From an uncultured Spartobacteria bacterium (lineage in GTDB: Bacteria; Verrucomicrobiota; Verrucomicrobiia; Chthoniobacterales; Chthoniobacteraceae): 44,434 bases of DNA. The position numbers and the translations under genes are program-made. Below, piece by piece: positions 1-44,434 of this stretch (its first letter is position 1; the number at the start of each line of letters is the position of its first letter). The stretch is from NCBI GenBank assembly GCA_903882875.1, contig CAIRYQ010000027.1, forward strand, positions 1 to 44,434. Direction: 5' to 3'. The notes under the pieces were generated by a model, which saw only the letters and a list, made by a program, of their open reading frames with translations, was not told the DNA's origin and did no database searches.

Positions 1-2
1 AG

Positions 3-289
3 CGTGTCATGCACTTTGGCAGAGGCGGCGGTGAATCGAGGGCCAAAGGCCCGACACAAGCCAGCCCAGGGCAAGTCCGCGTCTTTCGCGGACGCCGCCC
101 TGGGACATGGGCAAAAAGCCAACAATGCCCTGAAAGGGCGGGACAAAGTGTGCCGCCCTTGCGGCAAAGGTGTGCCGCCCTTTCAGGGCTTTGATCCTGT
201 TGGGCCGATGACCCAGGGCGTTGCCCTGGGCTGGCTTGGTGCGCACCGTTGGTGCTCAGAGGCAGCTCGCTGCCAAAGTGCATGACACG
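3..289. repeat. 287-bp element bounded by 20-bp inverted repeats (MITE-like)
   Basis: Positions 3-22 and 270-289 are perfect 20-bp inverted repeats. Nested inside are an 18-bp perfect inverted repeat (57-74 with 221-238), a 15-bp perfect inverted repeat (127-141 with 175-189) and a small hairpin (75-81 with 87-93). The open frames across it are low-complexity and look like by-products of the palindromes. No transposase is present, so if mobile it would be non-autonomous. The right end abuts a truncated regulator gene, which fits insertion. The left flank lies outside the window, so a target-site duplication cannot be checked. Confidence 0.7.
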
Positions 290-531
290 TTCTAGCATTG
301 GCCGACGGCCAGTTCCACCCCGCGTCGGCTCTCGGCGGGACGTATCCCAAGCACTTTGACAGCAACCGCAAACACCTCGACGTGCTGGTGAAGGCCGGAC
401 TGGTCGAGTCGGAATACGATCCGGGCAACAAACGCCGCCAGCACTACCGGCTCGCTCCCTTTGTGAAAGTGACGGCAACGCCGGAGGGCGGCAGGACGAT
501 GGATTTCGGCCACTGCACGGTGCGGTTCTGA
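290..531 (+). pseudogene. Winged-helix DNA-binding regulator, 5'-truncated remnant
   Basis: The frame entering at 290 reads as the C-terminal half of a small ArsR/MarR-like winged-helix protein. It begins with residues like ALADGQFHPASAL, continues through a helix-turn-helix-like stretch (KHFDSNRKHLDVLVKAGLVE) and a basic wing, and ends in GHCTVRF before a TGA. The in-frame reading continues upstream to the edge of the inverted-repeat element and meets a stop inside that element's right arm (283-285). The usual N-terminal helix is therefore missing, and the only nearby start is a TTG at 298 within the fold. The simplest reading is a gene disrupted by the 3-289 element. A short functional protein from TTG 298 (77 aa) is possible but less likely. 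The family assignment is from motif resemblance. Confidence 0.5.
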
Positions 532-711
532 CGCGCCGACGGCTGCAAGCAAACCTTGCAGTCCACGTCGAAACGCGCGCAGAGCGACGCGTTCCACCTG
601 CGCCCTGCCGGTTCCTCCCCATCGCGGAGCTTCCGCCCGATCATGGCTCTGGCAAAGTCGCCCTGCCCGGCTCTCGGCAAACCGATCGCGCAACGGCAGG
701 CGCGGCCAGGC

Positions 712-750
712 AAAAAAAGGGCGCGTCCGCTTTTGCAGACGCGCCCTTTG
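712..750 (-). terminator. Rho-independent terminator of the cytochrome gene
   Basis: A 12-bp perfect stem (716-727 with 738-749) has a 10-nt loop and, on the minus strand, is followed by a run of T (A tract 712-718 on the plus strand). It lies 21 bp past the stop of the minus-strand cytochrome gene. Confidence 0.85.
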
Positions 751-770
751 TGAAAAGGATCCGGGTTCGG

Positions 771-1151
771 TTACTTCTTGTTGGACTCGGGCTTGTGCTC
801 GCTGTGGCATGCCTTGCAGTCCACGGCGGTCTTGTAGCCAGCGGCTGCGCCTTCTTTCTTGGCCAGCACGTCCTCGGTCGCGCCGATGAGTTTCGCGACC
901 TTCTGCTTGAACGCAGCCTCGTCGCCGCGCGGCGGCTTCGTGTCGCCGATGGCCTTGTAGGCGTCGAGCGTGGTCTTCACCTCGGCCTCGCTGGCGGTGC
1001 CGCCGGCGATTTTCTCGCAGAGCTTCTTCTCGCCCTGCGGCGCCTTGTGGGCGATCTGCATGGCCTTCTTGATCGGGTTTTCCTCGGCGGCGAACACGAA
1101 GGACGCGGCGACGATGAGTGCGGATGGGATGATGAGTTTTGTGAGTTTCAT
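771..1151 (-). CDS. Exported c-type cytochrome (class II-like), CxxCH near the C-terminus
   Basis: This is a 126-aa protein. Residues 1-21 form a signal peptide ending in FVFAA, so it should be periplasmic. The body is Lys- and Ala-rich and predicted helical. A single haem-binding motif, CKACH, lies at residues 112-116, only ten residues from the end. A C-terminal CxxCH on a short helical protein is the layout of class II cytochromes (cytochrome c' and c556). Transfer of electrons in the periplasm is the expected role; the partner is unknown. It is monocistronic: its own terminator follows and the upstream gene is on the opposite strand. The ATG at 1151 directly precedes the signal peptide. 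Haem attachment is inferred from the motif; the subclass is tentative. Confidence 0.8.
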   Translation of the reverse strand: MKLTKLIIPSALIVAASFVFAAEENPIKKAMQIAHKAPQGEKKLCEKIAGGTASEAEVKTTLDAYKAIGDTKPPRGDEAAFKQKVAKLIGATEDVLAKKEGAAAGYKTAVDCKACHSEHKPESNKK

Positions 1152-1550
1152 GGTGAGAGCCTTGCCGTGAAAGGAAAAACGCCCTTTTATGCAAGCAGGA
1201 TTTTTGGTAGTTGCTCAATTTGAAAGCTTCCGGTGTCCTGGATGAGAAAAAAGCACACGCTTTCCCGCGCGCCCGCGCTCCTGTTTTTGAATCCTTGACT
1301 AAACCGGCAAGGAAAACACAGTGACCGCCGATGCCTCACCAATGCTGTGCAACTCCGCCAAAAATGACCGGTGATTTTCAAACTGAGTCACTACCGGATT
1401 TTTCCAAAACCTGCCGAACCAAAGCAATGCCCAAACTTTTCAAAAAGGCAGCCCGATCATGCGGCCCTGCGCGTCCTCTCCAATGACACGCAGGTTTGCG
1501 GAGAATAAATGCTTGCCACCGCCATGCACAGCAACTAAGCGATTTCACCG
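1152..1550. other. Intergenic region between divergent genes, 399 bp
   Basis: This lies between the divergent cytochrome (-) and the His/Cys-rich protein gene (+). Open frames here have no recognisable features. Promoters for both genes should lie here, but no convincing pair of -35/-10 boxes could be picked out. Confidence 0.4.
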
Positions 1551-1880
1551 ATGAGCAACGCCACGCTCCAAGCACGAACCGCTTTCCTGCGGGTGATCGT
1601 TTCCGTGGTGCTCGCGCATTTCCTCGCGGTGCTGGCAATGGCCGCCTCCCCGGGCCTGCATGATCTCGCGCACGGCGATGCGCATCAGGCCGCGCATCAT
1701 TGCGCAGTCACGGACATGCTCTCCGGCGGGACGGGCGACGGGGTGCCTGAGCAGCCGTTCAACGTCGCCGCGATCCTGCCGCATCAGTTTTTCAGCGTCG
1801 CGGAATTTGATCCGCGGTGGATTGCGTCCCTTTTTCTGACTGGCTGCGTGCTGGAGCACGCGCCTCCTGCGAAGGCCTAG
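1551..1880 (+). CDS. Small exported His/Cys-rich protein (DUF2946-like)
   Basis: This is a 109-aa protein. An N-terminal hydrophobic segment (residues about 13-33) serves as signal peptide or membrane anchor. It is followed by a His-rich stretch with H37, H41, H45, H49, H50 and C51, and a second hydrophobic stretch with another Cys near the C-terminus (FLTGCVLEH). Spaced His and Cys after a signal segment resemble small proteins (DUF2946-like) often found near TonB receptors and thought to concern metals. It lies 313 bp upstream of TonB receptor 1 on the same strand, with a terminator between. A role in metal handling is inferred from composition and context only. The ATG at 1551 is the first in frame. 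Confidence 0.55.
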   Translation: MSNATLQARTAFLRVIVSVVLAHFLAVLAMAASPGLHDLAHGDAHQAAHHCAVTDMLSGGTGDGVPEQPFNVAAILPHQFFSVAEFDPRWIASLFLTGCVLEHAPPAKA

Positions 1881-2193
1881 ACTCCTAGTGCCTATTGGCT
1901 GCGGCGTGTCTCGCCGCGGCTTTTCCGGCGCGCATCCACCAATGTGGCGACGCGCGGTCGTTCCAGCTTCAACGCTGGAGAATAAGGGAACTCCATTCCA
2001 ATCATTCCCTTCACCACGCCCACATACGGCGCGGCACGGTCACGGAATCAAACCAAGGCACACGGGGTCTGGCCCCGAGCACCACGGCAGCACGAACGAT
2101 CGTGCGCGCCTCCCCACATGCGCCGTCAACTCCGCAACGTCGCGCCCCGCAGCATACCTCATACTCAAAAAATAACTTCAACCTCTTATCATC
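1881..2193 (+). other. Leader region of TonB receptor 1, 313 bp
   Basis: It contains the terminator-like hairpin at 1896-1925 and then about 270 bp leading to the receptor. The lower-GC stretch just before the start (2160-2193) is typical of a translation-initiation region. No recognisable cobalamin riboswitch core was found. Short open frames in this stretch look non-coding. Confidence 0.35.
1896..1925 (+). terminator. Probable Rho-independent terminator after the His/Cys-rich gene
   Basis: A 9-bp stem (1898-1906 with 1912-1920, one G-U pair) with a 5-nt loop is followed by TTTT (1921-1924), 16 bp past the stop codon. The T run is short, so termination may be partial. Confidence 0.55.
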
Positions 2194-4335
2194 ATGATCA
2201 AACCAAATACTTCAAGCAAAGCAGCCCTATTCGTTTGGGCATTACTTGCATTCCACGCAACAGGTCAGGACACCGACACCGCCACAAAGCCAAAACCGCC
2301 GACACCACAACCGGACACAGGGGTGATGAGCCTCCCGGAAGTTGACATCATCGCAAGACTGAACCAGGTGCGCGATGAAATCGTGCCAAGTCTGGGCGCA
2401 ACGGAATATAACATCAGCAAGGAACGGCTCGAATCGCAGGCCCGTGGCGTCAACGCGCCGTTCAATGAAACTGTCCTGCGGCTTCCCGGCGTGGCCCAGG
2501 ATTCGTTTGGCCAACTGCACGTTCGCGGCGAACATGCAAATCTCCAATACCGGATCAACGGCGTACTGCTGCCGGAAGGCATTTCCGGCTTTGGCCAGGA
2601 ACTGGACACGCGGTTCGTCAGGGACATGTCGCTGATCACCGGTGCGCTTCCGGCGCAGTTCGGCTACCGGACGGCGGGCATTATTGACATTCACACCAAG
2701 AGTGGTGAGGCGGCAAACGGTGGTGAAATTTCGCTCTATGGCGGAAGCTACGACACCCTCAAGGAGTCGTTCGAGTATGGGACTACGGTGGGCAAGCTGA
2801 CCTACTTCATCACAGGGAGCGCCTTGCACAGCGGTTTGGGAATTGAAAATCCCACAAGCAGTGCCCGTCCCCTGCACGACTACACGAATCAATACAAAGG
2901 CTTCGGCTACTTCTCCTATCTGATTGATGACTCCAGCCGCCTGAGCCTGATTCTGAGCGGCGGGCAAAGCAGCTTTCAGATTCCCAACTCTCCGAACCAG
3001 ACGCCTGGCTTCACACTTGGAAACCTCTCGTCCTTTGACTCCTCGTCATTGAATGAGCACCAGACAGAGAAGAACTATTATGGGATTATTGCCTACCAGA
3101 AAAACTTCGGCGATCTGAACCTGCAACTCGCCGCATTCAGCCGCTTCAGCAGCACCCATTTCACGCCTGATTGGGTGGGGGACTTGATTTTCAATGGCGT
3201 AGCCAGCAATGTGAACCGGAGCATTGTCTCCAATGGCTTCCAGGCGGACGCCAGTTGCAAGGTCAACGACAAGCATACACTCCGAGGCGGCATCAGCTTC
3301 ACGGCAGAGTCGGCCAAGGTGACGGCCTCCAATTCCGTGTTTTCAGCCGACGACATGGGCAATCAGCTCGACACCATGCCGCTCACCATCAGCGACAATA
3401 CCAACAAAATGGGTTATCTCTATGGCGTTTATCTTCAGGATGAATGGAAGCCCTTCGACAAGCTTACCATCAATTACGGCGGCCGGTTCGATGTGGTGAA
3501 TGCCTATGTCAATGAGAACCAGTTCAGCCCGCGCATCAATATTGTCTTTCAGCCTGGCAAGGCCACGACCCTGCACGCCGGTTACGCCCGCTATTTCACG
3601 CCTCCACCGTTGGAACTGGTCCAGCAGTCCAGCGTGAATAAATACACCAACACGACGAATGCCTCGGAGGTGACCCAGAGTTCACCGGTAAGATCGGAGC
3701 GTTCCCATTACTTCGACATCGGCCTGACGCATAAGGTGACCCCGGAGTTTCAAATCGGACTCGATGGCTACTACAAGATTGCCAAAAACCAGCTAGACGA
3801 AGGCCAGTTTGGGCAGGCGCTCATCTTTTCGCCATTCAACTATAACACCGGGCGGATCTATGGCGCGGAGTTCGCGGCTAACTACGAAAAAAACGGCTTC
3901 GCCGCATATTTGAACCTCGCCTACAGCGTGGCACAGGGAAAGACCATCACCTCCGGCCAGTTTCAATTCGGTCAGGACGAGCTGGATTACATTTCCACAC
4001 ACAACGTGTATCTCGATCACGATCAGCGTGTCACAGGCTCGTTCGGCATGTCCTATTCCTGGGATGGAACACGGGTGTCCGCAGATGCAATCTACGGCAC
4101 CGGCCTTAGGAAAGGATTCGCCAATACGCAGAAAGGGCAGGGCTACGCCACCGTCAACCTCGGCATAGAACACGCCTTCAAGCTTTCGGACCGGCGGCAA
4201 CTCAAGCTGCGATTCGATGTCGTGAACCTGTTCGACAAGATCTATGAGCTTCGCGACGGTTCCGGCATCGGCGTAGGTGCGCCACAGTTCGGCTCGAGGC
4301 GCGGTGTCTATTTCGGCGCGGCCTACGATTTTTGA
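2194..4335 (+). CDS. TonB-dependent outer-membrane receptor (receptor 1)
   Basis: This 713-aa protein would take up a large or scarce solute across the outer membrane using TonB energy. An N-terminal signal sequence is followed by a short Pro/Thr-rich linker, then a plug domain (residues about 45-170) with LRLPGVAQDSFGQLHVRG and a region ending GIIDIHTKSG. The rest is barrel-like sequence with alternating aromatics, closing in YFGAAYDF, which has the C-terminal Phe expected for BAM-mediated insertion. The length is normal for the family. ExbB starts 44 bp downstream and ExbD and TonB follow, so receptor and energiser appear co-transcribed. Its codon choice is less GC-rich than the following exbB and exbD, which may indicate a different origin. 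The substrate is not visible in the sequence; context suggests a metal or chelate. Confidence 0.9.
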   Translation: MIKPNTSSKAALFVWALLAFHATGQDTDTATKPKPPTPQPDTGVMSLPEVDIIARLNQVRDEIVPSLGATEYNISKERLESQARGVNAPFNETVLRLPGVAQDSFGQLHVRGEHANLQYRINGVLLPEGISGFGQELDTRFVRDMSLITGALPAQFGYRTAGIIDIHTKSGEAANGGEISLYGGSYDTLKESFEYGTTVGKLTYFITGSALHSGLGIENPTSSARPLHDYTNQYKGFGYFSYLIDDSSRLSLILSGGQSSFQIPNSPNQTPGFTLGNLSSFDSSSLNEHQTEKNYYGIIAYQKNFGDLNLQLAAFSRFSSTHFTPDWVGDLIFNGVASNVNRSIVSNGFQADASCKVNDKHTLRGGISFTAESAKVTASNSVFSADDMGNQLDTMPLTISDNTNKMGYLYGVYLQDEWKPFDKLTINYGGRFDVVNAYVNENQFSPRINIVFQPGKATTLHAGYARYFTPPPLELVQQSSVNKYTNTTNASEVTQSSPVRSERSHYFDIGLTHKVTPEFQIGLDGYYKIAKNQLDEGQFGQALIFSPFNYNTGRIYGAEFAANYEKNGFAAYLNLAYSVAQGKTITSGQFQFGQDELDYISTHNVYLDHDQRVTGSFGMSYSWDGTRVSADAIYGTGLRKGFANTQKGQGYATVNLGIEHAFKLSDRRQLKLRFDVVNLFDKIYELRDGSGIGVGAPQFGSRRGVYFGAAYDF

Positions 4336-4379
4336 GAGGACATCCGCCGCCAAACATTGGACGATACATCCCATAGATC

Positions 4380-4973
4380 ATGATTCAACTTTTCCAAAAG
4401 GGCGGCCCGATCATGTGGCCGCTGCTCGTCCTCTCCATCGTCGCGCTCACGGTGGCGCTGGAGCGGATCATTTTCATCGTGCGCGAGAAGGCGCGGCGCT
4501 CAGAGGGGGATGTGGACGAGATGCTTACGCAGGTGGAGCGCGGCGACCTCGATGCGGCGGCGAACATGGGCATCACGTCGCGCGACTTCGTGGCGCGCGC
4601 GCTGGCGTATGGGCTCACTCACCGCGAACGATCCTTCAGCGAAGCGATGATGCGCTCGGCAAACTGGGAGCTGAAGCGATTCAACCGCGGGCTCACGATT
4701 CTCGACACGACGATCACGCTCGCGCCGCTGCTCGGCCTGCTCGGCACGGTGACGGGGATGATCCGCAGCTTCGGAATGCTCGGCGGCGCGGAACTCGGCG
4801 CGCCCTCGGCGATCACTGGCGGCATCGCGGAGGCGCTCATCGCGACGGCCTTCGGCCTCGGCATCGCGATCACGGCGCTGCTGCCTTTCAATTACCTGAA
4901 CGCGCGGCTCGAAGAGGCGCGGCTGGAGATGCAGGACGCGGCGAGCCATGCGGAGATCCATCTGAAAAAATAG
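4380..4973 (+). CDS. exbB: ExbB/TolQ/MotA-family proton channel subunit
   Basis: This 197-aa inner-membrane protein couples the proton gradient to TonB. It has a first membrane segment after GGPIMWPLLVLSIVAL (residues about 9-28), a cytoplasmic loop, and the hallmark MotA/TolQ/ExbB region: ITLAPLLGLLGTVTGMIRSF (about 112-131) and a final segment in GGIAEALIATAFGLGIAI (about 145-162). It sits between TonB receptor 1 and exbD, three bases before the exbD start. Length and motifs are standard for ExbB. TolQ is an alternative name, but the tonB gene at the operon end favours ExbB. Confidence 0.92.
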   Translation: MIQLFQKGGPIMWPLLVLSIVALTVALERIIFIVREKARRSEGDVDEMLTQVERGDLDAAANMGITSRDFVARALAYGLTHRERSFSEAMMRSANWELKRFNRGLTILDTTITLAPLLGLLGTVTGMIRSFGMLGGAELGAPSAITGGIAEALIATAFGLGIAITALLPFNYLNARLEEARLEMQDAASHAEIHLKK

Positions 4974-4976
4974 CGC

Positions 4977-5393
4977 ATGAACATCCCTAGCATCCGCCCC
5001 CAGAGACGCGCGCGCATCGAGATCGTGCCGCTGATTGACATCATGTTCTTCCTGCTGGCGACGTTCGTAATGGTGTCGCTCTCGATGGTGAAGAACCGCG
5101 GCATCCCCGTGATCCTCCCCGCCGCGAGCACCAGCGCGGCGCAGGAGCACAAGGACCACGTGACGGTGAGCATCGCCGAGACGGGCCAGCTTTACCTCGA
5201 CAAGCGCGAACTCACGCTGGAGCAGCTCACCGCGGAACTGCGCGCGCTGCACGAGGCGAACGAAGAGCTGCGCGTCTTCATCCACGGCGACGAAAGCGCG
5301 CGCCTCGGCCTCGCCATCGCGGTGCTCGATGAGACGCGCAAGCTGGGCATCAGCAAAGTGGCCTTCGAGACGCGCACGAAGCCTCAGCCGTAG
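4977..5393 (+). CDS. exbD: ExbD/TolR-family biopolymer transport protein
   Basis: This 138-aa protein has a short basic N-terminus, then a single membrane helix containing the conserved aspartate (EIVPLIDIMFFLLATFVMVS, residues 15-34), then a periplasmic ExbD domain. Asp21 in PLIDIMF corresponds to the proton-pathway residue of ExbD/TolR. It starts three bases after exbB ends and stops one base before the tonB start, so the three genes are surely one transcript. Confidence 0.92.
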   Translation: MNIPSIRPQRRARIEIVPLIDIMFFLLATFVMVSLSMVKNRGIPVILPAASTSAAQEHKDHVTVSIAETGQLYLDKRELTLEQLTAELRALHEANEELRVFIHGDESARLGLAIAVLDETRKLGISKVAFETRTKPQP

Positions 5394-5394
5394 G

Positions 5395-6159
5395 ATGACC
5401 GCCGCGCGCACATCGCATCGGCTCGCGCCCGACAGCGCGACGCTCTGGCTGTGCGCCGCGCTCGCCATTGCGGCTCACGGCGCGCTGCTTTTTGCGTGGA
5501 AATATGCGCCGGAGGAGAGCGCGGCGGCGACAATCGAGGGCGACAGCGTGGAAGTCGCGCTCGTCGAATCCGAACCCTCCGCTCCCGCTGCCGTCGCGGA
5601 ACCGCAGCAGCCCGTCACGCAGCCTCCGCCGGTCGTTGAGCCCGCACCAGTCCCTCCGCCCGAGCCGCCGAAGAAGGAGCCCGAAATGACGCTGCCCGAA
5701 CCTCCGAAACCGAAGCCCACACCGCACACACCGCGCACGGCGAGCACGGCGAGCACGGCAACGGCATCGCCAAACGCGACACCGCAACCCGCAAGCGCAA
5801 AGAAAAATCCGACGCCGCGCACTTCCACCGCGGCGGGAACCACCGGCGGCGCGAGTTCGCCCGCCGGCACATCTGCGGCGGGCACCGGCAGCGGGAAAAA
5901 TGCGAAGGCCAGCTACATCGTCCGCCCTGTCGCCACCTATCCGCCGGAGTCGCGCGCGGCGGGTGAACACGGCGTGGTGATTCTGCGGCTCACGGTGGAT
6001 GGCAATGGGCGCCCGACTGCGGTGAATGTCGCGAGGAGCAGCGGCTTCCCCCGTCTCGACCGCGCCGCCATCGAGGCAGGATGGCGATTCCGCGTGCGCG
6101 ATGCCGTCCCCGGCTCCCATCTCGACGCACCCGTGCGCTTCAATCTCAGCGACCGATAA
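5395..6159 (+). CDS. tonB: TonB-family energy transducer
   Basis: This 254-aa protein spans the periplasm and contacts TonB receptors. Residues about 15-33 form an N-terminal membrane anchor (LWLCAALAIAAHGALLFAW). Then comes a long low-complexity linker rich in Pro, Ala, Glu, Thr and Ser (about 60-170) with Pro-Pro and Glu-Pro repeats. The C-terminal TonB domain (about 180-254) contains YPPESRAAGEHGVVILRL, DGNGRPTAVNVARSSGF and a terminal amphipathic segment. The ATG at 5395 lies one base after the exbD stop and directly precedes the anchor; a longer in-frame reading from 5329 would overlap exbD and is rejected. It probably serves both receptors in this window. Confidence 0.9.
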   Translation: MTAARTSHRLAPDSATLWLCAALAIAAHGALLFAWKYAPEESAAATIEGDSVEVALVESEPSAPAAVAEPQQPVTQPPPVVEPAPVPPPEPPKKEPEMTLPEPPKPKPTPHTPRTASTASTATASPNATPQPASAKKNPTPRTSTAAGTTGGASSPAGTSAAGTGSGKNAKASYIVRPVATYPPESRAAGEHGVVILRLTVDGNGRPTAVNVARSSGFPRLDRAAIEAGWRFRVRDAVPGSHLDAPVRFNLSDR

Positions 6160-6343
6160 TCACGCACGCCGTGAATCTTCGCACTCGCATCTGCGCAGTT
6201 ACCGCCGGGAAATTCCGACGCCCTGCTCACGCCTCATGCACCGCTGCTGTCGAAGTGACTGCGCGAGCTTCCGCGCATCAAGAAGACCGCAAATTCCTCG
6301 CCGACTCCGCGAGCGCAACGAAAGGCCGCGACACTTTCAAACA

Positions 6344-6556
6344 ATGACCTTCAGCCCCGAGAAATGCCCGCTCTGCGGCGAGCCGAACGACTGCCAGTCC
6401 GCCACACAGTCGGACTGCAAGGGCCCATGCTGGTGCATGAAGGAAATTTTTCCGCCCGAACTGCTCGCCCGCGTGCCGAAGGAGGCACGCCGCTGCGCGT
6501 GCATCTGCCGGCGCTGTCTCGCGGAGACGCGGCGCCAGAATCAGCCGGACGACTAG
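6344..6556 (+). CDS. Cysteine-rich CWC family small protein
   Basis: This 70-aa cytoplasmic protein has ten cysteines (residues 8, 11, 17, 25, 29, 31, 51, 53, 55, 58). The arrangement CPLCG, then CWC at 29-31, and CACICRRCL near the end matches the 'cysteine-rich CWC' family, whose function is unknown. The pairs of cysteines suggest zinc or another metal. The ATG at 6344 starts exactly before the conserved block; in-frame sequence further upstream is not conserved-looking. It lies 184 bp after tonB on the same strand, so it may or may not share that transcript. Confidence 0.75.
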   Translation: MTFSPEKCPLCGEPNDCQSATQSDCKGPCWCMKEIFPPELLARVPKEARRCACICRRCLAETRRQNQPDD

Positions 6557-6862
6557 TCTGCATACGACCACTCATCGCGTGTCGGATTCCGCATGGAATG
6601 CCTCCATCTCGGAAACTCCCGGAAATTTCAACGTGTAGCGGGGGACTCAATCATTTTGAATCCAAAACCTCTTCGTCGCTTCGCCATTGTAAGGTGAAGA
6701 TGAATTGATGAATTTTCTGAAAAGGTTCCCTCGACTTTTTTCCGCGCAAGTTCAATGATACGCCCCGTCCATGGGAACACAGCTTTCGCGCCCGGAGAGA
6801 TACTGGGCGTTTACGGCTGCCGCTCCCGGAAGACAATCCAACCCAAAACAAAACAAAAAACC
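6557..6862. other. Intergenic region, 306 bp
   Basis: No gene was recognised. The AT-richer part around 6640-6750 probably holds the promoter of the 61-aa Cys-rich gene, but no clear consensus boxes stand out. An A-rich stretch (6840-6862) directly precedes that gene. Confidence 0.35.
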
Positions 6863-7048
6863 ATGACCAAGATCCTCACCGCAATCGCACTCGCGTTCAC
6901 CATGACCGGTTCCATCTTCGCCGCCGACGGCAAGATCACCGAAGGCAGTTGCTGCGACAAGGCCAAGAAGGCCGGCAAGGAGTGCTCGCACCCCTGCTGC
7001 GTCGCTGCCGCCAAGGAAGGCAAAGTGTGCGCGAAGTGCAACAAGTAG
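6863..7048 (+). CDS. 61-aa exported cysteine-rich peptide
   Basis: This small protein has a signal peptide (residues 1-21, ending SIFAAD) and a mature part of about 40 residues with seven cysteines, arranged as CCDKAKKAGKEC, HPCC and CAKC. Two Cys-Cys pairs and a terminal CxxC in a Lys-rich background are unusual for a peptide this short and suggest metal or disulfide chemistry in the periplasm. Its own terminator follows at 7083-7121, so it is a one-gene transcript or a transcript end. The next gene is a HupE-like permease. Function unknown; metal binding is inferred. Confidence 0.7.
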   Translation: MTKILTAIALAFTMTGSIFAADGKITEGSCCDKAKKAGKECSHPCCVAAAKEGKVCAKCNK

Positions 7049-7082
7049 TCTGCACACCGGGCGTCTAGGATGCCCGTAAATC

Positions 7083-7121
7083 AAAAAGGCCCGGTCGCTT
7101 CGGTGGCCGGGCCTTTTATTT
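7083..7121 (+). terminator. Rho-independent terminator
   Basis: A strong 11-bp stem (7084-7094 with 7107-7117) runs into a T-rich tail. Flanking A and T tracts mean it could act on both strands. It lies 35 bp past the Cys-rich peptide gene. Confidence 0.85.
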
Positions 7122-7221
7122 TCGGCTGAAATTCTTTGCGCACTGCCTTTGAGAATGGTGCGGCGGAACGATACCACTTTCGCCTTTCCGCAGGCACGCC
7201 GGGCCATAACATCGCGCAGCA

Positions 7222-7836
7222 ATGAGAGCCAAACTCCGCCCCACTTCTCACGCGTCCTTTTGGATGCTCCCGCTGCTGCTGATCGCGCTGACCGCGACGG
7301 CCAGCGCGCACTCGGAGAGCGGAACGATCGGCGGGTTCACAAGCGGCTTTGCGCATCCGCTCTCGGGGCTGGATCACATCGTGGCGATGGTCGCGGTGGG
7401 GCTGTGGGGCGCGTATCTCGGTGCGCCGGCGATGTGGCTGCTGCCCGTGGTGTTTCCGGTGGTGATGGCATTCGGCGGCGCGCTCGGCGTGCTCGGCGTG
7501 CCGGTGCCGGCGGTGGAAAAGTGCATCGCGCTCTCGGGGATCATCCTCGGGCTGGCCGTGGCATTTGCCGCGAAGCCGCCGCTGTGGATCGCCGCGGTGA
7601 TCGTGGGATTCTTCGCGATTTTCCACGGGCACGCGCACGGCACGGAATTGCCCAAGTCGGCAAATGCGATGACTTACGCGGTGGGCTTTGTCGTCGCGAC
7701 GGGGCTGCTGCATCTCTGCGGCATTGCGTTCGGGCTGCTGGTGCGCTGGCCCTGGGGCCGCGTGCTGGTGCGGACGTGCGGCGCAGCGATCGCGGTCATC
7801 GGCACGGGGTTCCTTTTCGGGATGTTCAAGGCGTGA
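7222..7836 (+). CDS. HupE/UreJ family membrane protein (putative Ni/Co permease)
   Basis: This 204-aa protein has a signal peptide ending ATASAH and then about six membrane segments. The family's His motif is present near the mature N-terminus (HPLSGLDHI, H45/D51/H52), as is the second one, HGHAHG (135-140). HupE and UreJ are linked to nickel (and cobalt) uptake for hydrogenase and urease. No hydrogenase or urease gene is visible in this window. Its stop overlaps the start of the next, related gene (GTGA). Assignment to the family is confident; the transported ion is inferred. Confidence 0.88.
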   Translation: MRAKLRPTSHASFWMLPLLLIALTATASAHSESGTIGGFTSGFAHPLSGLDHIVAMVAVGLWGAYLGAPAMWLLPVVFPVVMAFGGALGVLGVPVPAVEKCIALSGIILGLAVAFAAKPPLWIAAVIVGFFAIFHGHAHGTELPKSANAMTYAVGFVVATGLLHLCGIAFGLLVRWPWGRVLVRTCGAAIAVIGTGFLFGMFKA

Positions 7837-8459
7837 TTCGGAATCTGACAAACGCCGCGCCGCGCCTCCGCCGCGTGCTGCCGCTGGCGATCCTTTTCCT
7901 CGCGCTCGGCGCGGATGCCCGCGCGCACACGACGATGCCGGGCGCGGGTGATTTCGTGAACGGCATGCTGCACCCCGTCACCGTGCCCGCGCATGTGCTC
8001 ATCCTGCTCGGATTCGGAATCGCGCTCGGCCAGCGGAAGCCGTTCAAGCCCGCGCACACGCTGGCGGTGTTCGCGCCGTGCGCCGCCATCGCGCTGGCGC
8101 TCACGGTGCGGTTCAATTTCACCATCCCGCAGCCGGCATTGATCGGCGTGGCCCTGTGCGCGGGGACGCTCGTCGCGATCGGCAGACAGCTTCCGTTCAT
8201 CGCATGGGCCGTCCTCGTGGCTGCGGGCGCAGCGGGCATGGCGTTGGATTCCGGCGTGGAAAATGGCGGCGGTGCGACAGAGGTGCGGATGCTCGTCGGG
8301 ACACTCGTCGGCCTCACCGTCCTTTTCTTCACCACCGCATTTTACACCTCGCTGGCATTGGAGCAGAAAAAGAAGTGGCTCGACATCGGCCTGCGCATTG
8401 CCGGCTCGTGGATCGTCGCCATCTCGCTGCTGATGCTCGCATTTGCGCTGCGGAAGTAG
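7833..8459 (+). CDS. Second HupE/UreJ-like membrane protein
   Basis: This 208-aa protein has a signal-like N-terminus (PLAILFLALGADARAH), then GDFVNGMLHPVTVPAHVLIL, which echoes the HPLSGLDHI motif of the preceding protein, and several hydrophobic segments to the C-terminus. The GTG start at 7833 overlaps the stop of the upstream hupE-like gene by 4 bp (GTGA), implying translational coupling. The two may work as a pair. It lacks the HGHAHG motif of its neighbour, so it is a divergent member. Function inferred from the partner. Confidence 0.7.
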   Translation: MIRNLTNAAPRLRRVLPLAILFLALGADARAHTTMPGAGDFVNGMLHPVTVPAHVLILLGFGIALGQRKPFKPAHTLAVFAPCAAIALALTVRFNFTIPQPALIGVALCAGTLVAIGRQLPFIAWAVLVAAGAAGMALDSGVENGGGATEVRMLVGTLVGLTVLFFTTAFYTSLALEQKKKWLDIGLRIAGSWIVAISLLMLAFALRK

Positions 8460-8485
8460 CTCGTGATTTCCCGAAAATTCACGCG

Positions 8486-8803
8486 ATGAATCCGGGAACG
8501 TTCAACTTCTGGGTGGACCGCGACACAAAGCCGGATGCGTTTGATCCCGGAATGCGGTGCCGCTGGGGCGAGTTTCTGTTCGAGGGCGAGAAGTGCGTGG
8601 TCTGCTCCGACGGCCCCACACTCACAGCGACGCTGCGCATGGGTTCCGAAAAGCCGATCCGCCTTTTCCGAATCCCGTTCGTGCTCACGCTGGCCCGCCG
8701 CCATCACGTCACGATCGGATGGAGCAAGGGCGAGATGAAGGTGTATCTGGACGCAAAGCTGATCGCAAAGGTGCCCGTGGACGTCAGCCAGCTTTCCGAT
8801 TAG
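8486..8803 (+). CDS. Small hypothetical protein, concanavalin/LamG-like fold suspected
   Basis: This 105-aa protein has no signal peptide. The sequence is predicted mostly beta, with VTIGWSKGEMKVYLDAKLIA near the C-terminus resembling the strand pair of LamG-type domains, where a tag such as 'W..G...lYlDG' is common. It starts 26 bp after the second HupE-like gene, so it probably belongs to that transcript. No catalytic motif was seen. Function unknown. Confidence 0.5.
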   Translation: MNPGTFNFWVDRDTKPDAFDPGMRCRWGEFLFEGEKCVVCSDGPTLTATLRMGSEKPIRLFRIPFVLTLARRHHVTIGWSKGEMKVYLDAKLIAKVPVDVSQLSD

Positions 8804-8989
8804 CGCATCGCCGGACAGACGCAAATGCACGAGAAGAGGAATCACGGCTTGACACGAAAATGCCGCTCATTCATTGGAGCGCGCAGCCACACGTTTGGAG
8901 CGATGGCGGGTTTCAAAAATCCGTAGCTCCCAGCGCGTGGCTCTTTTTATGGGCCGCGCGCTTTGCAGAACCCCAACTCAAAACGCACC

Positions 8990-11119
8990 GTGAAAAAACA
9001 TCTCCTCACCACATGCCTGCTCGGCGGGCTGCTCTCGCAATCCGTCCCGCGCGCGCAGGCGACGGATGCAAATTCGGACACCGCGCAGAAAACCAAAACG
9101 CCCGCCGCAGCGGCGAACACGACCAAACCCGAGGAATTGCCCGAGGTGCTTGTCGAGGGGCGCGCGGAGGATTTGCTCGGCGTGGCCACCACCGCATCGC
9201 AGGGCGCGATCGGCTCCGTGGATTTGAAAGACCTGCCGCTGCTGCGCCGCGGCGAACTTCTCGAGACCGTCCCCGGCATGGTCGTCACGCAGCATTCCGG
9301 CGACGGCAAGGCGAACCAGTATTTTCTCCGCGGCTTCAACCTCGATCACGGCACGGACTTCTCCTTCTCGGTGGTCGGCGTGCCCGTGAACCTGCCCACG
9401 CACGCGCACGGTCAGGGCTACTCCGATCTCAATTTCCTCATCCCCGAGCTGATTGAAACCATCGGCTACAAAAAGGGGCCGTTCTATTCCGAGGTCGGTG
9501 ATTTCTCCGGCGCGGGCGCGGCGCAGATCAGCCTCGTGCATTCACTGCCTCAGGCGATCCTGAATGTGCAGGGCGGCATGTACAATTACGGCCGCGTGCT
9601 CTACGCGAACTCCTCGAAATTCGGCGCGGGAACGCTGCTCTACGCCGCCGAATACAACCACTACGACGGGCCGTGGACGAATGCCGAGAAGTCCAACCGC
9701 TACAACTTTTTCGTCCGCTACCATCAGGAATCCGGTGACGACAAGCTGAACATCACCGCCAGCGCCTACAAGGCGCCCGGCTGGCATTCCACCGACCAGG
9801 TTCCGCAGCGCGCCATAGACCAAGGACTCATCTCGCGTTTCGGCGCGATTGACCCGACCGACGGCGGCAGGACGAGCCGCTACCAGCTCTCGCTCGACTG
9901 GACGCGCAAGGAGGACTTCGGCACCACGAAACTCAATCTGTACGGCTTCTACTACGACATGCAGTTGTTCTCGAACTTCACCTATTTCCTCGCGGACCCG
10001 GTGAATGGCGATCAGTTCAACCAGGTGGATCGCCGCTTCGTCACCGGCGGCGACATCACGCAGACACTCGATCAAACGTGGTGGGGTAAAAAGGTGCAGA
10101 ACACCTTCGGCCTGCAAGTGCGCAACGACTACATCGCGGACTCCGGCCTCAACAACACAGCAAACCAGCAGGTGCTCAGCGTCCTCGTGCGCGACCGCGT
10201 CGAGGAATTCAGCACCGGGCTTTTCATCAACAACCAGATCCAGTGGTCAAAGTGGTTCAAGACCATCCTCGGCGTGCGAGGCGATCTGTATTCGGTGAAT
10301 GTGAACAGCATCGAGCAGGGCAACTCCGGCAGCAAGACCGCCGCGATTTTCAGCCCGAAGCTCAGCCTCGTCTTCGGCCCTTGGAACAAGACGGAATTTT
10401 ACGCCAACATCGGCTCCGGCTTTCATAGCAACGACGCGCGCGGCACGACCATCAGCTTCGACTCCGCCAACATTCCGCAGAGCCGCGTCCCCCTGCTCGT
10501 GCGCTCGAAAGGCGCGGAAGTCGGCGTCCGCACTTCCGTCGTGGAGGGCCTCGTGAGCACCGTCTCGCTCTACTACCTGCACCTCGATTCCGAGCTGACC
10601 TTCGACGGCGACTCCGGCGACACCACAGCCAACGGCCCGAGCCGCCGCTACGGCGTCGAGTTTGCAAACTTCTACAAGCCCACATCCTGGCTCACGCTCA
10701 ATGCCGACCTCGCGTTGACCAACTCGCGCTACACCTCGCCCACACAGACCGCCACCGGCACGCAGGGCTACTACATCGCGAACTCCATCCCCATCGTCCT
10801 CTCCGCCGGTGCGACCGTCGAACTGCCGAGCGGCATTTTCGGCGGCCTGCGCGTGCGCTACTTCGGCTCGCAGCCCATCATTGAGGACAACACCGTGCGC
10901 CAGCCTGCCTCGACCATCGTGGACGCCAAAGTCGGCTACCGGCACAAAAACTGGGAGTTCTCGCTCGACGCCCTGAACCTCCTCAATTCCCACAGCCCCG
11001 ACATCGCCTACTACTACCCCTCGCGACTCAAGGGCGAACCCGCCTCCGGCATCAACGGCACCGTCATCCACCCCGCCGAACCCTTCGAGATCCGCGCCGG
11101 CTTCACGCTGCATTTCTGA
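8990..11119 (+). CDS. TonB-dependent outer-membrane receptor (receptor 2)
   Basis: This is a 709-aa protein. A GTG at 8990 begins a clean signal peptide (MKKHLLTTCLLGGLLSQSV, then ending RAQA); a TTG nine codons upstream is the alternative. The plug domain includes LPEVLVEGRAEDLLG, LETVPGMVVTQHSGDGKANQ and THAHGQGYSDLNFLIPELIE, the last with two His in a loop over the plug. The barrel ends in FEIRAGFTLHF, with a terminal Phe. The receptor follows the HupE-like pair by about 190 bp on the same strand, which suggests a metal substrate (inference). It is not close in sequence to receptor 1. An intergenic inverted repeat follows the stop. Confidence 0.9.
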   Translation: MKKHLLTTCLLGGLLSQSVPRAQATDANSDTAQKTKTPAAAANTTKPEELPEVLVEGRAEDLLGVATTASQGAIGSVDLKDLPLLRRGELLETVPGMVVTQHSGDGKANQYFLRGFNLDHGTDFSFSVVGVPVNLPTHAHGQGYSDLNFLIPELIETIGYKKGPFYSEVGDFSGAGAAQISLVHSLPQAILNVQGGMYNYGRVLYANSSKFGAGTLLYAAEYNHYDGPWTNAEKSNRYNFFVRYHQESGDDKLNITASAYKAPGWHSTDQVPQRAIDQGLISRFGAIDPTDGGRTSRYQLSLDWTRKEDFGTTKLNLYGFYYDMQLFSNFTYFLADPVNGDQFNQVDRRFVTGGDITQTLDQTWWGKKVQNTFGLQVRNDYIADSGLNNTANQQVLSVLVRDRVEEFSTGLFINNQIQWSKWFKTILGVRGDLYSVNVNSIEQGNSGSKTAAIFSPKLSLVFGPWNKTEFYANIGSGFHSNDARGTTISFDSANIPQSRVPLLVRSKGAEVGVRTSVVEGLVSTVSLYYLHLDSELTFDGDSGDTTANGPSRRYGVEFANFYKPTSWLTLNADLALTNSRYTSPTQTATGTQGYYIANSIPIVLSAGATVELPSGIFGGLRVRYFGSQPIIEDNTVRQPASTIVDAKVGYRHKNWEFSLDALNLLNSHSPDIAYYYPSRLKGEPASGINGTVIHPAEPFEIRAGFTLHF

Positions 11120-11144
11120 TCCCGTGGGCTGGAAGGCGGCCCGC

Positions 11145-11238
11145 AACCGTAGCTGCGCTTGTCAAAGCGAAGGCTGATCCTTTTTCCTGAAGCCGAGCAG
11201 ATCAAACAGCACGCGCTTTGACAAACGCGGTTACGGTT
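11145..11238. repeat. Imperfect 25-bp inverted repeat between convergent genes
   Basis: Arms at 11145-11169 and 11214-11238 match at 22 of 25 positions (one arm contains GCGCTTGTCAAAGCG, the other CGCTTTGACAAACGC), with a 44-bp loop. The right arm covers the stop codon of the permease gene (stop 11231-11233). It lies between the convergent receptor 2 and the ABC importer operon, so it may fold at the 3' ends of both transcripts. I recall similar palindromes as dispersed intergenic repeats in Verrucomicrobia, but this could not be checked. Confidence 0.65.
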
Positions 11239-12214
11239 CCCCGCTGAGCGCGCGAACGGCGCGGCGCTTCGTTGCGATACGCTTCACGAGTTCGTCGGCG
11301 ATGACTCCCGCGAGGATGACGGTGCCGATGATTGCGAATTCGAGATGCGTCGGGATGCCGAGGATGTTGATGGCGTTGTAGAGCACGCGCATCACCGCGG
11401 TGCCGATGATGACGCCGAGAATTGTTCCCTCGCCGCCGCGCAGGCTGCATCCGCCGAGCACCGCCGCAGCGATGGCGTACAGCTCGTAAAATTCGCCGAG
11501 ACCCGATGGCTGGATGGAATTGAGGTTCAGCGAAAACAGAATCCCGCCGACACCGCCGAGCAGCGAGCAGATGACGTAGGCGGTGATTTTCATCCGGTCG
11601 GTGTTGATGCCGCTGTAGCGCGCCGCGGTCTCGTTGCGCCCGAGTGCGAGCAGATAGCGGCCCCAAATCGTGCGGTTCAGAAAAATCGCGGCGGCCACCG
11701 CGATGCCCACCATGATGAACACCGACACCGGCACGGCGAATCCGCCGACCACGTCCAGTTTTCCAATCGCGATGCGGCGCAGCCCGTCGTGCGCGCTGCC
11801 AAAGCCCTGGCTTTCATCATCCGTGACGAATCGCGCGAGGCCGCGGTAGAGCAGCAGCCCGCACAACGTCACGACGAACGGCTGCAGGCGCATCTTCGTG
11901 ATCAGCAGCCCGTGCGAGAGGCCGATGAGCAGCGAGACCGCAAGCACTGCGAGCAACGCCGCCGGCTCGCTCCAGCCCTTGTGCATGAGCAGCCACGAGA
12001 GCAGCGAGCCGACCAGCCCGACGGTGGAGCCGATGGAAAGATCGATCCCGCCCGTGATGATCACAAACGCCGCGCCGATGCTGATGATGCCGAACAGCGA
12101 GGTCCAGCCGACGAGGTTTTGCAGGTTGTAGGCGCTGAGAAAATTCGGGCTCCGCAACGCCGTGAAGACGAAGATGAAGACGAACAGGCCGAAAATCCCG
12201 AGGAGTTTTTTCAT
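11231..12214 (-). CDS. Ribose/sugar ABC transporter permease (RbsC-like)
   Basis: This 327-aa inner-membrane protein forms the translocation channel of a ribose-type sugar importer. It has about 8-10 hydrophobic segments, with the family's conserved [17 protein letters not shown] near the N-terminus, the EAA-like segment [18 protein letters not shown], and [19 protein letters not shown] towards the C-terminus. The start overlaps the upstream ATPase stop by 4 bp (ATGA), so translation is coupled. It is the last gene of the long minus-strand cluster. The sugar is unknown. Confidence 0.92.
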
Positions 12215-13728
12215 GATGCGGAAGCGGTGTGTGCGGTGGCGAGGCGCATGATGGCCTCCTCGGAGAGTTCGTCGCGGCGCAGTTCGCCGGTGATTCGGCC
12301 CTCGTGCATCACGAGCGTGCGATCGCTCATGCGGAGGACTTCCTCCATTTCACTGCTGACAAAAAGGATCGCGACGCCGCGCCCGGCGAGTTCCTCCATG
12401 AGCCGGTAAATCTCCTGCTTCGCGCCGATGTCTATGCCACGCGTCGGCTCGTCGAGCAGCAGCACGCGCGGCTCCAGCGCGAGCCACTTCGCGAGCGCGA
12501 CCTTCTGCTGATTGCCGCCGGAGAGAAACTGCACGAACTGCGAGAGGTCCGGTGTCTTCACGCGAAGCTGCGTGGTCATCTGCACGGCGATTTCACCTTC
12601 GCGTTTGCGATTCAAAAAACCGGCGCGTGCATCGCGTCGCAGGCTCGCGAGCGTGGTGTTCTGACCGACGGCCATTTCCAAAATCACGCCCTGCTGCTTG
12701 CGATCCTCCGGCACGAGCGCCATGCCCGCGCGGATCGCATCCAGCGGCGATGCAATGCGGACGGGCCGCCCATTCATCCGAATCTCGCCGCCCGCCGTGG
12801 GATCGATGCCGAACAGCACCTGCAGCATCTCCGTCCGCCCTGAGCCAACGAGCCCCGCGACGCCGACGATCTCGCCGGGGCACACGGAAAAATCGAGCGG
12901 CTTGCGCGGATGCGCGGCAGTGCGGAGTCCGCGCGCTTCGAGAACCGGTGTGCCGTGTCCGCGCGCGGTACGGTCGTGGCGGCCGAGGTCGCGACCGACC
13001 ATGAGGCGCACCATCGCGTCGTGCGTGATTTCCCCGCGCTGCAATTCGCCTGCGTTCGCACCATCGCGAAGGACAAGCACTCGGTCGGCGAGTTCCTTCA
13101 CCTCGCCGAGCCGGTGCGAAATATAGACGACACTCACGCCACGCGAGCGCAGGTCCTTCACCACACGGTAAAGCTGCTCCGTCTCGTGCCGGCTGAGGCT
13201 CGATGTCGGCTCGTCCATGATGAGCACGCGTGCATTCGTGCCGAGGGCCTTCGCGATTTCCACGAGCTGCTGCCTGCCCGGCGACAGCGCGCTCACGAGT
13301 GTGCGCGGCGCGCAGTCGAGTCCGACCTGCGCAAGCAGCCCGAGCGAATCGGAGTAAAGCCGTCGCCGATCCACAAAGCCGAAGCGCTGCGGCTCGCGTC
13401 CGAGGAAAAGGTTCGAGGCGATGTCGAGATTGTCCGCGAGATTCAGTTCCTGATGGATAAGCGCGATGCCCGCGTGCTCTGCGGCGCGCACGTTTGGAAA
13501 GCGCACGGTCTCGCCATTCACGAGAATTTCCCCGCTGTCCTGCTCCTGCACACCCGCGAGAATTTTCATCAGCGTGCTTTTCCCCGCGCCGTTCTCACCG
13601 ATCACCGCGAGCACTTCGCCGCAGCCGAGCGTGAGGCCTACGTCGCGCAGCGCGCGCACGCCGGGGAAACTCTTGCACAGCCCGCGCACTTCGAGCAGCG
13701 GGCGAGCGTTCGGCTCCGGGAGATTCAT
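12211..13728 (-). CDS. Ribose-type sugar ABC transporter ATP-binding protein (RbsA-like)
   Basis: This 505-aa protein has two fused ABC ATPase domains. Domain 1 has Walker [10 protein letters not shown], signature [15 protein letters not shown] and Walker [10 protein letters not shown]. Domain 2 has the degenerate P-loop typical of this class ([10 protein letters not shown]), signature [16 protein letters not shown] and LLLDEPTRG. The double-domain format with one weak site is characteristic of RbsA/MglA/AraG importers. It begins 21 bp after the binding protein and overlaps the permease start. Role: powers sugar import at the inner membrane. Confidence 0.95.
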
Positions 13729-13749
13729 GCGCGTGCGTCGCCGCTGCGG

Positions 13750-14796
13750 TTACTTCCCGGCTTCCTGCATCTTCTTCAGGTCCACGCGGAATTTCTCCAC
13801 GTTTGCCTTCGTCACTTCGACGATTGGCACTTCGAGGAATCCGTCCTTCGGCAGCACCGATTTGTCGCCGTTCGCGAGGCCCGCGAGAATGCGCACGGAC
13901 TCGAAGCCGTAGTAGTAAGGCTGCTGGCTGATCGTGCCGACGACCGTGCCGTCCGCGATTCCCTGCAACACCGCCTCCTGCTCGTCGAAGCTCACGATTT
14001 TCATCGTGCCGATTTTGCCCGCCTCCTTCGCGGCCTCCATGCACTGCGGCGCGTTGTAGGCGTAGAGCCCGACCATGCACGCGAGGTCGGGCACGGATGC
14101 CATCGCGTCCTGCGCGTTCGCCTTGGCGCGCGCGTAGTCAAAATTGTCGGTGCGCGTGTCGAGCACGGTGAATTTTTCGCCGATGAGCGGGAAGCCGTTC
14201 GGGTCCGTCTTCATTGTCACGCCGGTCGTCAGCGCCGGGCGGTCGAGCAGTTCATCAATGACGCCCTGCCGGCGCTGCTGCGAGTTGAGCTGTTCGAGGC
14301 GGCCCACGAAAATCATTACCTTCCCTCCCTGCGGCAGCGCGGACTTCACCAGTTTGCCAGCGGCGCGACCGGCCTTGTAGTTGTCCATGCCGACGAAGCA
14401 GAGCCGCTTCGATTCCGGCGCGTCCGAATCGTGCGTGATGAGCGGGCAGCGCGACGCGGCCTCGTTGATGAGATCGATCTGGTTCTTCGGATCAATGGAG
14501 CTGATCGCGATGCCATCCACTCCACGCGCGAGCAGACCCTCGACCATGCGCTTCTGATCCACCACGCCCTTCGGCGGCATGAGCACCTCGCACTCAACGC
14601 CGAATTTCTTCTCCGCCGCGCGCACGCCCGCCGCAGCCGTGTTCCAAAACGGGTCCACGCCATTCGTCACGTAGGCGAGTTTCTTCTTGCCGCCGGAAGC
14701 ACCGCCTTCGGGCTTCTTGTCGCAAGCGGTGAAGAGCGCGGCGACAGCGATGGAAAGGGTGAGGAGAAAAGTGCGCGCGGAGATTTTCGATTTCAT
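13750..14796 (-). CDS. Sugar-binding lipoprotein of ABC importer (RbsB-like)
   Basis: This 348-aa protein has a lipobox (LFTACD) after a signal segment, so it is a periplasmic lipoprotein. A Gly/Lys linker is followed by a periplasmic-binding fold starting KKLAYVTNGVDPFW, then EVLMPPKGVVDQKRMVEGLL, GIAISSIDPKNQIDLINEA, CPLITHDSDAPESKRLCFVG, and a C-terminal lobe with VSFDEQEAVLQGIADGTVVG. This is the type I sugar-binding family. The ATG at 14796 was chosen because it starts directly before the basic, hydrophobic signal; nine extra codons from 14823 are possible. It lies 74 bp after the SDR gene and 21 bp before the ATPase. Confidence 0.92.
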   Translation of the reverse strand: MKSKISARTFLLTLSIAVAALFTACDKKPEGGASGGKKKLAYVTNGVDPFWNTAAAGVRAAEKKFGVECEVLMPPKGVVDQKRMVEGLLARGVDGIAISSIDPKNQIDLINEAASRCPLITHDSDAPESKRLCFVGMDNYKAGRAAGKLVKSALPQGGKVMIFVGRLEQLNSQQRRQGVIDELLDRPALTTGVTMKTDPNGFPLIGEKFTVLDTRTDNFDYARAKANAQDAMASVPDLACMVGLYAYNAPQCMEAAKEAGKIGTMKIVSFDEQEAVLQGIADGTVVGTISQQPYYYGFESVRILAGLANGDKSVLPKDGFLEVPIVEVTKANVEKFRVDLKKMQEAGK

Positions 14797-14870
14797 GGGA
14801 GAGAGGGCGCGGATGCTGAACACGCCGCGCGCATTTTGGAAACTGTTTTGCCAGCGAGTTCCGAGGCCAA

Positions 14871-15644
14871 TCAGTGGACGGTCATCCCGCCGTTCACGTG
14901 CAGATTTTGCCCCGTGACGAATGACGCAGCATCGCTCGCGAGAAAAACGACCGCGCCGCCGATGTCGTCTGGCACGCCCCAGCGATCCGTGGGGATGAGC
15001 GCGCGGTAGCCGTCCTTCACGTCCTGCGGATCGTTCTCATGCCGCTCCACGGGAATCCAGCCGGGCGCGATCATGTTCACGGTGACGCCCCACTTTGCCA
15101 CCTCCGTCGCGAGGCCGCGGTTGAAACCATTCTGCCCGCCCTTCGCCGCGATGTAGGCGGTGAAGTTCGGCACGCCGCGCGCGACGACCTCGGATCCGAT
15201 GTTGATGATGCGTCCCCAGCGCTGCTGCTTCATGTGCGGCAGGCACGCGCGCGAGAGGAGGTATGGGCTTTTCACAAAAAAATCGAGCATCTGCTGAAAG
15301 AACGCCCAGTCGTATTCCTCGATCGGCTTCTGCGGCTGAGCGGGTGTCGCATTCAGCACGAGGATGTCCACCGGCCCGAGCGTCTTCGCGACCTCAGCGG
15401 TGATGCGCGGCACCTCCGTCTCGCTGCTCACATCACCGCGCACGAGCATCCCCTCGCCGCCCGCGGCCTTGAATTCCGCAAGCGCCTTCTCCGCACGCGC
15501 CGTGTTGTTTTGGAAATTGAGCGCGACCTTCGCGCCCGCGCGGCCAAGCGCGACGGCCATCGCCTTGCCGAGGCCGGTGGTGCTGCCGGTCACGAGCGCG
15601 ACGCGGCCTGTGAGGGAAAACGGGGATTTGGTTTGCTGGGGCAT
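14871..15644 (-). CDS. SDR-family NAD(P)-dependent oxidoreductase
   Basis: This 257-aa cytoplasmic protein of classical short-chain dehydrogenase type has the cofactor motif TGSTTGLG near the N-terminus, LVLNATP in place of NNAG (a divergent NAG motif), a catalytic Ser in NIGSEVV, the YxxxK motif YIAAK, and the C-terminal GQNLHVNGGMTVH. The ATG at 15644 is preferred over a start 12 codons upstream because the Rossmann fold begins soon after it. It lies between exported metallo-beta-lactamase-fold proteins and the sugar importer, so oxidising or reducing the imported sugar or sugar acid is a reasonable inference. The substrate is unknown. Confidence 0.9.
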   Translation of the reverse strand: MPQQTKSPFSLTGRVALVTGSTTGLGKAMAVALGRAGAKVALNFQNNTARAEKALAEFKAAGGEGMLVRGDVSSETEVPRITAEVAKTLGPVDILVLNATPAQPQKPIEEYDWAFFQQMLDFFVKSPYLLSRACLPHMKQQRWGRIINIGSEVVARGVPNFTAYIAAKGGQNGFNRGLATEVAKWGVTVNMIAPGWIPVERHENDPQDVKDGYRALIPTDRWGVPDDIGGAVVFLASDAASFVTGQNLHVNGGMTVH

Positions 15645-15739
15645 AAGTCGCCACGATGTGTGCATCGAACCTGCCGGCAATCACGAGCGAAAAATATGCG
15701 CGGCTTTTTCAACGCCACCGACTGCTTTTGGGCTGGCGC

Positions 15740-17716
15740 TCACCGTGCCGCTTCGCTGCCGAGGACGATGAAATCGAACAGCTCGCCGTTGCGCTTCCCG
15801 TCGAGCGTGATGTCGAACGGAACGATATGCACGCCCTCGCCGAGCACGCCGCGATCTTTCATCGTCAACCTCACGGGAAAAGTCACCCGGCTCTTCGCGG
15901 CGACCGTGCCTTCGAGCACACGCGGTTCCGCTTCGATGCCGGGCGGCAGTTTCAGTTCCACGCGATGCTTCTCTGGCGTGTCGCGGAAATTGCGCACAGT
16001 GACCTTCACAGTCTGGGCGTCGTCCTTTCGCAAATCCACGCGATACGGATATGCGTGCACCCAGAACGGATCGTAGCCATATTCGTAGTTCCGATCCGGC
16101 ATCAACTCTCGGTAGTGCGCGATGATCCGCTTCGACCACTCGTGGTAACGCTCCAGAAACGCAGCGGGATTTGGCATCAGCACGGAGTGCGCGCCGGAGA
16201 CGATGTCGGGCTTCAGATCGCGCAGGTAGTGGCTGCCGACGAGGTAGCCTTCCTCGAAGATCGCGCTGTTGCGCGCGACCACCGCCTCGTGTCCGTTCTG
16301 CGCGGGATCGGAAGGATCGCCGAAAAGATTGTCGCCGGTGAACGCGATGCGCTTGCCGTCGAGTTCGAGCCAGAGGCAGTTCCCGAATTCGGTCTGCCCC
16401 GGCATCCAGTCCACATGCAGCTTGTAGCCTTCCCAATCAATGACCTCGCCATCGCGGATCGGGCGGTCAATTTTCAGCCCCTCGTACTCGCGGTTGTACG
16501 AAGTGATCAGCGCGCAGTAGTCGTAGCGCAGCGGATTCTCGATCGGGTCCACGATGCGTTCGAGCGTCCACGCCTTCACGCCGTAGTGCTTCTTCAGCGC
16601 CGCGCCGAGCGTGAAGTGATCGCCGTGCATGTGCGAGATCCACACCGCATCAATGCCCTTCAGCCCGAGGTGCATTTTCATCTGCTCGACCAGGCTGTGC
16701 AGCACGATCTCGGGAAAAATGCCGCAGTCGAGCAACAGAGCGCGTCCGCTGTCGGCGATGATGATGGTGAAATTTTTTCCCGCGAGCAGGTCACTGAATT
16801 TGTAGAGGTGCGGAGTGACCTGCACGAGCTGCGGGATGACCGTGGGCTTCACGAAGGTGTCCGGTTTTCGCTCGGTGAGATTCTGCACGGGATAGCCTCG
16901 GACGTAGTCGGGCCGGAACGCGGCGAGCTTCGCAGCGTAGCGCCGGAACTGCGCGTCCGCGTCCATGATCGCGGGCCCTTGCGAGGGAAAAGCAATGTCC
17001 GGCTTCAGCCCGATCACGCGATCCACCGACGCGATCAAAGCATCGAGCCCCTTCGCGAACCCATAGTCCCACTCGGTGTCGAACCAGTTGATCATCCGCG
17101 CGCCGTCGTGCATGAGCCCGCCTGTGAAGGCGCACGCGCGTCCGCCATTTTTCAGCACGAAACTCATCCCGCCCGGCGAGTGCCCCGGCGTGCTCACGCA
17201 CGTCAGCTCATGACCGCGCCACGCGAACACCTCGTCATTCGCCAGCGCGCGATCCACGCGGATCGGAACGGCAGATGGGCGCACGAAGCTCGCGCCATGC
17301 ACGGTGAATTTGTCACCGAGCGTCGGTCGCCATTTGCGAAACTGCAGCGGATTTTCCAGTAGCTCCTGCTCGTCCTTCGGCGCGGCGACCTTCGCCTGCG
17401 TGCGGTCCAGCCGCGCGATGCCCTGGCACAGTTCGCGGTGATGATCGGTGAAGAGCACCCACTCCACGCGCTTCACACCGATCTTGTTCAGATGATCCAG
17501 GGCGCTGCCGTCACCGAGGTTCACGAGCAATGCCGTGTCGCCGTCGCGCAGCACCCATACGTTGCAGGTGTCGGCCCAGAGAAAAAGATTCGGGTGCGCC
17601 TTGGCATCCGGCTGCGAGAAACCTGCGGCGTGAAGCCGCGCGCAAGTGAGCAGGCTCAGGATCAAAGTCAGCCACATTTTTGGCATCGTGCGGGAATCGG
17701 TCTTCGTCGGGTTCAT
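15740..17716 (-). CDS. Exported tandem metallo-beta-lactamase-fold protein
   Basis: This 658-aa protein has a signal peptide (LTLILSLLTCARLHAAG). It contains two metallo-beta-lactamase (MBL) folds in series. Domain 1 (about 35-280) has TDHHRELCQG (90-99) where HxHxDH is expected, but keeps PGHSPGG (177-183). Domain 2 (about 295-530) has the full SHMHGDHFTLG (361-371) and TGDNLFGD (460-467) but PGQTEFG (439-445) in place of PGHTxG. So each half lacks part of the metal site the other keeps. A beta-type C-terminal domain (about 540-658) follows. It begins 40 bp after the 1100-aa protein, which also has an MBL domain. It is predicted to be a periplasmic hydrolase; substrate unknown. Starts at 17686 or 17677 are also possible. 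Confidence 0.85.
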   Translation of the reverse strand: MNPTKTDSRTMPKMWLTLILSLLTCARLHAAGFSQPDAKAHPNLFLWADTCNVWVLRDGDTALLVNLGDGSALDHLNKIGVKRVEWVLFTDHHRELCQGIARLDRTQAKVAAPKDEQELLENPLQFRKWRPTLGDKFTVHGASFVRPSAVPIRVDRALANDEVFAWRGHELTCVSTPGHSPGGMSFVLKNGGRACAFTGGLMHDGARMINWFDTEWDYGFAKGLDALIASVDRVIGLKPDIAFPSQGPAIMDADAQFRRYAAKLAAFRPDYVRGYPVQNLTERKPDTFVKPTVIPQLVQVTPHLYKFSDLLAGKNFTIIIADSGRALLLDCGIFPEIVLHSLVEQMKMHLGLKGIDAVWISHMHGDHFTLGAALKKHYGVKAWTLERIVDPIENPLRYDYCALITSYNREYEGLKIDRPIRDGEVIDWEGYKLHVDWMPGQTEFGNCLWLELDGKRIAFTGDNLFGDPSDPAQNGHEAVVARNSAIFEEGYLVGSHYLRDLKPDIVSGAHSVLMPNPAAFLERYHEWSKRIIAHYRELMPDRNYEYGYDPFWVHAYPYRVDLRKDDAQTVKVTVRNFRDTPEKHRVELKLPPGIEAEPRVLEGTVAAKSRVTFPVRLTMKDRGVLGEGVHIVPFDITLDGKRNGELFDFIVLGSEAAR

Positions 17717-17756
17717 GGTTATGGGAAGGAAGAGTGCCAGCGCACAAGGAACCGCA

Positions 17757-20700
17757 TCACGGCTGACACCAGATGTACACAGTCAGCGGACCGCTCGTGC
17801 CCACGCCGGTCTCGGTGTAGCCGAGCGCGGCGATGTCGGGTTTTCCGTCGCCGTTGAAATCCGCGACGAACAATCCGGTCTCGTAGTGCAGGTGGTAATC
17901 GAGCGCGATGATCTGCCGCCTTGTCGCATCGAGTCCCGCCGCGCTGCCGGGAATGATGTGGATCTCTTTGCTCTGGCCGATCGCGAGGAACACATCGTCA
18001 AAACCGTCGCGGTTCCAGTCGCCGACGGCGATGCTCTCACGGATCAGCGAAGCCGGGCCGCGTTTGCTTTTCAGGTCCACGGGCCATGCGATGCGCTGGT
18101 GCGGCTCGGCTCGGAAAGGCTGCGCCGCATTGCCGGTGTTGAGAAATTCTTCGGCGGGCTCCTGCGCCTCGTACGGCGCGATGAGCACATCGGGCTTCTT
18201 GTCGCCGTTGAAATCACCGACGGCGAAATAGCGCCACTTCGAGTCCCGCGGAGCGATTCGCCGCGGCGGTGCGCCGTGCAGCAGGACATCGCCGTACGAA
18301 GTGAGGATGTCCGCTTTGCCGTCCCCGTTCAGATCAATGCGTCGGAGATCGAGATACGCGCCGCTCATCTCCGGCTGAACCGTCTGCAAACTCAGCCTGC
18401 CATCCTTGCCCTGCACGATCTGTTGCACGGCACCGAAACGCCGTGCGACGGATACGCCGTGCGGTGCGCGCTTCGGATCTTCACCTGCGAAGACATGCAC
18501 GATTTCGCCGACAGGCAGTGCGTGCGTTTCGTATTCGAGTTTGCCTTTCGACAGCAACAGCACCGAGGTCTGGCCCGACACGAGGAAGTCGGGCAGCCTG
18601 TCGCCGTTCAGTTCCGCAGTGGCGATCTTAAGATGATCGGAGGCGATGCCCGGCAGCACGATCTCCTTGTCGGGCTCATCGGCAAATCGTCCGGCGTGAT
18701 TGAGGAAGATGCGCACGATCGCGCCGTCGCGCGCATCGTTAAGCGAGACGATCGCAATATCAGGCCGCCCATCGCCGTCGAAGTCGCCGAACGCCGCGGA
18801 CTGCGCGCCAAAATTCCACGCGGCCACGATCACATTCGGCTGCATGATTCGGAAACGCGGATCCGGCCGCGACGGCGGAATTTTCCCCCAGCCCACGCGC
18901 GTGCCCGTCTCGATGCCCTCGCCGAGGTATGCTTCCGGCGGAAGGATCGGGCCGTGCCCCGGCAGGATGAAGTCCGCATGCACATCCTGAAGTTTCCGCA
19001 GGCTCGCGAGCACATCGTGCGCGCTGAAATTGATGCTGCCCGAGTAGCCGAGTGGCCCGTGTGGCATGATCAAATCGCCCGTCGCGAGGAACCGCTTCCC
19101 GTCCTTCTCGAAGCTCCATCCCATCGATCCCACCGTGTGCCCCGGCGCGCGGATTGCACGCACTTTGAGGCCCGCGAGATCGAGTTCCGTGTCCTCCATG
19201 ATCCGAATGTCCGTCGGCACCGGCGGATGGAATCCGTAGCCGGAGTTCAACGGGACGTGATGCTGCAATGTGTAGGCCATCTCCTCGCTGCACACGAACT
19301 TCGCGCCTGTCGTCACGCGCCAGAGGTATGCACCCGGCGCGTGGTCGCCGTGCTCGTGCGTTGCCAGCACGAATTTCACGCGCATCGGATCGAGACCCGC
19401 CTGCCGGATCGCCGCCCATTCGCGCTCAAACGAAAGCGCGGCGTGCGCCTCGATCAAAATCAGCCCGTCGGACGCCTCGATCACGCGCTGCCCGCCCATG
19501 TCGCTCTCCGTGCGGCCTCCGGGAATTCCCCACAAGCCGGCAGCGATCGGATCGGCTGCGGCCTTCGCAATCCACGGTTTCTCCGCGTGCGGCACCGATT
19601 GATTCAGATCGCAGCGCCATCGCTCGTGAAAATCGGCGTCCATCCCGATCACGACGCCATCGGCGCGCGCGGCGACGATTTGATCCTCGCGGTTCACAGC
19701 GAGCAGCGCGGCACCGCCAAGTTGCAGCGGCTTCGACAGACCAGGCACCCCGGAAAAATGTGCATTGCTGATGCGGTAAAGTGCGCCATCCCAGCACGAC
19801 ACGATCATTTCACCACGCGATATCAGCTCGAGATCGGCGACGGCGTCCGGCATCCGCGATGTGCGGACCTCACCCGACTCCACATCGAGCAAGCAAATGT
19901 CCCTCGCTTCTTCATCCGATGGGAGAAAAGCACTGCCGCCCAGCCCGCGACTGGTCCAATGATGCGGCCATGCAATGAGATGCTTTCCGTCCGGCAGAAA
20001 ACGCAGGTCGAGCCACGCGGCCTCAGGGAACGACGCGGCTTCGAAACGGCGCAGCAGCTCACCATGCCCGTCGAACACTGATACCACCGGGCGCGACGGC
20101 GTGAAGCGCGTGCCGATATGCTGCGGATTCGCCGTCGCGGAGGAGCGCACCCACCGCTGCCAGCCGCGGTAGTCCGCAGTGGCCACGCGAGCAAGCGAAC
20201 CATCCGCCGCCGCGTGCAGCGCGAACGAGAGCGGTGCGCTCACCGGCACGTCCCATTGTTCGAGCGCAATTTTTTCACCGTTGTGCCTCGTCGGCGCGCC
20301 GTATGCACCTTTCTCTGGCGCACCCACCGCAGGAAGATCGCCCAGCGCCGCACGCGACCAGAGCGGTTTGCGCTCGTTTGGTTGCAACACGTGCAGATTG
20401 TCCGGCAACGCACGGCCTTCGAGCACAGCCGCGTGACCGAGCACGATGATCCCATTCGGGAGCGCAACCGCGGCAGTGCCGACGGCGTCCTCCGCGACGG
20501 GAAGATTCACGGTGAACTTCCACGACGGATCTTCCTTCGGATGCCACAACGCCGACTTGCCCGCGTTCACCCATATGCCGTCCGTGCAACTGAGCACCTT
20601 CATGCCGAGGTGATTTGAATGATCGCCGTAGTGGAATGACGCCGTAGCAAATCCCTCCTGCGTGCCGAGCGGCGGCAGCGCGAACGTCTGCGCGCCGCGG

Positions 20701-21059
20701 ATGAACACCGTCGGAAAATCGTTCGCCTTTCCATCTGCATGAGTGCAGAGCGCCATCACGGACGCGCCGTCTGGCAGCACCGTCACCGACTCGATCCATC
20801 GCTGTCCGACCGCGTGATGCGCGATGATTTTTCCCGTGGCATCGAGCACGATCACATTCGGGTCTTCCGCCGGAGCGATCGTTCCGAGCACGATGCGCCC
20901 GCCATCCGCGGACATGTGCAATGCGGACACGCCCTGCCACGGCAGCGGCCCGGTGCCGCGCGCATCCCACGCTGGCGCTTTCGTCTGCGCCAAAAGATCC
21001 GACGCGCAAGCCAGCGCGATCACGCCGGCGACTTGCAGATGGCGAATATTTTGGAACAT
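17757..21059 (-). CDS. 1100-aa exported fusion: propeller-like, MBL-fold and FG-GAP repeats
   Basis: Three parts are visible. First is a signal peptide, residues 1-25 (ending DLLAQ). Residues about 35-510 look like a WD40/PQQ-type beta-propeller (repeated blade-like strands such as SALHMSADGGRIVLG and LRFLPDGKHLIAW). Residues about 525-710 form a metallo-beta-lactamase domain with THEHGDHAPG (H568, H570, D572, H573), APGHTVGS (H641), TGDLIMPHG (D662) and LPGHGP (H702), so a complete metal site. Residues about 750-1100 hold FG-GAP/VCBS calcium-loop repeats: DFDGDGRPD (759-767), DLNGDGKAD (909-917), DFNGDKKPD (949-957), DWNRDGFDD (1014-1022) and DFNGDGKPD (1067-1075). The start at 21059 follows from the signal peptide. 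Its start is 10 bp after the previous stop. Function unknown; a periplasmic or surface hydrolase is likely. Confidence 0.85.
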   Translation of the reverse strand: MFQNIRHLQVAGVIALACASDLLAQTKAPAWDARGTGPLPWQGVSALHMSADGGRIVLGTIAPAEDPNVIVLDATGKIIAHHAVGQRWIESVTVLPDGASVMALCTHADGKANDFPTVFIRGAQTFALPPLGTQEGFATASFHYGDHSNHLGMKVLSCTDGIWVNAGKSALWHPKEDPSWKFTVNLPVAEDAVGTAAVALPNGIIVLGHAAVLEGRALPDNLHVLQPNERKPLWSRAALGDLPAVGAPEKGAYGAPTRHNGEKIALEQWDVPVSAPLSFALHAAADGSLARVATADYRGWQRWVRSSATANPQHIGTRFTPSRPVVSVFDGHGELLRRFEAASFPEAAWLDLRFLPDGKHLIAWPHHWTSRGLGGSAFLPSDEEARDICLLDVESGEVRTSRMPDAVADLELISRGEMIVSCWDGALYRISNAHFSGVPGLSKPLQLGGAALLAVNREDQIVAARADGVVIGMDADFHERWRCDLNQSVPHAEKPWIAKAAADPIAAGLWGIPGGRTESDMGGQRVIEASDGLILIEAHAALSFEREWAAIRQAGLDPMRVKFVLATHEHGDHAPGAYLWRVTTGAKFVCSEEMAYTLQHHVPLNSGYGFHPPVPTDIRIMEDTELDLAGLKVRAIRAPGHTVGSMGWSFEKDGKRFLATGDLIMPHGPLGYSGSINFSAHDVLASLRKLQDVHADFILPGHGPILPPEAYLGEGIETGTRVGWGKIPPSRPDPRFRIMQPNVIVAAWNFGAQSAAFGDFDGDGRPDIAIVSLNDARDGAIVRIFLNHAGRFADEPDKEIVLPGIASDHLKIATAELNGDRLPDFLVSGQTSVLLLSKGKLEYETHALPVGEIVHVFAGEDPKRAPHGVSVARRFGAVQQIVQGKDGRLSLQTVQPEMSGAYLDLRRIDLNGDGKADILTSYGDVLLHGAPPRRIAPRDSKWRYFAVGDFNGDKKPDVLIAPYEAQEPAEEFLNTGNAAQPFRAEPHQRIAWPVDLKSKRGPASLIRESIAVGDWNRDGFDDVFLAIGQSKEIHIIPGSAAGLDATRRQIIALDYHLHYETGLFVADFNGDGKPDIAALGYTETGVGTSGPLTVYIWCQP

Positions 21060-21069
21060 GGGAGTGATC

Positions 21070-23835
21070 CTATTTTTCCCGGATGAGCGCCGCAATCTCG
21101 TCGACGTTGACCGGATGATCGAGCACCACGACACGACCGATGAGTCCGCGGTAGTACGCATCGTGAAAATAGAAAATCTCCGCGCCCAACACGAGAGACG
21201 GCACGACCGGCGCATCGTTCGGAACCTTCGTCGTCGTGCCTTCATGCACCTGCCTGCCATTGAGGAAAAGCCGCACCCGCCACTGCCCGTCCACAGGCGC
21301 GGCGGTCATCGCAATGTGAACCCAACGCTCCGCGTCCACCGTCTCGGAGGAAGTGAATGTCTCGGTTGCGTTGATGCGCGTGGTGAGACGGTAGGGTGCC
21401 TTTTGTCCGAGCAGTCCGAGGATGAAACGGCGCGCGCCGTAGCCGACCACGTCGCCTTTTCCAGACTGCCCGCCGCGGCCCATCTCGGGCGCGGGCTTAA
21501 TCCACGCGGCGAGCGTGACGCCCTTCGCCGGAGCGCCGCCGCCGTGGACTCCCGCGAGCGCGACCGGCAGCGTATCCTTGTTCGTATAGCTCGGATGGCC
21601 GAGGTAATTTTTCAACGCGCCGTCGCGACGGTAGTCCGCGCGGCCTGTGGTGTTGTCGGCGAAACGCAGCGCGTGGCGGCCTTCGTCCACGATCCATTCG
21701 AGATTCGCAAGATCGAGATGTCCGAGCAAATTCGGCACTGCGCCGTTCAGGACGACGCTACCGCTGCCTTCCTCCATGCGAAAGTCCGCGATCGCGCCCG
21801 CAGGCGCTTTTGCAAAAGTTGGCGGCTCGCCGTTCGGCTTTGCAATGCCGGAGGGAGCAGCCTCGTTTTCGTTGAGCCTGCGGAATTCCACATCCGTCAC
21901 GAGCATCGCGCCAGTTCCCGCATTTCCGAATGCGACGGCCAGCGCGCCGGTGTCCTCGGGCACTTCGAAAATGAAACCGGTCTTCTTCCAGTCAAACGTG
22001 CCGTTGCCTGCGAAGTGCCGCGCCTCTGCGAGTTTGTTGTTCGTCTTCGCCTGCAATGCTTCCAGCTCGATGCGTCCGCCCGGCCCGTGGGAGTTCTCGG
22101 ATTTTACGAGCGCAGTGACGACGTATCGTCCTGCGGCGACCGGCCCGGATTTTTTCAGGATCGCTTTTCCAAATGACGCCGGCCCGAGCCTCATCGCAAA
22201 GCCGCTGCCGGCAACGCAGTCCTTCACCAGATCGTATGTCGGGCGCTGGTTGTGTCCCGTCATGAACGGCGTGCGTCCGTAGATCCAAGTTTCGCTCAGC
22301 GGCACGTACTGGCTGAACGTGAGCTTCGGCCACTCGTCCGCGAAAATGAAGTGCTTCTTCGGATCGAGCGTCGGCATGTCATAGACCTTTGACTGTGAGA
22401 AAAGCTTCGCCGCTTCGTCGTGCGGATAGCCGGTGTAGCGGTACTTCACGCGGATCTTCGTGCCTGGCACCGCGGTCTCCGGTGCGAAACTCACGCCGGT
22501 GTCGTAGAAGGCTGCACACACTGCGGTGTTCAGCTTGCGCTCGACGATTTTCGTCGCGTCCTTCGCATCGCGGTTCCAGCCCGTATCAATCTCGTACTCG
22601 ACCGCGGGCGCGACCTGCATCTCCTCGCCGTGCCTGCCGAACCACACGCGCAGGCCGTGGTACGGTTCCAGATCATTTTGCGGGCCGGGATCGAACGGCC
22701 CGACCGGCCGGTGATACAACTCGCCGCCGCGCCGCACCGCGACGAGGTACTGCCAGCGAAATGGATCCAACGGCGTATGATGCTCAAAATCGAAACCGTA
22801 ACGGAAGTGAAACGGCTCGCCCTTTTCCACATCGAGTTCGCTCTCGATGTCGTAGGTGTAGGTGCCGCGCTGCGCATCGAAGCCGACCGTCATCGTGCTG
22901 TGCGTCGTGAAGCGATCCTTCACGCTGCGCGCCGACCACTCCGCCTTCAACGTGCGCCCGCCACCGCTGACGACAGACTCGGTCCACGTGCTCGCGGCGT
23001 CGGGAAACGCGCCCTGGTTTGCGAGATCCCAGTGCGAATCAAAAGTGAGCTGCGGCTTGTAGCCCGGCCTGAGTTTCGCAAAGCAGCTCGGATCCTTCGC
23101 GTAGTGAAGCTGGAGCACGGGTTCGTCGCCGTCGAAAACCCACTGGCGATCACCGAGCCATCTGCGCACGGAAAAATTCGGCGTGTACGGCTGTTCGGAC
23201 GCAGACGGTTTGTCCGTCGCCGCGGGCAGCGGCTTCACCGCGACCCTTTCAAAAATCACGCGCGCACCGCTGCAGACGCCGATCCCTGCGACGCCCTTTC
23301 CGAGCGGCAGGAACGAATCGCGCCACCGGATTTTCTCCGCACCGTCCACGCTCACGGTGATCTCGCCGCCCTGCGCACTCGCACGAATTTGCTGCGGCGC
23401 GTTCAGTTTCACCTCGCACGGCGCCACGCGCACGTAGCCGCCCTCCGGCCACTTCACGAGCGCGACGACCTGATACTTGTGCGAGAGCTGCACGCGAAAG
23501 CCGCCGGCCTCGCCAGCGCGCAGCAGCAACGCGGACTCGAAGCCCGCATCGCCGAACGTCGCATCCGGCCACGCGCTCCATCCGCCACCAAAAAAGCGGA
23601 ACTGCTTCGCGGCTTCCGCGATGGTGACGGTCGCGGAAATCTCCGCATCTGCGAACTTCTCCTGCGCGCACAGGGTGCTCCATTTTTCCGCAGTCAAAAT
23701 CGCCGCGCCATTCGCAATGCTCGCGCCTTTCCAATCCGGCGGCTGCGATGACCATGCTGAGAGATCCTGCGCCGATGCGACGGACGCGAAGAATGACGAC
23801 ACATATGCGGCAACGAGAGGAACGGATTTTTTCAT
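21070..23835 (-). CDS. Large exported protein with C-terminal LamG domain
   Basis: This is a 921-aa protein. A signal peptide (residues 1-22, ending SVASAQ) is followed by a beta-rich domain resembling the DUF1080/3-keto-disaccharide hydrolase (laminarinase-like) fold (about 23-205: SAWSSQPPDWKGASIANG, ITVSVDGAEKIRW). The large central region (about 220-560) is unrecognised and resembles a carbohydrate-active-enzyme scaffold. A carbohydrate-binding-like segment follows, then a LamG/concanavalin domain at residues 682-921 (FRMEEGSGSVVLNG, VTLAAWIKP, WRVRLFLNGRQVHEG, GLIGRVVVLDHPV). It lies 44 bp after the PSCyt gene and 10 bp before the 1100-aa gene, in one transcript. Likely binds or cleaves a glycan outside the inner membrane; no catalytic residues could be assigned. 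Confidence 0.8.
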   Translation of the reverse strand: MKKSVPLVAAYVSSFFASVASAQDLSAWSSQPPDWKGASIANGAAILTAEKWSTLCAQEKFADAEISATVTIAEAAKQFRFFGGGWSAWPDATFGDAGFESALLLRAGEAGGFRVQLSHKYQVVALVKWPEGGYVRVAPCEVKLNAPQQIRASAQGGEITVSVDGAEKIRWRDSFLPLGKGVAGIGVCSGARVIFERVAVKPLPAATDKPSASEQPYTPNFSVRRWLGDRQWVFDGDEPVLQLHYAKDPSCFAKLRPGYKPQLTFDSHWDLANQGAFPDAASTWTESVVSGGGRTLKAEWSARSVKDRFTTHSTMTVGFDAQRGTYTYDIESELDVEKGEPFHFRYGFDFEHHTPLDPFRWQYLVAVRRGGELYHRPVGPFDPGPQNDLEPYHGLRVWFGRHGEEMQVAPAVEYEIDTGWNRDAKDATKIVERKLNTAVCAAFYDTGVSFAPETAVPGTKIRVKYRYTGYPHDEAAKLFSQSKVYDMPTLDPKKHFIFADEWPKLTFSQYVPLSETWIYGRTPFMTGHNQRPTYDLVKDCVAGSGFAMRLGPASFGKAILKKSGPVAAGRYVVTALVKSENSHGPGGRIELEALQAKTNNKLAEARHFAGNGTFDWKKTGFIFEVPEDTGALAVAFGNAGTGAMLVTDVEFRRLNENEAAPSGIAKPNGEPPTFAKAPAGAIADFRMEEGSGSVVLNGAVPNLLGHLDLANLEWIVDEGRHALRFADNTTGRADYRRDGALKNYLGHPSYTNKDTLPVALAGVHGGGAPAKGVTLAAWIKPAPEMGRGGQSGKGDVVGYGARRFILGLLGQKAPYRLTTRINATETFTSSETVDAERWVHIAMTAAPVDGQWRVRLFLNGRQVHEGTTTKVPNDAPVVPSLVLGAEIFYFHDAYYRGLIGRVVVLDHPVNVDEIAALIREK

Positions 23836-23879
23836 GGGGCGGAAAAATTGCCGCACGGAATCTGCCAGGCAGACCAGTC

Positions 23880-26800
23880 CTACTCCATCACCGAAAATTC
23901 CGGTGAGAGCAGGAGGGCCTGGCAGAGTTCCTCCAGTGCGGTGAGCGGCTTCGCGGGTTTGCTCGGATCGGCAAAATCCACGCGGGCGTCCCATCGCTGC
24001 ACCATGCCGGGCATGCCGGGCATCGCGCTGCCGGGGACGGTGATGCTCGGGGACCATTGGTAAGGGCCGCCGTCTTTCTCGCTCTGGCTGCTCACGATGA
24101 AATCGAGCGTGTCGCCTTTTTTCACGGAGACTTTGGCGAGGTCCGTGCAGAGCGATTGCGCCTTCGCCTTCCACTCGCCAATTTCGCCGCTGCGGCTGCT
24201 GATGATGCGCGCGATGACACCCTCGGTCTTCGCATCGGTGTGCGTGAGTTCGGCGGAGATGTTGATTTCCCCGTCAAGCGGCGCGATCCAGCGGCGGATG
24301 CTCGAGAGCGCGGCGCTCACTCCGGGATCGCCGCCCATCGCATCCACCTTGACCTCACTCGGCTTGCCGTCGGCGGTCGTGAGCGTCCCCTTGAACGCCT
24401 TGCCGTCGAAGGCGCTGAACTTGGAAAAATGCTTCACGCGCTTCGACGTGTCGTCGAATCCTCCGTAGCCGTACTGCCAGTCACCGGATTCCGGATGCAC
24501 AAGATCGTTCTGCGGATACGCGGCGAGGTAGCCGCGTGCGCGCTTCAGCTCCGCGTCGCTCGGCTGGCGCTGGAGCACGCGGCGGTAAAGCTCAGTGATG
24601 CGGGCCGCGTCATCGGACAAGTCCTTCGTGAGCGAGGCGGCGAGCGCCTTTGCGCTATCGGTGATGAGCGGGCTGTTCATCAAAATGAGCGCGCGCGGCG
24701 TGAGCGCGGTGCGTCCGCGTTTTGGCGCGCTGAAATTCGGATCGGGAAAGTCGAAGCTGCGGTAGAGCGACGGCTGCGTCTTGCGTTCCACGAAGCCGTA
24801 AATGGTGCGCCTCGTCGTCGTGTCAATTTTCTCCGCCTTGCCAAACTGGTCATTTTTCAGCCGTCCCGTGACGGCGAGCAACGCGTCGCGGAACGGCTCC
24901 AGATCCAGCGGGCGCATCGGGAAATCCGCGCGCTGATACGCGGCGGTGAGCATGATGTGCCTGTGCAGCTTCTTGAAGCTCCACCCATTCTCCATGAACC
25001 ACGCGGCGAGGTGATCGAGCAGCGGCTGATTCGTCGGTTTGTCGCCGCGGAAGCCGAAATCGCTCGGCGTGCCGACAATGGGCTCGCCAAAATGCCATGC
25101 CCACACGCGGTTCACGATGACGCGCGCGGTGAGCGGGTTGTCCTTGCTCGCGATGGCCTTCGCGAGTTCGAGGCGTCCGCTCTTGTCCTTTGGAAAAGGC
25201 TCGGGCGCGACGTGCCGCAGCACGGTGAGGAACTGCCGCGGCGCATCCGGCCCTTTCGCATTTGGGTTGCCGCGCACGAAGACCTTGCCGTCATACATTT
25301 TCTCCGCATCCACAAAAATCATCGGCCGCACGGGCGCGCCAGGATGCGTGAGCGTGAGCTTCTCGAACTCACCGAAAATTTTCACCGATGGGTCGTCCGC
25401 GGGCAGGATGCGCGACGAGCGGATGCTCTTTGTGGAAAACTTCATGCCCGATCCTTTCGCGATGAGGATCTGGTGGAGCGATTCCTGATCGGCGTCAGGC
25501 AGCGGAAGCTTCGCGTCCAGCGCATCGAGGCGGTCGAAGAACATCGGCTGGAGCTTGTCCACGAACGGATAGTGCTCCGTCATGAACAGATCGATTTCCT
25601 CCTGCGTGAGCTGCACGGGCTTCTCGATCTCGGACTTCGCAAGCGCGCGCCATGCGGTGTCCACGCCGGCGAATAACTCGTTGTAGCGTCTCGCGATTTC
25701 CGCAAGATCCGCAGCGGGCGTAGCGAACGCCTTCGCGACCAGCGGATGCAGCGTCGGCGCGGGATCGAGCTTTGCCTTCGTGATGAACTCGATGAACGGC
25801 CCGAAGACTTCGGGATGCGCCTGGATCCAAGCCTTGCGGCTGGCAATGACGGACGCATGCACGGCGGTGCTGAGCTTCCGCTTCAGGCACATGTCGGGCA
25901 CCTGCTTGTTGTCGTATTGCGACTTCCAGCCCGACTCCTCGGCGAGCGCAAGATAATCGCCGACGCGGGTGCGCGCCTCGTGGATCGCCACGCTCGCGCC
26001 CTTGATGGATGCGACTGCAAAATCGCCACGCAGCTTGAGATCTTTCTCCCGGAACTCGCGCACCTCCGGAGTGTCCGCCTGCGGCAATGCGGGCGTCATG
26101 TCGGGTTCCTTGCTGCTCTTCAGGATGGCGTAAAGGCCGTAGTAATCCTTCGTGGGGATCGGCTCCAGCTTGTGATCGTGGCAGCGCGCGCAGCCGATGG
26201 TGAGGCCCATGAGTCCGCGTCCGATCACATCAATCGTGTCGTCCAGCGTGTCGTCGTCGAGCCTGCGATCCTTGCGCCGCCCGATGCCGAGAAAACCCAT
26301 GCCGGCGAGCGTGCCCGCGTCGTTCGCCGTGTCGAGCTGATCGGCCGCGATTTGCTCGATGAGAAAGCGGTCGTAGGGCTTGTCGTCGTTGAATGCCTTG
26401 ATGACGTAGTCGCGGTACGTGAACCCATTCGGATACGTATCATCGCCGTTAAAGATGGCGCCCATGTTGTCTGCGTAGCGCGCGACATCCAGCCAATGCC
26501 GCCCCCACTGCTCGCCATAGCGCGGATCAGCAAGGAGCCTGTCCACGAGCGACTCAAATGCCCGAGTGGAAGTGTCCGCGACGAACGCATCCACCTCGGC
26601 GCAGCTCGGAGGCACGCCGAGCAGATCGAAATACGCACGGCGGATCAGCGTGCGCCGGTCCGAAGGCGGGGCCTTCCCCGGCACGAGCGCGTCGAGTGCT
26701 TCGGGTTTCAGCGGCGGCACAGGCTGGTAGGCCCAGTGCTTCTTCGCATCCTCGAGATGCTGTTCGATTTTCGTGATCTCATGCTTGCCGGTGCGCGAGT

Positions 26801-27176
26801 CGGGCGCGCCCATTTTGATCCATTCCTCGAGCGCCGCAATCTGATCGTCGCCAAGCTGCTTTTTCGGCGGCATCTGCAAATCCTTGTCCGTCCATTTCAC
26901 CGCCTGGATCAGCAGCGACTTCGCGGGGTCGCCCGTGACCAGCGCCGGCCCGGTGTCGCCGCCTTTCAGCACGCCTTCCTTCGTATCGAGAGCAAGCCCG
27001 CCTTTCTGTTTTTTCCCAGCGCTGTGGCACTCGTAGCAACGCTCGACGACGATCGGGCGGATCTTGTTTTCAAAAAAGGACAGTTGCTCCGGCGTCGGCT
27101 CCGCAGCATTCAGCGCGACGAGCGGGAGCAGCATCCAGCAGGCGGGGATTGTGAGTGAACTGACGGAAAATCTCAT
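23880..27176 (-). CDS. Exported PSCyt1/DUF1549/DUF1553 cytochrome-domain protein
   Basis: This is a 1098-aa protein. A signal peptide is followed by a Planctomycete-type cytochrome domain with a single haem motif CYECH (C47, C50, H51) and MPPKKQLGDDQIAALEEWIK, whose Met may be the axial ligand. Then come DUF1549 (about 160-370; LLGVPPSCAEVDAFVAD, YGEQWGRHWLDVARYADN) and DUF1553 (about 640-900; RLELAKAIASKDNPLTARV, NRVWAWHFGEPIVGTPSDFG, LHRHIMLTAAYQ). This trio is abundant in planctomycetes and verrucomicrobia and is usually paired with a DUF1501 partner, as here (two genes upstream). The function is not settled; a role in glycan or sulfated-polysaccharide breakdown is commonly suspected. The ATG at 27176 fits the signal peptide. 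Confidence 0.92.
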   Translation of the reverse strand: MRFSVSSLTIPACWMLLPLVALNAAEPTPEQLSFFENKIRPIVVERCYECHSAGKKQKGGLALDTKEGVLKGGDTGPALVTGDPAKSLLIQAVKWTDKDLQMPPKKQLGDDQIAALEEWIKMGAPDSRTGKHEITKIEQHLEDAKKHWAYQPVPPLKPEALDALVPGKAPPSDRRTLIRRAYFDLLGVPPSCAEVDAFVADTSTRAFESLVDRLLADPRYGEQWGRHWLDVARYADNMGAIFNGDDTYPNGFTYRDYVIKAFNDDKPYDRFLIEQIAADQLDTANDAGTLAGMGFLGIGRRKDRRLDDDTLDDTIDVIGRGLMGLTIGCARCHDHKLEPIPTKDYYGLYAILKSSKEPDMTPALPQADTPEVREFREKDLKLRGDFAVASIKGASVAIHEARTRVGDYLALAEESGWKSQYDNKQVPDMCLKRKLSTAVHASVIASRKAWIQAHPEVFGPFIEFITKAKLDPAPTLHPLVAKAFATPAADLAEIARRYNELFAGVDTAWRALAKSEIEKPVQLTQEEIDLFMTEHYPFVDKLQPMFFDRLDALDAKLPLPDADQESLHQILIAKGSGMKFSTKSIRSSRILPADDPSVKIFGEFEKLTLTHPGAPVRPMIFVDAEKMYDGKVFVRGNPNAKGPDAPRQFLTVLRHVAPEPFPKDKSGRLELAKAIASKDNPLTARVIVNRVWAWHFGEPIVGTPSDFGFRGDKPTNQPLLDHLAAWFMENGWSFKKLHRHIMLTAAYQRADFPMRPLDLEPFRDALLAVTGRLKNDQFGKAEKIDTTTRRTIYGFVERKTQPSLYRSFDFPDPNFSAPKRGRTALTPRALILMNSPLITDSAKALAASLTKDLSDDAARITELYRRVLQRQPSDAELKRARGYLAAYPQNDLVHPESGDWQYGYGGFDDTSKRVKHFSKFSAFDGKAFKGTLTTADGKPSEVKVDAMGGDPGVSAALSSIRRWIAPLDGEINISAELTHTDAKTEGVIARIISSRSGEIGEWKAKAQSLCTDLAKVSVKKGDTLDFIVSSQSEKDGGPYQWSPSITVPGSAMPGMPGMVQRWDARVDFADPSKPAKPLTALEELCQALLLSPEFSVME

Positions 27177-27205
27177 GGAATCAGAGCGGTGCTTCAGTGC
27201 CGGGA

Positions 27206-28450
27206 TCATACGACACCGCCGATGTCTATGATGTGAAGCTGACGGCCTTGATTCGTGTGCGGCGAATCAATGCACACCCACCGCTCGTCGCGGCTGGTGC
27301 GCGGGTGGTTGTCCACGCGCCATTCGCCCTTGTAGGCCGGTGGCAGCGGGAATTCGCCGAGGTCAATGCGGCGGTTCGATTTGATGTGATAAAGGTGCGG
27401 AGTCTGCAGGCGATGATCGCCTTTGGGATAGGTGTCGTTGAGTATCCACTCATTGTTCCGCAGGTAGGTGAGGTGGCCGCCGCTATCGAGCACGCCTCTG
27501 CCGATCTCCTCGACGATGCCGGAGTCCTTGTCCGCAAAAAGAAAATCGCCCCACTGGTCGTTTCCGATCCAGCCTTTGGCCTGTGAGAGAATGTGCGTGG
27601 TATCGCGCCAGATGAAGTGCGACGCGTAGCCGTTCGGGATGACGATGCGCAAATCGCTGCCGTCCATCGCGGCGGTGACGAGCCGCGTGAGATGACCGCC
27701 CTTCGGCTGCGTCCAGCGATGCAGCATGATGAATCGCTTCCCGTCCGGGCCGCACAGCAAGTGGTAGGCGTGATGCTTCGATGTGGGGTGATTTTCGATG
27801 ACCTCGCCGGTCTTCGACAACCGCTCGTGCGTGACGACGAGCTTCTCCGCGCCCGTCTCCAAATTCACGTGTGTGACACCGCTGCCGGCGGGGGCCATGT
27901 CGTCGAAAAATCGGTCTCGGATCCCCGCGTAGCCGTAGCCGGGCCGGCAGTCGGCCACTCGGGAAAAATCGCAGGACACGGCTTCCTTGCCATTCGGACT
28001 CAGCGCGTAAATCGGCGTCGAAAGCGTCCGCTTGTCGCCCGTGTTCACGTCGAGGATGTGGCTCACGAAGCGATCCTTCTCGCGGTCGTTCCAGATGATC
28101 TTCGACGCAGTGTCTGGTATCCATTGCAACATGCAGCCCTGCTGCCAGCACCACGCGTTTGATTTGCCGAGCGGGATCCATTTGTCCTTCTCGTGCAAGT
28201 CCACCATGCCGACTTCGATTACGTCCTCCGCAGTCGGCGAGCGATGCTCGAAGGTGACCTTGTTACCGAGCACAAAACGGTTGTCCGGCGAGAACTGCAG
28301 CTTGTCGTAGTAGCCGAACCAATGGAATCCCGGGCCGCGCGTGATCTGGCGGATGGGCGGAAACTTCGCAGCATCCTGCCCGCGCAATCCGACACTGACA
28401 GAGGCAGCAGCGAGCGTGGAGAGGAACTGGCGACGGGACGTTTGATTCAC
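27206..28450 (-). CDS. Tat-exported beta-propeller protein of oligogalacturonate-lyase type
   Basis: This is a 414-aa protein. A twin-arginine signal (SRRQFLSTLAAASVSVGLRG) sits at the N-terminus, so it is exported folded, often with a bound cofactor or metal. The rest resembles a seven-bladed propeller of the oligogalacturonate lyase/TolB type: FGYYDKLQFSPDNRFVLGNK, CMLQWIPDTASKIIWND, HHAYHLLCGPDGKRFIMLHR, DGSDLRIVIPNGYASHFIW, ILNDTYPKGDHRLQTPHLY and HPRTSRDERWVCIDSPHTN. The conserved His residues could bind a metal. It lies between the DUF1501 and PSCyt genes with gaps of 84 and 29 bp. The lyase activity is inferred from family resemblance only. Confidence 0.78.
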   Translation of the reverse strand: MNQTSRRQFLSTLAAASVSVGLRGQDAAKFPPIRQITRGPGFHWFGYYDKLQFSPDNRFVLGNKVTFEHRSPTAEDVIEVGMVDLHEKDKWIPLGKSNAWCWQQGCMLQWIPDTASKIIWNDREKDRFVSHILDVNTGDKRTLSTPIYALSPNGKEAVSCDFSRVADCRPGYGYAGIRDRFFDDMAPAGSGVTHVNLETGAEKLVVTHERLSKTGEVIENHPTSKHHAYHLLCGPDGKRFIMLHRWTQPKGGHLTRLVTAAMDGSDLRIVIPNGYASHFIWRDTTHILSQAKGWIGNDQWGDFLFADKDSGIVEEIGRGVLDSGGHLTYLRNNEWILNDTYPKGDHRLQTPHLYHIKSNRRIDLGEFPLPPAYKGEWRVDNHPRTSRDERWVCIDSPHTNQGRQLHIIDIGGVV

Positions 28451-28534
28451 GGTGTCTCGGGAGTTTGATCTGCGGTGGATGAATGGTTGACGCGCTTTGC
28501 GGCAGCAAATCCGACAGGCACGAGCAATGCCCTG

Positions 28535-30001
28535 CTAGGCTACGATGTCCTTCACGACTTTGCCGTAAACATCCGTGAGCCGGAAATCGCGGCCGGCGTA
28601 GCGATACGTGAGCTTCTCGTGGTCGAAGCCGAGCAGGTGCAGCATCGTCGCATGGAGATCGTGGACCTCGACTTTATCCTGCACGGCGAGCGCGCCAAAA
28701 TCATCGGTCGCACCAAAGACTGTGCCGGGCTTCACGCCGCCTCCGGCCATCCACATGGTGAAGCCGCCGGCGTTGTGATCGCGCCCGATGCCCTTCTTTT
28801 TCGCGACTTCGTTGTTGTCGCTCGTAGGCGTGCGACCGAACTCGCCGCCCCAAAGGATCAGCGTGTCCTTGAGCATGTCGCGCTGTTTCAAATCGGTGAG
28901 CAGCGAGTGCAGCGGCTGGTCGGCGGCTTTGCACAGATCGCGATGGCGCTCGTCGTTCAGGTCGTGCGTGTCCCAGTCGTTGTGAAAGACCTGCACAAAA
29001 CGCACGCCGCTCTCCGCAAGCCGTCGGGCGAGCAGAAACTGCCTGCCCTGCTCGGTGTCGCCGTAGAGTTCACGGATGTGCGCAGGCTCGCGCGTGAGAT
29101 CGAACGCATTCGTCGCCTCGATCTGCATCCGGAAAGCCGTCTCGAACGCGCTCACCCGGCCCTCCAGCAGCGCGTCGCCGGGATGCTTCTGCGCAAAGTC
29201 CTCGTGCATCGCGCGCATGAGATCGAGCTGGCGCCGTTGCTCGCGCAGCGAAGTGGTGCCGCTGCGGATGTGCTCGATCATTCTTGTGACGGTCGGATCC
29301 TTCGTCGGGATGCCCGTGCCGCCGCACCATGCCGGGAGGAATGCGCTGCCCCACTGCTTGTCGCCGCTCGCCGTCGTGCCATTTGGCGAGAGCGCCACGA
29401 AGCCGGGCAGGTTTTGATTTTCCGAGCCGAGGCCATACACAGTCCACGAGCCGACGCTCGGCCGCACGCTCGCAAAATCGCCGGTGTTCATGATGAGTTG
29501 AGCGGGTTCATGCACCGAGGTCTTCGTGTGCATCGAGCGCACCACGCACATTTCGTCGGCGTGCGCCGAGAGCTTCGGGAAAAGTTCACTGAACTCGGTG
29601 CCGCATTGCCCGTGCTTTGCAAACTTGAATGCCGATCGCTGCAGCTTGCCGCTGAGCCGCCCCATGCCCGAGGCGACATCGCCCGCAGCCTTCTGGTAAT
29701 CCTTCATCACATCATCCGCGCGCTTGCCGTGGAATTTTTCGAGTGCCGGCTTCGGATCAAAGGTGTCCACCTGCGACGGCCCGCCCGTGCAGAAAATCTG
29801 GATCACGCGCTTCGCCTTCGCTGGGAAATGCGGCCGCTTCGCAGCGAGCGGCGACAGCGGGTCGGACTCCACGGCCATGCCGGTATTCCTCATCAGCGCG
29901 GCGAGGGCAAGGCCACCGATGCCGAACCCGGCACGCTGGAAAAAACTTCGCCGCGTCATCTCGGAGCACGGGTGGAAATTGGAAGGAGACGTCGGATTCA
30001 T
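28535..30001 (-). CDS. Tat-exported DUF1501 protein (first copy)
   Basis: This 488-aa protein has a twin-arginine signal (TRRSFFQRAGFGIGGLALAA) and the DUF1501 fold, which belongs to the alkaline-phosphatase/sulfatase-like superfamily. Motifs include IQIFCTGGPSQVDTFDPKP, GWGGEF-like LILWGGEFGRTPTSDN, RDHNAGGFTMWMAGGGVK, and the C-terminal HDLHATMLHLLGFDHEKLTY. It is the 5' gene of the ten-gene minus-strand cluster and the expected partner of the DUF1549/DUF1553 protein downstream. The ATG at 30001 was chosen over one six codons upstream, though both give the signal. The biochemical activity of the family has not been settled. Confidence 0.9.
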   Translation of the reverse strand: MNPTSPSNFHPCSEMTRRSFFQRAGFGIGGLALAALMRNTGMAVESDPLSPLAAKRPHFPAKAKRVIQIFCTGGPSQVDTFDPKPALEKFHGKRADDVMKDYQKAAGDVASGMGRLSGKLQRSAFKFAKHGQCGTEFSELFPKLSAHADEMCVVRSMHTKTSVHEPAQLIMNTGDFASVRPSVGSWTVYGLGSENQNLPGFVALSPNGTTASGDKQWGSAFLPAWCGGTGIPTKDPTVTRMIEHIRSGTTSLREQRRQLDLMRAMHEDFAQKHPGDALLEGRVSAFETAFRMQIEATNAFDLTREPAHIRELYGDTEQGRQFLLARRLAESGVRFVQVFHNDWDTHDLNDERHRDLCKAADQPLHSLLTDLKQRDMLKDTLILWGGEFGRTPTSDNNEVAKKKGIGRDHNAGGFTMWMAGGGVKPGTVFGATDDFGALAVQDKVEVHDLHATMLHLLGFDHEKLTYRYAGRDFRLTDVYGKVVKDIVA

Positions 30002-30409
30002 GGCAACGATACTACCCACGGTGTATGCACCCGCTGGAAAAAATCTTGCGCAAACACGTCGTTTTCCCAGTCTTCTTCAGAAAGGAATCCAGGAAAATTT
30101 CCGCGGAATAGGCGGAGCACGAACCACGGATTATGTGGACGGGCATAGGGCTCCTCCGAAAATCATCGCTGCCATGGGTGACACCCGTATTGATCTCTTT
30201 TCTCATCCGATCGCTCGATATTTTCTCAATCGCATCAGGCAGCCCGTTCGCCAAGGATATCGGACGGAACCCGTCATGCGAAGCGGTGCTAAGAGAACTT
30301 GGAAGGCACCCTTTAACTGCTAGCGTCATCTTGCAATGAATCGTTCGATAAATCGCGTCGCACAACCGCACGCGTGCTCGCCGGTTCGTCGCATGTGCCC
30401 CTCAATCCC
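30002..30409. other. Divergent intergenic region, 408 bp
   Basis: This lies between the DUF1501 gene (-), which heads the ten-gene cluster, and the LRR gene (+). It must carry the promoter of the cluster if it is one transcript. Sequence around 30180-30260 is AT-richer than the surrounding genes. No repeat, RNA gene or clear operator was recognised, and open frames here look non-coding. Confidence 0.4.
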
Positions 30410-31567
30410 ATGATCTCCATGCACCTCGGCAAACACAAACTTGGATTCATCTTCACAGTGGCGACCGCGCTGCTCCTCTCCAGCATCGGAGCTGTCTTCT
30501 CAAAAGAGCAGGATCCGGTCATCACAGCGCAGGATCAGGCGACGCTGAAGTTCGTCGAGAAGCTCGGCGGCAAAGTCACGTACAGCGGCCCGGCGATCAT
30601 CCGGCACGTCCCGCATGAAGTGGATTTGTCAGGAACGAAAGTCACCGACGCGGATCTCGCTGAACTTCCCGGCCTTGGTTCGTTCACCAATCTCAAGCTC
30701 AACAAGACAGCGATCACGGATCGCGGACTGGAGGCGCTCGGCTCGCGGCCAGAGATTTATCTGCTCGATCTCTCCGGAACAAAAATCACCGACGCCGGAC
30801 TCACGCACCTCTCGTCGCTCCCAAACCTAATGACCCTTTTTCTCACGGACACACAGATCACCGACGCCGGGCTCGCGACGCTCGGCGCGGTCTGCCGACT
30901 GAATTCGCTCGACCTGTGCGGAACCCGAGTGACCGGAACCGGGCTCAAGGAGCTCGCATCGCTCGAAATTTTCTCGCACCTCGAACTCGACGGCACACCG
31001 CTCTCCGGCGACGGCCTGCGACAAGTCTGCCGGCTTCGGCACCTGCAAAGTCTTTCGCTGGTTGATGTCAGGTCACTCACGACTGGCTTCGGTGAGCTGG
31101 GATCGCTCGAAAAGTTGGGATCGCTCCAGCTCGACGGCACTGCGGTCTCCGACGCCGATGTGAAGAGGCTCGCGGCACTGTCCTCCCTGTACCATCTCCG
31201 CCTGAGCCGCACGCAAGTGACCGACGCCGGCGTCGAAGAACTTGCGGCGGTGAAAAACTTGCGCCGGCTTTTCCTCAACGAGACGCCGGTAACCGGCACC
31301 GGCCTGAAGAAACTCGGCGCAATCCCAAGACTGCAGACGCTGTGGCTCAACGGCGCGCGTGTCACAGACGACGGAATGCGCGGCATCGCAGCACTCGCGG
31401 CGCTCGAAGTCGTCGGCCTCGACGAGACAAAAGTGAGCGACGCCGGACTCCTCGAACTCGCGGGCCTCAAAAGACTTTCACAACTGTGGGTCAGGAAAAC
31501 CAAGATCACCAATGCCGGGCGCGAAAAGATGCTGAAAGGCGGGATGGATTGCGAAATCCACCTTTGA
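30410..31567 (+). CDS. Exported leucine-rich-repeat protein
   Basis: This is a 385-aa protein. A hydrophobic signal (GFIFTVATALLLSSIGAVFS) precedes an array of about a dozen 23- to 24-residue LRRs spanning residues about 65-375. The repeat has the form LxLsGTxITDAGLxxLxxLxxL, for example LDLSGTKITDAGLTHLSSL and LRLSRTQVTDAGVEELAAV. The TDAGL-type repeats are common in planctomycetes and verrucomicrobia. LRR proteins bind other proteins; no other domain is seen. It stands alone between two minus-strand DUF1501 genes. An ATG at 30419 is an alternative start. Confidence 0.9.
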   Translation: MISMHLGKHKLGFIFTVATALLLSSIGAVFSKEQDPVITAQDQATLKFVEKLGGKVTYSGPAIIRHVPHEVDLSGTKVTDADLAELPGLGSFTNLKLNKTAITDRGLEALGSRPEIYLLDLSGTKITDAGLTHLSSLPNLMTLFLTDTQITDAGLATLGAVCRLNSLDLCGTRVTGTGLKELASLEIFSHLELDGTPLSGDGLRQVCRLRHLQSLSLVDVRSLTTGFGELGSLEKLGSLQLDGTAVSDADVKRLAALSSLYHLRLSRTQVTDAGVEELAAVKNLRRLFLNETPVTGTGLKKLGAIPRLQTLWLNGARVTDDGMRGIAALAALEVVGLDETKVSDAGLLELAGLKRLSQLWVRKTKITNAGREKMLKGGMDCEIHL

Positions 31568-31602
31568 TTCAATCCATCCGGCGCGACGCCGACGGAAATT
31601 GA

Positions 31603-32997
31603 TCAGATCAGCTCTTCGATCGGTCTGCCCACGTCCACAAGCGGGTGCGGGCGGCCGGTCGTGTCCATGATTGTCTCGCTGCGCGCGTCAATGCCAAGGT
31701 GGCGGTAGAGCGTGGCAAAGACATCCTGGTAATGCACCGGTCGCGAGGTGACATCCGCGGCGTAGCGATCCGTGCTGCCGATGACCTGGCCTGTTTTCAA
31801 TCCGCCGCCGGCCATGATGCCCATCGCGACCTGCGGCCAATGTTCGCGGCCGGCCTTGGCGTTGATTTTCGGCGAGCGGCCAAATTCGCCCCACACGATG
31901 ATCATCACGTCGTTGAGCATGCCGCGTTCGTCGAGGTCGGTCACGAGCGTGTCGAGCGCGTGGTCGAGCAGCGGGCCGAGGTAGCGGATGCGCGTGAAAT
32001 TGTCCTCGTGCGTGTCGAAGTCGCCGATGCTCAGGCTCACGCAGCGCACGCCCGCCTCGACGAGCCTGCGCGCGAGCAGAAATTTCTGCGCGCACTTCGG
32101 GCTCTCCATCGTCTCGCGCATCTCGGGCATGACGATGCGCGGCGTGTAACGTTCGAGCACGCGAGGATCTTCGTTCGCGAGGTCGAGCGCGGCGGCAAAT
32201 TTCCCCGAGGTAAGGATGCCCATCGAGAGCTGCGTGAATTTGTCGAGCGCGTCCATCGAGCCACTCGCATCCACGTCGCGACGGATCGTGTCGAGTTCGC
32301 GGAGAAGGCTCACGCGATCCTCGAGCCTGCGCACGGTGAGCCCGTCCGTGAGGGCAAGGCTGTCGTTGCGGCCGTAGCTCTGCTTTTCGAGCTCGGCCAG
32401 CATGCCGACGGAGAGCGCGAGGGGGAAAAGATTCGAGATGTCCGGCCGGTACGCCGAGTGCGTCGCGCCAAGGAAGCCGGGTCGCGCGCTGTTCCGCACG
32501 AATGGCCGGCCCTGCATGAGATCCACAAAAAGCGGCGCGGTGTCGCGCGCGGTGCCGAGCAGCTTGTTGACCACGCAGCCCATCGCCGGGCGCCCGCCGA
32601 CGTTCACGAGATCCTTTTCCGTGAAGCCCGACTGGCACTGGAAGGCGTCGTGCTTGCCGTCCGCGCCGACGAGTGAGCGGAGGAAAACATATTTGTTCGC
32701 ATTCGCCGCAAGCCTCGGCAACAGCTCGGTGACATGGAAGCCGGGGATCTTCGTGCGGATCGATCCGAACTCACCGCGAATCTCTGACGGCGCGTCCGGC
32801 TTTGGATCGATGAGATCCATCTGCGGCGGCCCGCCGTCGAGGTGGATATTGATGATCGCCTTGTTCGATGAACGGATTCCCGCGGCGTCTTCGGCGCGCA
32901 GCATGTCCGCAAAAGTCAGCCCTCCAAAACCGAGCACGCCGGCCTTCAAAAAGTTCCGGCGACCGATGCCGTGGCATATCTGAGGTTGTGATTTCAC
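31603..32997 (-). CDS. Tat-exported DUF1501 protein (second copy)
   Basis: This 464-aa protein has a twin-arginine signal (GRRNFLKAGVLGFGGLTFAD) and DUF1501 hallmarks: INIHLDGGPPQMDLIDPKP, QSGFTEKD, FLLARRLVEAGVRCVSLSIG, DFDTHEDN, MIIVWGEFGRSPKIN, HWPQVAMGIMAGGG and HYQDVFATLYRHLGID. It resembles the first copy (28535-30001) in overall plan, but differs throughout, so it is a paralogue rather than a recent duplicate. There is no DUF1549/DUF1553 gene directly beside it. Convergent with the LRR gene (35 bp apart). Function unsettled. Confidence 0.9.
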   Translation of the reverse strand: MKSQPQICHGIGRRNFLKAGVLGFGGLTFADMLRAEDAAGIRSSNKAIINIHLDGGPPQMDLIDPKPDAPSEIRGEFGSIRTKIPGFHVTELLPRLAANANKYVFLRSLVGADGKHDAFQCQSGFTEKDLVNVGGRPAMGCVVNKLLGTARDTAPLFVDLMQGRPFVRNSARPGFLGATHSAYRPDISNLFPLALSVGMLAELEKQSYGRNDSLALTDGLTVRRLEDRVSLLRELDTIRRDVDASGSMDALDKFTQLSMGILTSGKFAAALDLANEDPRVLERYTPRIVMPEMRETMESPKCAQKFLLARRLVEAGVRCVSLSIGDFDTHEDNFTRIRYLGPLLDHALDTLVTDLDERGMLNDVMIIVWGEFGRSPKINAKAGREHWPQVAMGIMAGGGLKTGQVIGSTDRYAADVTSRPVHYQDVFATLYRHLGIDARSETIMDTTGRPHPLVDVGRPIEELI

Positions 32998-33338
32998 AGT
33001 CGAGTGCGGGTGGAAAGTGTCTGACGAACATGCCGCGCGGAGGGATTTTATTTGGGCGTTTTTCTCCGGCGCTCAAAAAAGGCCGCGGATCCGGCGTGCC
33101 TCCGGGTTTCGCGCCCATGCCCGACAACCCCGAACCAGCACGTACGCAAGAGGTGAGCAAATTTTTCCGGGCGATTTTTACATGCCCAATGAGGACGGAG
33201 AACGGCGCGGAACATTCGCATGGATCCAATTTGGCAATCCATCACAGAAAAATATGGAAATTAAAAAATACGCTGTTTCCGAGCGCGATCTGGCACGCCG
33301 GAAGCTCAGTAGTGATTGTAGTTATAGAAATTATAATC
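32998..33338 (+). promoter_or_regulatory. Upstream region with AT-rich island before the transglutaminase-like gene
   Basis: The 341-bp gap between divergent genes holds AT-rich sequence in an otherwise GC-rich stretch at 33240-33280 and 33311-33340. Directly before the start codon is an imperfect inverted repeat (33313-33320 with 33332-33339, 7 of 8 positions) that contains TATAAT at 33332-33337. Because TATAAT ends one base before the ATG at 33339, it would not be a normal -10 box for this gene unless translation starts downstream; an operator is another reading. No gene recognised here. Confidence 0.4.
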
Positions 33339-33905
33339 ATGAAAACGCTCCTCTCTCTCGCACTTCTCCTCACGGCAAAGCTCACCGCCAGTGCCTTCGA
33401 CCTCGGCACTCCCTCGGAGTCCACTCCCTACGACCGCTACATGAGCCCGGTTCGCAATGTCCTCTCCACACTCGGCCAGCAAAAGCCCAGCATGGAGCAA
33501 GTCAAGAAGCTCATGGTTCAGGGCCGCAGCTTCCATTACCGCATGGATAATCCCTACGTGGCCGCGATGCCCGAAACCACCGCGGCGAAACGCTCCGGCG
33601 ACTGCAAGGACAAGGCTCTCTGGCTCTGCAAGCAGCTCGGTGACAGCGACGTGCGCTTCGTTATCGGCAAGACCGAGGCTGGCGTCCGCATCAGTCACGC
33701 GTGGGTGCTTTGGAAAAACGAAGGCCGCTGGTGGCTGCTGGACTGCACGCTGAAGAGCGCGCCCGTCCCCGCCGATTCGGTTCCCGAGAACCGATACATC
33801 CCGCTCTACAGCTACAGCAAGGGCAGCACTTTCCGTCACTCTGCCACGCAGGTCGGCCTCACGCAAGTCGCCAGCAAGCGCAAGTCGCCCGTCGCCTCGA
33901 ACTGA
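33339..33905 (+). CDS. Exported transglutaminase-like cysteine peptidase domain protein
   Basis: This 188-aa protein has a signal peptide (residues 1-20, ending TASAFD). The domain carries a plausible catalytic triad of the transglutaminase-like fold: C89 in GDCKDKALWLC, H120 in SHAWVLWKN, and D135 in WWLLDCT. The order Cys-His-Asp and the spacing fit bacterial transglutaminase-like peptidases. It is a single gene with a strong terminator after it. Predicted to act in the periplasm on protein or peptide amide bonds; the substrate is unknown. Confidence 0.82.
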   Translation: MKTLLSLALLLTAKLTASAFDLGTPSESTPYDRYMSPVRNVLSTLGQQKPSMEQVKKLMVQGRSFHYRMDNPYVAAMPETTAAKRSGDCKDKALWLCKQLGDSDVRFVIGKTEAGVRISHAWVLWKNEGRWWLLDCTLKSAPVPADSVPENRYIPLYSYSKGSTFRHSATQVGLTQVASKRKSPVASN

Positions 33906-33935
33906 CGCAGGCACCGCACAATTTGGTTGGGCTAC

Positions 33936-33976
33936 TGAGCCCCCCGGATCGCAAGACCCGGGGGGTTTCAGTTTTT
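33936..33976 (+). terminator. Rho-independent terminator
   Basis: A GC stem (33940-33947 with 33958-33965) is extended outward by weaker pairs and followed by a T-rich tail (33966-33976). It lies 31 bp past the transglutaminase-like gene. Confidence 0.85.
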
Positions 33977-34050
33977 CAGAACCATGTTCCGGGAAAATGT
34001 GCGCGACGCTTTCGCGCTGACACCGCAATTCCCTCCGCTAGCCTAGCGTG

Positions 34051-34956
34051 ATGCAGACACTCACTCTCGGCACCAGTCCCCTCACCTGCACACGCCTCGC
34101 CTACGGCTGCTGGCGGCTCGCCGGACGTGAAGGCGGCCCACGGCTCGAAGACCGCGACGGCATGATCGCCGTGCGTGCCGCATTCGACGCCGGCTTCACG
34201 CTCTTCGACAACGCCGACATCTACGGACGCGGCGAGTGCGAGCGCATCTTCGGAAAAGTGCTGCGCGACACGCCGGCCATGCGCGGGCAAATCGTCCTCG
34301 CCACAAAATGCGGCATCTGCCCGCCGTGGGACGACCGCGTGCATTGCTACGACTCGTCCGCCGCGTATATCATCGAATCCGTCGAAGGTTCACTGAAACG
34401 CCTCGGCACCGACCATGTGGACCTCCTCATGATCCACCGTCCCGACTTCCTCGGCGACCCGCTCGAAATCGCCAAGGCATTCGCGCAGCTCCACACACAG
34501 GGCAAGGTGCGCGAATTCGGCGTCAGCAATTTCCGCCCGTCGCAGCTCACCGCGCTACAAAAAAATTACCCGCGTCCTCTCATCGTCAACCAAGTCGAGG
34601 TCAGCCTCGCCGCGCTCTCGTGCCTCGACGACGGCACGCTCGATCAGTGCATCGCCGAACGCATCACACCGATGGCGTGGAGCCCGCTTGCAAAGGGCCT
34701 GCTCCTCGAACCCGCGCGCGACGAACGCACACAGAAACTCCAGACACTCCTCGCGAAGCTCGCTTTGGAAAAAGGCGTCACCCTCGCTGCCATCGCGCTC
34801 GCGTGGCTCCTGAAGCACCCTTCGCGCATGCAGCCGATCATCGGCTCGCTCAATCCCGATCGCATCCGCGAAGCCGTACTTGCCGACTCCGTCGAGCTGT
34901 CACGCGGCGAATGGTATTCCCTCCTCACCGCTGCACGCGGCACGCCTCTGCCGTAG
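34051..34956 (+). CDS. Aldo/keto reductase
   Basis: This 301-aa cytoplasmic TIM-barrel NADPH-dependent reductase has the catalytic tetrad in full: D53 (TLFDNADIYG), Y58, K86 (LATKCGI) and H129 (LMIHRPDF). It continues with GVSNFRPSQL, NQVEVSLAAL and the C-terminal cofactor region PIIGSLNPDRI. The form resembles the YdhF subgroup. It stands alone; its 3' end meets the convergent exported protein gene within 3 bp. The substrate is not visible. An ATG at 34051 is preferred over the GTG codon just before it. Confidence 0.93.
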   Translation: MQTLTLGTSPLTCTRLAYGCWRLAGREGGPRLEDRDGMIAVRAAFDAGFTLFDNADIYGRGECERIFGKVLRDTPAMRGQIVLATKCGICPPWDDRVHCYDSSAAYIIESVEGSLKRLGTDHVDLLMIHRPDFLGDPLEIAKAFAQLHTQGKVREFGVSNFRPSQLTALQKNYPRPLIVNQVEVSLAALSCLDDGTLDQCIAERITPMAWSPLAKGLLLEPARDERTQKLQTLLAKLALEKGVTLAAIALAWLLKHPSRMQPIIGSLNPDRIREAVLADSVELSRGEWYSLLTAARGTPLP

Positions 34957-34959
34957 CCC

Positions 34960-36111
34960 CTATTTTTGCGGCGCGACACGCAGTTCCTCCGCAAGCGCGA
35001 CTGCGTCCGCATCGTCAGCGCAAATGGCCGCGGCCTTTGCGAGTTCCGCCAGCGCCTCGTCGCGACGCTGCTGGGCGGCGAGCGAACGCGCAGTCTGCAC
35101 ACGCGCGCGGGCACGCCCGATGTCCGATTCCACGGCTGCGCGGAACTGCTTCAGATCGCCACGCCCCGGCTCGGACGCGAGACCGCCCTCCAGCACGCCA
35201 AGCGCGGCGACGAGCTTCTTCGCGTCGAAATTTTCGCGCGCCCGCGCGAGCGCATCGCTCGCGGCATTGATACGCCGCGTCAGCTCCGCGCGCTCGGGAA
35301 GATCGAACTGCGACACCTGCGCGCTCGTCGGAATCTGTTTGCGCGCGAAGGACGCGACCGCATCCCACATCCGCATCCCCACCGAATACGATCCGGAATC
35401 CATGAGCGACTTCGCATACTCGCGCGCGGACTCGACGGCCTTCTCCAACGCATCCGCCGCACCGCTCACGGCAAGTTCGGCCTTTTCCTTCAGCGCGCCG
35501 GCCTTCGTGCGAATTGCCTCCGCGCGCACCTGGTTTGAGTTGTCATTGGGAATCAGCGACGGATGATCCGCGATCTGCGCGTTGCGCATGAGACGCGCCA
35601 CCTCCGCCAGCGCACCGCGCGCCGACTCCCGCGCACCCGCGGCCTCCGTCGCCGCTTTGCGCAGCGTCTCGCAATGCAGCGCGAGCTTCGCCGGCATCTC
35701 ATCCACCACCGCGCCGGTCGAGGCGCGCACAAACCGCGTCCGTGCAGCCTCCAGCTCGCCCTGCTGCATCGCATTCAGCCCCTCGCGCACGAGCGCCCAT
35801 GCGTCCTTCGGCGCAGGCTCCAGCGCCGCGTCCGCGCAACGCAGCGCGAACGGCTTCCCGTCGCTTCCGTTCGCGAGGAGGAACACGCTCCCGCTCGCAC
35901 GCTCGTATTTCAGCACCTTGAAAACCTCCCCGGCCTTCCCCTGCCGGAACACCGAACCCTTGAAATGCAGCGGCTCATCGCGACGGAGCCGCACCTCATC
36001 CTCGGGAGCAAACTGCGCCCGCAGCGGCAGCGCGCAGCAGAGCACGAACATCGCTAAAAGGATCGCGCGCACCACGGCCGAAGCCGCCTTGCCGGGCGTG
36101 CGCGAGATCAT
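34960..36111 (-). CDS. Exported helical protein of unknown function
   Basis: This is a 383-aa protein. A signal peptide (AILLAMFVLCCALPLRAQF) comes after a basic start. A short beta domain (about 35-100; VFRQGKAGEVFKVLKYERA, SVFLLANGSDGKPFALR) may resemble an SH3-type fold. Residues about 110-383 are Ala-, Glu- and Arg-rich and predicted to form helical, TPR-like or coiled-coil repeats (EGLNAMQQGELEAARTRFVR). No catalytic motif was seen. The start at 36111 was chosen because it places the signal peptide near the N-terminus; upstream in-frame sequence reads as arginine-rich non-coding DNA. Function unknown. Confidence 0.72.
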   Translation of the reverse strand: MISRTPGKAASAVVRAILLAMFVLCCALPLRAQFAPEDEVRLRRDEPLHFKGSVFRQGKAGEVFKVLKYERASGSVFLLANGSDGKPFALRCADAALEPAPKDAWALVREGLNAMQQGELEAARTRFVRASTGAVVDEMPAKLALHCETLRKAATEAAGARESARGALAEVARLMRNAQIADHPSLIPNDNSNQVRAEAIRTKAGALKEKAELAVSGAADALEKAVESAREYAKSLMDSGSYSVGMRMWDAVASFARKQIPTSAQVSQFDLPERAELTRRINAASDALARARENFDAKKLVAALGVLEGGLASEPGRGDLKQFRAAVESDIGRARARVQTARSLAAQQRRDEALAELAKAAAICADDADAVALAEELRVAPQK

Positions 36112-36439
36112 GCGCCGCGAAAATGCACGGCCCCGCGCCGAGCCGCACGCACGAAAATTGCCGCGGCGCGTTTGTCCGGTCTCGCGAGTGCCGTTCACAT
36201 GACGCAGCACACGGGAGCGTCCGCTCGCGCAGCAGGCGAGCACTGCTAGTGGCTCAGTCTGGATTTCACTACGAAGGGCACAAAGGACACAAAGGCGAAT
36301 TCACAGGGATTCCATTTCATCCATTGTCTGTCCTTCGTGTCCTTCGTAGTTCAAATTGACCCATTACCTGAAATTCAAACTGACCCACTCCCCCCTGATC
36401 CGCCCTTGCCTGTCCCTCGGGAACTCCTACACTCCCGGC
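36112..36439. other. Intergenic region with repeats, 328 bp
   Basis: This lies between divergent genes. It contains the inverted repeat at 36269-36349 and, around 36351-36392, an imperfect direct repeat of the form TTCAAAyTGACCCA (two copies about 30 bp apart). No gene recognised. Confidence 0.5.
36269..36349. repeat. Imperfect 21-bp inverted repeat of purine-rich motif
   Basis: Arms at 36269-36289 and 36329-36349 match at 19 of 21 positions and are built from the unit CTACGAAGGACACGAAGGACA or close variants, with a 39-bp spacer. Similar 'acgaaggacac' repeats are frequent between genes in several phyla; identity as a dispersed element is from memory and unchecked. Confidence 0.6.
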
Positions 36440-36652
36440 ATGATCGCCGCCATCGAAGCCATCTACGAGGACGGTATGCTGCGCCCGCTGCAGCCCATCG
36501 CATTGCCCGAACACACTCACGTCCGCATCTCCCTTGAGACAATAGACGAGGATCCCGAGCGCGCCGCGTGGCTCGGAGAGTCCGCACGCCGCCTGCGCGA
36601 GACTTGGGACAACGCCGACGACGACGCCTACAATGCCCTGCTCACGCAATGA
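36440..36652 (+). CDS. AF2212-like (DUF104) antitoxin
   Basis: This 70-aa protein opens with IEAIYEDGMLRPLQPIALPE, the signature of small AF2212/DUF104 antitoxins, followed by HTHVRISLETIDEDPERAAW and a helical acidic tail. Such proteins pair with MazF/PemK or PIN toxins. It overlaps the downstream MazF-like toxin by 20 bp, as expected for a type II pair in which antitoxin is made first. The ATG at 36440 fits the family start; 28 codons of in-frame upstream sequence look non-coding. Confidence 0.8.
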   Translation: MIAAIEAIYEDGMLRPLQPIALPEHTHVRISLETIDEDPERAAWLGESARRLRETWDNADDDAYNALLTQ

Positions 36653-36950
36653 CGTGGTGCTCCTGCCCATCCCGTTCACGGATCTGAGCAGCCACAAAGT
36701 CCGCCCCGCCATCGTCATCGGCCTCGGCACTTTTCCCGGCGACCTCTTCGTCGTCCCCCTCACCTCCCGGCTCGCGAATGCCGACTTCCCGCTCGCCGAC
36801 TGGCAGGCCGCCGGCCTGAACATCCCCAGCGCCGTCAAAGCCCAGCTCGCCACCGTCGAATCCCGCCTCGTGCGCAAAGTCGTCGGTCAAATTTCCGCCC
36901 GCGACCAAGCCGCGCTCGACACCCACCTGCGCCGCTGGCTTTCCCTCTGA
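36633..36950 (+). CDS. PemK/MazF-family toxin (endoribonuclease)
   Basis: This 105-aa protein has the conserved N-terminal block NDVVLLPIPFTDLSSHKVRP (about 6-25), then AIVIGLGTFPGDLFVVPLTS, and a C-terminal VVGQISARDQAALDTHLRRW. These are MazF-type mRNA interferase features (beta-barrel with conserved Arg and Thr/Ser). It overlaps the antitoxin gene by 20 bp in a different frame. Inactive remnants are common in this family, but no frameshift or stop is seen here. Confidence 0.85.
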   Translation: MPCSRNDVVLLPIPFTDLSSHKVRPAIVIGLGTFPGDLFVVPLTSRLANADFPLADWQAAGLNIPSAVKAQLATVESRLVRKVVGQISARDQAALDTHLRRWLSL

Positions 36951-37409
36951 ACGGCGCCACTGTGCGCGCATCTCCGCTGGGGAATCCGGCGAGCCGAAGG
37001 CGGGCTTGGGGGGCGTAGGGCATGGCTCAATTCCGGCGGCGGCGGGTGACCGGCCTCGGCGCAATCCGTGGTGCCCTCGACGCGACCCGTGACGACCCCG
37101 ACGCGACCCGTGACGTCCTCGGCGCAATCCGTGACGCCCTCGACGCGACCCGTGACGATCCCGATCCGACCCGTGACGCACACGATCCCACCCGTGACGG
37201 GTGCATTTCCCCTGAATTTAGCTCTTGCCACACCGATTCCGGCAGGAGTTATCCTCCGCGGAATCCTCCCCCCAAGTGAGGAAGGACTAAACCCTCAAAA
37301 CCAACAAACCAAGGGCGCAGCCACGTCGCATCTCGATTCCAAACCGCCGATTTTTTTCGACGCCGGAGTCTTTTTCGACGCAGCCCCGCCCGCAACTCCA
37401 ATCAAGAAA
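36951..37409 (+). other. Intergenic region, 459 bp, with tandem array
   Basis: This carries the 21-bp tandem repeat at 37052-37198. The array can be read in frame with the coiled-coil protein downstream, with repeated proline/threonine/arginine tripeptides, but that reading has no standard start and is less plausible than the ATG at 37410. Around 37200-37400 no RNA or binding-site pattern was recognised. Confidence 0.5.
37052..37198 (+). repeat. Tandem repeat, seven copies of a 21-bp unit
   Basis: Seven contiguous 21-bp units lie at 37052, 37073, 37094, 37115, 37136, 37157 and 37178, each ending in a version of CCCGTGAC or TCCGTGAC. Units 1-3 and 4-6 are similar in order, giving a 63-bp higher-order repeat. 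Units differ at several positions (a GCAATCC variant in units 1 and 4), so the array is old. A degenerate unit may precede at about 37031-37051. Confidence 0.9.
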
Positions 37410-38036
37410 ATGGCAAACATCCTCCGCAACTGGTCCAAACTCGGCCGCAAAGACCGCCTGGCCTTCGCAAAGAAGATCAAGACCAACCTCGGCAAAAACC
37501 CCGCGCCCATCGCCAGCCCGAATCCCACCGTGGCGCAACTCGACACGCTCTACACCGCCGCCGACACGCTGATCAACGACGTGGACGACCTCGAAACCCA
37601 GCTCAAGGCCAAGCGCGCCGCCCGCGACGCCGCGCTGGATGCGCTCATGGCCGGCGTCGAGCAGGAAGCCAAGACCGTCGAGGCCGTCCCCGACATCACC
37701 CAAGACGTCATTCTCGCCACCGGCTTCGAACTCGCAGGCGTGCCGCAGACCACACCGGCCCCGGCCCAGCCGCTCGACCTCTCCGTGACTGCGGGCGACA
37801 ACGACGGCTCGCTCGACTGGCATTCCCACCCCCTGCGCGGCTCCACCGGCATGGAAGTCTCCAGCACCGCCACGCCGAACGACCCGGCAAGCTGGATTTC
37901 CCACGGCACCGTGCCGCAATCCAGCGGCACCATCACCGGTCTCACCAGCGGCGTCCGCCGCTACGTGCGCGTCCGAGGCATCTTCCCCTCTGGCCCCGGC
38001 CCGTGGAGCGACCTCGCGGGGAAGATGGTGCCGTAG
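37410..38036 (+). CDS. Coiled-coil protein with C-terminal FN3-like domain
   Basis: This is a 208-aa protein without signal peptide. The N-terminus (MANILRNWSKLGRKDRLAFA, then KKIKTNLG) is basic. Residues about 43-92 form a coiled-coil or helical hairpin (LDTLYTAADTLINDVDDLET, QLKAKRAARDAALDALMAG). Residues about 120-208 resemble a fibronectin-type-III domain (LDLSVTAGDNDGSLDWHSHP, ITGLTSGVRRYVRVRGIF, ending in SGPGPWSD). Such proteins of about 200 aa appear in Verrucomicrobia; their role is not known. The ATG at 37410 was chosen because the tandem repeat upstream is unlikely to be coding. Confidence 0.65.
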   Translation: MANILRNWSKLGRKDRLAFAKKIKTNLGKNPAPIASPNPTVAQLDTLYTAADTLINDVDDLETQLKAKRAARDAALDALMAGVEQEAKTVEAVPDITQDVILATGFELAGVPQTTPAPAQPLDLSVTAGDNDGSLDWHSHPLRGSTGMEVSSTATPNDPASWISHGTVPQSSGTITGLTSGVRRYVRVRGIFPSGPGPWSDLAGKMVP

Positions 38037-38109
38037 CGGATGATCAGGCTGTCCCTTCTCCCGATGGGCGAAGCGAACGCCGCCGGTTTCCCTCGCCATT
38101 TTGAGCGCT

Positions 38110-38325
38110 CTACGCCAACGCGACCTCGACGTATTCGGCGCTCGATGCAGGCTCGGGCACCGGCAATCCATCCTCACGCATCGCTTCAATGTGAAACTCG
38201 ATGGCCTCCCGGATCAGTTGCAATGCCTCGCCTCTGCTCTCCGCCGCAGCCACGCAGCCGGGAAGATCGGGAACATAAGCTCCGTAGCTCGTGGGGCCTT
38301 TTTCGACGACAATTGCGTAGCGCAT
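38110..38325 (-). CDS. hicB: HicB-family antitoxin
   Basis: This 71-aa protein has the RNase H-like HicB core: YAIVVEKGPTSYGAYVPDLP, GCVAAAESRGEALQLIREAI, and EFHIEAMREDGLPVPEP. The C-terminal DNA-binding helix-turn-helix of some HicB proteins is absent, so this is the short form. It begins 3 bp after hicA, matching the hicA-hicB order. Regulation of the operon would then need another factor or HicAB itself. Confidence 0.93.
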   Translation of the reverse strand: MRYAIVVEKGPTSYGAYVPDLPGCVAAAESRGEALQLIREAIEFHIEAMREDGLPVPEPASSAEYVEVALA

Positions 38326-38328
38326 GAT

Positions 38329-38517
38329 TCAGTTCTTCAGTCCGGCTTGCTTCAAAATACTGTTCAGCGTGCCTCGCGGGATGTCAACACCGGGATGCCC
38401 GGCAATGGTCACGAGGCCGGGCTTCTGCGGATGCTTGAAGTGCCGGTGACTGCCGCGCGTGCGCGCCAGATACCAGCCGTCTTCTTCGATGAGTTTGATC
38501 GCTTCGCGGACTTTCAC
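38329..38517 (-). CDS. hicA: HicA-family toxin (mRNA interferase)
   Basis: This 62-aa dsRBD-like protein begins MKVREAIKLIEEDGWYLART, with the catalytic His in RGSHRHFKHP, then VTIAGHPGVDIPRGTLNSI and LKQAGL. Length and motifs are standard for HicA. The GTG start at 38517 overlaps the stop of the preceding DUF4062-type gene (GTGA), so the toxin is translationally coupled to it, which is unusual for a HicAB module. Confidence 0.93.
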   Translation of the reverse strand: MKVREAIKLIEEDGWYLARTRGSHRHFKHPQKPGLVTIAGHPGVDIPRGTLNSILKQAGLKN

Positions 38518-39620
38518 GAAGGGTCGTTCTTCCGCGCATCTTCCAATACCTTCCGGTAAACGCCATCCAGATTCGCTTTCGTTAGGTCTGTCAGAGACGA
38601 AAACGGCTTCTTGAGTTTTAGTCGTCCGGACAGATCTCGATAATATGCGTGGTCGTCCACAATTCCCATGGCGCGCATCTTACCTTTGATGGCTCCATAC
38701 CGTCTGTTCCGCCACAAATCGGAAGTTTTGTATTTCAAACCTCTGGTTTGAATTGCTACCCGTTGACCGTACCAAGCTTTCACGTCAGCCATTTTTGAGG
38801 AGTCAAGATCGCCGGATTTCGTGACCTTGAATTTCTTGTAGAAGCGATTCCACCACATGCCGAACGCTGACTTACGCGCCATCTTCGTTTCGCCGTCAGC
38901 CAATTTCGCGATCCACTCGCTAATCTGATATTCCTCTTCCGCAGTTACGCTCCCAGCACGCCGCTCCATCACATTTACCACTTTTGGCGGATGTTGATAT
39001 TGGTTGACGGTGTTTCCATCACCCATCTGTTGAACATTGTTCTTCCCTTTCGCCGTCTGCTTTTTTGTCACACGGGCTGGCCGTGCACGCTTCGGCGGTT
39101 TGGGTGCCTCAAATGCGTTCATAACTAATCCGAGATGGTTCGCGAACAATTTCCGAAACTCAGATCGGGATTTGAACTTCCCCGTCAATGCGCTCTTGGA
39201 ATCGCTAAGCTCTCGGCGGAATTTCCACAGCAGATCTAGCTGGGTCTTATCGGCATCTGCGGGTACCGGCTCCAAATCTGAAAAATAGACAACTGTTTTG
39301 CGCCCGCCTGTAACACTTCGGCGAATCTCTTCCTCGGTTCCTGAACCAGCGACGCCTGTCGGTGTTCCAAAGCGGGACCAAAAAACTGCGACAAGAACTT
39401 TCGCGTCATCGATTATCTGTGGATTGACGACTGCTTGAGTGCGATCCCGCACGTCGGGGTACGTGTCCGTTGACCAGTGGCGAGGTTTAATCAACAACCC
39501 CCTTGCTTCGGCATGTAATCGGTTCCAGTCCTCAATGACTTCTCGCGCGATCTCAATTTCTTTTCCGACATCGTTTGGGCCGCAGAGGGTTAATTTCACA
39601 AGCGCGACTCGTGTTTTCAT
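38514..39620 (-). CDS. DUF4062-type (TIR-like) protein with amyloid-like linker motif
   Basis: This is a 368-aa protein. Residues 1-140 match the DUF4062 pattern (a TIR-related flavodoxin-like fold seen in NTPase and defence proteins): CGPNDVGKEIEIAREVIEDW, PRHWSTDTYPDV, FWSRFGTPTGVAGSGTEEEI and VVYFSDLEP. A basic linker follows (about 172-193). Residues 194-208, NNVQQMGDGNTVNQY, resemble the Q-G-N amyloid-type signalling motifs of bacterial effector and NLR systems. Residues about 225-368 form a helical basic domain with resemblance to phage ORF6C (SEWIAKLADGETKMARKSAF, RFYKKFKVTKSGDLDSSKMA). GC content is clearly lower than in neighbouring genes, which suggests transfer. It overlaps hicA. 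A role in defence is an inference; the C-terminal assignment is weak. Confidence 0.7.
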   Translation of the reverse strand: MKTRVALVKLTLCGPNDVGKEIEIAREVIEDWNRLHAEARGLLIKPRHWSTDTYPDVRDRTQAVVNPQIIDDAKVLVAVFWSRFGTPTGVAGSGTEEEIRRSVTGGRKTVVYFSDLEPVPADADKTQLDLLWKFRRELSDSKSALTGKFKSRSEFRKLFANHLGLVMNAFEAPKPPKRARPARVTKKQTAKGKNNVQQMGDGNTVNQYQHPPKVVNVMERRAGSVTAEEEYQISEWIAKLADGETKMARKSAFGMWWNRFYKKFKVTKSGDLDSSKMADVKAWYGQRVAIQTRGLKYKTSDLWRNRRYGAIKGKMRAMGIVDDHAYYRDLSGRLKLKKPFSSLTDLTKANLDGVYRKVLEDARKNDPS

Positions 39621-39676
39621 CTTTGAAGATTATCCGAATGACATCGTTCCGTGAAGAATGATTTTCAGACGGCTTG

Positions 39677-39739
39677 TTACGCCAGCTTGCGCCCAAGCTC
39701 CTCGTCGAGGATGTCGCGGACGGTGAAGGCGCGGATCAT
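39677..39739 (-). pseudogene. Short coding remnant (about 20 aa)
   Basis: On the minus strand this stretch reads MIRAFTVRDILDEELGRKLA and then a stop. It is in an acceptable codon style and the open frame continues upstream to about 39841 in the same frame as the SGNH hydrolase, past its stop codon. The upstream part (GETVGSGTDNQSVPTL) looks like a repeated intergenic motif rather than protein. It may be a gene fragment or an accident; no function assigned. Confidence 0.2.
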
Positions 39740-39841
39740 TTTGCCGGGGAGAGTAGGGACGGACTGATTATCTGTTCCACTACCGACGGTTTCGCCGCTC
39801 CGTGAACGGCGTGACGCAAAGCTCGATTCTCTATGCGCTCG

Positions 39842-40492
39842 TCATTCCAATCCCGCGACGGCCGCAGCGATCGCGCGGCCGAGCGCGAGGTGGCTCGCCC
39901 CGTCGAAGTGCAGGCCGTCCGCGCGGCTGGGGTGGACGTGATCCTGGGCGTTCAGGAAGGCGCAGCCGAGGGTGTCGGCGAGGCGGCGGTAGAGCATGGG
40001 GAAGCGCTTCGCCTTCGCCTCGGCTCCGGCGAATTTTTCACCGAGGTCCGGCACCAGCGCGAAGGGGCCGGCGGCGGCGGGGGCGACAAGGAGGAGCTTC
40101 GGCGCTCTCGCTTCGGGCCCGGCGTCGCTGGTGAGGATCATTTTTGCGAGCACGCCGGCGCCCTCGGCGATCTGGTTCGCGGGGGCGGAGAAGACGGCCT
40201 TGAGGTCGTTCGTGCCGAGCATGAGGATGACGGCGTCGAGCGGCTTGTGGCTCTCCAGCGCGGCGGGCAGGTAGTCGCGGCCGCGGCGGCACGGGACGTA
40301 GGGATCGTCGAAGACGGTGGTGCGGCCGTTCTGCCCTTCCTCGATGACGCGCCAGCCCGCGCCGATGTCGCGCGCGAGCACGCCCGTCCAGCGCACGTCG
40401 TGCGGATGGCGGATGGGAAAGGGCGAGCCAAGCGAGGCGTCGGGGTCGTAGCCCCAGGTGTTCGAGTCTCCGAAGCAGAGGATGGTTTTCAT
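39842..40492 (-). CDS. SGNH/GDSL hydrolase
   Basis: This 216-aa protein has no signal peptide. It has the catalytic Ser in CFGDSNTWGYD (block I), a Gly in EGQNGRTT (block II), GTNDLKAVF (block III) and the catalytic Asp-His in DGLHFD (block V). This is the full SGNH layout of small esterases or acyl hydrolases. The ATG at 40492 starts just before the catalytic block, as usual. The open frame continues further upstream without a plausible start. Likely an esterase; substrate unknown. Confidence 0.92.
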   Translation of the reverse strand: MKTILCFGDSNTWGYDPDASLGSPFPIRHPHDVRWTGVLARDIGAGWRVIEEGQNGRTTVFDDPYVPCRRGRDYLPAALESHKPLDAVILMLGTNDLKAVFSAPANQIAEGAGVLAKMILTSDAGPEARAPKLLLVAPAAAGPFALVPDLGEKFAGAEAKAKRFPMLYRRLADTLGCAFLNAQDHVHPSRADGLHFDGASHLALGRAIAAAVAGLE

Positions 40493-40633
40493 TTTCAAAA
40501 CGGTGCGGACTCTTTGCGGAAATGGGCGCGCATGGCAATCGCATCGGCAGCCGCTCGCGGAGGAGCGAGACGGACGACCGATGAAGCGGAGCGCCTTTAC
40601 ATCGGGGATGCTTTGCAGGCAAAAGTCGCCGCG

Positions 40634-41449
40634 ATGAGTCCCCTCGCTCAATTCTTCCGGCACAAAAATCCGCCTCCACGCGAACACGCGGCGACGCCGG
40701 GTGTGGGCGCGGTCGCAGCCGCGGTGAACGAGAGCATCGTCCACCGGAAAGCCGGGCCGATTCCCGCCGCGCCGATGGCGGAAGCGGCGGAGTTTCCGGC
40801 GAAGGCAACGCCGACAGCGCCCGCGACTGCGAGCGAGGAGCCGCCACAGCCGCGTGATCTGCGCCCGGAAAAGGAGTCCGCCATTTCCACCACGCTGCAC
40901 GCCGTGGTGATCGGCGAGAGCGCGTCGTCCGATTCGCAGGAAGAGCCGGATTCCATGGAGCCCATCCTCGGCCCCGTCCTTTCGCTCACCGCGACTGCCG
41001 CGCCGGTGCCGACGGTTCTCGCTCCATCCGTCATCACTTCCGCGAATGCCGGCGGCATCCTGCTCGCACCGCGCACCGCGCCGGATTTTGCCGCGCTGCA
41101 AAAACTTTTCACGACGAATGCCGCGCTCGATCTCGCGGGAGTCGCCGCGCTCGCGGCGGCGCTGCCGGGTGTGCGCGCGTGCGTGATCTCCGGCGCCGCG
41201 GGCGACGCGAGCGCGGGGGATTTTTCCCACGGCGTGAGCGCAGACGAAGTGCGCGCGGCTTCCGCAATTCTCATCCGGCGCGCGTCCGCCCCCGTGGAAA
41301 TCCTGCACCGCGGCGAATCGGACATCGCGCTTTTCCCGCACGGCGGGACTTGTGTCGCGGTGATCCTAGCCGCCGGAGGATTTGTCCCCGGCGTGCGCGA
41401 ACGCCTCGCGCGCGCAGCCGGGCTGCTCCCAGGCGCACAGCCTGCATGA
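40634..41449 (+). CDS. Protein with C-terminal Roadblock/LC7-like domain
   Basis: This 271-aa protein has a long Pro/Ala-rich, probably disordered N-terminus (about 10-150) and a globular C-terminus at about 150-271. That region reads LDLAGVAALAAALPGVRACV, then ISGAAGDASAGDF, then EILHRGESDIALFPHGGTCV and AVILAAGGFVPGVRERLARA. This pattern resembles a Roadblock/LC7 domain (MglB-like). It starts 142 bp from the divergent SGNH gene and ends 18 bp before the MglA-like GTPase, which supports a GTPase partner. The start is uncertain; an ATG at 40532 would add 34 residues. Confidence 0.6.
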   Translation: MSPLAQFFRHKNPPPREHAATPGVGAVAAAVNESIVHRKAGPIPAAPMAEAAEFPAKATPTAPATASEEPPQPRDLRPEKESAISTTLHAVVIGESASSDSQEEPDSMEPILGPVLSLTATAAPVPTVLAPSVITSANAGGILLAPRTAPDFAALQKLFTTNAALDLAGVAALAAALPGVRACVISGAAGDASAGDFSHGVSADEVRAASAILIRRASAPVEILHRGESDIALFPHGGTCVAVILAAGGFVPGVRERLARAAGLLPGAQPA

Positions 41450-41467
41450 TAGCGTCCTCTTTTTCCC

Positions 41468-42022
41468 ATGCCGACGATTGACTGCAACTCAAAGGAAGTC
41501 CTGCTCCGCTTCGGCGTCGCCGGCGCGCCCGGCGCGGGGAAGACGCAGGCGCTCTGGCGTCTGCACGCCGGTCTCCCGCCGGAGCTGCGCGCGGAGATCG
41601 TGATGCGCGCAGTCGGCGAGGATCAGATCGTGAGCTTCGATTTCACGCCGCCCGATCTCGTGCCGATCTCCGGCTACCGCGCGCGGTGCAGGGCGATCAC
41701 CGTCGCGGGAAAAATCGCGGACCCAGCGGTCGTCGCGCGCGCGATGGCCGATCTCGACGGCGTGCTTTTCGTCGCCGACTCGCAGGCCGAGCGGATGCAG
41801 GAAAACATCGCCGCGCTCCGCCAGATCGCCGCCGTGCCGGGCATCGCCGAAGTGCCGATCGTCTTCCTCTACAACAAGCGCGACCTCCCGAACGCCGCAC
41901 CGCTCGAACACCTCGACGAAGTGGTGAACCGCGCCGGCGCGCCGAGCTTCGCCACCGTGGCCACGACAGGCGACGGGCTTGCCGAGGCGCTGTCGGAACT
42001 GTCGCGGATCGTGCTCCATTAG
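41468..42022 (+). CDS. MglA-like small Ras-family GTPase with altered switch II
   Basis: This 184-aa protein has the P-loop GAPGAGKT (19-26), FDFTPPDLVPISGYRAR (about 57-73) corresponding to the switch I region of MglA, and TVAGKIADP (78-86) where MglA has TVPGQ. LDGVLFVADSQAERMQENIA (about 96-115) is typical of MglA, and NKRD (136-139) gives guanine specificity. MglA in myxobacteria sets cell polarity with the LC7 protein MglB; here the gene before it resembles an LC7 protein. The Pro-Gly-Gln to Ala-Gly-Lys change replaces the Gln region that positions catalytic water, so hydrolysis may be slow or depend on the partner. Confidence 0.85.
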   Translation: MPTIDCNSKEVLLRFGVAGAPGAGKTQALWRLHAGLPPELRAEIVMRAVGEDQIVSFDFTPPDLVPISGYRARCRAITVAGKIADPAVVARAMADLDGVLFVADSQAERMQENIAALRQIAAVPGIAEVPIVFLYNKRDLPNAAPLEHLDEVVNRAGAPSFATVATTGDGLAEALSELSRIVLH

Positions 42023-42136
42023 CGGCGGCGCTTCCGAGACGGCAGGCCAACGCTGGGTTCACGCATCTTCAAATCGGTACGCCGCTGCCAAACGCACGCA
42101 GGTCGGGTGCTCGACGCGGAAGAACGGCGGACCCGC

Positions 42137-44083
42137 CTACTTTGCGCAGCGCAGCCGCGCGATGATTTTCTCCGCGTCATACACGCAGCCGGCCCACGTG
42201 CCGCCGCCGATGCGCTGGAGTTCGGCCCAAAGGCGCGTGTCGTCGGGCAGCGCGGGATGTGGCGCGAGGTCGTCGCGCGACGGTCGTGCGGCGAGGATGC
42301 GCGCGCCTTCCTCCACGGAAAATGTGCGCTCACTTTCGCCGATGAAATTCACGCTGCCCGTCATCGCGCAGCGATCGATCACGATGCGGATGCGGTCGCC
42401 GTCGCGCAGTTTTCCAAGCGGCCCGCCCGCGAGCGCCTCGGGGCCGATGTGGCCGATGCACGCGCCAGTGCTCACGCCGCTGAAACGCGCATCCGTGAGC
42501 AGCGCGACGTGCTTGCCGAAGGGCAGGTGCTTCAGAGCGCTCGTGACTTGGTAAGTCTCCTCCATGCCCGTGCCCATCGGCCCAATGCCCGCGATCACGA
42601 GAACGTCGCCGCTCTGAATTTTTCCGCTGCGAATCGCCGCGATGGCCGCGGCTTCGCTCGTGAAAACGCGCGCGGGGCCCTCGTGACGGAACACACCGTC
42701 CTCGCCGACGACGGACGGATCAATCGAGGTCGCCTTCACCACGCTGCCCTCGGGTGCGAGATTGCCGACGGGGAAAATCATCGTGCCGGTGAGGCCGCGT
42801 TCCTTCGCGCGGGCGGGTGGCATGATCACATCGTCGGGATCTACGCCGTCCGATTCGCGGAGGATTTGGCGGAACTTCGCGCGGCGCTCGCTGTCGCGCC
42901 ATGCATCGAGATTTTCGCCGAGCTTGCGGCCCGTCGCGGTGAGCACGCTGCAATCGAGCAGGCCGAGGTCGCGCAGATGGAGCATCACCTCGGGCGTGCC
43001 GCCCGCGAGGAAGACGCGCACGGTCGGGTGTCCGACGGGGCCGTTGGGCAGCGCGTCCACGAGGCGCGGCGTGGCGCGGTTCGCGGCGATCCAGTCTTCC
43101 ACTTTCGGAATCGCGAGTCCCGCCGCGTGCGCGATGGCGGGGATATGGAGCAGGAGATTCGTCGAGCCGCCGATGGCCGCGTGGACGACGAGCGCGTTGC
43201 GAATCGCACCGTCGGTAAGGATGTCGCGGCTGCGGAGTCCGCGCGCGTTCAAATCCACGACCGCTTGTGCGGAGCGCGTCGCGATGTCGAGCCACACGGC
43301 CTGCCCGCTCGGAGCGAGCGCGGAGTGCGGGAGCGCCATGCCGAGCGCCTCGGCGATCACTTGCGAAGTCGCCGCCGTGCCGAGGAACTGACATCCGCCT
43401 CCGGGCGTCGCGCACGCGCGGCAGCCGAGTTCGGCGGCTTCCTGCAGCGACAGCATGCCGTGTGAAAAGCGCGCGCCGATGGTCTGGATTTTTCCCGCGT
43501 CCTCGCCGCGCGTCGGTGGGAGCGTGACGCCGCCGGGGACGATCAAGCCCGGCAGATCGCGCATTCCGGCGAGCGCCATCATCATCGCGGGAAGTCCCTT
43601 GTCGCACGTCGCCACGCCGAGCACACCGCGACGCAGCGGCAGCGAGCGGATGAGCCGGCGCATCACGATCGCCGCGTCGTTGCGGTACGGCAGCGAGTCG
43701 AACATCCCGTGCGTGCCCTGCGTGCGCCCGTCGCACGGGTCGCTCACCGCGCCCGCGAATGGCACGCAGCCGAGGCGGCGCAGTTCGCGCGCGGCGGCCT
43801 CGACTTGCATCCCGATTTCCCAATGCCCGGTGTGGTAGCCGAGCGCGACTGGTTTTCCATCCGGCGAGCGCAGCCCGCCCTGCGTGCTGAGCACGAGGAA
43901 CTGCGGGCCATTCGCCAGCGCCGCGTCCCAGCCCATGCCGACATTTTGCGTGAGGCCGAAAAGATCGCCGCTCGGCGCGCCGCCGAGGAGTTCCGGCGTG
44001 AGCGGCAGCGCGCCCTGCGGGCCTGCGGCGTGCGTGCGGATTTGGAATATCTCGGGGTTGTCGGCGGAGGAATCGGTGGCCAT
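42137..44083 (-). CDS. YjhG/YagF-family D-xylonate dehydratase (IlvD/Edd superfamily)
   Basis: This 648-aa protein matches the YjhG/YagF group of Escherichia coli throughout, e.g. [103 protein letters not shown] and [20 protein letters not shown]. The superfamily binds an iron-sulfur cluster; C117, C160 and C231 are the likely ligands. The reaction is dehydration of D-xylonate to 2-dehydro-3-deoxy-D-pentonate in non-phosphorylated xylose breakdown. The ATG at 44083 was chosen because the homologous start is a few residues before [10 protein letters not shown]; a 37-codon extension is rejected. No xylose dehydrogenase or aldolase is seen in the window. Confidence 0.93.
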
Positions 44084-44240
44084 GCGGGTGTCGAATCGCG
44101 GAGACTGGCTGAGAGCGCCGCGGAGGAAAACAGGATATTCGCATCTTCGTCCGTACACGCATTTCGCTCGTCGCAGCCGCGTGCCCGATGCCATTTATCG
44201 ATCTGGCCACGGATGGACGAGTTCACACAATCGTGACAAG

Positions 44241-44263
44241 GCCCCGCTTGCCGAACGCGGGGC
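44241..44263. other. GC-rich hairpin upstream of the response regulator
   Basis: A 7-bp perfect stem (44241-44247 with 44257-44263) lies 26 bp before the start of the response regulator and in its 5' leader or promoter region. There is no T-run, so it is not a classical terminator. It may affect translation or be incidental. Confidence 0.35.
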
Positions 44264-44288
44264 GGGCGGCACACTGGCCGCGCTTTTC

Positions 44289-44434
44289 ATGAACAAGACC
44301 ACCAGCAAGAAAATCCTGGTCGCAGAGGACGAAGACGATGTCCGGCGGCTCGTCTGCAACAGCCTCAAGAACGCAGGCTTTGCCACGCTCGAAGCCGGCG
44401 ACGGCCCCGGCGCGCTCGAAACCGCCCGCACCCA
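44289..44434 (+). CDS. Response regulator receiver protein (3' end outside window)
   Basis: Only the first 48 residues are visible. The start MNKTTSKKILVAEDEDDVRR has the acidic cluster (EDEDD) that binds Mg2+ in receiver domains, followed by LVCNSLKNAGFATLEAGDGP, which fits the first helix and second strand of CheY/PhoB-like proteins. The phospho-acceptor Asp and any output domain lie past the end. The ATG at 44289 is clear; about 205 bp separates it from the divergent dehydratase. Confidence 0.85.
   Translation, partial: MNKTTSKKILVAEDEDDVRRLVCNSLKNAGFATLEAGDGPGALETART

Follow-up and report, generated by a model that had tools for sequence, protein, structure and literature searches.

An exported-protein candidate joining a probable propeller, a complete metallo-beta-lactamase site and an FG-GAP tail near PSCyt/PSD1 and DUF1501 genes

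Described relatives and layout of the protein

A bridging Asp is usual in AidB-type lactonases and GloB enzymes, for the latter of which export or a long multi-domain frame would be unusual, and the propeller-like and FG-GAP parts of proteins typically bind rather than catalyse. DUF1501 is described in Pfam as a protein of unknown function. According to He et al. (2017; PMC5615132), some Verrucomicrobia genomes carry many PSCyt genes, whose products are predicted to be periplasmic or cytoplasmic and about whose functions nothing is known. The gene analysed here, part of a 44,434-nucleotide stretch of DNA (the window), lies in one compact run with PSCyt/PSD1 and DUF1501 genes, neither of which directly adjoins it, and its product belongs to the metallo-beta-lactamase (MBL) superfamily (Table 1).

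The plus-strand translation of the gene interval is interrupted by stops and the coding strand is the minus strand, on which the same interval forms one open frame without a stop, preceded by an AGGA (read directly) that ends 8 nt before the start codon. Hydrophobic residues at about positions 10-24 of the N-terminus, recognised by eye, suggest that the protein is probably exported. Along the chain an N-terminal half is followed by a complete MBL site and then by FG-GAP repeats, an order proposed in the first-pass annotation and borne out by the Pfam domains and ligand positions. The three-part order was seen in the window protein alone among the genomes sampled.

Table 1. Positions of the fusion gene, its parts and neighbouring genes in the window.
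Feature	Coordinates	Strand	Content or basis
Whole gene, 1100 aa, ATG start	17757-21059	minus	export signal (probable), propeller-like N-half, MBL domain, FG-GAP tail
Probable Sec signal peptide, residues about 1-24	20988-21059	minus	by eye
N-terminal half, residues 25-500, probable PQQ/BamB-like beta-propeller	19560-20987	minus	six-member profile, weak matches of relatives
MBL-fold domain, residues 501-710	18930-19559	minus	Lactamase_B E 2.2e-15; model pTM 0.70; Z 19.4 to 7luu
HEHGDH, residues 568-573, ligands H568, H570, D572, H573	19341-19358	minus	four ligands kept in 6/6 members
Ligand H641, in PGHT	19137-19139	minus	motif position and member alignment
Ligand D662, in TGD	19074-19076	minus	motif position and member alignment
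Ligand H702, in PGHGP	18954-18956	minus	motif position and member alignment
FG-GAP repeat tail, residues 745-1100, five canonical calcium-type loops	17760-18827	minus	Pfam and loop motif
658-aa protein, two MBL domains, next downstream, gap 40 bp	15740-17716	minus	Pfam
921-aa protein, C-terminal Laminin_G_3, next upstream, gap 10 bp	21070-23835	minus	Pfam
PSCyt1-PSCyt2(DUF1549)-PSD1(DUF1553) cytochrome protein	23880-27209	minus	Pfam
Propeller-like protein	27206-28450		
DUF1501 protein	28535-30019	minus	Pfam
Sugar-type ABC transporter: permease, two-domain ATPase, periplasmic binding protein	11231-14823	minus	

The metal site, its fold and the flanking parts

The Lactamase_B match covers residues 526-702 (57.6 bits; cut-off 22.7) and encloses the full HxHxDH + H + D + H ligand set, every position of which is exactly as first annotated; D662 presumably occupies the position of the metal-bridging Asp. 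Alignment with solved metallo-enzymes suggests that the seven ligands form one site. A structure model built from a shallow alignment (10 rows, 247 residues) has 145 of its 247 residues at pLDDT >= 70, with values below 50 at model residues 1-28, 103-110 and 219-247, and predicts an MBL fold that matches solved MBLs, including L1 (Foldseek E 5.7e-13) and 7luu (rmsd 2.6 over 184 residues); the lack of an MBL fold, named in the first-pass annotation as a refuting outcome, was thus not what the model showed. AlphaFold2 run on the single full-length sequence reached a pLDDT of 33, and that model was set aside.

The N-terminal half, described earlier as propeller-like, is likely a beta-propeller, a reading that gains support only when its relatives are included. 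A profile of six members, introduced below, reaches the PQQ-type propeller 3hxj (E 8e-4) as well as designed propellers, the 'Cake' matches having a per-repeat E of about 0.1. The BamB family (TIGR03300) matches two of the six members below its curated cut-off, and weak WD40 matches occur in every member except the window protein (5/6). The PQQ/BamB-like profile matches cover the last part of the half. Taken alone, the half of the window protein matches no Pfam family, even at E 10, and phmmer with the corresponding half of one relative (G808) returned nothing convincing from the PDB; nor did the N-half profile match the propeller-like protein encoded at 27206-28450.

The tail exceeds the cut-offs of both FG-GAP_3 (PF13517; 86.9 bits against 26.9, six stretches) and FG-GAP (PF01839; 78.2 bits against 22.1, five stretches), and these scores, like that of Lactamase_B, greatly exceed what chance would give. 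Its canonical calcium-type loops start at residues 759, 909, 949, 1014 and 1067, in keeping with the five FG-GAP/VCBS calcium-loop repeats first counted. By eye, ELNGDRLPD is a possible sixth loop with E in first place; it may or may not coincide with the sixth stretch of the Pfam match, of which the best stretch was listed.

Relatives, distribution and gene neighbourhood

The first-pass annotation knew of no named family with this order of parts and proposed looking for it in other Verrucomicrobiota and in planctomycetes. The three-part order was not recovered in the other genomes searched; the core (N-terminal half and MBL domain, lacking FG-GAP) recurs in five genomes of two other families (G808, G834, G836, G840 and G843). 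These relatives are 27-30% identical to the window protein and 72-93% identical among themselves, and with it they make up, as judged by sequence, a small family of six known members. All seven ligands are invariant in the six; because the relatives are so similar to one another, this conservation amounts to comparing two lineages that share 27-30% identity. With start codons as chosen in this analysis the relatives have 773-782 residues and end shortly after the last ligand. A scan for calcium-type loops found none in any of the five, Pfam found no FG-GAP match in the two scanned whole, and the FG-GAP tail is thus peculiar to the window copy among the six core members. The N-terminus of the G836 copy is a run of prolines, possibly an error in the sequence.

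The core gene is rare and patchy in distribution, being present in three of 11 genomes of family f124 and in both genomes of family f134. Two of the searches scored at most two candidates per genome and may have missed further members. Single-sequence queries with the N-terminal half recovered the window's own genome alone, both among 213 genomes of its order (1/213) and among 387 genomes of the phylum, as did the core profile applied to the best two candidates of each of the same number of phylum genomes. A second protein with all three parts was not found among at most 863 distinct genomes, searched as samples and with restricted candidate lists. Five of 72,556 plasmid records matched, none covering 80% of the query, and an exact-match scan of an 84,980-species collection with six peptides, a weak method, returned an FG-GAP match alone. 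Run against 59 genomes from the family to which G325 belongs, the whole-protein query gave MBL-only or FG-GAP-only matches, and no relatives were found in the viral contigs scanned. A literature search limited in terms and coverage found no publication on a fusion of MBL with FG-GAP or of an MBL fold with a propeller.

The neighbourhood of the core gene is conserved, with a PSCyt/PSD1 gene next upstream in all five relatives (cut by the contig end in one) and DUF1501 downstream, within 0-1.4 kb, in all four with enough contig, these domains having been called by Pfam for two of the loci. DUF1501 is the next gene in three of the four, overlapping the core gene in G808 and lying within about 0.6 kb of it in G840 and G843; small genes intervene in G834, where the 1.35-kb gap holds one that appears HNH-like by eye. 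Like the window, two relatives have sugar-transport genes close to the core gene, G808 a sugar-type binding protein and permease and G843 a permease. In a further genome (G712) just an 80-odd-residue stretch of the core gene remains between its PSCyt/PSD1 and DUF1501 partners; these partners therefore seem able to dispense with it.

Leads followed through the neighbours of the window gene, to G325 and G013, turned up no fusion gene nearby; it is lacking close to relatives of the upstream Laminin_G_3 gene (a 60% relative) and of the downstream two-MBL gene (a 55% relative). The G013 contig stops about 1.9 kb past its upstream-gene relative. The downstream protein does carry two MBL stretches, as its first description as a tandem MBL protein held, with a degenerate first site and a second that has Gln at the expected third His. 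A sigma-70-like promoter scan of 11000-30400 gave 0 sites against 2.8 in shuffled sequence.

Proposed function and comparison with known systems

The favoured reading, given a probability of about 0.5, is that the protein is exported and uses a dinuclear metal site to hydrolyse a substrate derived from a carbohydrate. The MBL domain would be its catalytic unit, in which HEHGDH, H641, D662 and H702 hold two metals, probably zinc, that activate water outside the cytoplasm. The N-terminal half, probably a beta-propeller and part of the conserved core, would place the substrate or a partner protein, and the FG-GAP tail, an add-on, would probably anchor the enzyme to, or bind, a polymer, surface or partner by means of calcium-stabilised loops. 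The substrate could be an ester or lactone processed by the same gene run, comprising the PSCyt/PSD1 cytochrome, the DUF1501 and Laminin_G_3 proteins and the sugar-type ABC transporter. Weighing against this reading are the patchy distribution of the core gene, its reduction to a remnant in G712, its absence near relatives of the neighbour genes, the weakness of the propeller matches and the partly cytoplasmic prediction for PSCyt products. A more speculative extension, put forward with little confidence, would make the propeller-MBL protein an optional third component of a PSCyt/PSD1-DUF1501 module. The cytochrome would oxidise an extracytoplasmic sugar unit, perhaps yielding a lactone; the propeller-docked MBL enzyme would open the product, which the sugar ABC transporter would then take up; and the tail of the window protein would tie the enzyme to its polymer or to the surface.

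The alternative that survives best, though itself unlikely, is an activity unconnected with carbohydrate use, either that of a quorum-quenching type lactonase or that of a glyoxalase II-like thioesterase serving detoxification. The bridging Asp is typical of such enzymes, AidB lactonase (NF047979) gives a weak match (E 4.5e-8) and Glyoxalase II/GloB (TIGR03413) weakly matches all six core members (best E 3.4e-8 among the matches listed). However, the AidB score is 32.7 bits against a curated cut-off of 360, the predicted export and long multi-domain frame are atypical of GloB, and the recurring neighbours are PSCyt/PSD1 and DUF1501 genes. Somewhat less probable again is a role in binding or sensing, with the MBL domain as a non-catalytic scaffold, which would suit the binding role typical of propeller-like and FG-GAP parts; non-catalytic MBL domains may occur in the same gene run, since the adjoining 658-aa protein has a degenerate one, but retention of the seven ligands in both divergent lineages argues for catalysis.

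Degradation of beta-lactams by the protein, as a genuine subclass B3 metallo-beta-lactamase or a close functional equivalent, is very improbable. The nearest solved sequences to the MBL domain are indeed B3 enzymes (7luu, E 5.5e-14) and bla_subclass_B3 (NF033105) is the top NCBIfam match, but its 72.6 bits (73.7 for residues 1-735) fall far under the curated cut-off of 240, and beta-lactamase identity was rejected on that ground. The Asp at 662 is moreover absent from the aligned B3-like relatives, glyoxalase-II-like chains score at most 1 Z unit below the best B3 chain, and genes of a cytochrome and of sugar transport lie in the neighbourhood. An assembly artefact fusing two unrelated frames, to which the lack of the tail in all five relatives might point, was rejected on the stop-free frame and on composition, G+C and third-position G+C being alike along the gene (0.641/0.731, 0.652/0.814 and 0.630/0.771).

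Under the favoured hydrolase reading, the core protein, encoded near PSCyt and DUF1501 genes in three bacterial families, is a partner whose catalytic site is both recognisable and complete, and so offers a handle for assays; identifying the substrate of the MBL enzyme would point to the role of the whole PSCyt/PSD1-DUF1501 module. The tail illustrates how such a core can acquire a new targeting domain.

Among known systems, subclass B3 enzymes (L1, BJP-1, 7luu) share the fold and most ligands of the MBL domain and provide its best sequence and fold matches, but D662 is a feature of the window protein and solved B3 chains are of single-domain size. Quinoprotein relay system zinc metallohydrolase 2 (TIGR04559) has the MBL domain in common with the window protein (30.3 bits; cut-off 280) and matches all six core members (best E 1e-7 among the matches listed); its model has 283 positions and therefore represents no comparable fusion. 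PQQ-type and BamB-like propellers resemble the end of the N-terminal half, by profile or in two of six members and below curated cut-offs, and the FG-GAP/VCBS repeat proteins are clearly matched by the tail, which here sits behind an MBL domain. The core relatives come closest, with the same N-terminal half, full MBL site, upstream PSCyt/PSD1 gene and, where the contig allows, nearby DUF1501 gene, but they are shorter and lack calcium loops.

Domain composition of the fusion protein

The fusion gene encodes a propeller-like N-terminal half, a metallo-beta-lactamase (MBL) domain and an FG-GAP tail in one minus-strand frame; the plus-strand translation of the same interval contains stops, and G+C and third-position G+C are alike throughout the gene. 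Lactamase_B matches residues 526-702 at 57.6 bits (Pfam cut-off 22.7), with FG-GAP_3 (86.9 bits, cut-off 26.9) and FG-GAP repeats (78.2 bits, cut-off 22.1) C-terminal to it. The metal-ligand set listed in the first-pass annotation (HEHGDH 568-573, H641, D662 and H702) matches the translated protein exactly, and the five calcium loops it claimed were recovered as canonical loops at residues 759, 909, 949, 1014 and 1067, with a variant sixth seen by eye. The N-terminus, hydrophobic by eye, suggests that the protein is exported.

Alone, the N-terminal half of the window protein has no match in the PDB or, even at E 10, in Pfam, whereas a six-member profile (window protein plus five relatives) reached the natural PQQ protein 3hxj (E 8e-4) and designed repetitive propellers (E down to 1e-15, these being repeat sums with a per-repeat E of about 0.1). 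BamB matched two of the six members (E 2.8e-6 and 0.0015), and WD40 weakly matched all except the window protein (best E 0.023). All these matches lie chiefly in the half's final part, and the half is likely a propeller.

A structure model of the MBL domain, built from ten sequences (pTM 0.70, mean pLDDT 68.8, pLDDT at least 70 for 145 of 247 residues), bears out the separate MBL fold, matching L1 in Foldseek (E 5.7e-13, TM 0.56) and 7luu in VIA-align (Z 19.4, rmsd 2.6, 184 residues). Glyoxalase-II-like chains come within one Z unit of the 7luu score in VIA-align; these matches therefore identify the fold clearly but leave the subfamily ambiguous.

Distribution of the probable propeller-MBL core

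Against 97 relatives, the whole window protein matched itself and otherwise gave MBL-only or FG-GAP-only matches. Among 384 genomes of the class, two single-frame matches spanned part of the N-terminal half and the MBL domain, in genomes G808 (query 224-665, E 8.4e-41) and G834 (query 220-704, E 1.6e-38). Profile searches found the core gene in 3/11 genomes of G808's family and 2/2 of G834's, and, among 387 genomes of the phylum, in the window's own genome only. This rarity is an estimate, because at most 863 distinct genomes (handles G000-G862) were searched and scoring in the class and phylum searches was limited to two candidates from each genome.

The five relatives (773-782 aa, with starts as cut in this analysis) share 72-93% identity with one another and 27-30% with the window protein. 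None of the seven ligands varies among the six members, which in effect compare two lineages. Their chains stop just past the final ligand and lack calcium loops, and two of the five were found to lack FG-GAP in Pfam. The search for the same architecture elsewhere returned the first two parts in five relatives and the full three-part order in the window copy only, whose tail is so far peculiar to it among the genomes searched. In the G836 copy the N-terminus is a lengthy stretch of prolines, which may be a sequence error.

In G808's order, profile matches occurred in two of 35 genomes, G808 itself and G712, the latter over 82 positions. This G712 stretch (locus L337, 5597-5842, minus strand) lies between PSD1 and DUF1501, aligns over 79-89 residues at 79-86% identity to the family's C-terminal end, and is likely a remnant of a lost core gene.

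Gene neighbourhood

Features of the window
Feature	Position	Strand	Remarks
Gene run	11231-30019	minus	ten genes; gaps below about 90 bp (start codons as listed)
Two-MBL protein	15740-17716	minus	adjoins fusion gene; first MBL degenerate
Fusion gene	17757-21059	minus	1100 aa; ATG start; AGGA motif ending 8 nt upstream of ATG
DUF1501 gene	28535-30019	minus	first in run
Leucine-rich-repeat protein	30374-31567	plus	adjoins second DUF1501 gene
Second DUF1501 gene	31603-32997	minus
368-aa protein	38514-39620	minus	no Pfam family at 0.001; N-terminus presumably resembles DUF4062-type domains

The run, from its arrangement likely one operon, proceeds from DUF1501 through a protein without a Pfam family, which we take to be oligogalacturonate-lyase-like, to a PSCyt/PSD1 cytochrome protein, a Laminin_G_3 protein, the fusion protein, the two-MBL protein, an SDR enzyme and a sugar-type ABC transporter. 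Genome G013 (locus L094) carries a 60% identical relative of the Laminin_G_3 protein, with no fusion gene beside it on that contig.

The second, tandem MBL protein noted earlier does adjoin the fusion gene and has two MBL domains, but the first is degenerate (HHREL, TGGL, SQGP) and the second, retaining HMHGDH, D and H, has Gln in MPGQT at the expected third-His position. Its 55% identical relative in G325 retains the HHREL and MPGQT segments and is preceded by a presumably sulfatase-like gene.

PSCyt/PSD1 is the next gene upstream of the core in all five relatives (cut by the contig end in G840), and DUF1501 lies downstream in all four with enough contig, that of G836 ending too early. The spacing between the core gene and DUF1501 varies: the two overlap in G808, are separated by no more than about 0.6 kb in G840 and G843, and stand 1.35 kb apart in G834. 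Neighbour domains were called for the G808 and G834 loci. The two small intervening frames in G834 (L325, 8422-9212, minus strand), one HNH-endonuclease-like by eye, are perhaps a later insertion. A sugar-type binding protein and permease lie upstream of the core gene in G808, and a permease lies near it in G843.

Proposed role and relation to known systems

The likeliest role of the window protein is that of an exported hydrolase with two metals, taking part in carbohydrate use; its propeller would offer a platform for docking or for the substrate, and its FG-GAP tail would be an extra part for binding or anchoring. The analysis establishes the order of the domains, the ligand set, the MBL fold and the conservation of both core and neighbourhood, and from these export, metal, catalysis, the propeller fold and the class of substrate are inferred. 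Passages on PSCyt genes in He et al. 2017 (PMC5615132) describe sulfatase genes as often close to them in some genomes, carbohydrate-binding modules on some, and products predicted to be periplasmic or cytoplasmic and of unknown function. A lactonase or thioesterase from another pathway is possible, as is a non-catalytic binding protein. The closest solved sequences to the MBL domain are subclass B3 enzymes (7luu, E 5.5e-14) and the protein's B3 family score is 72.6, below the cut-off of 240; a beta-lactamase is unlikely.

No named entity in Pfam, NCBIfam or the literature searched corresponds to a propeller-MBL core near PSCyt/PSD1 and DUF1501, nor is its FG-GAP-tailed form named there; the MBL, FG-GAP and propeller domains themselves are all already known.
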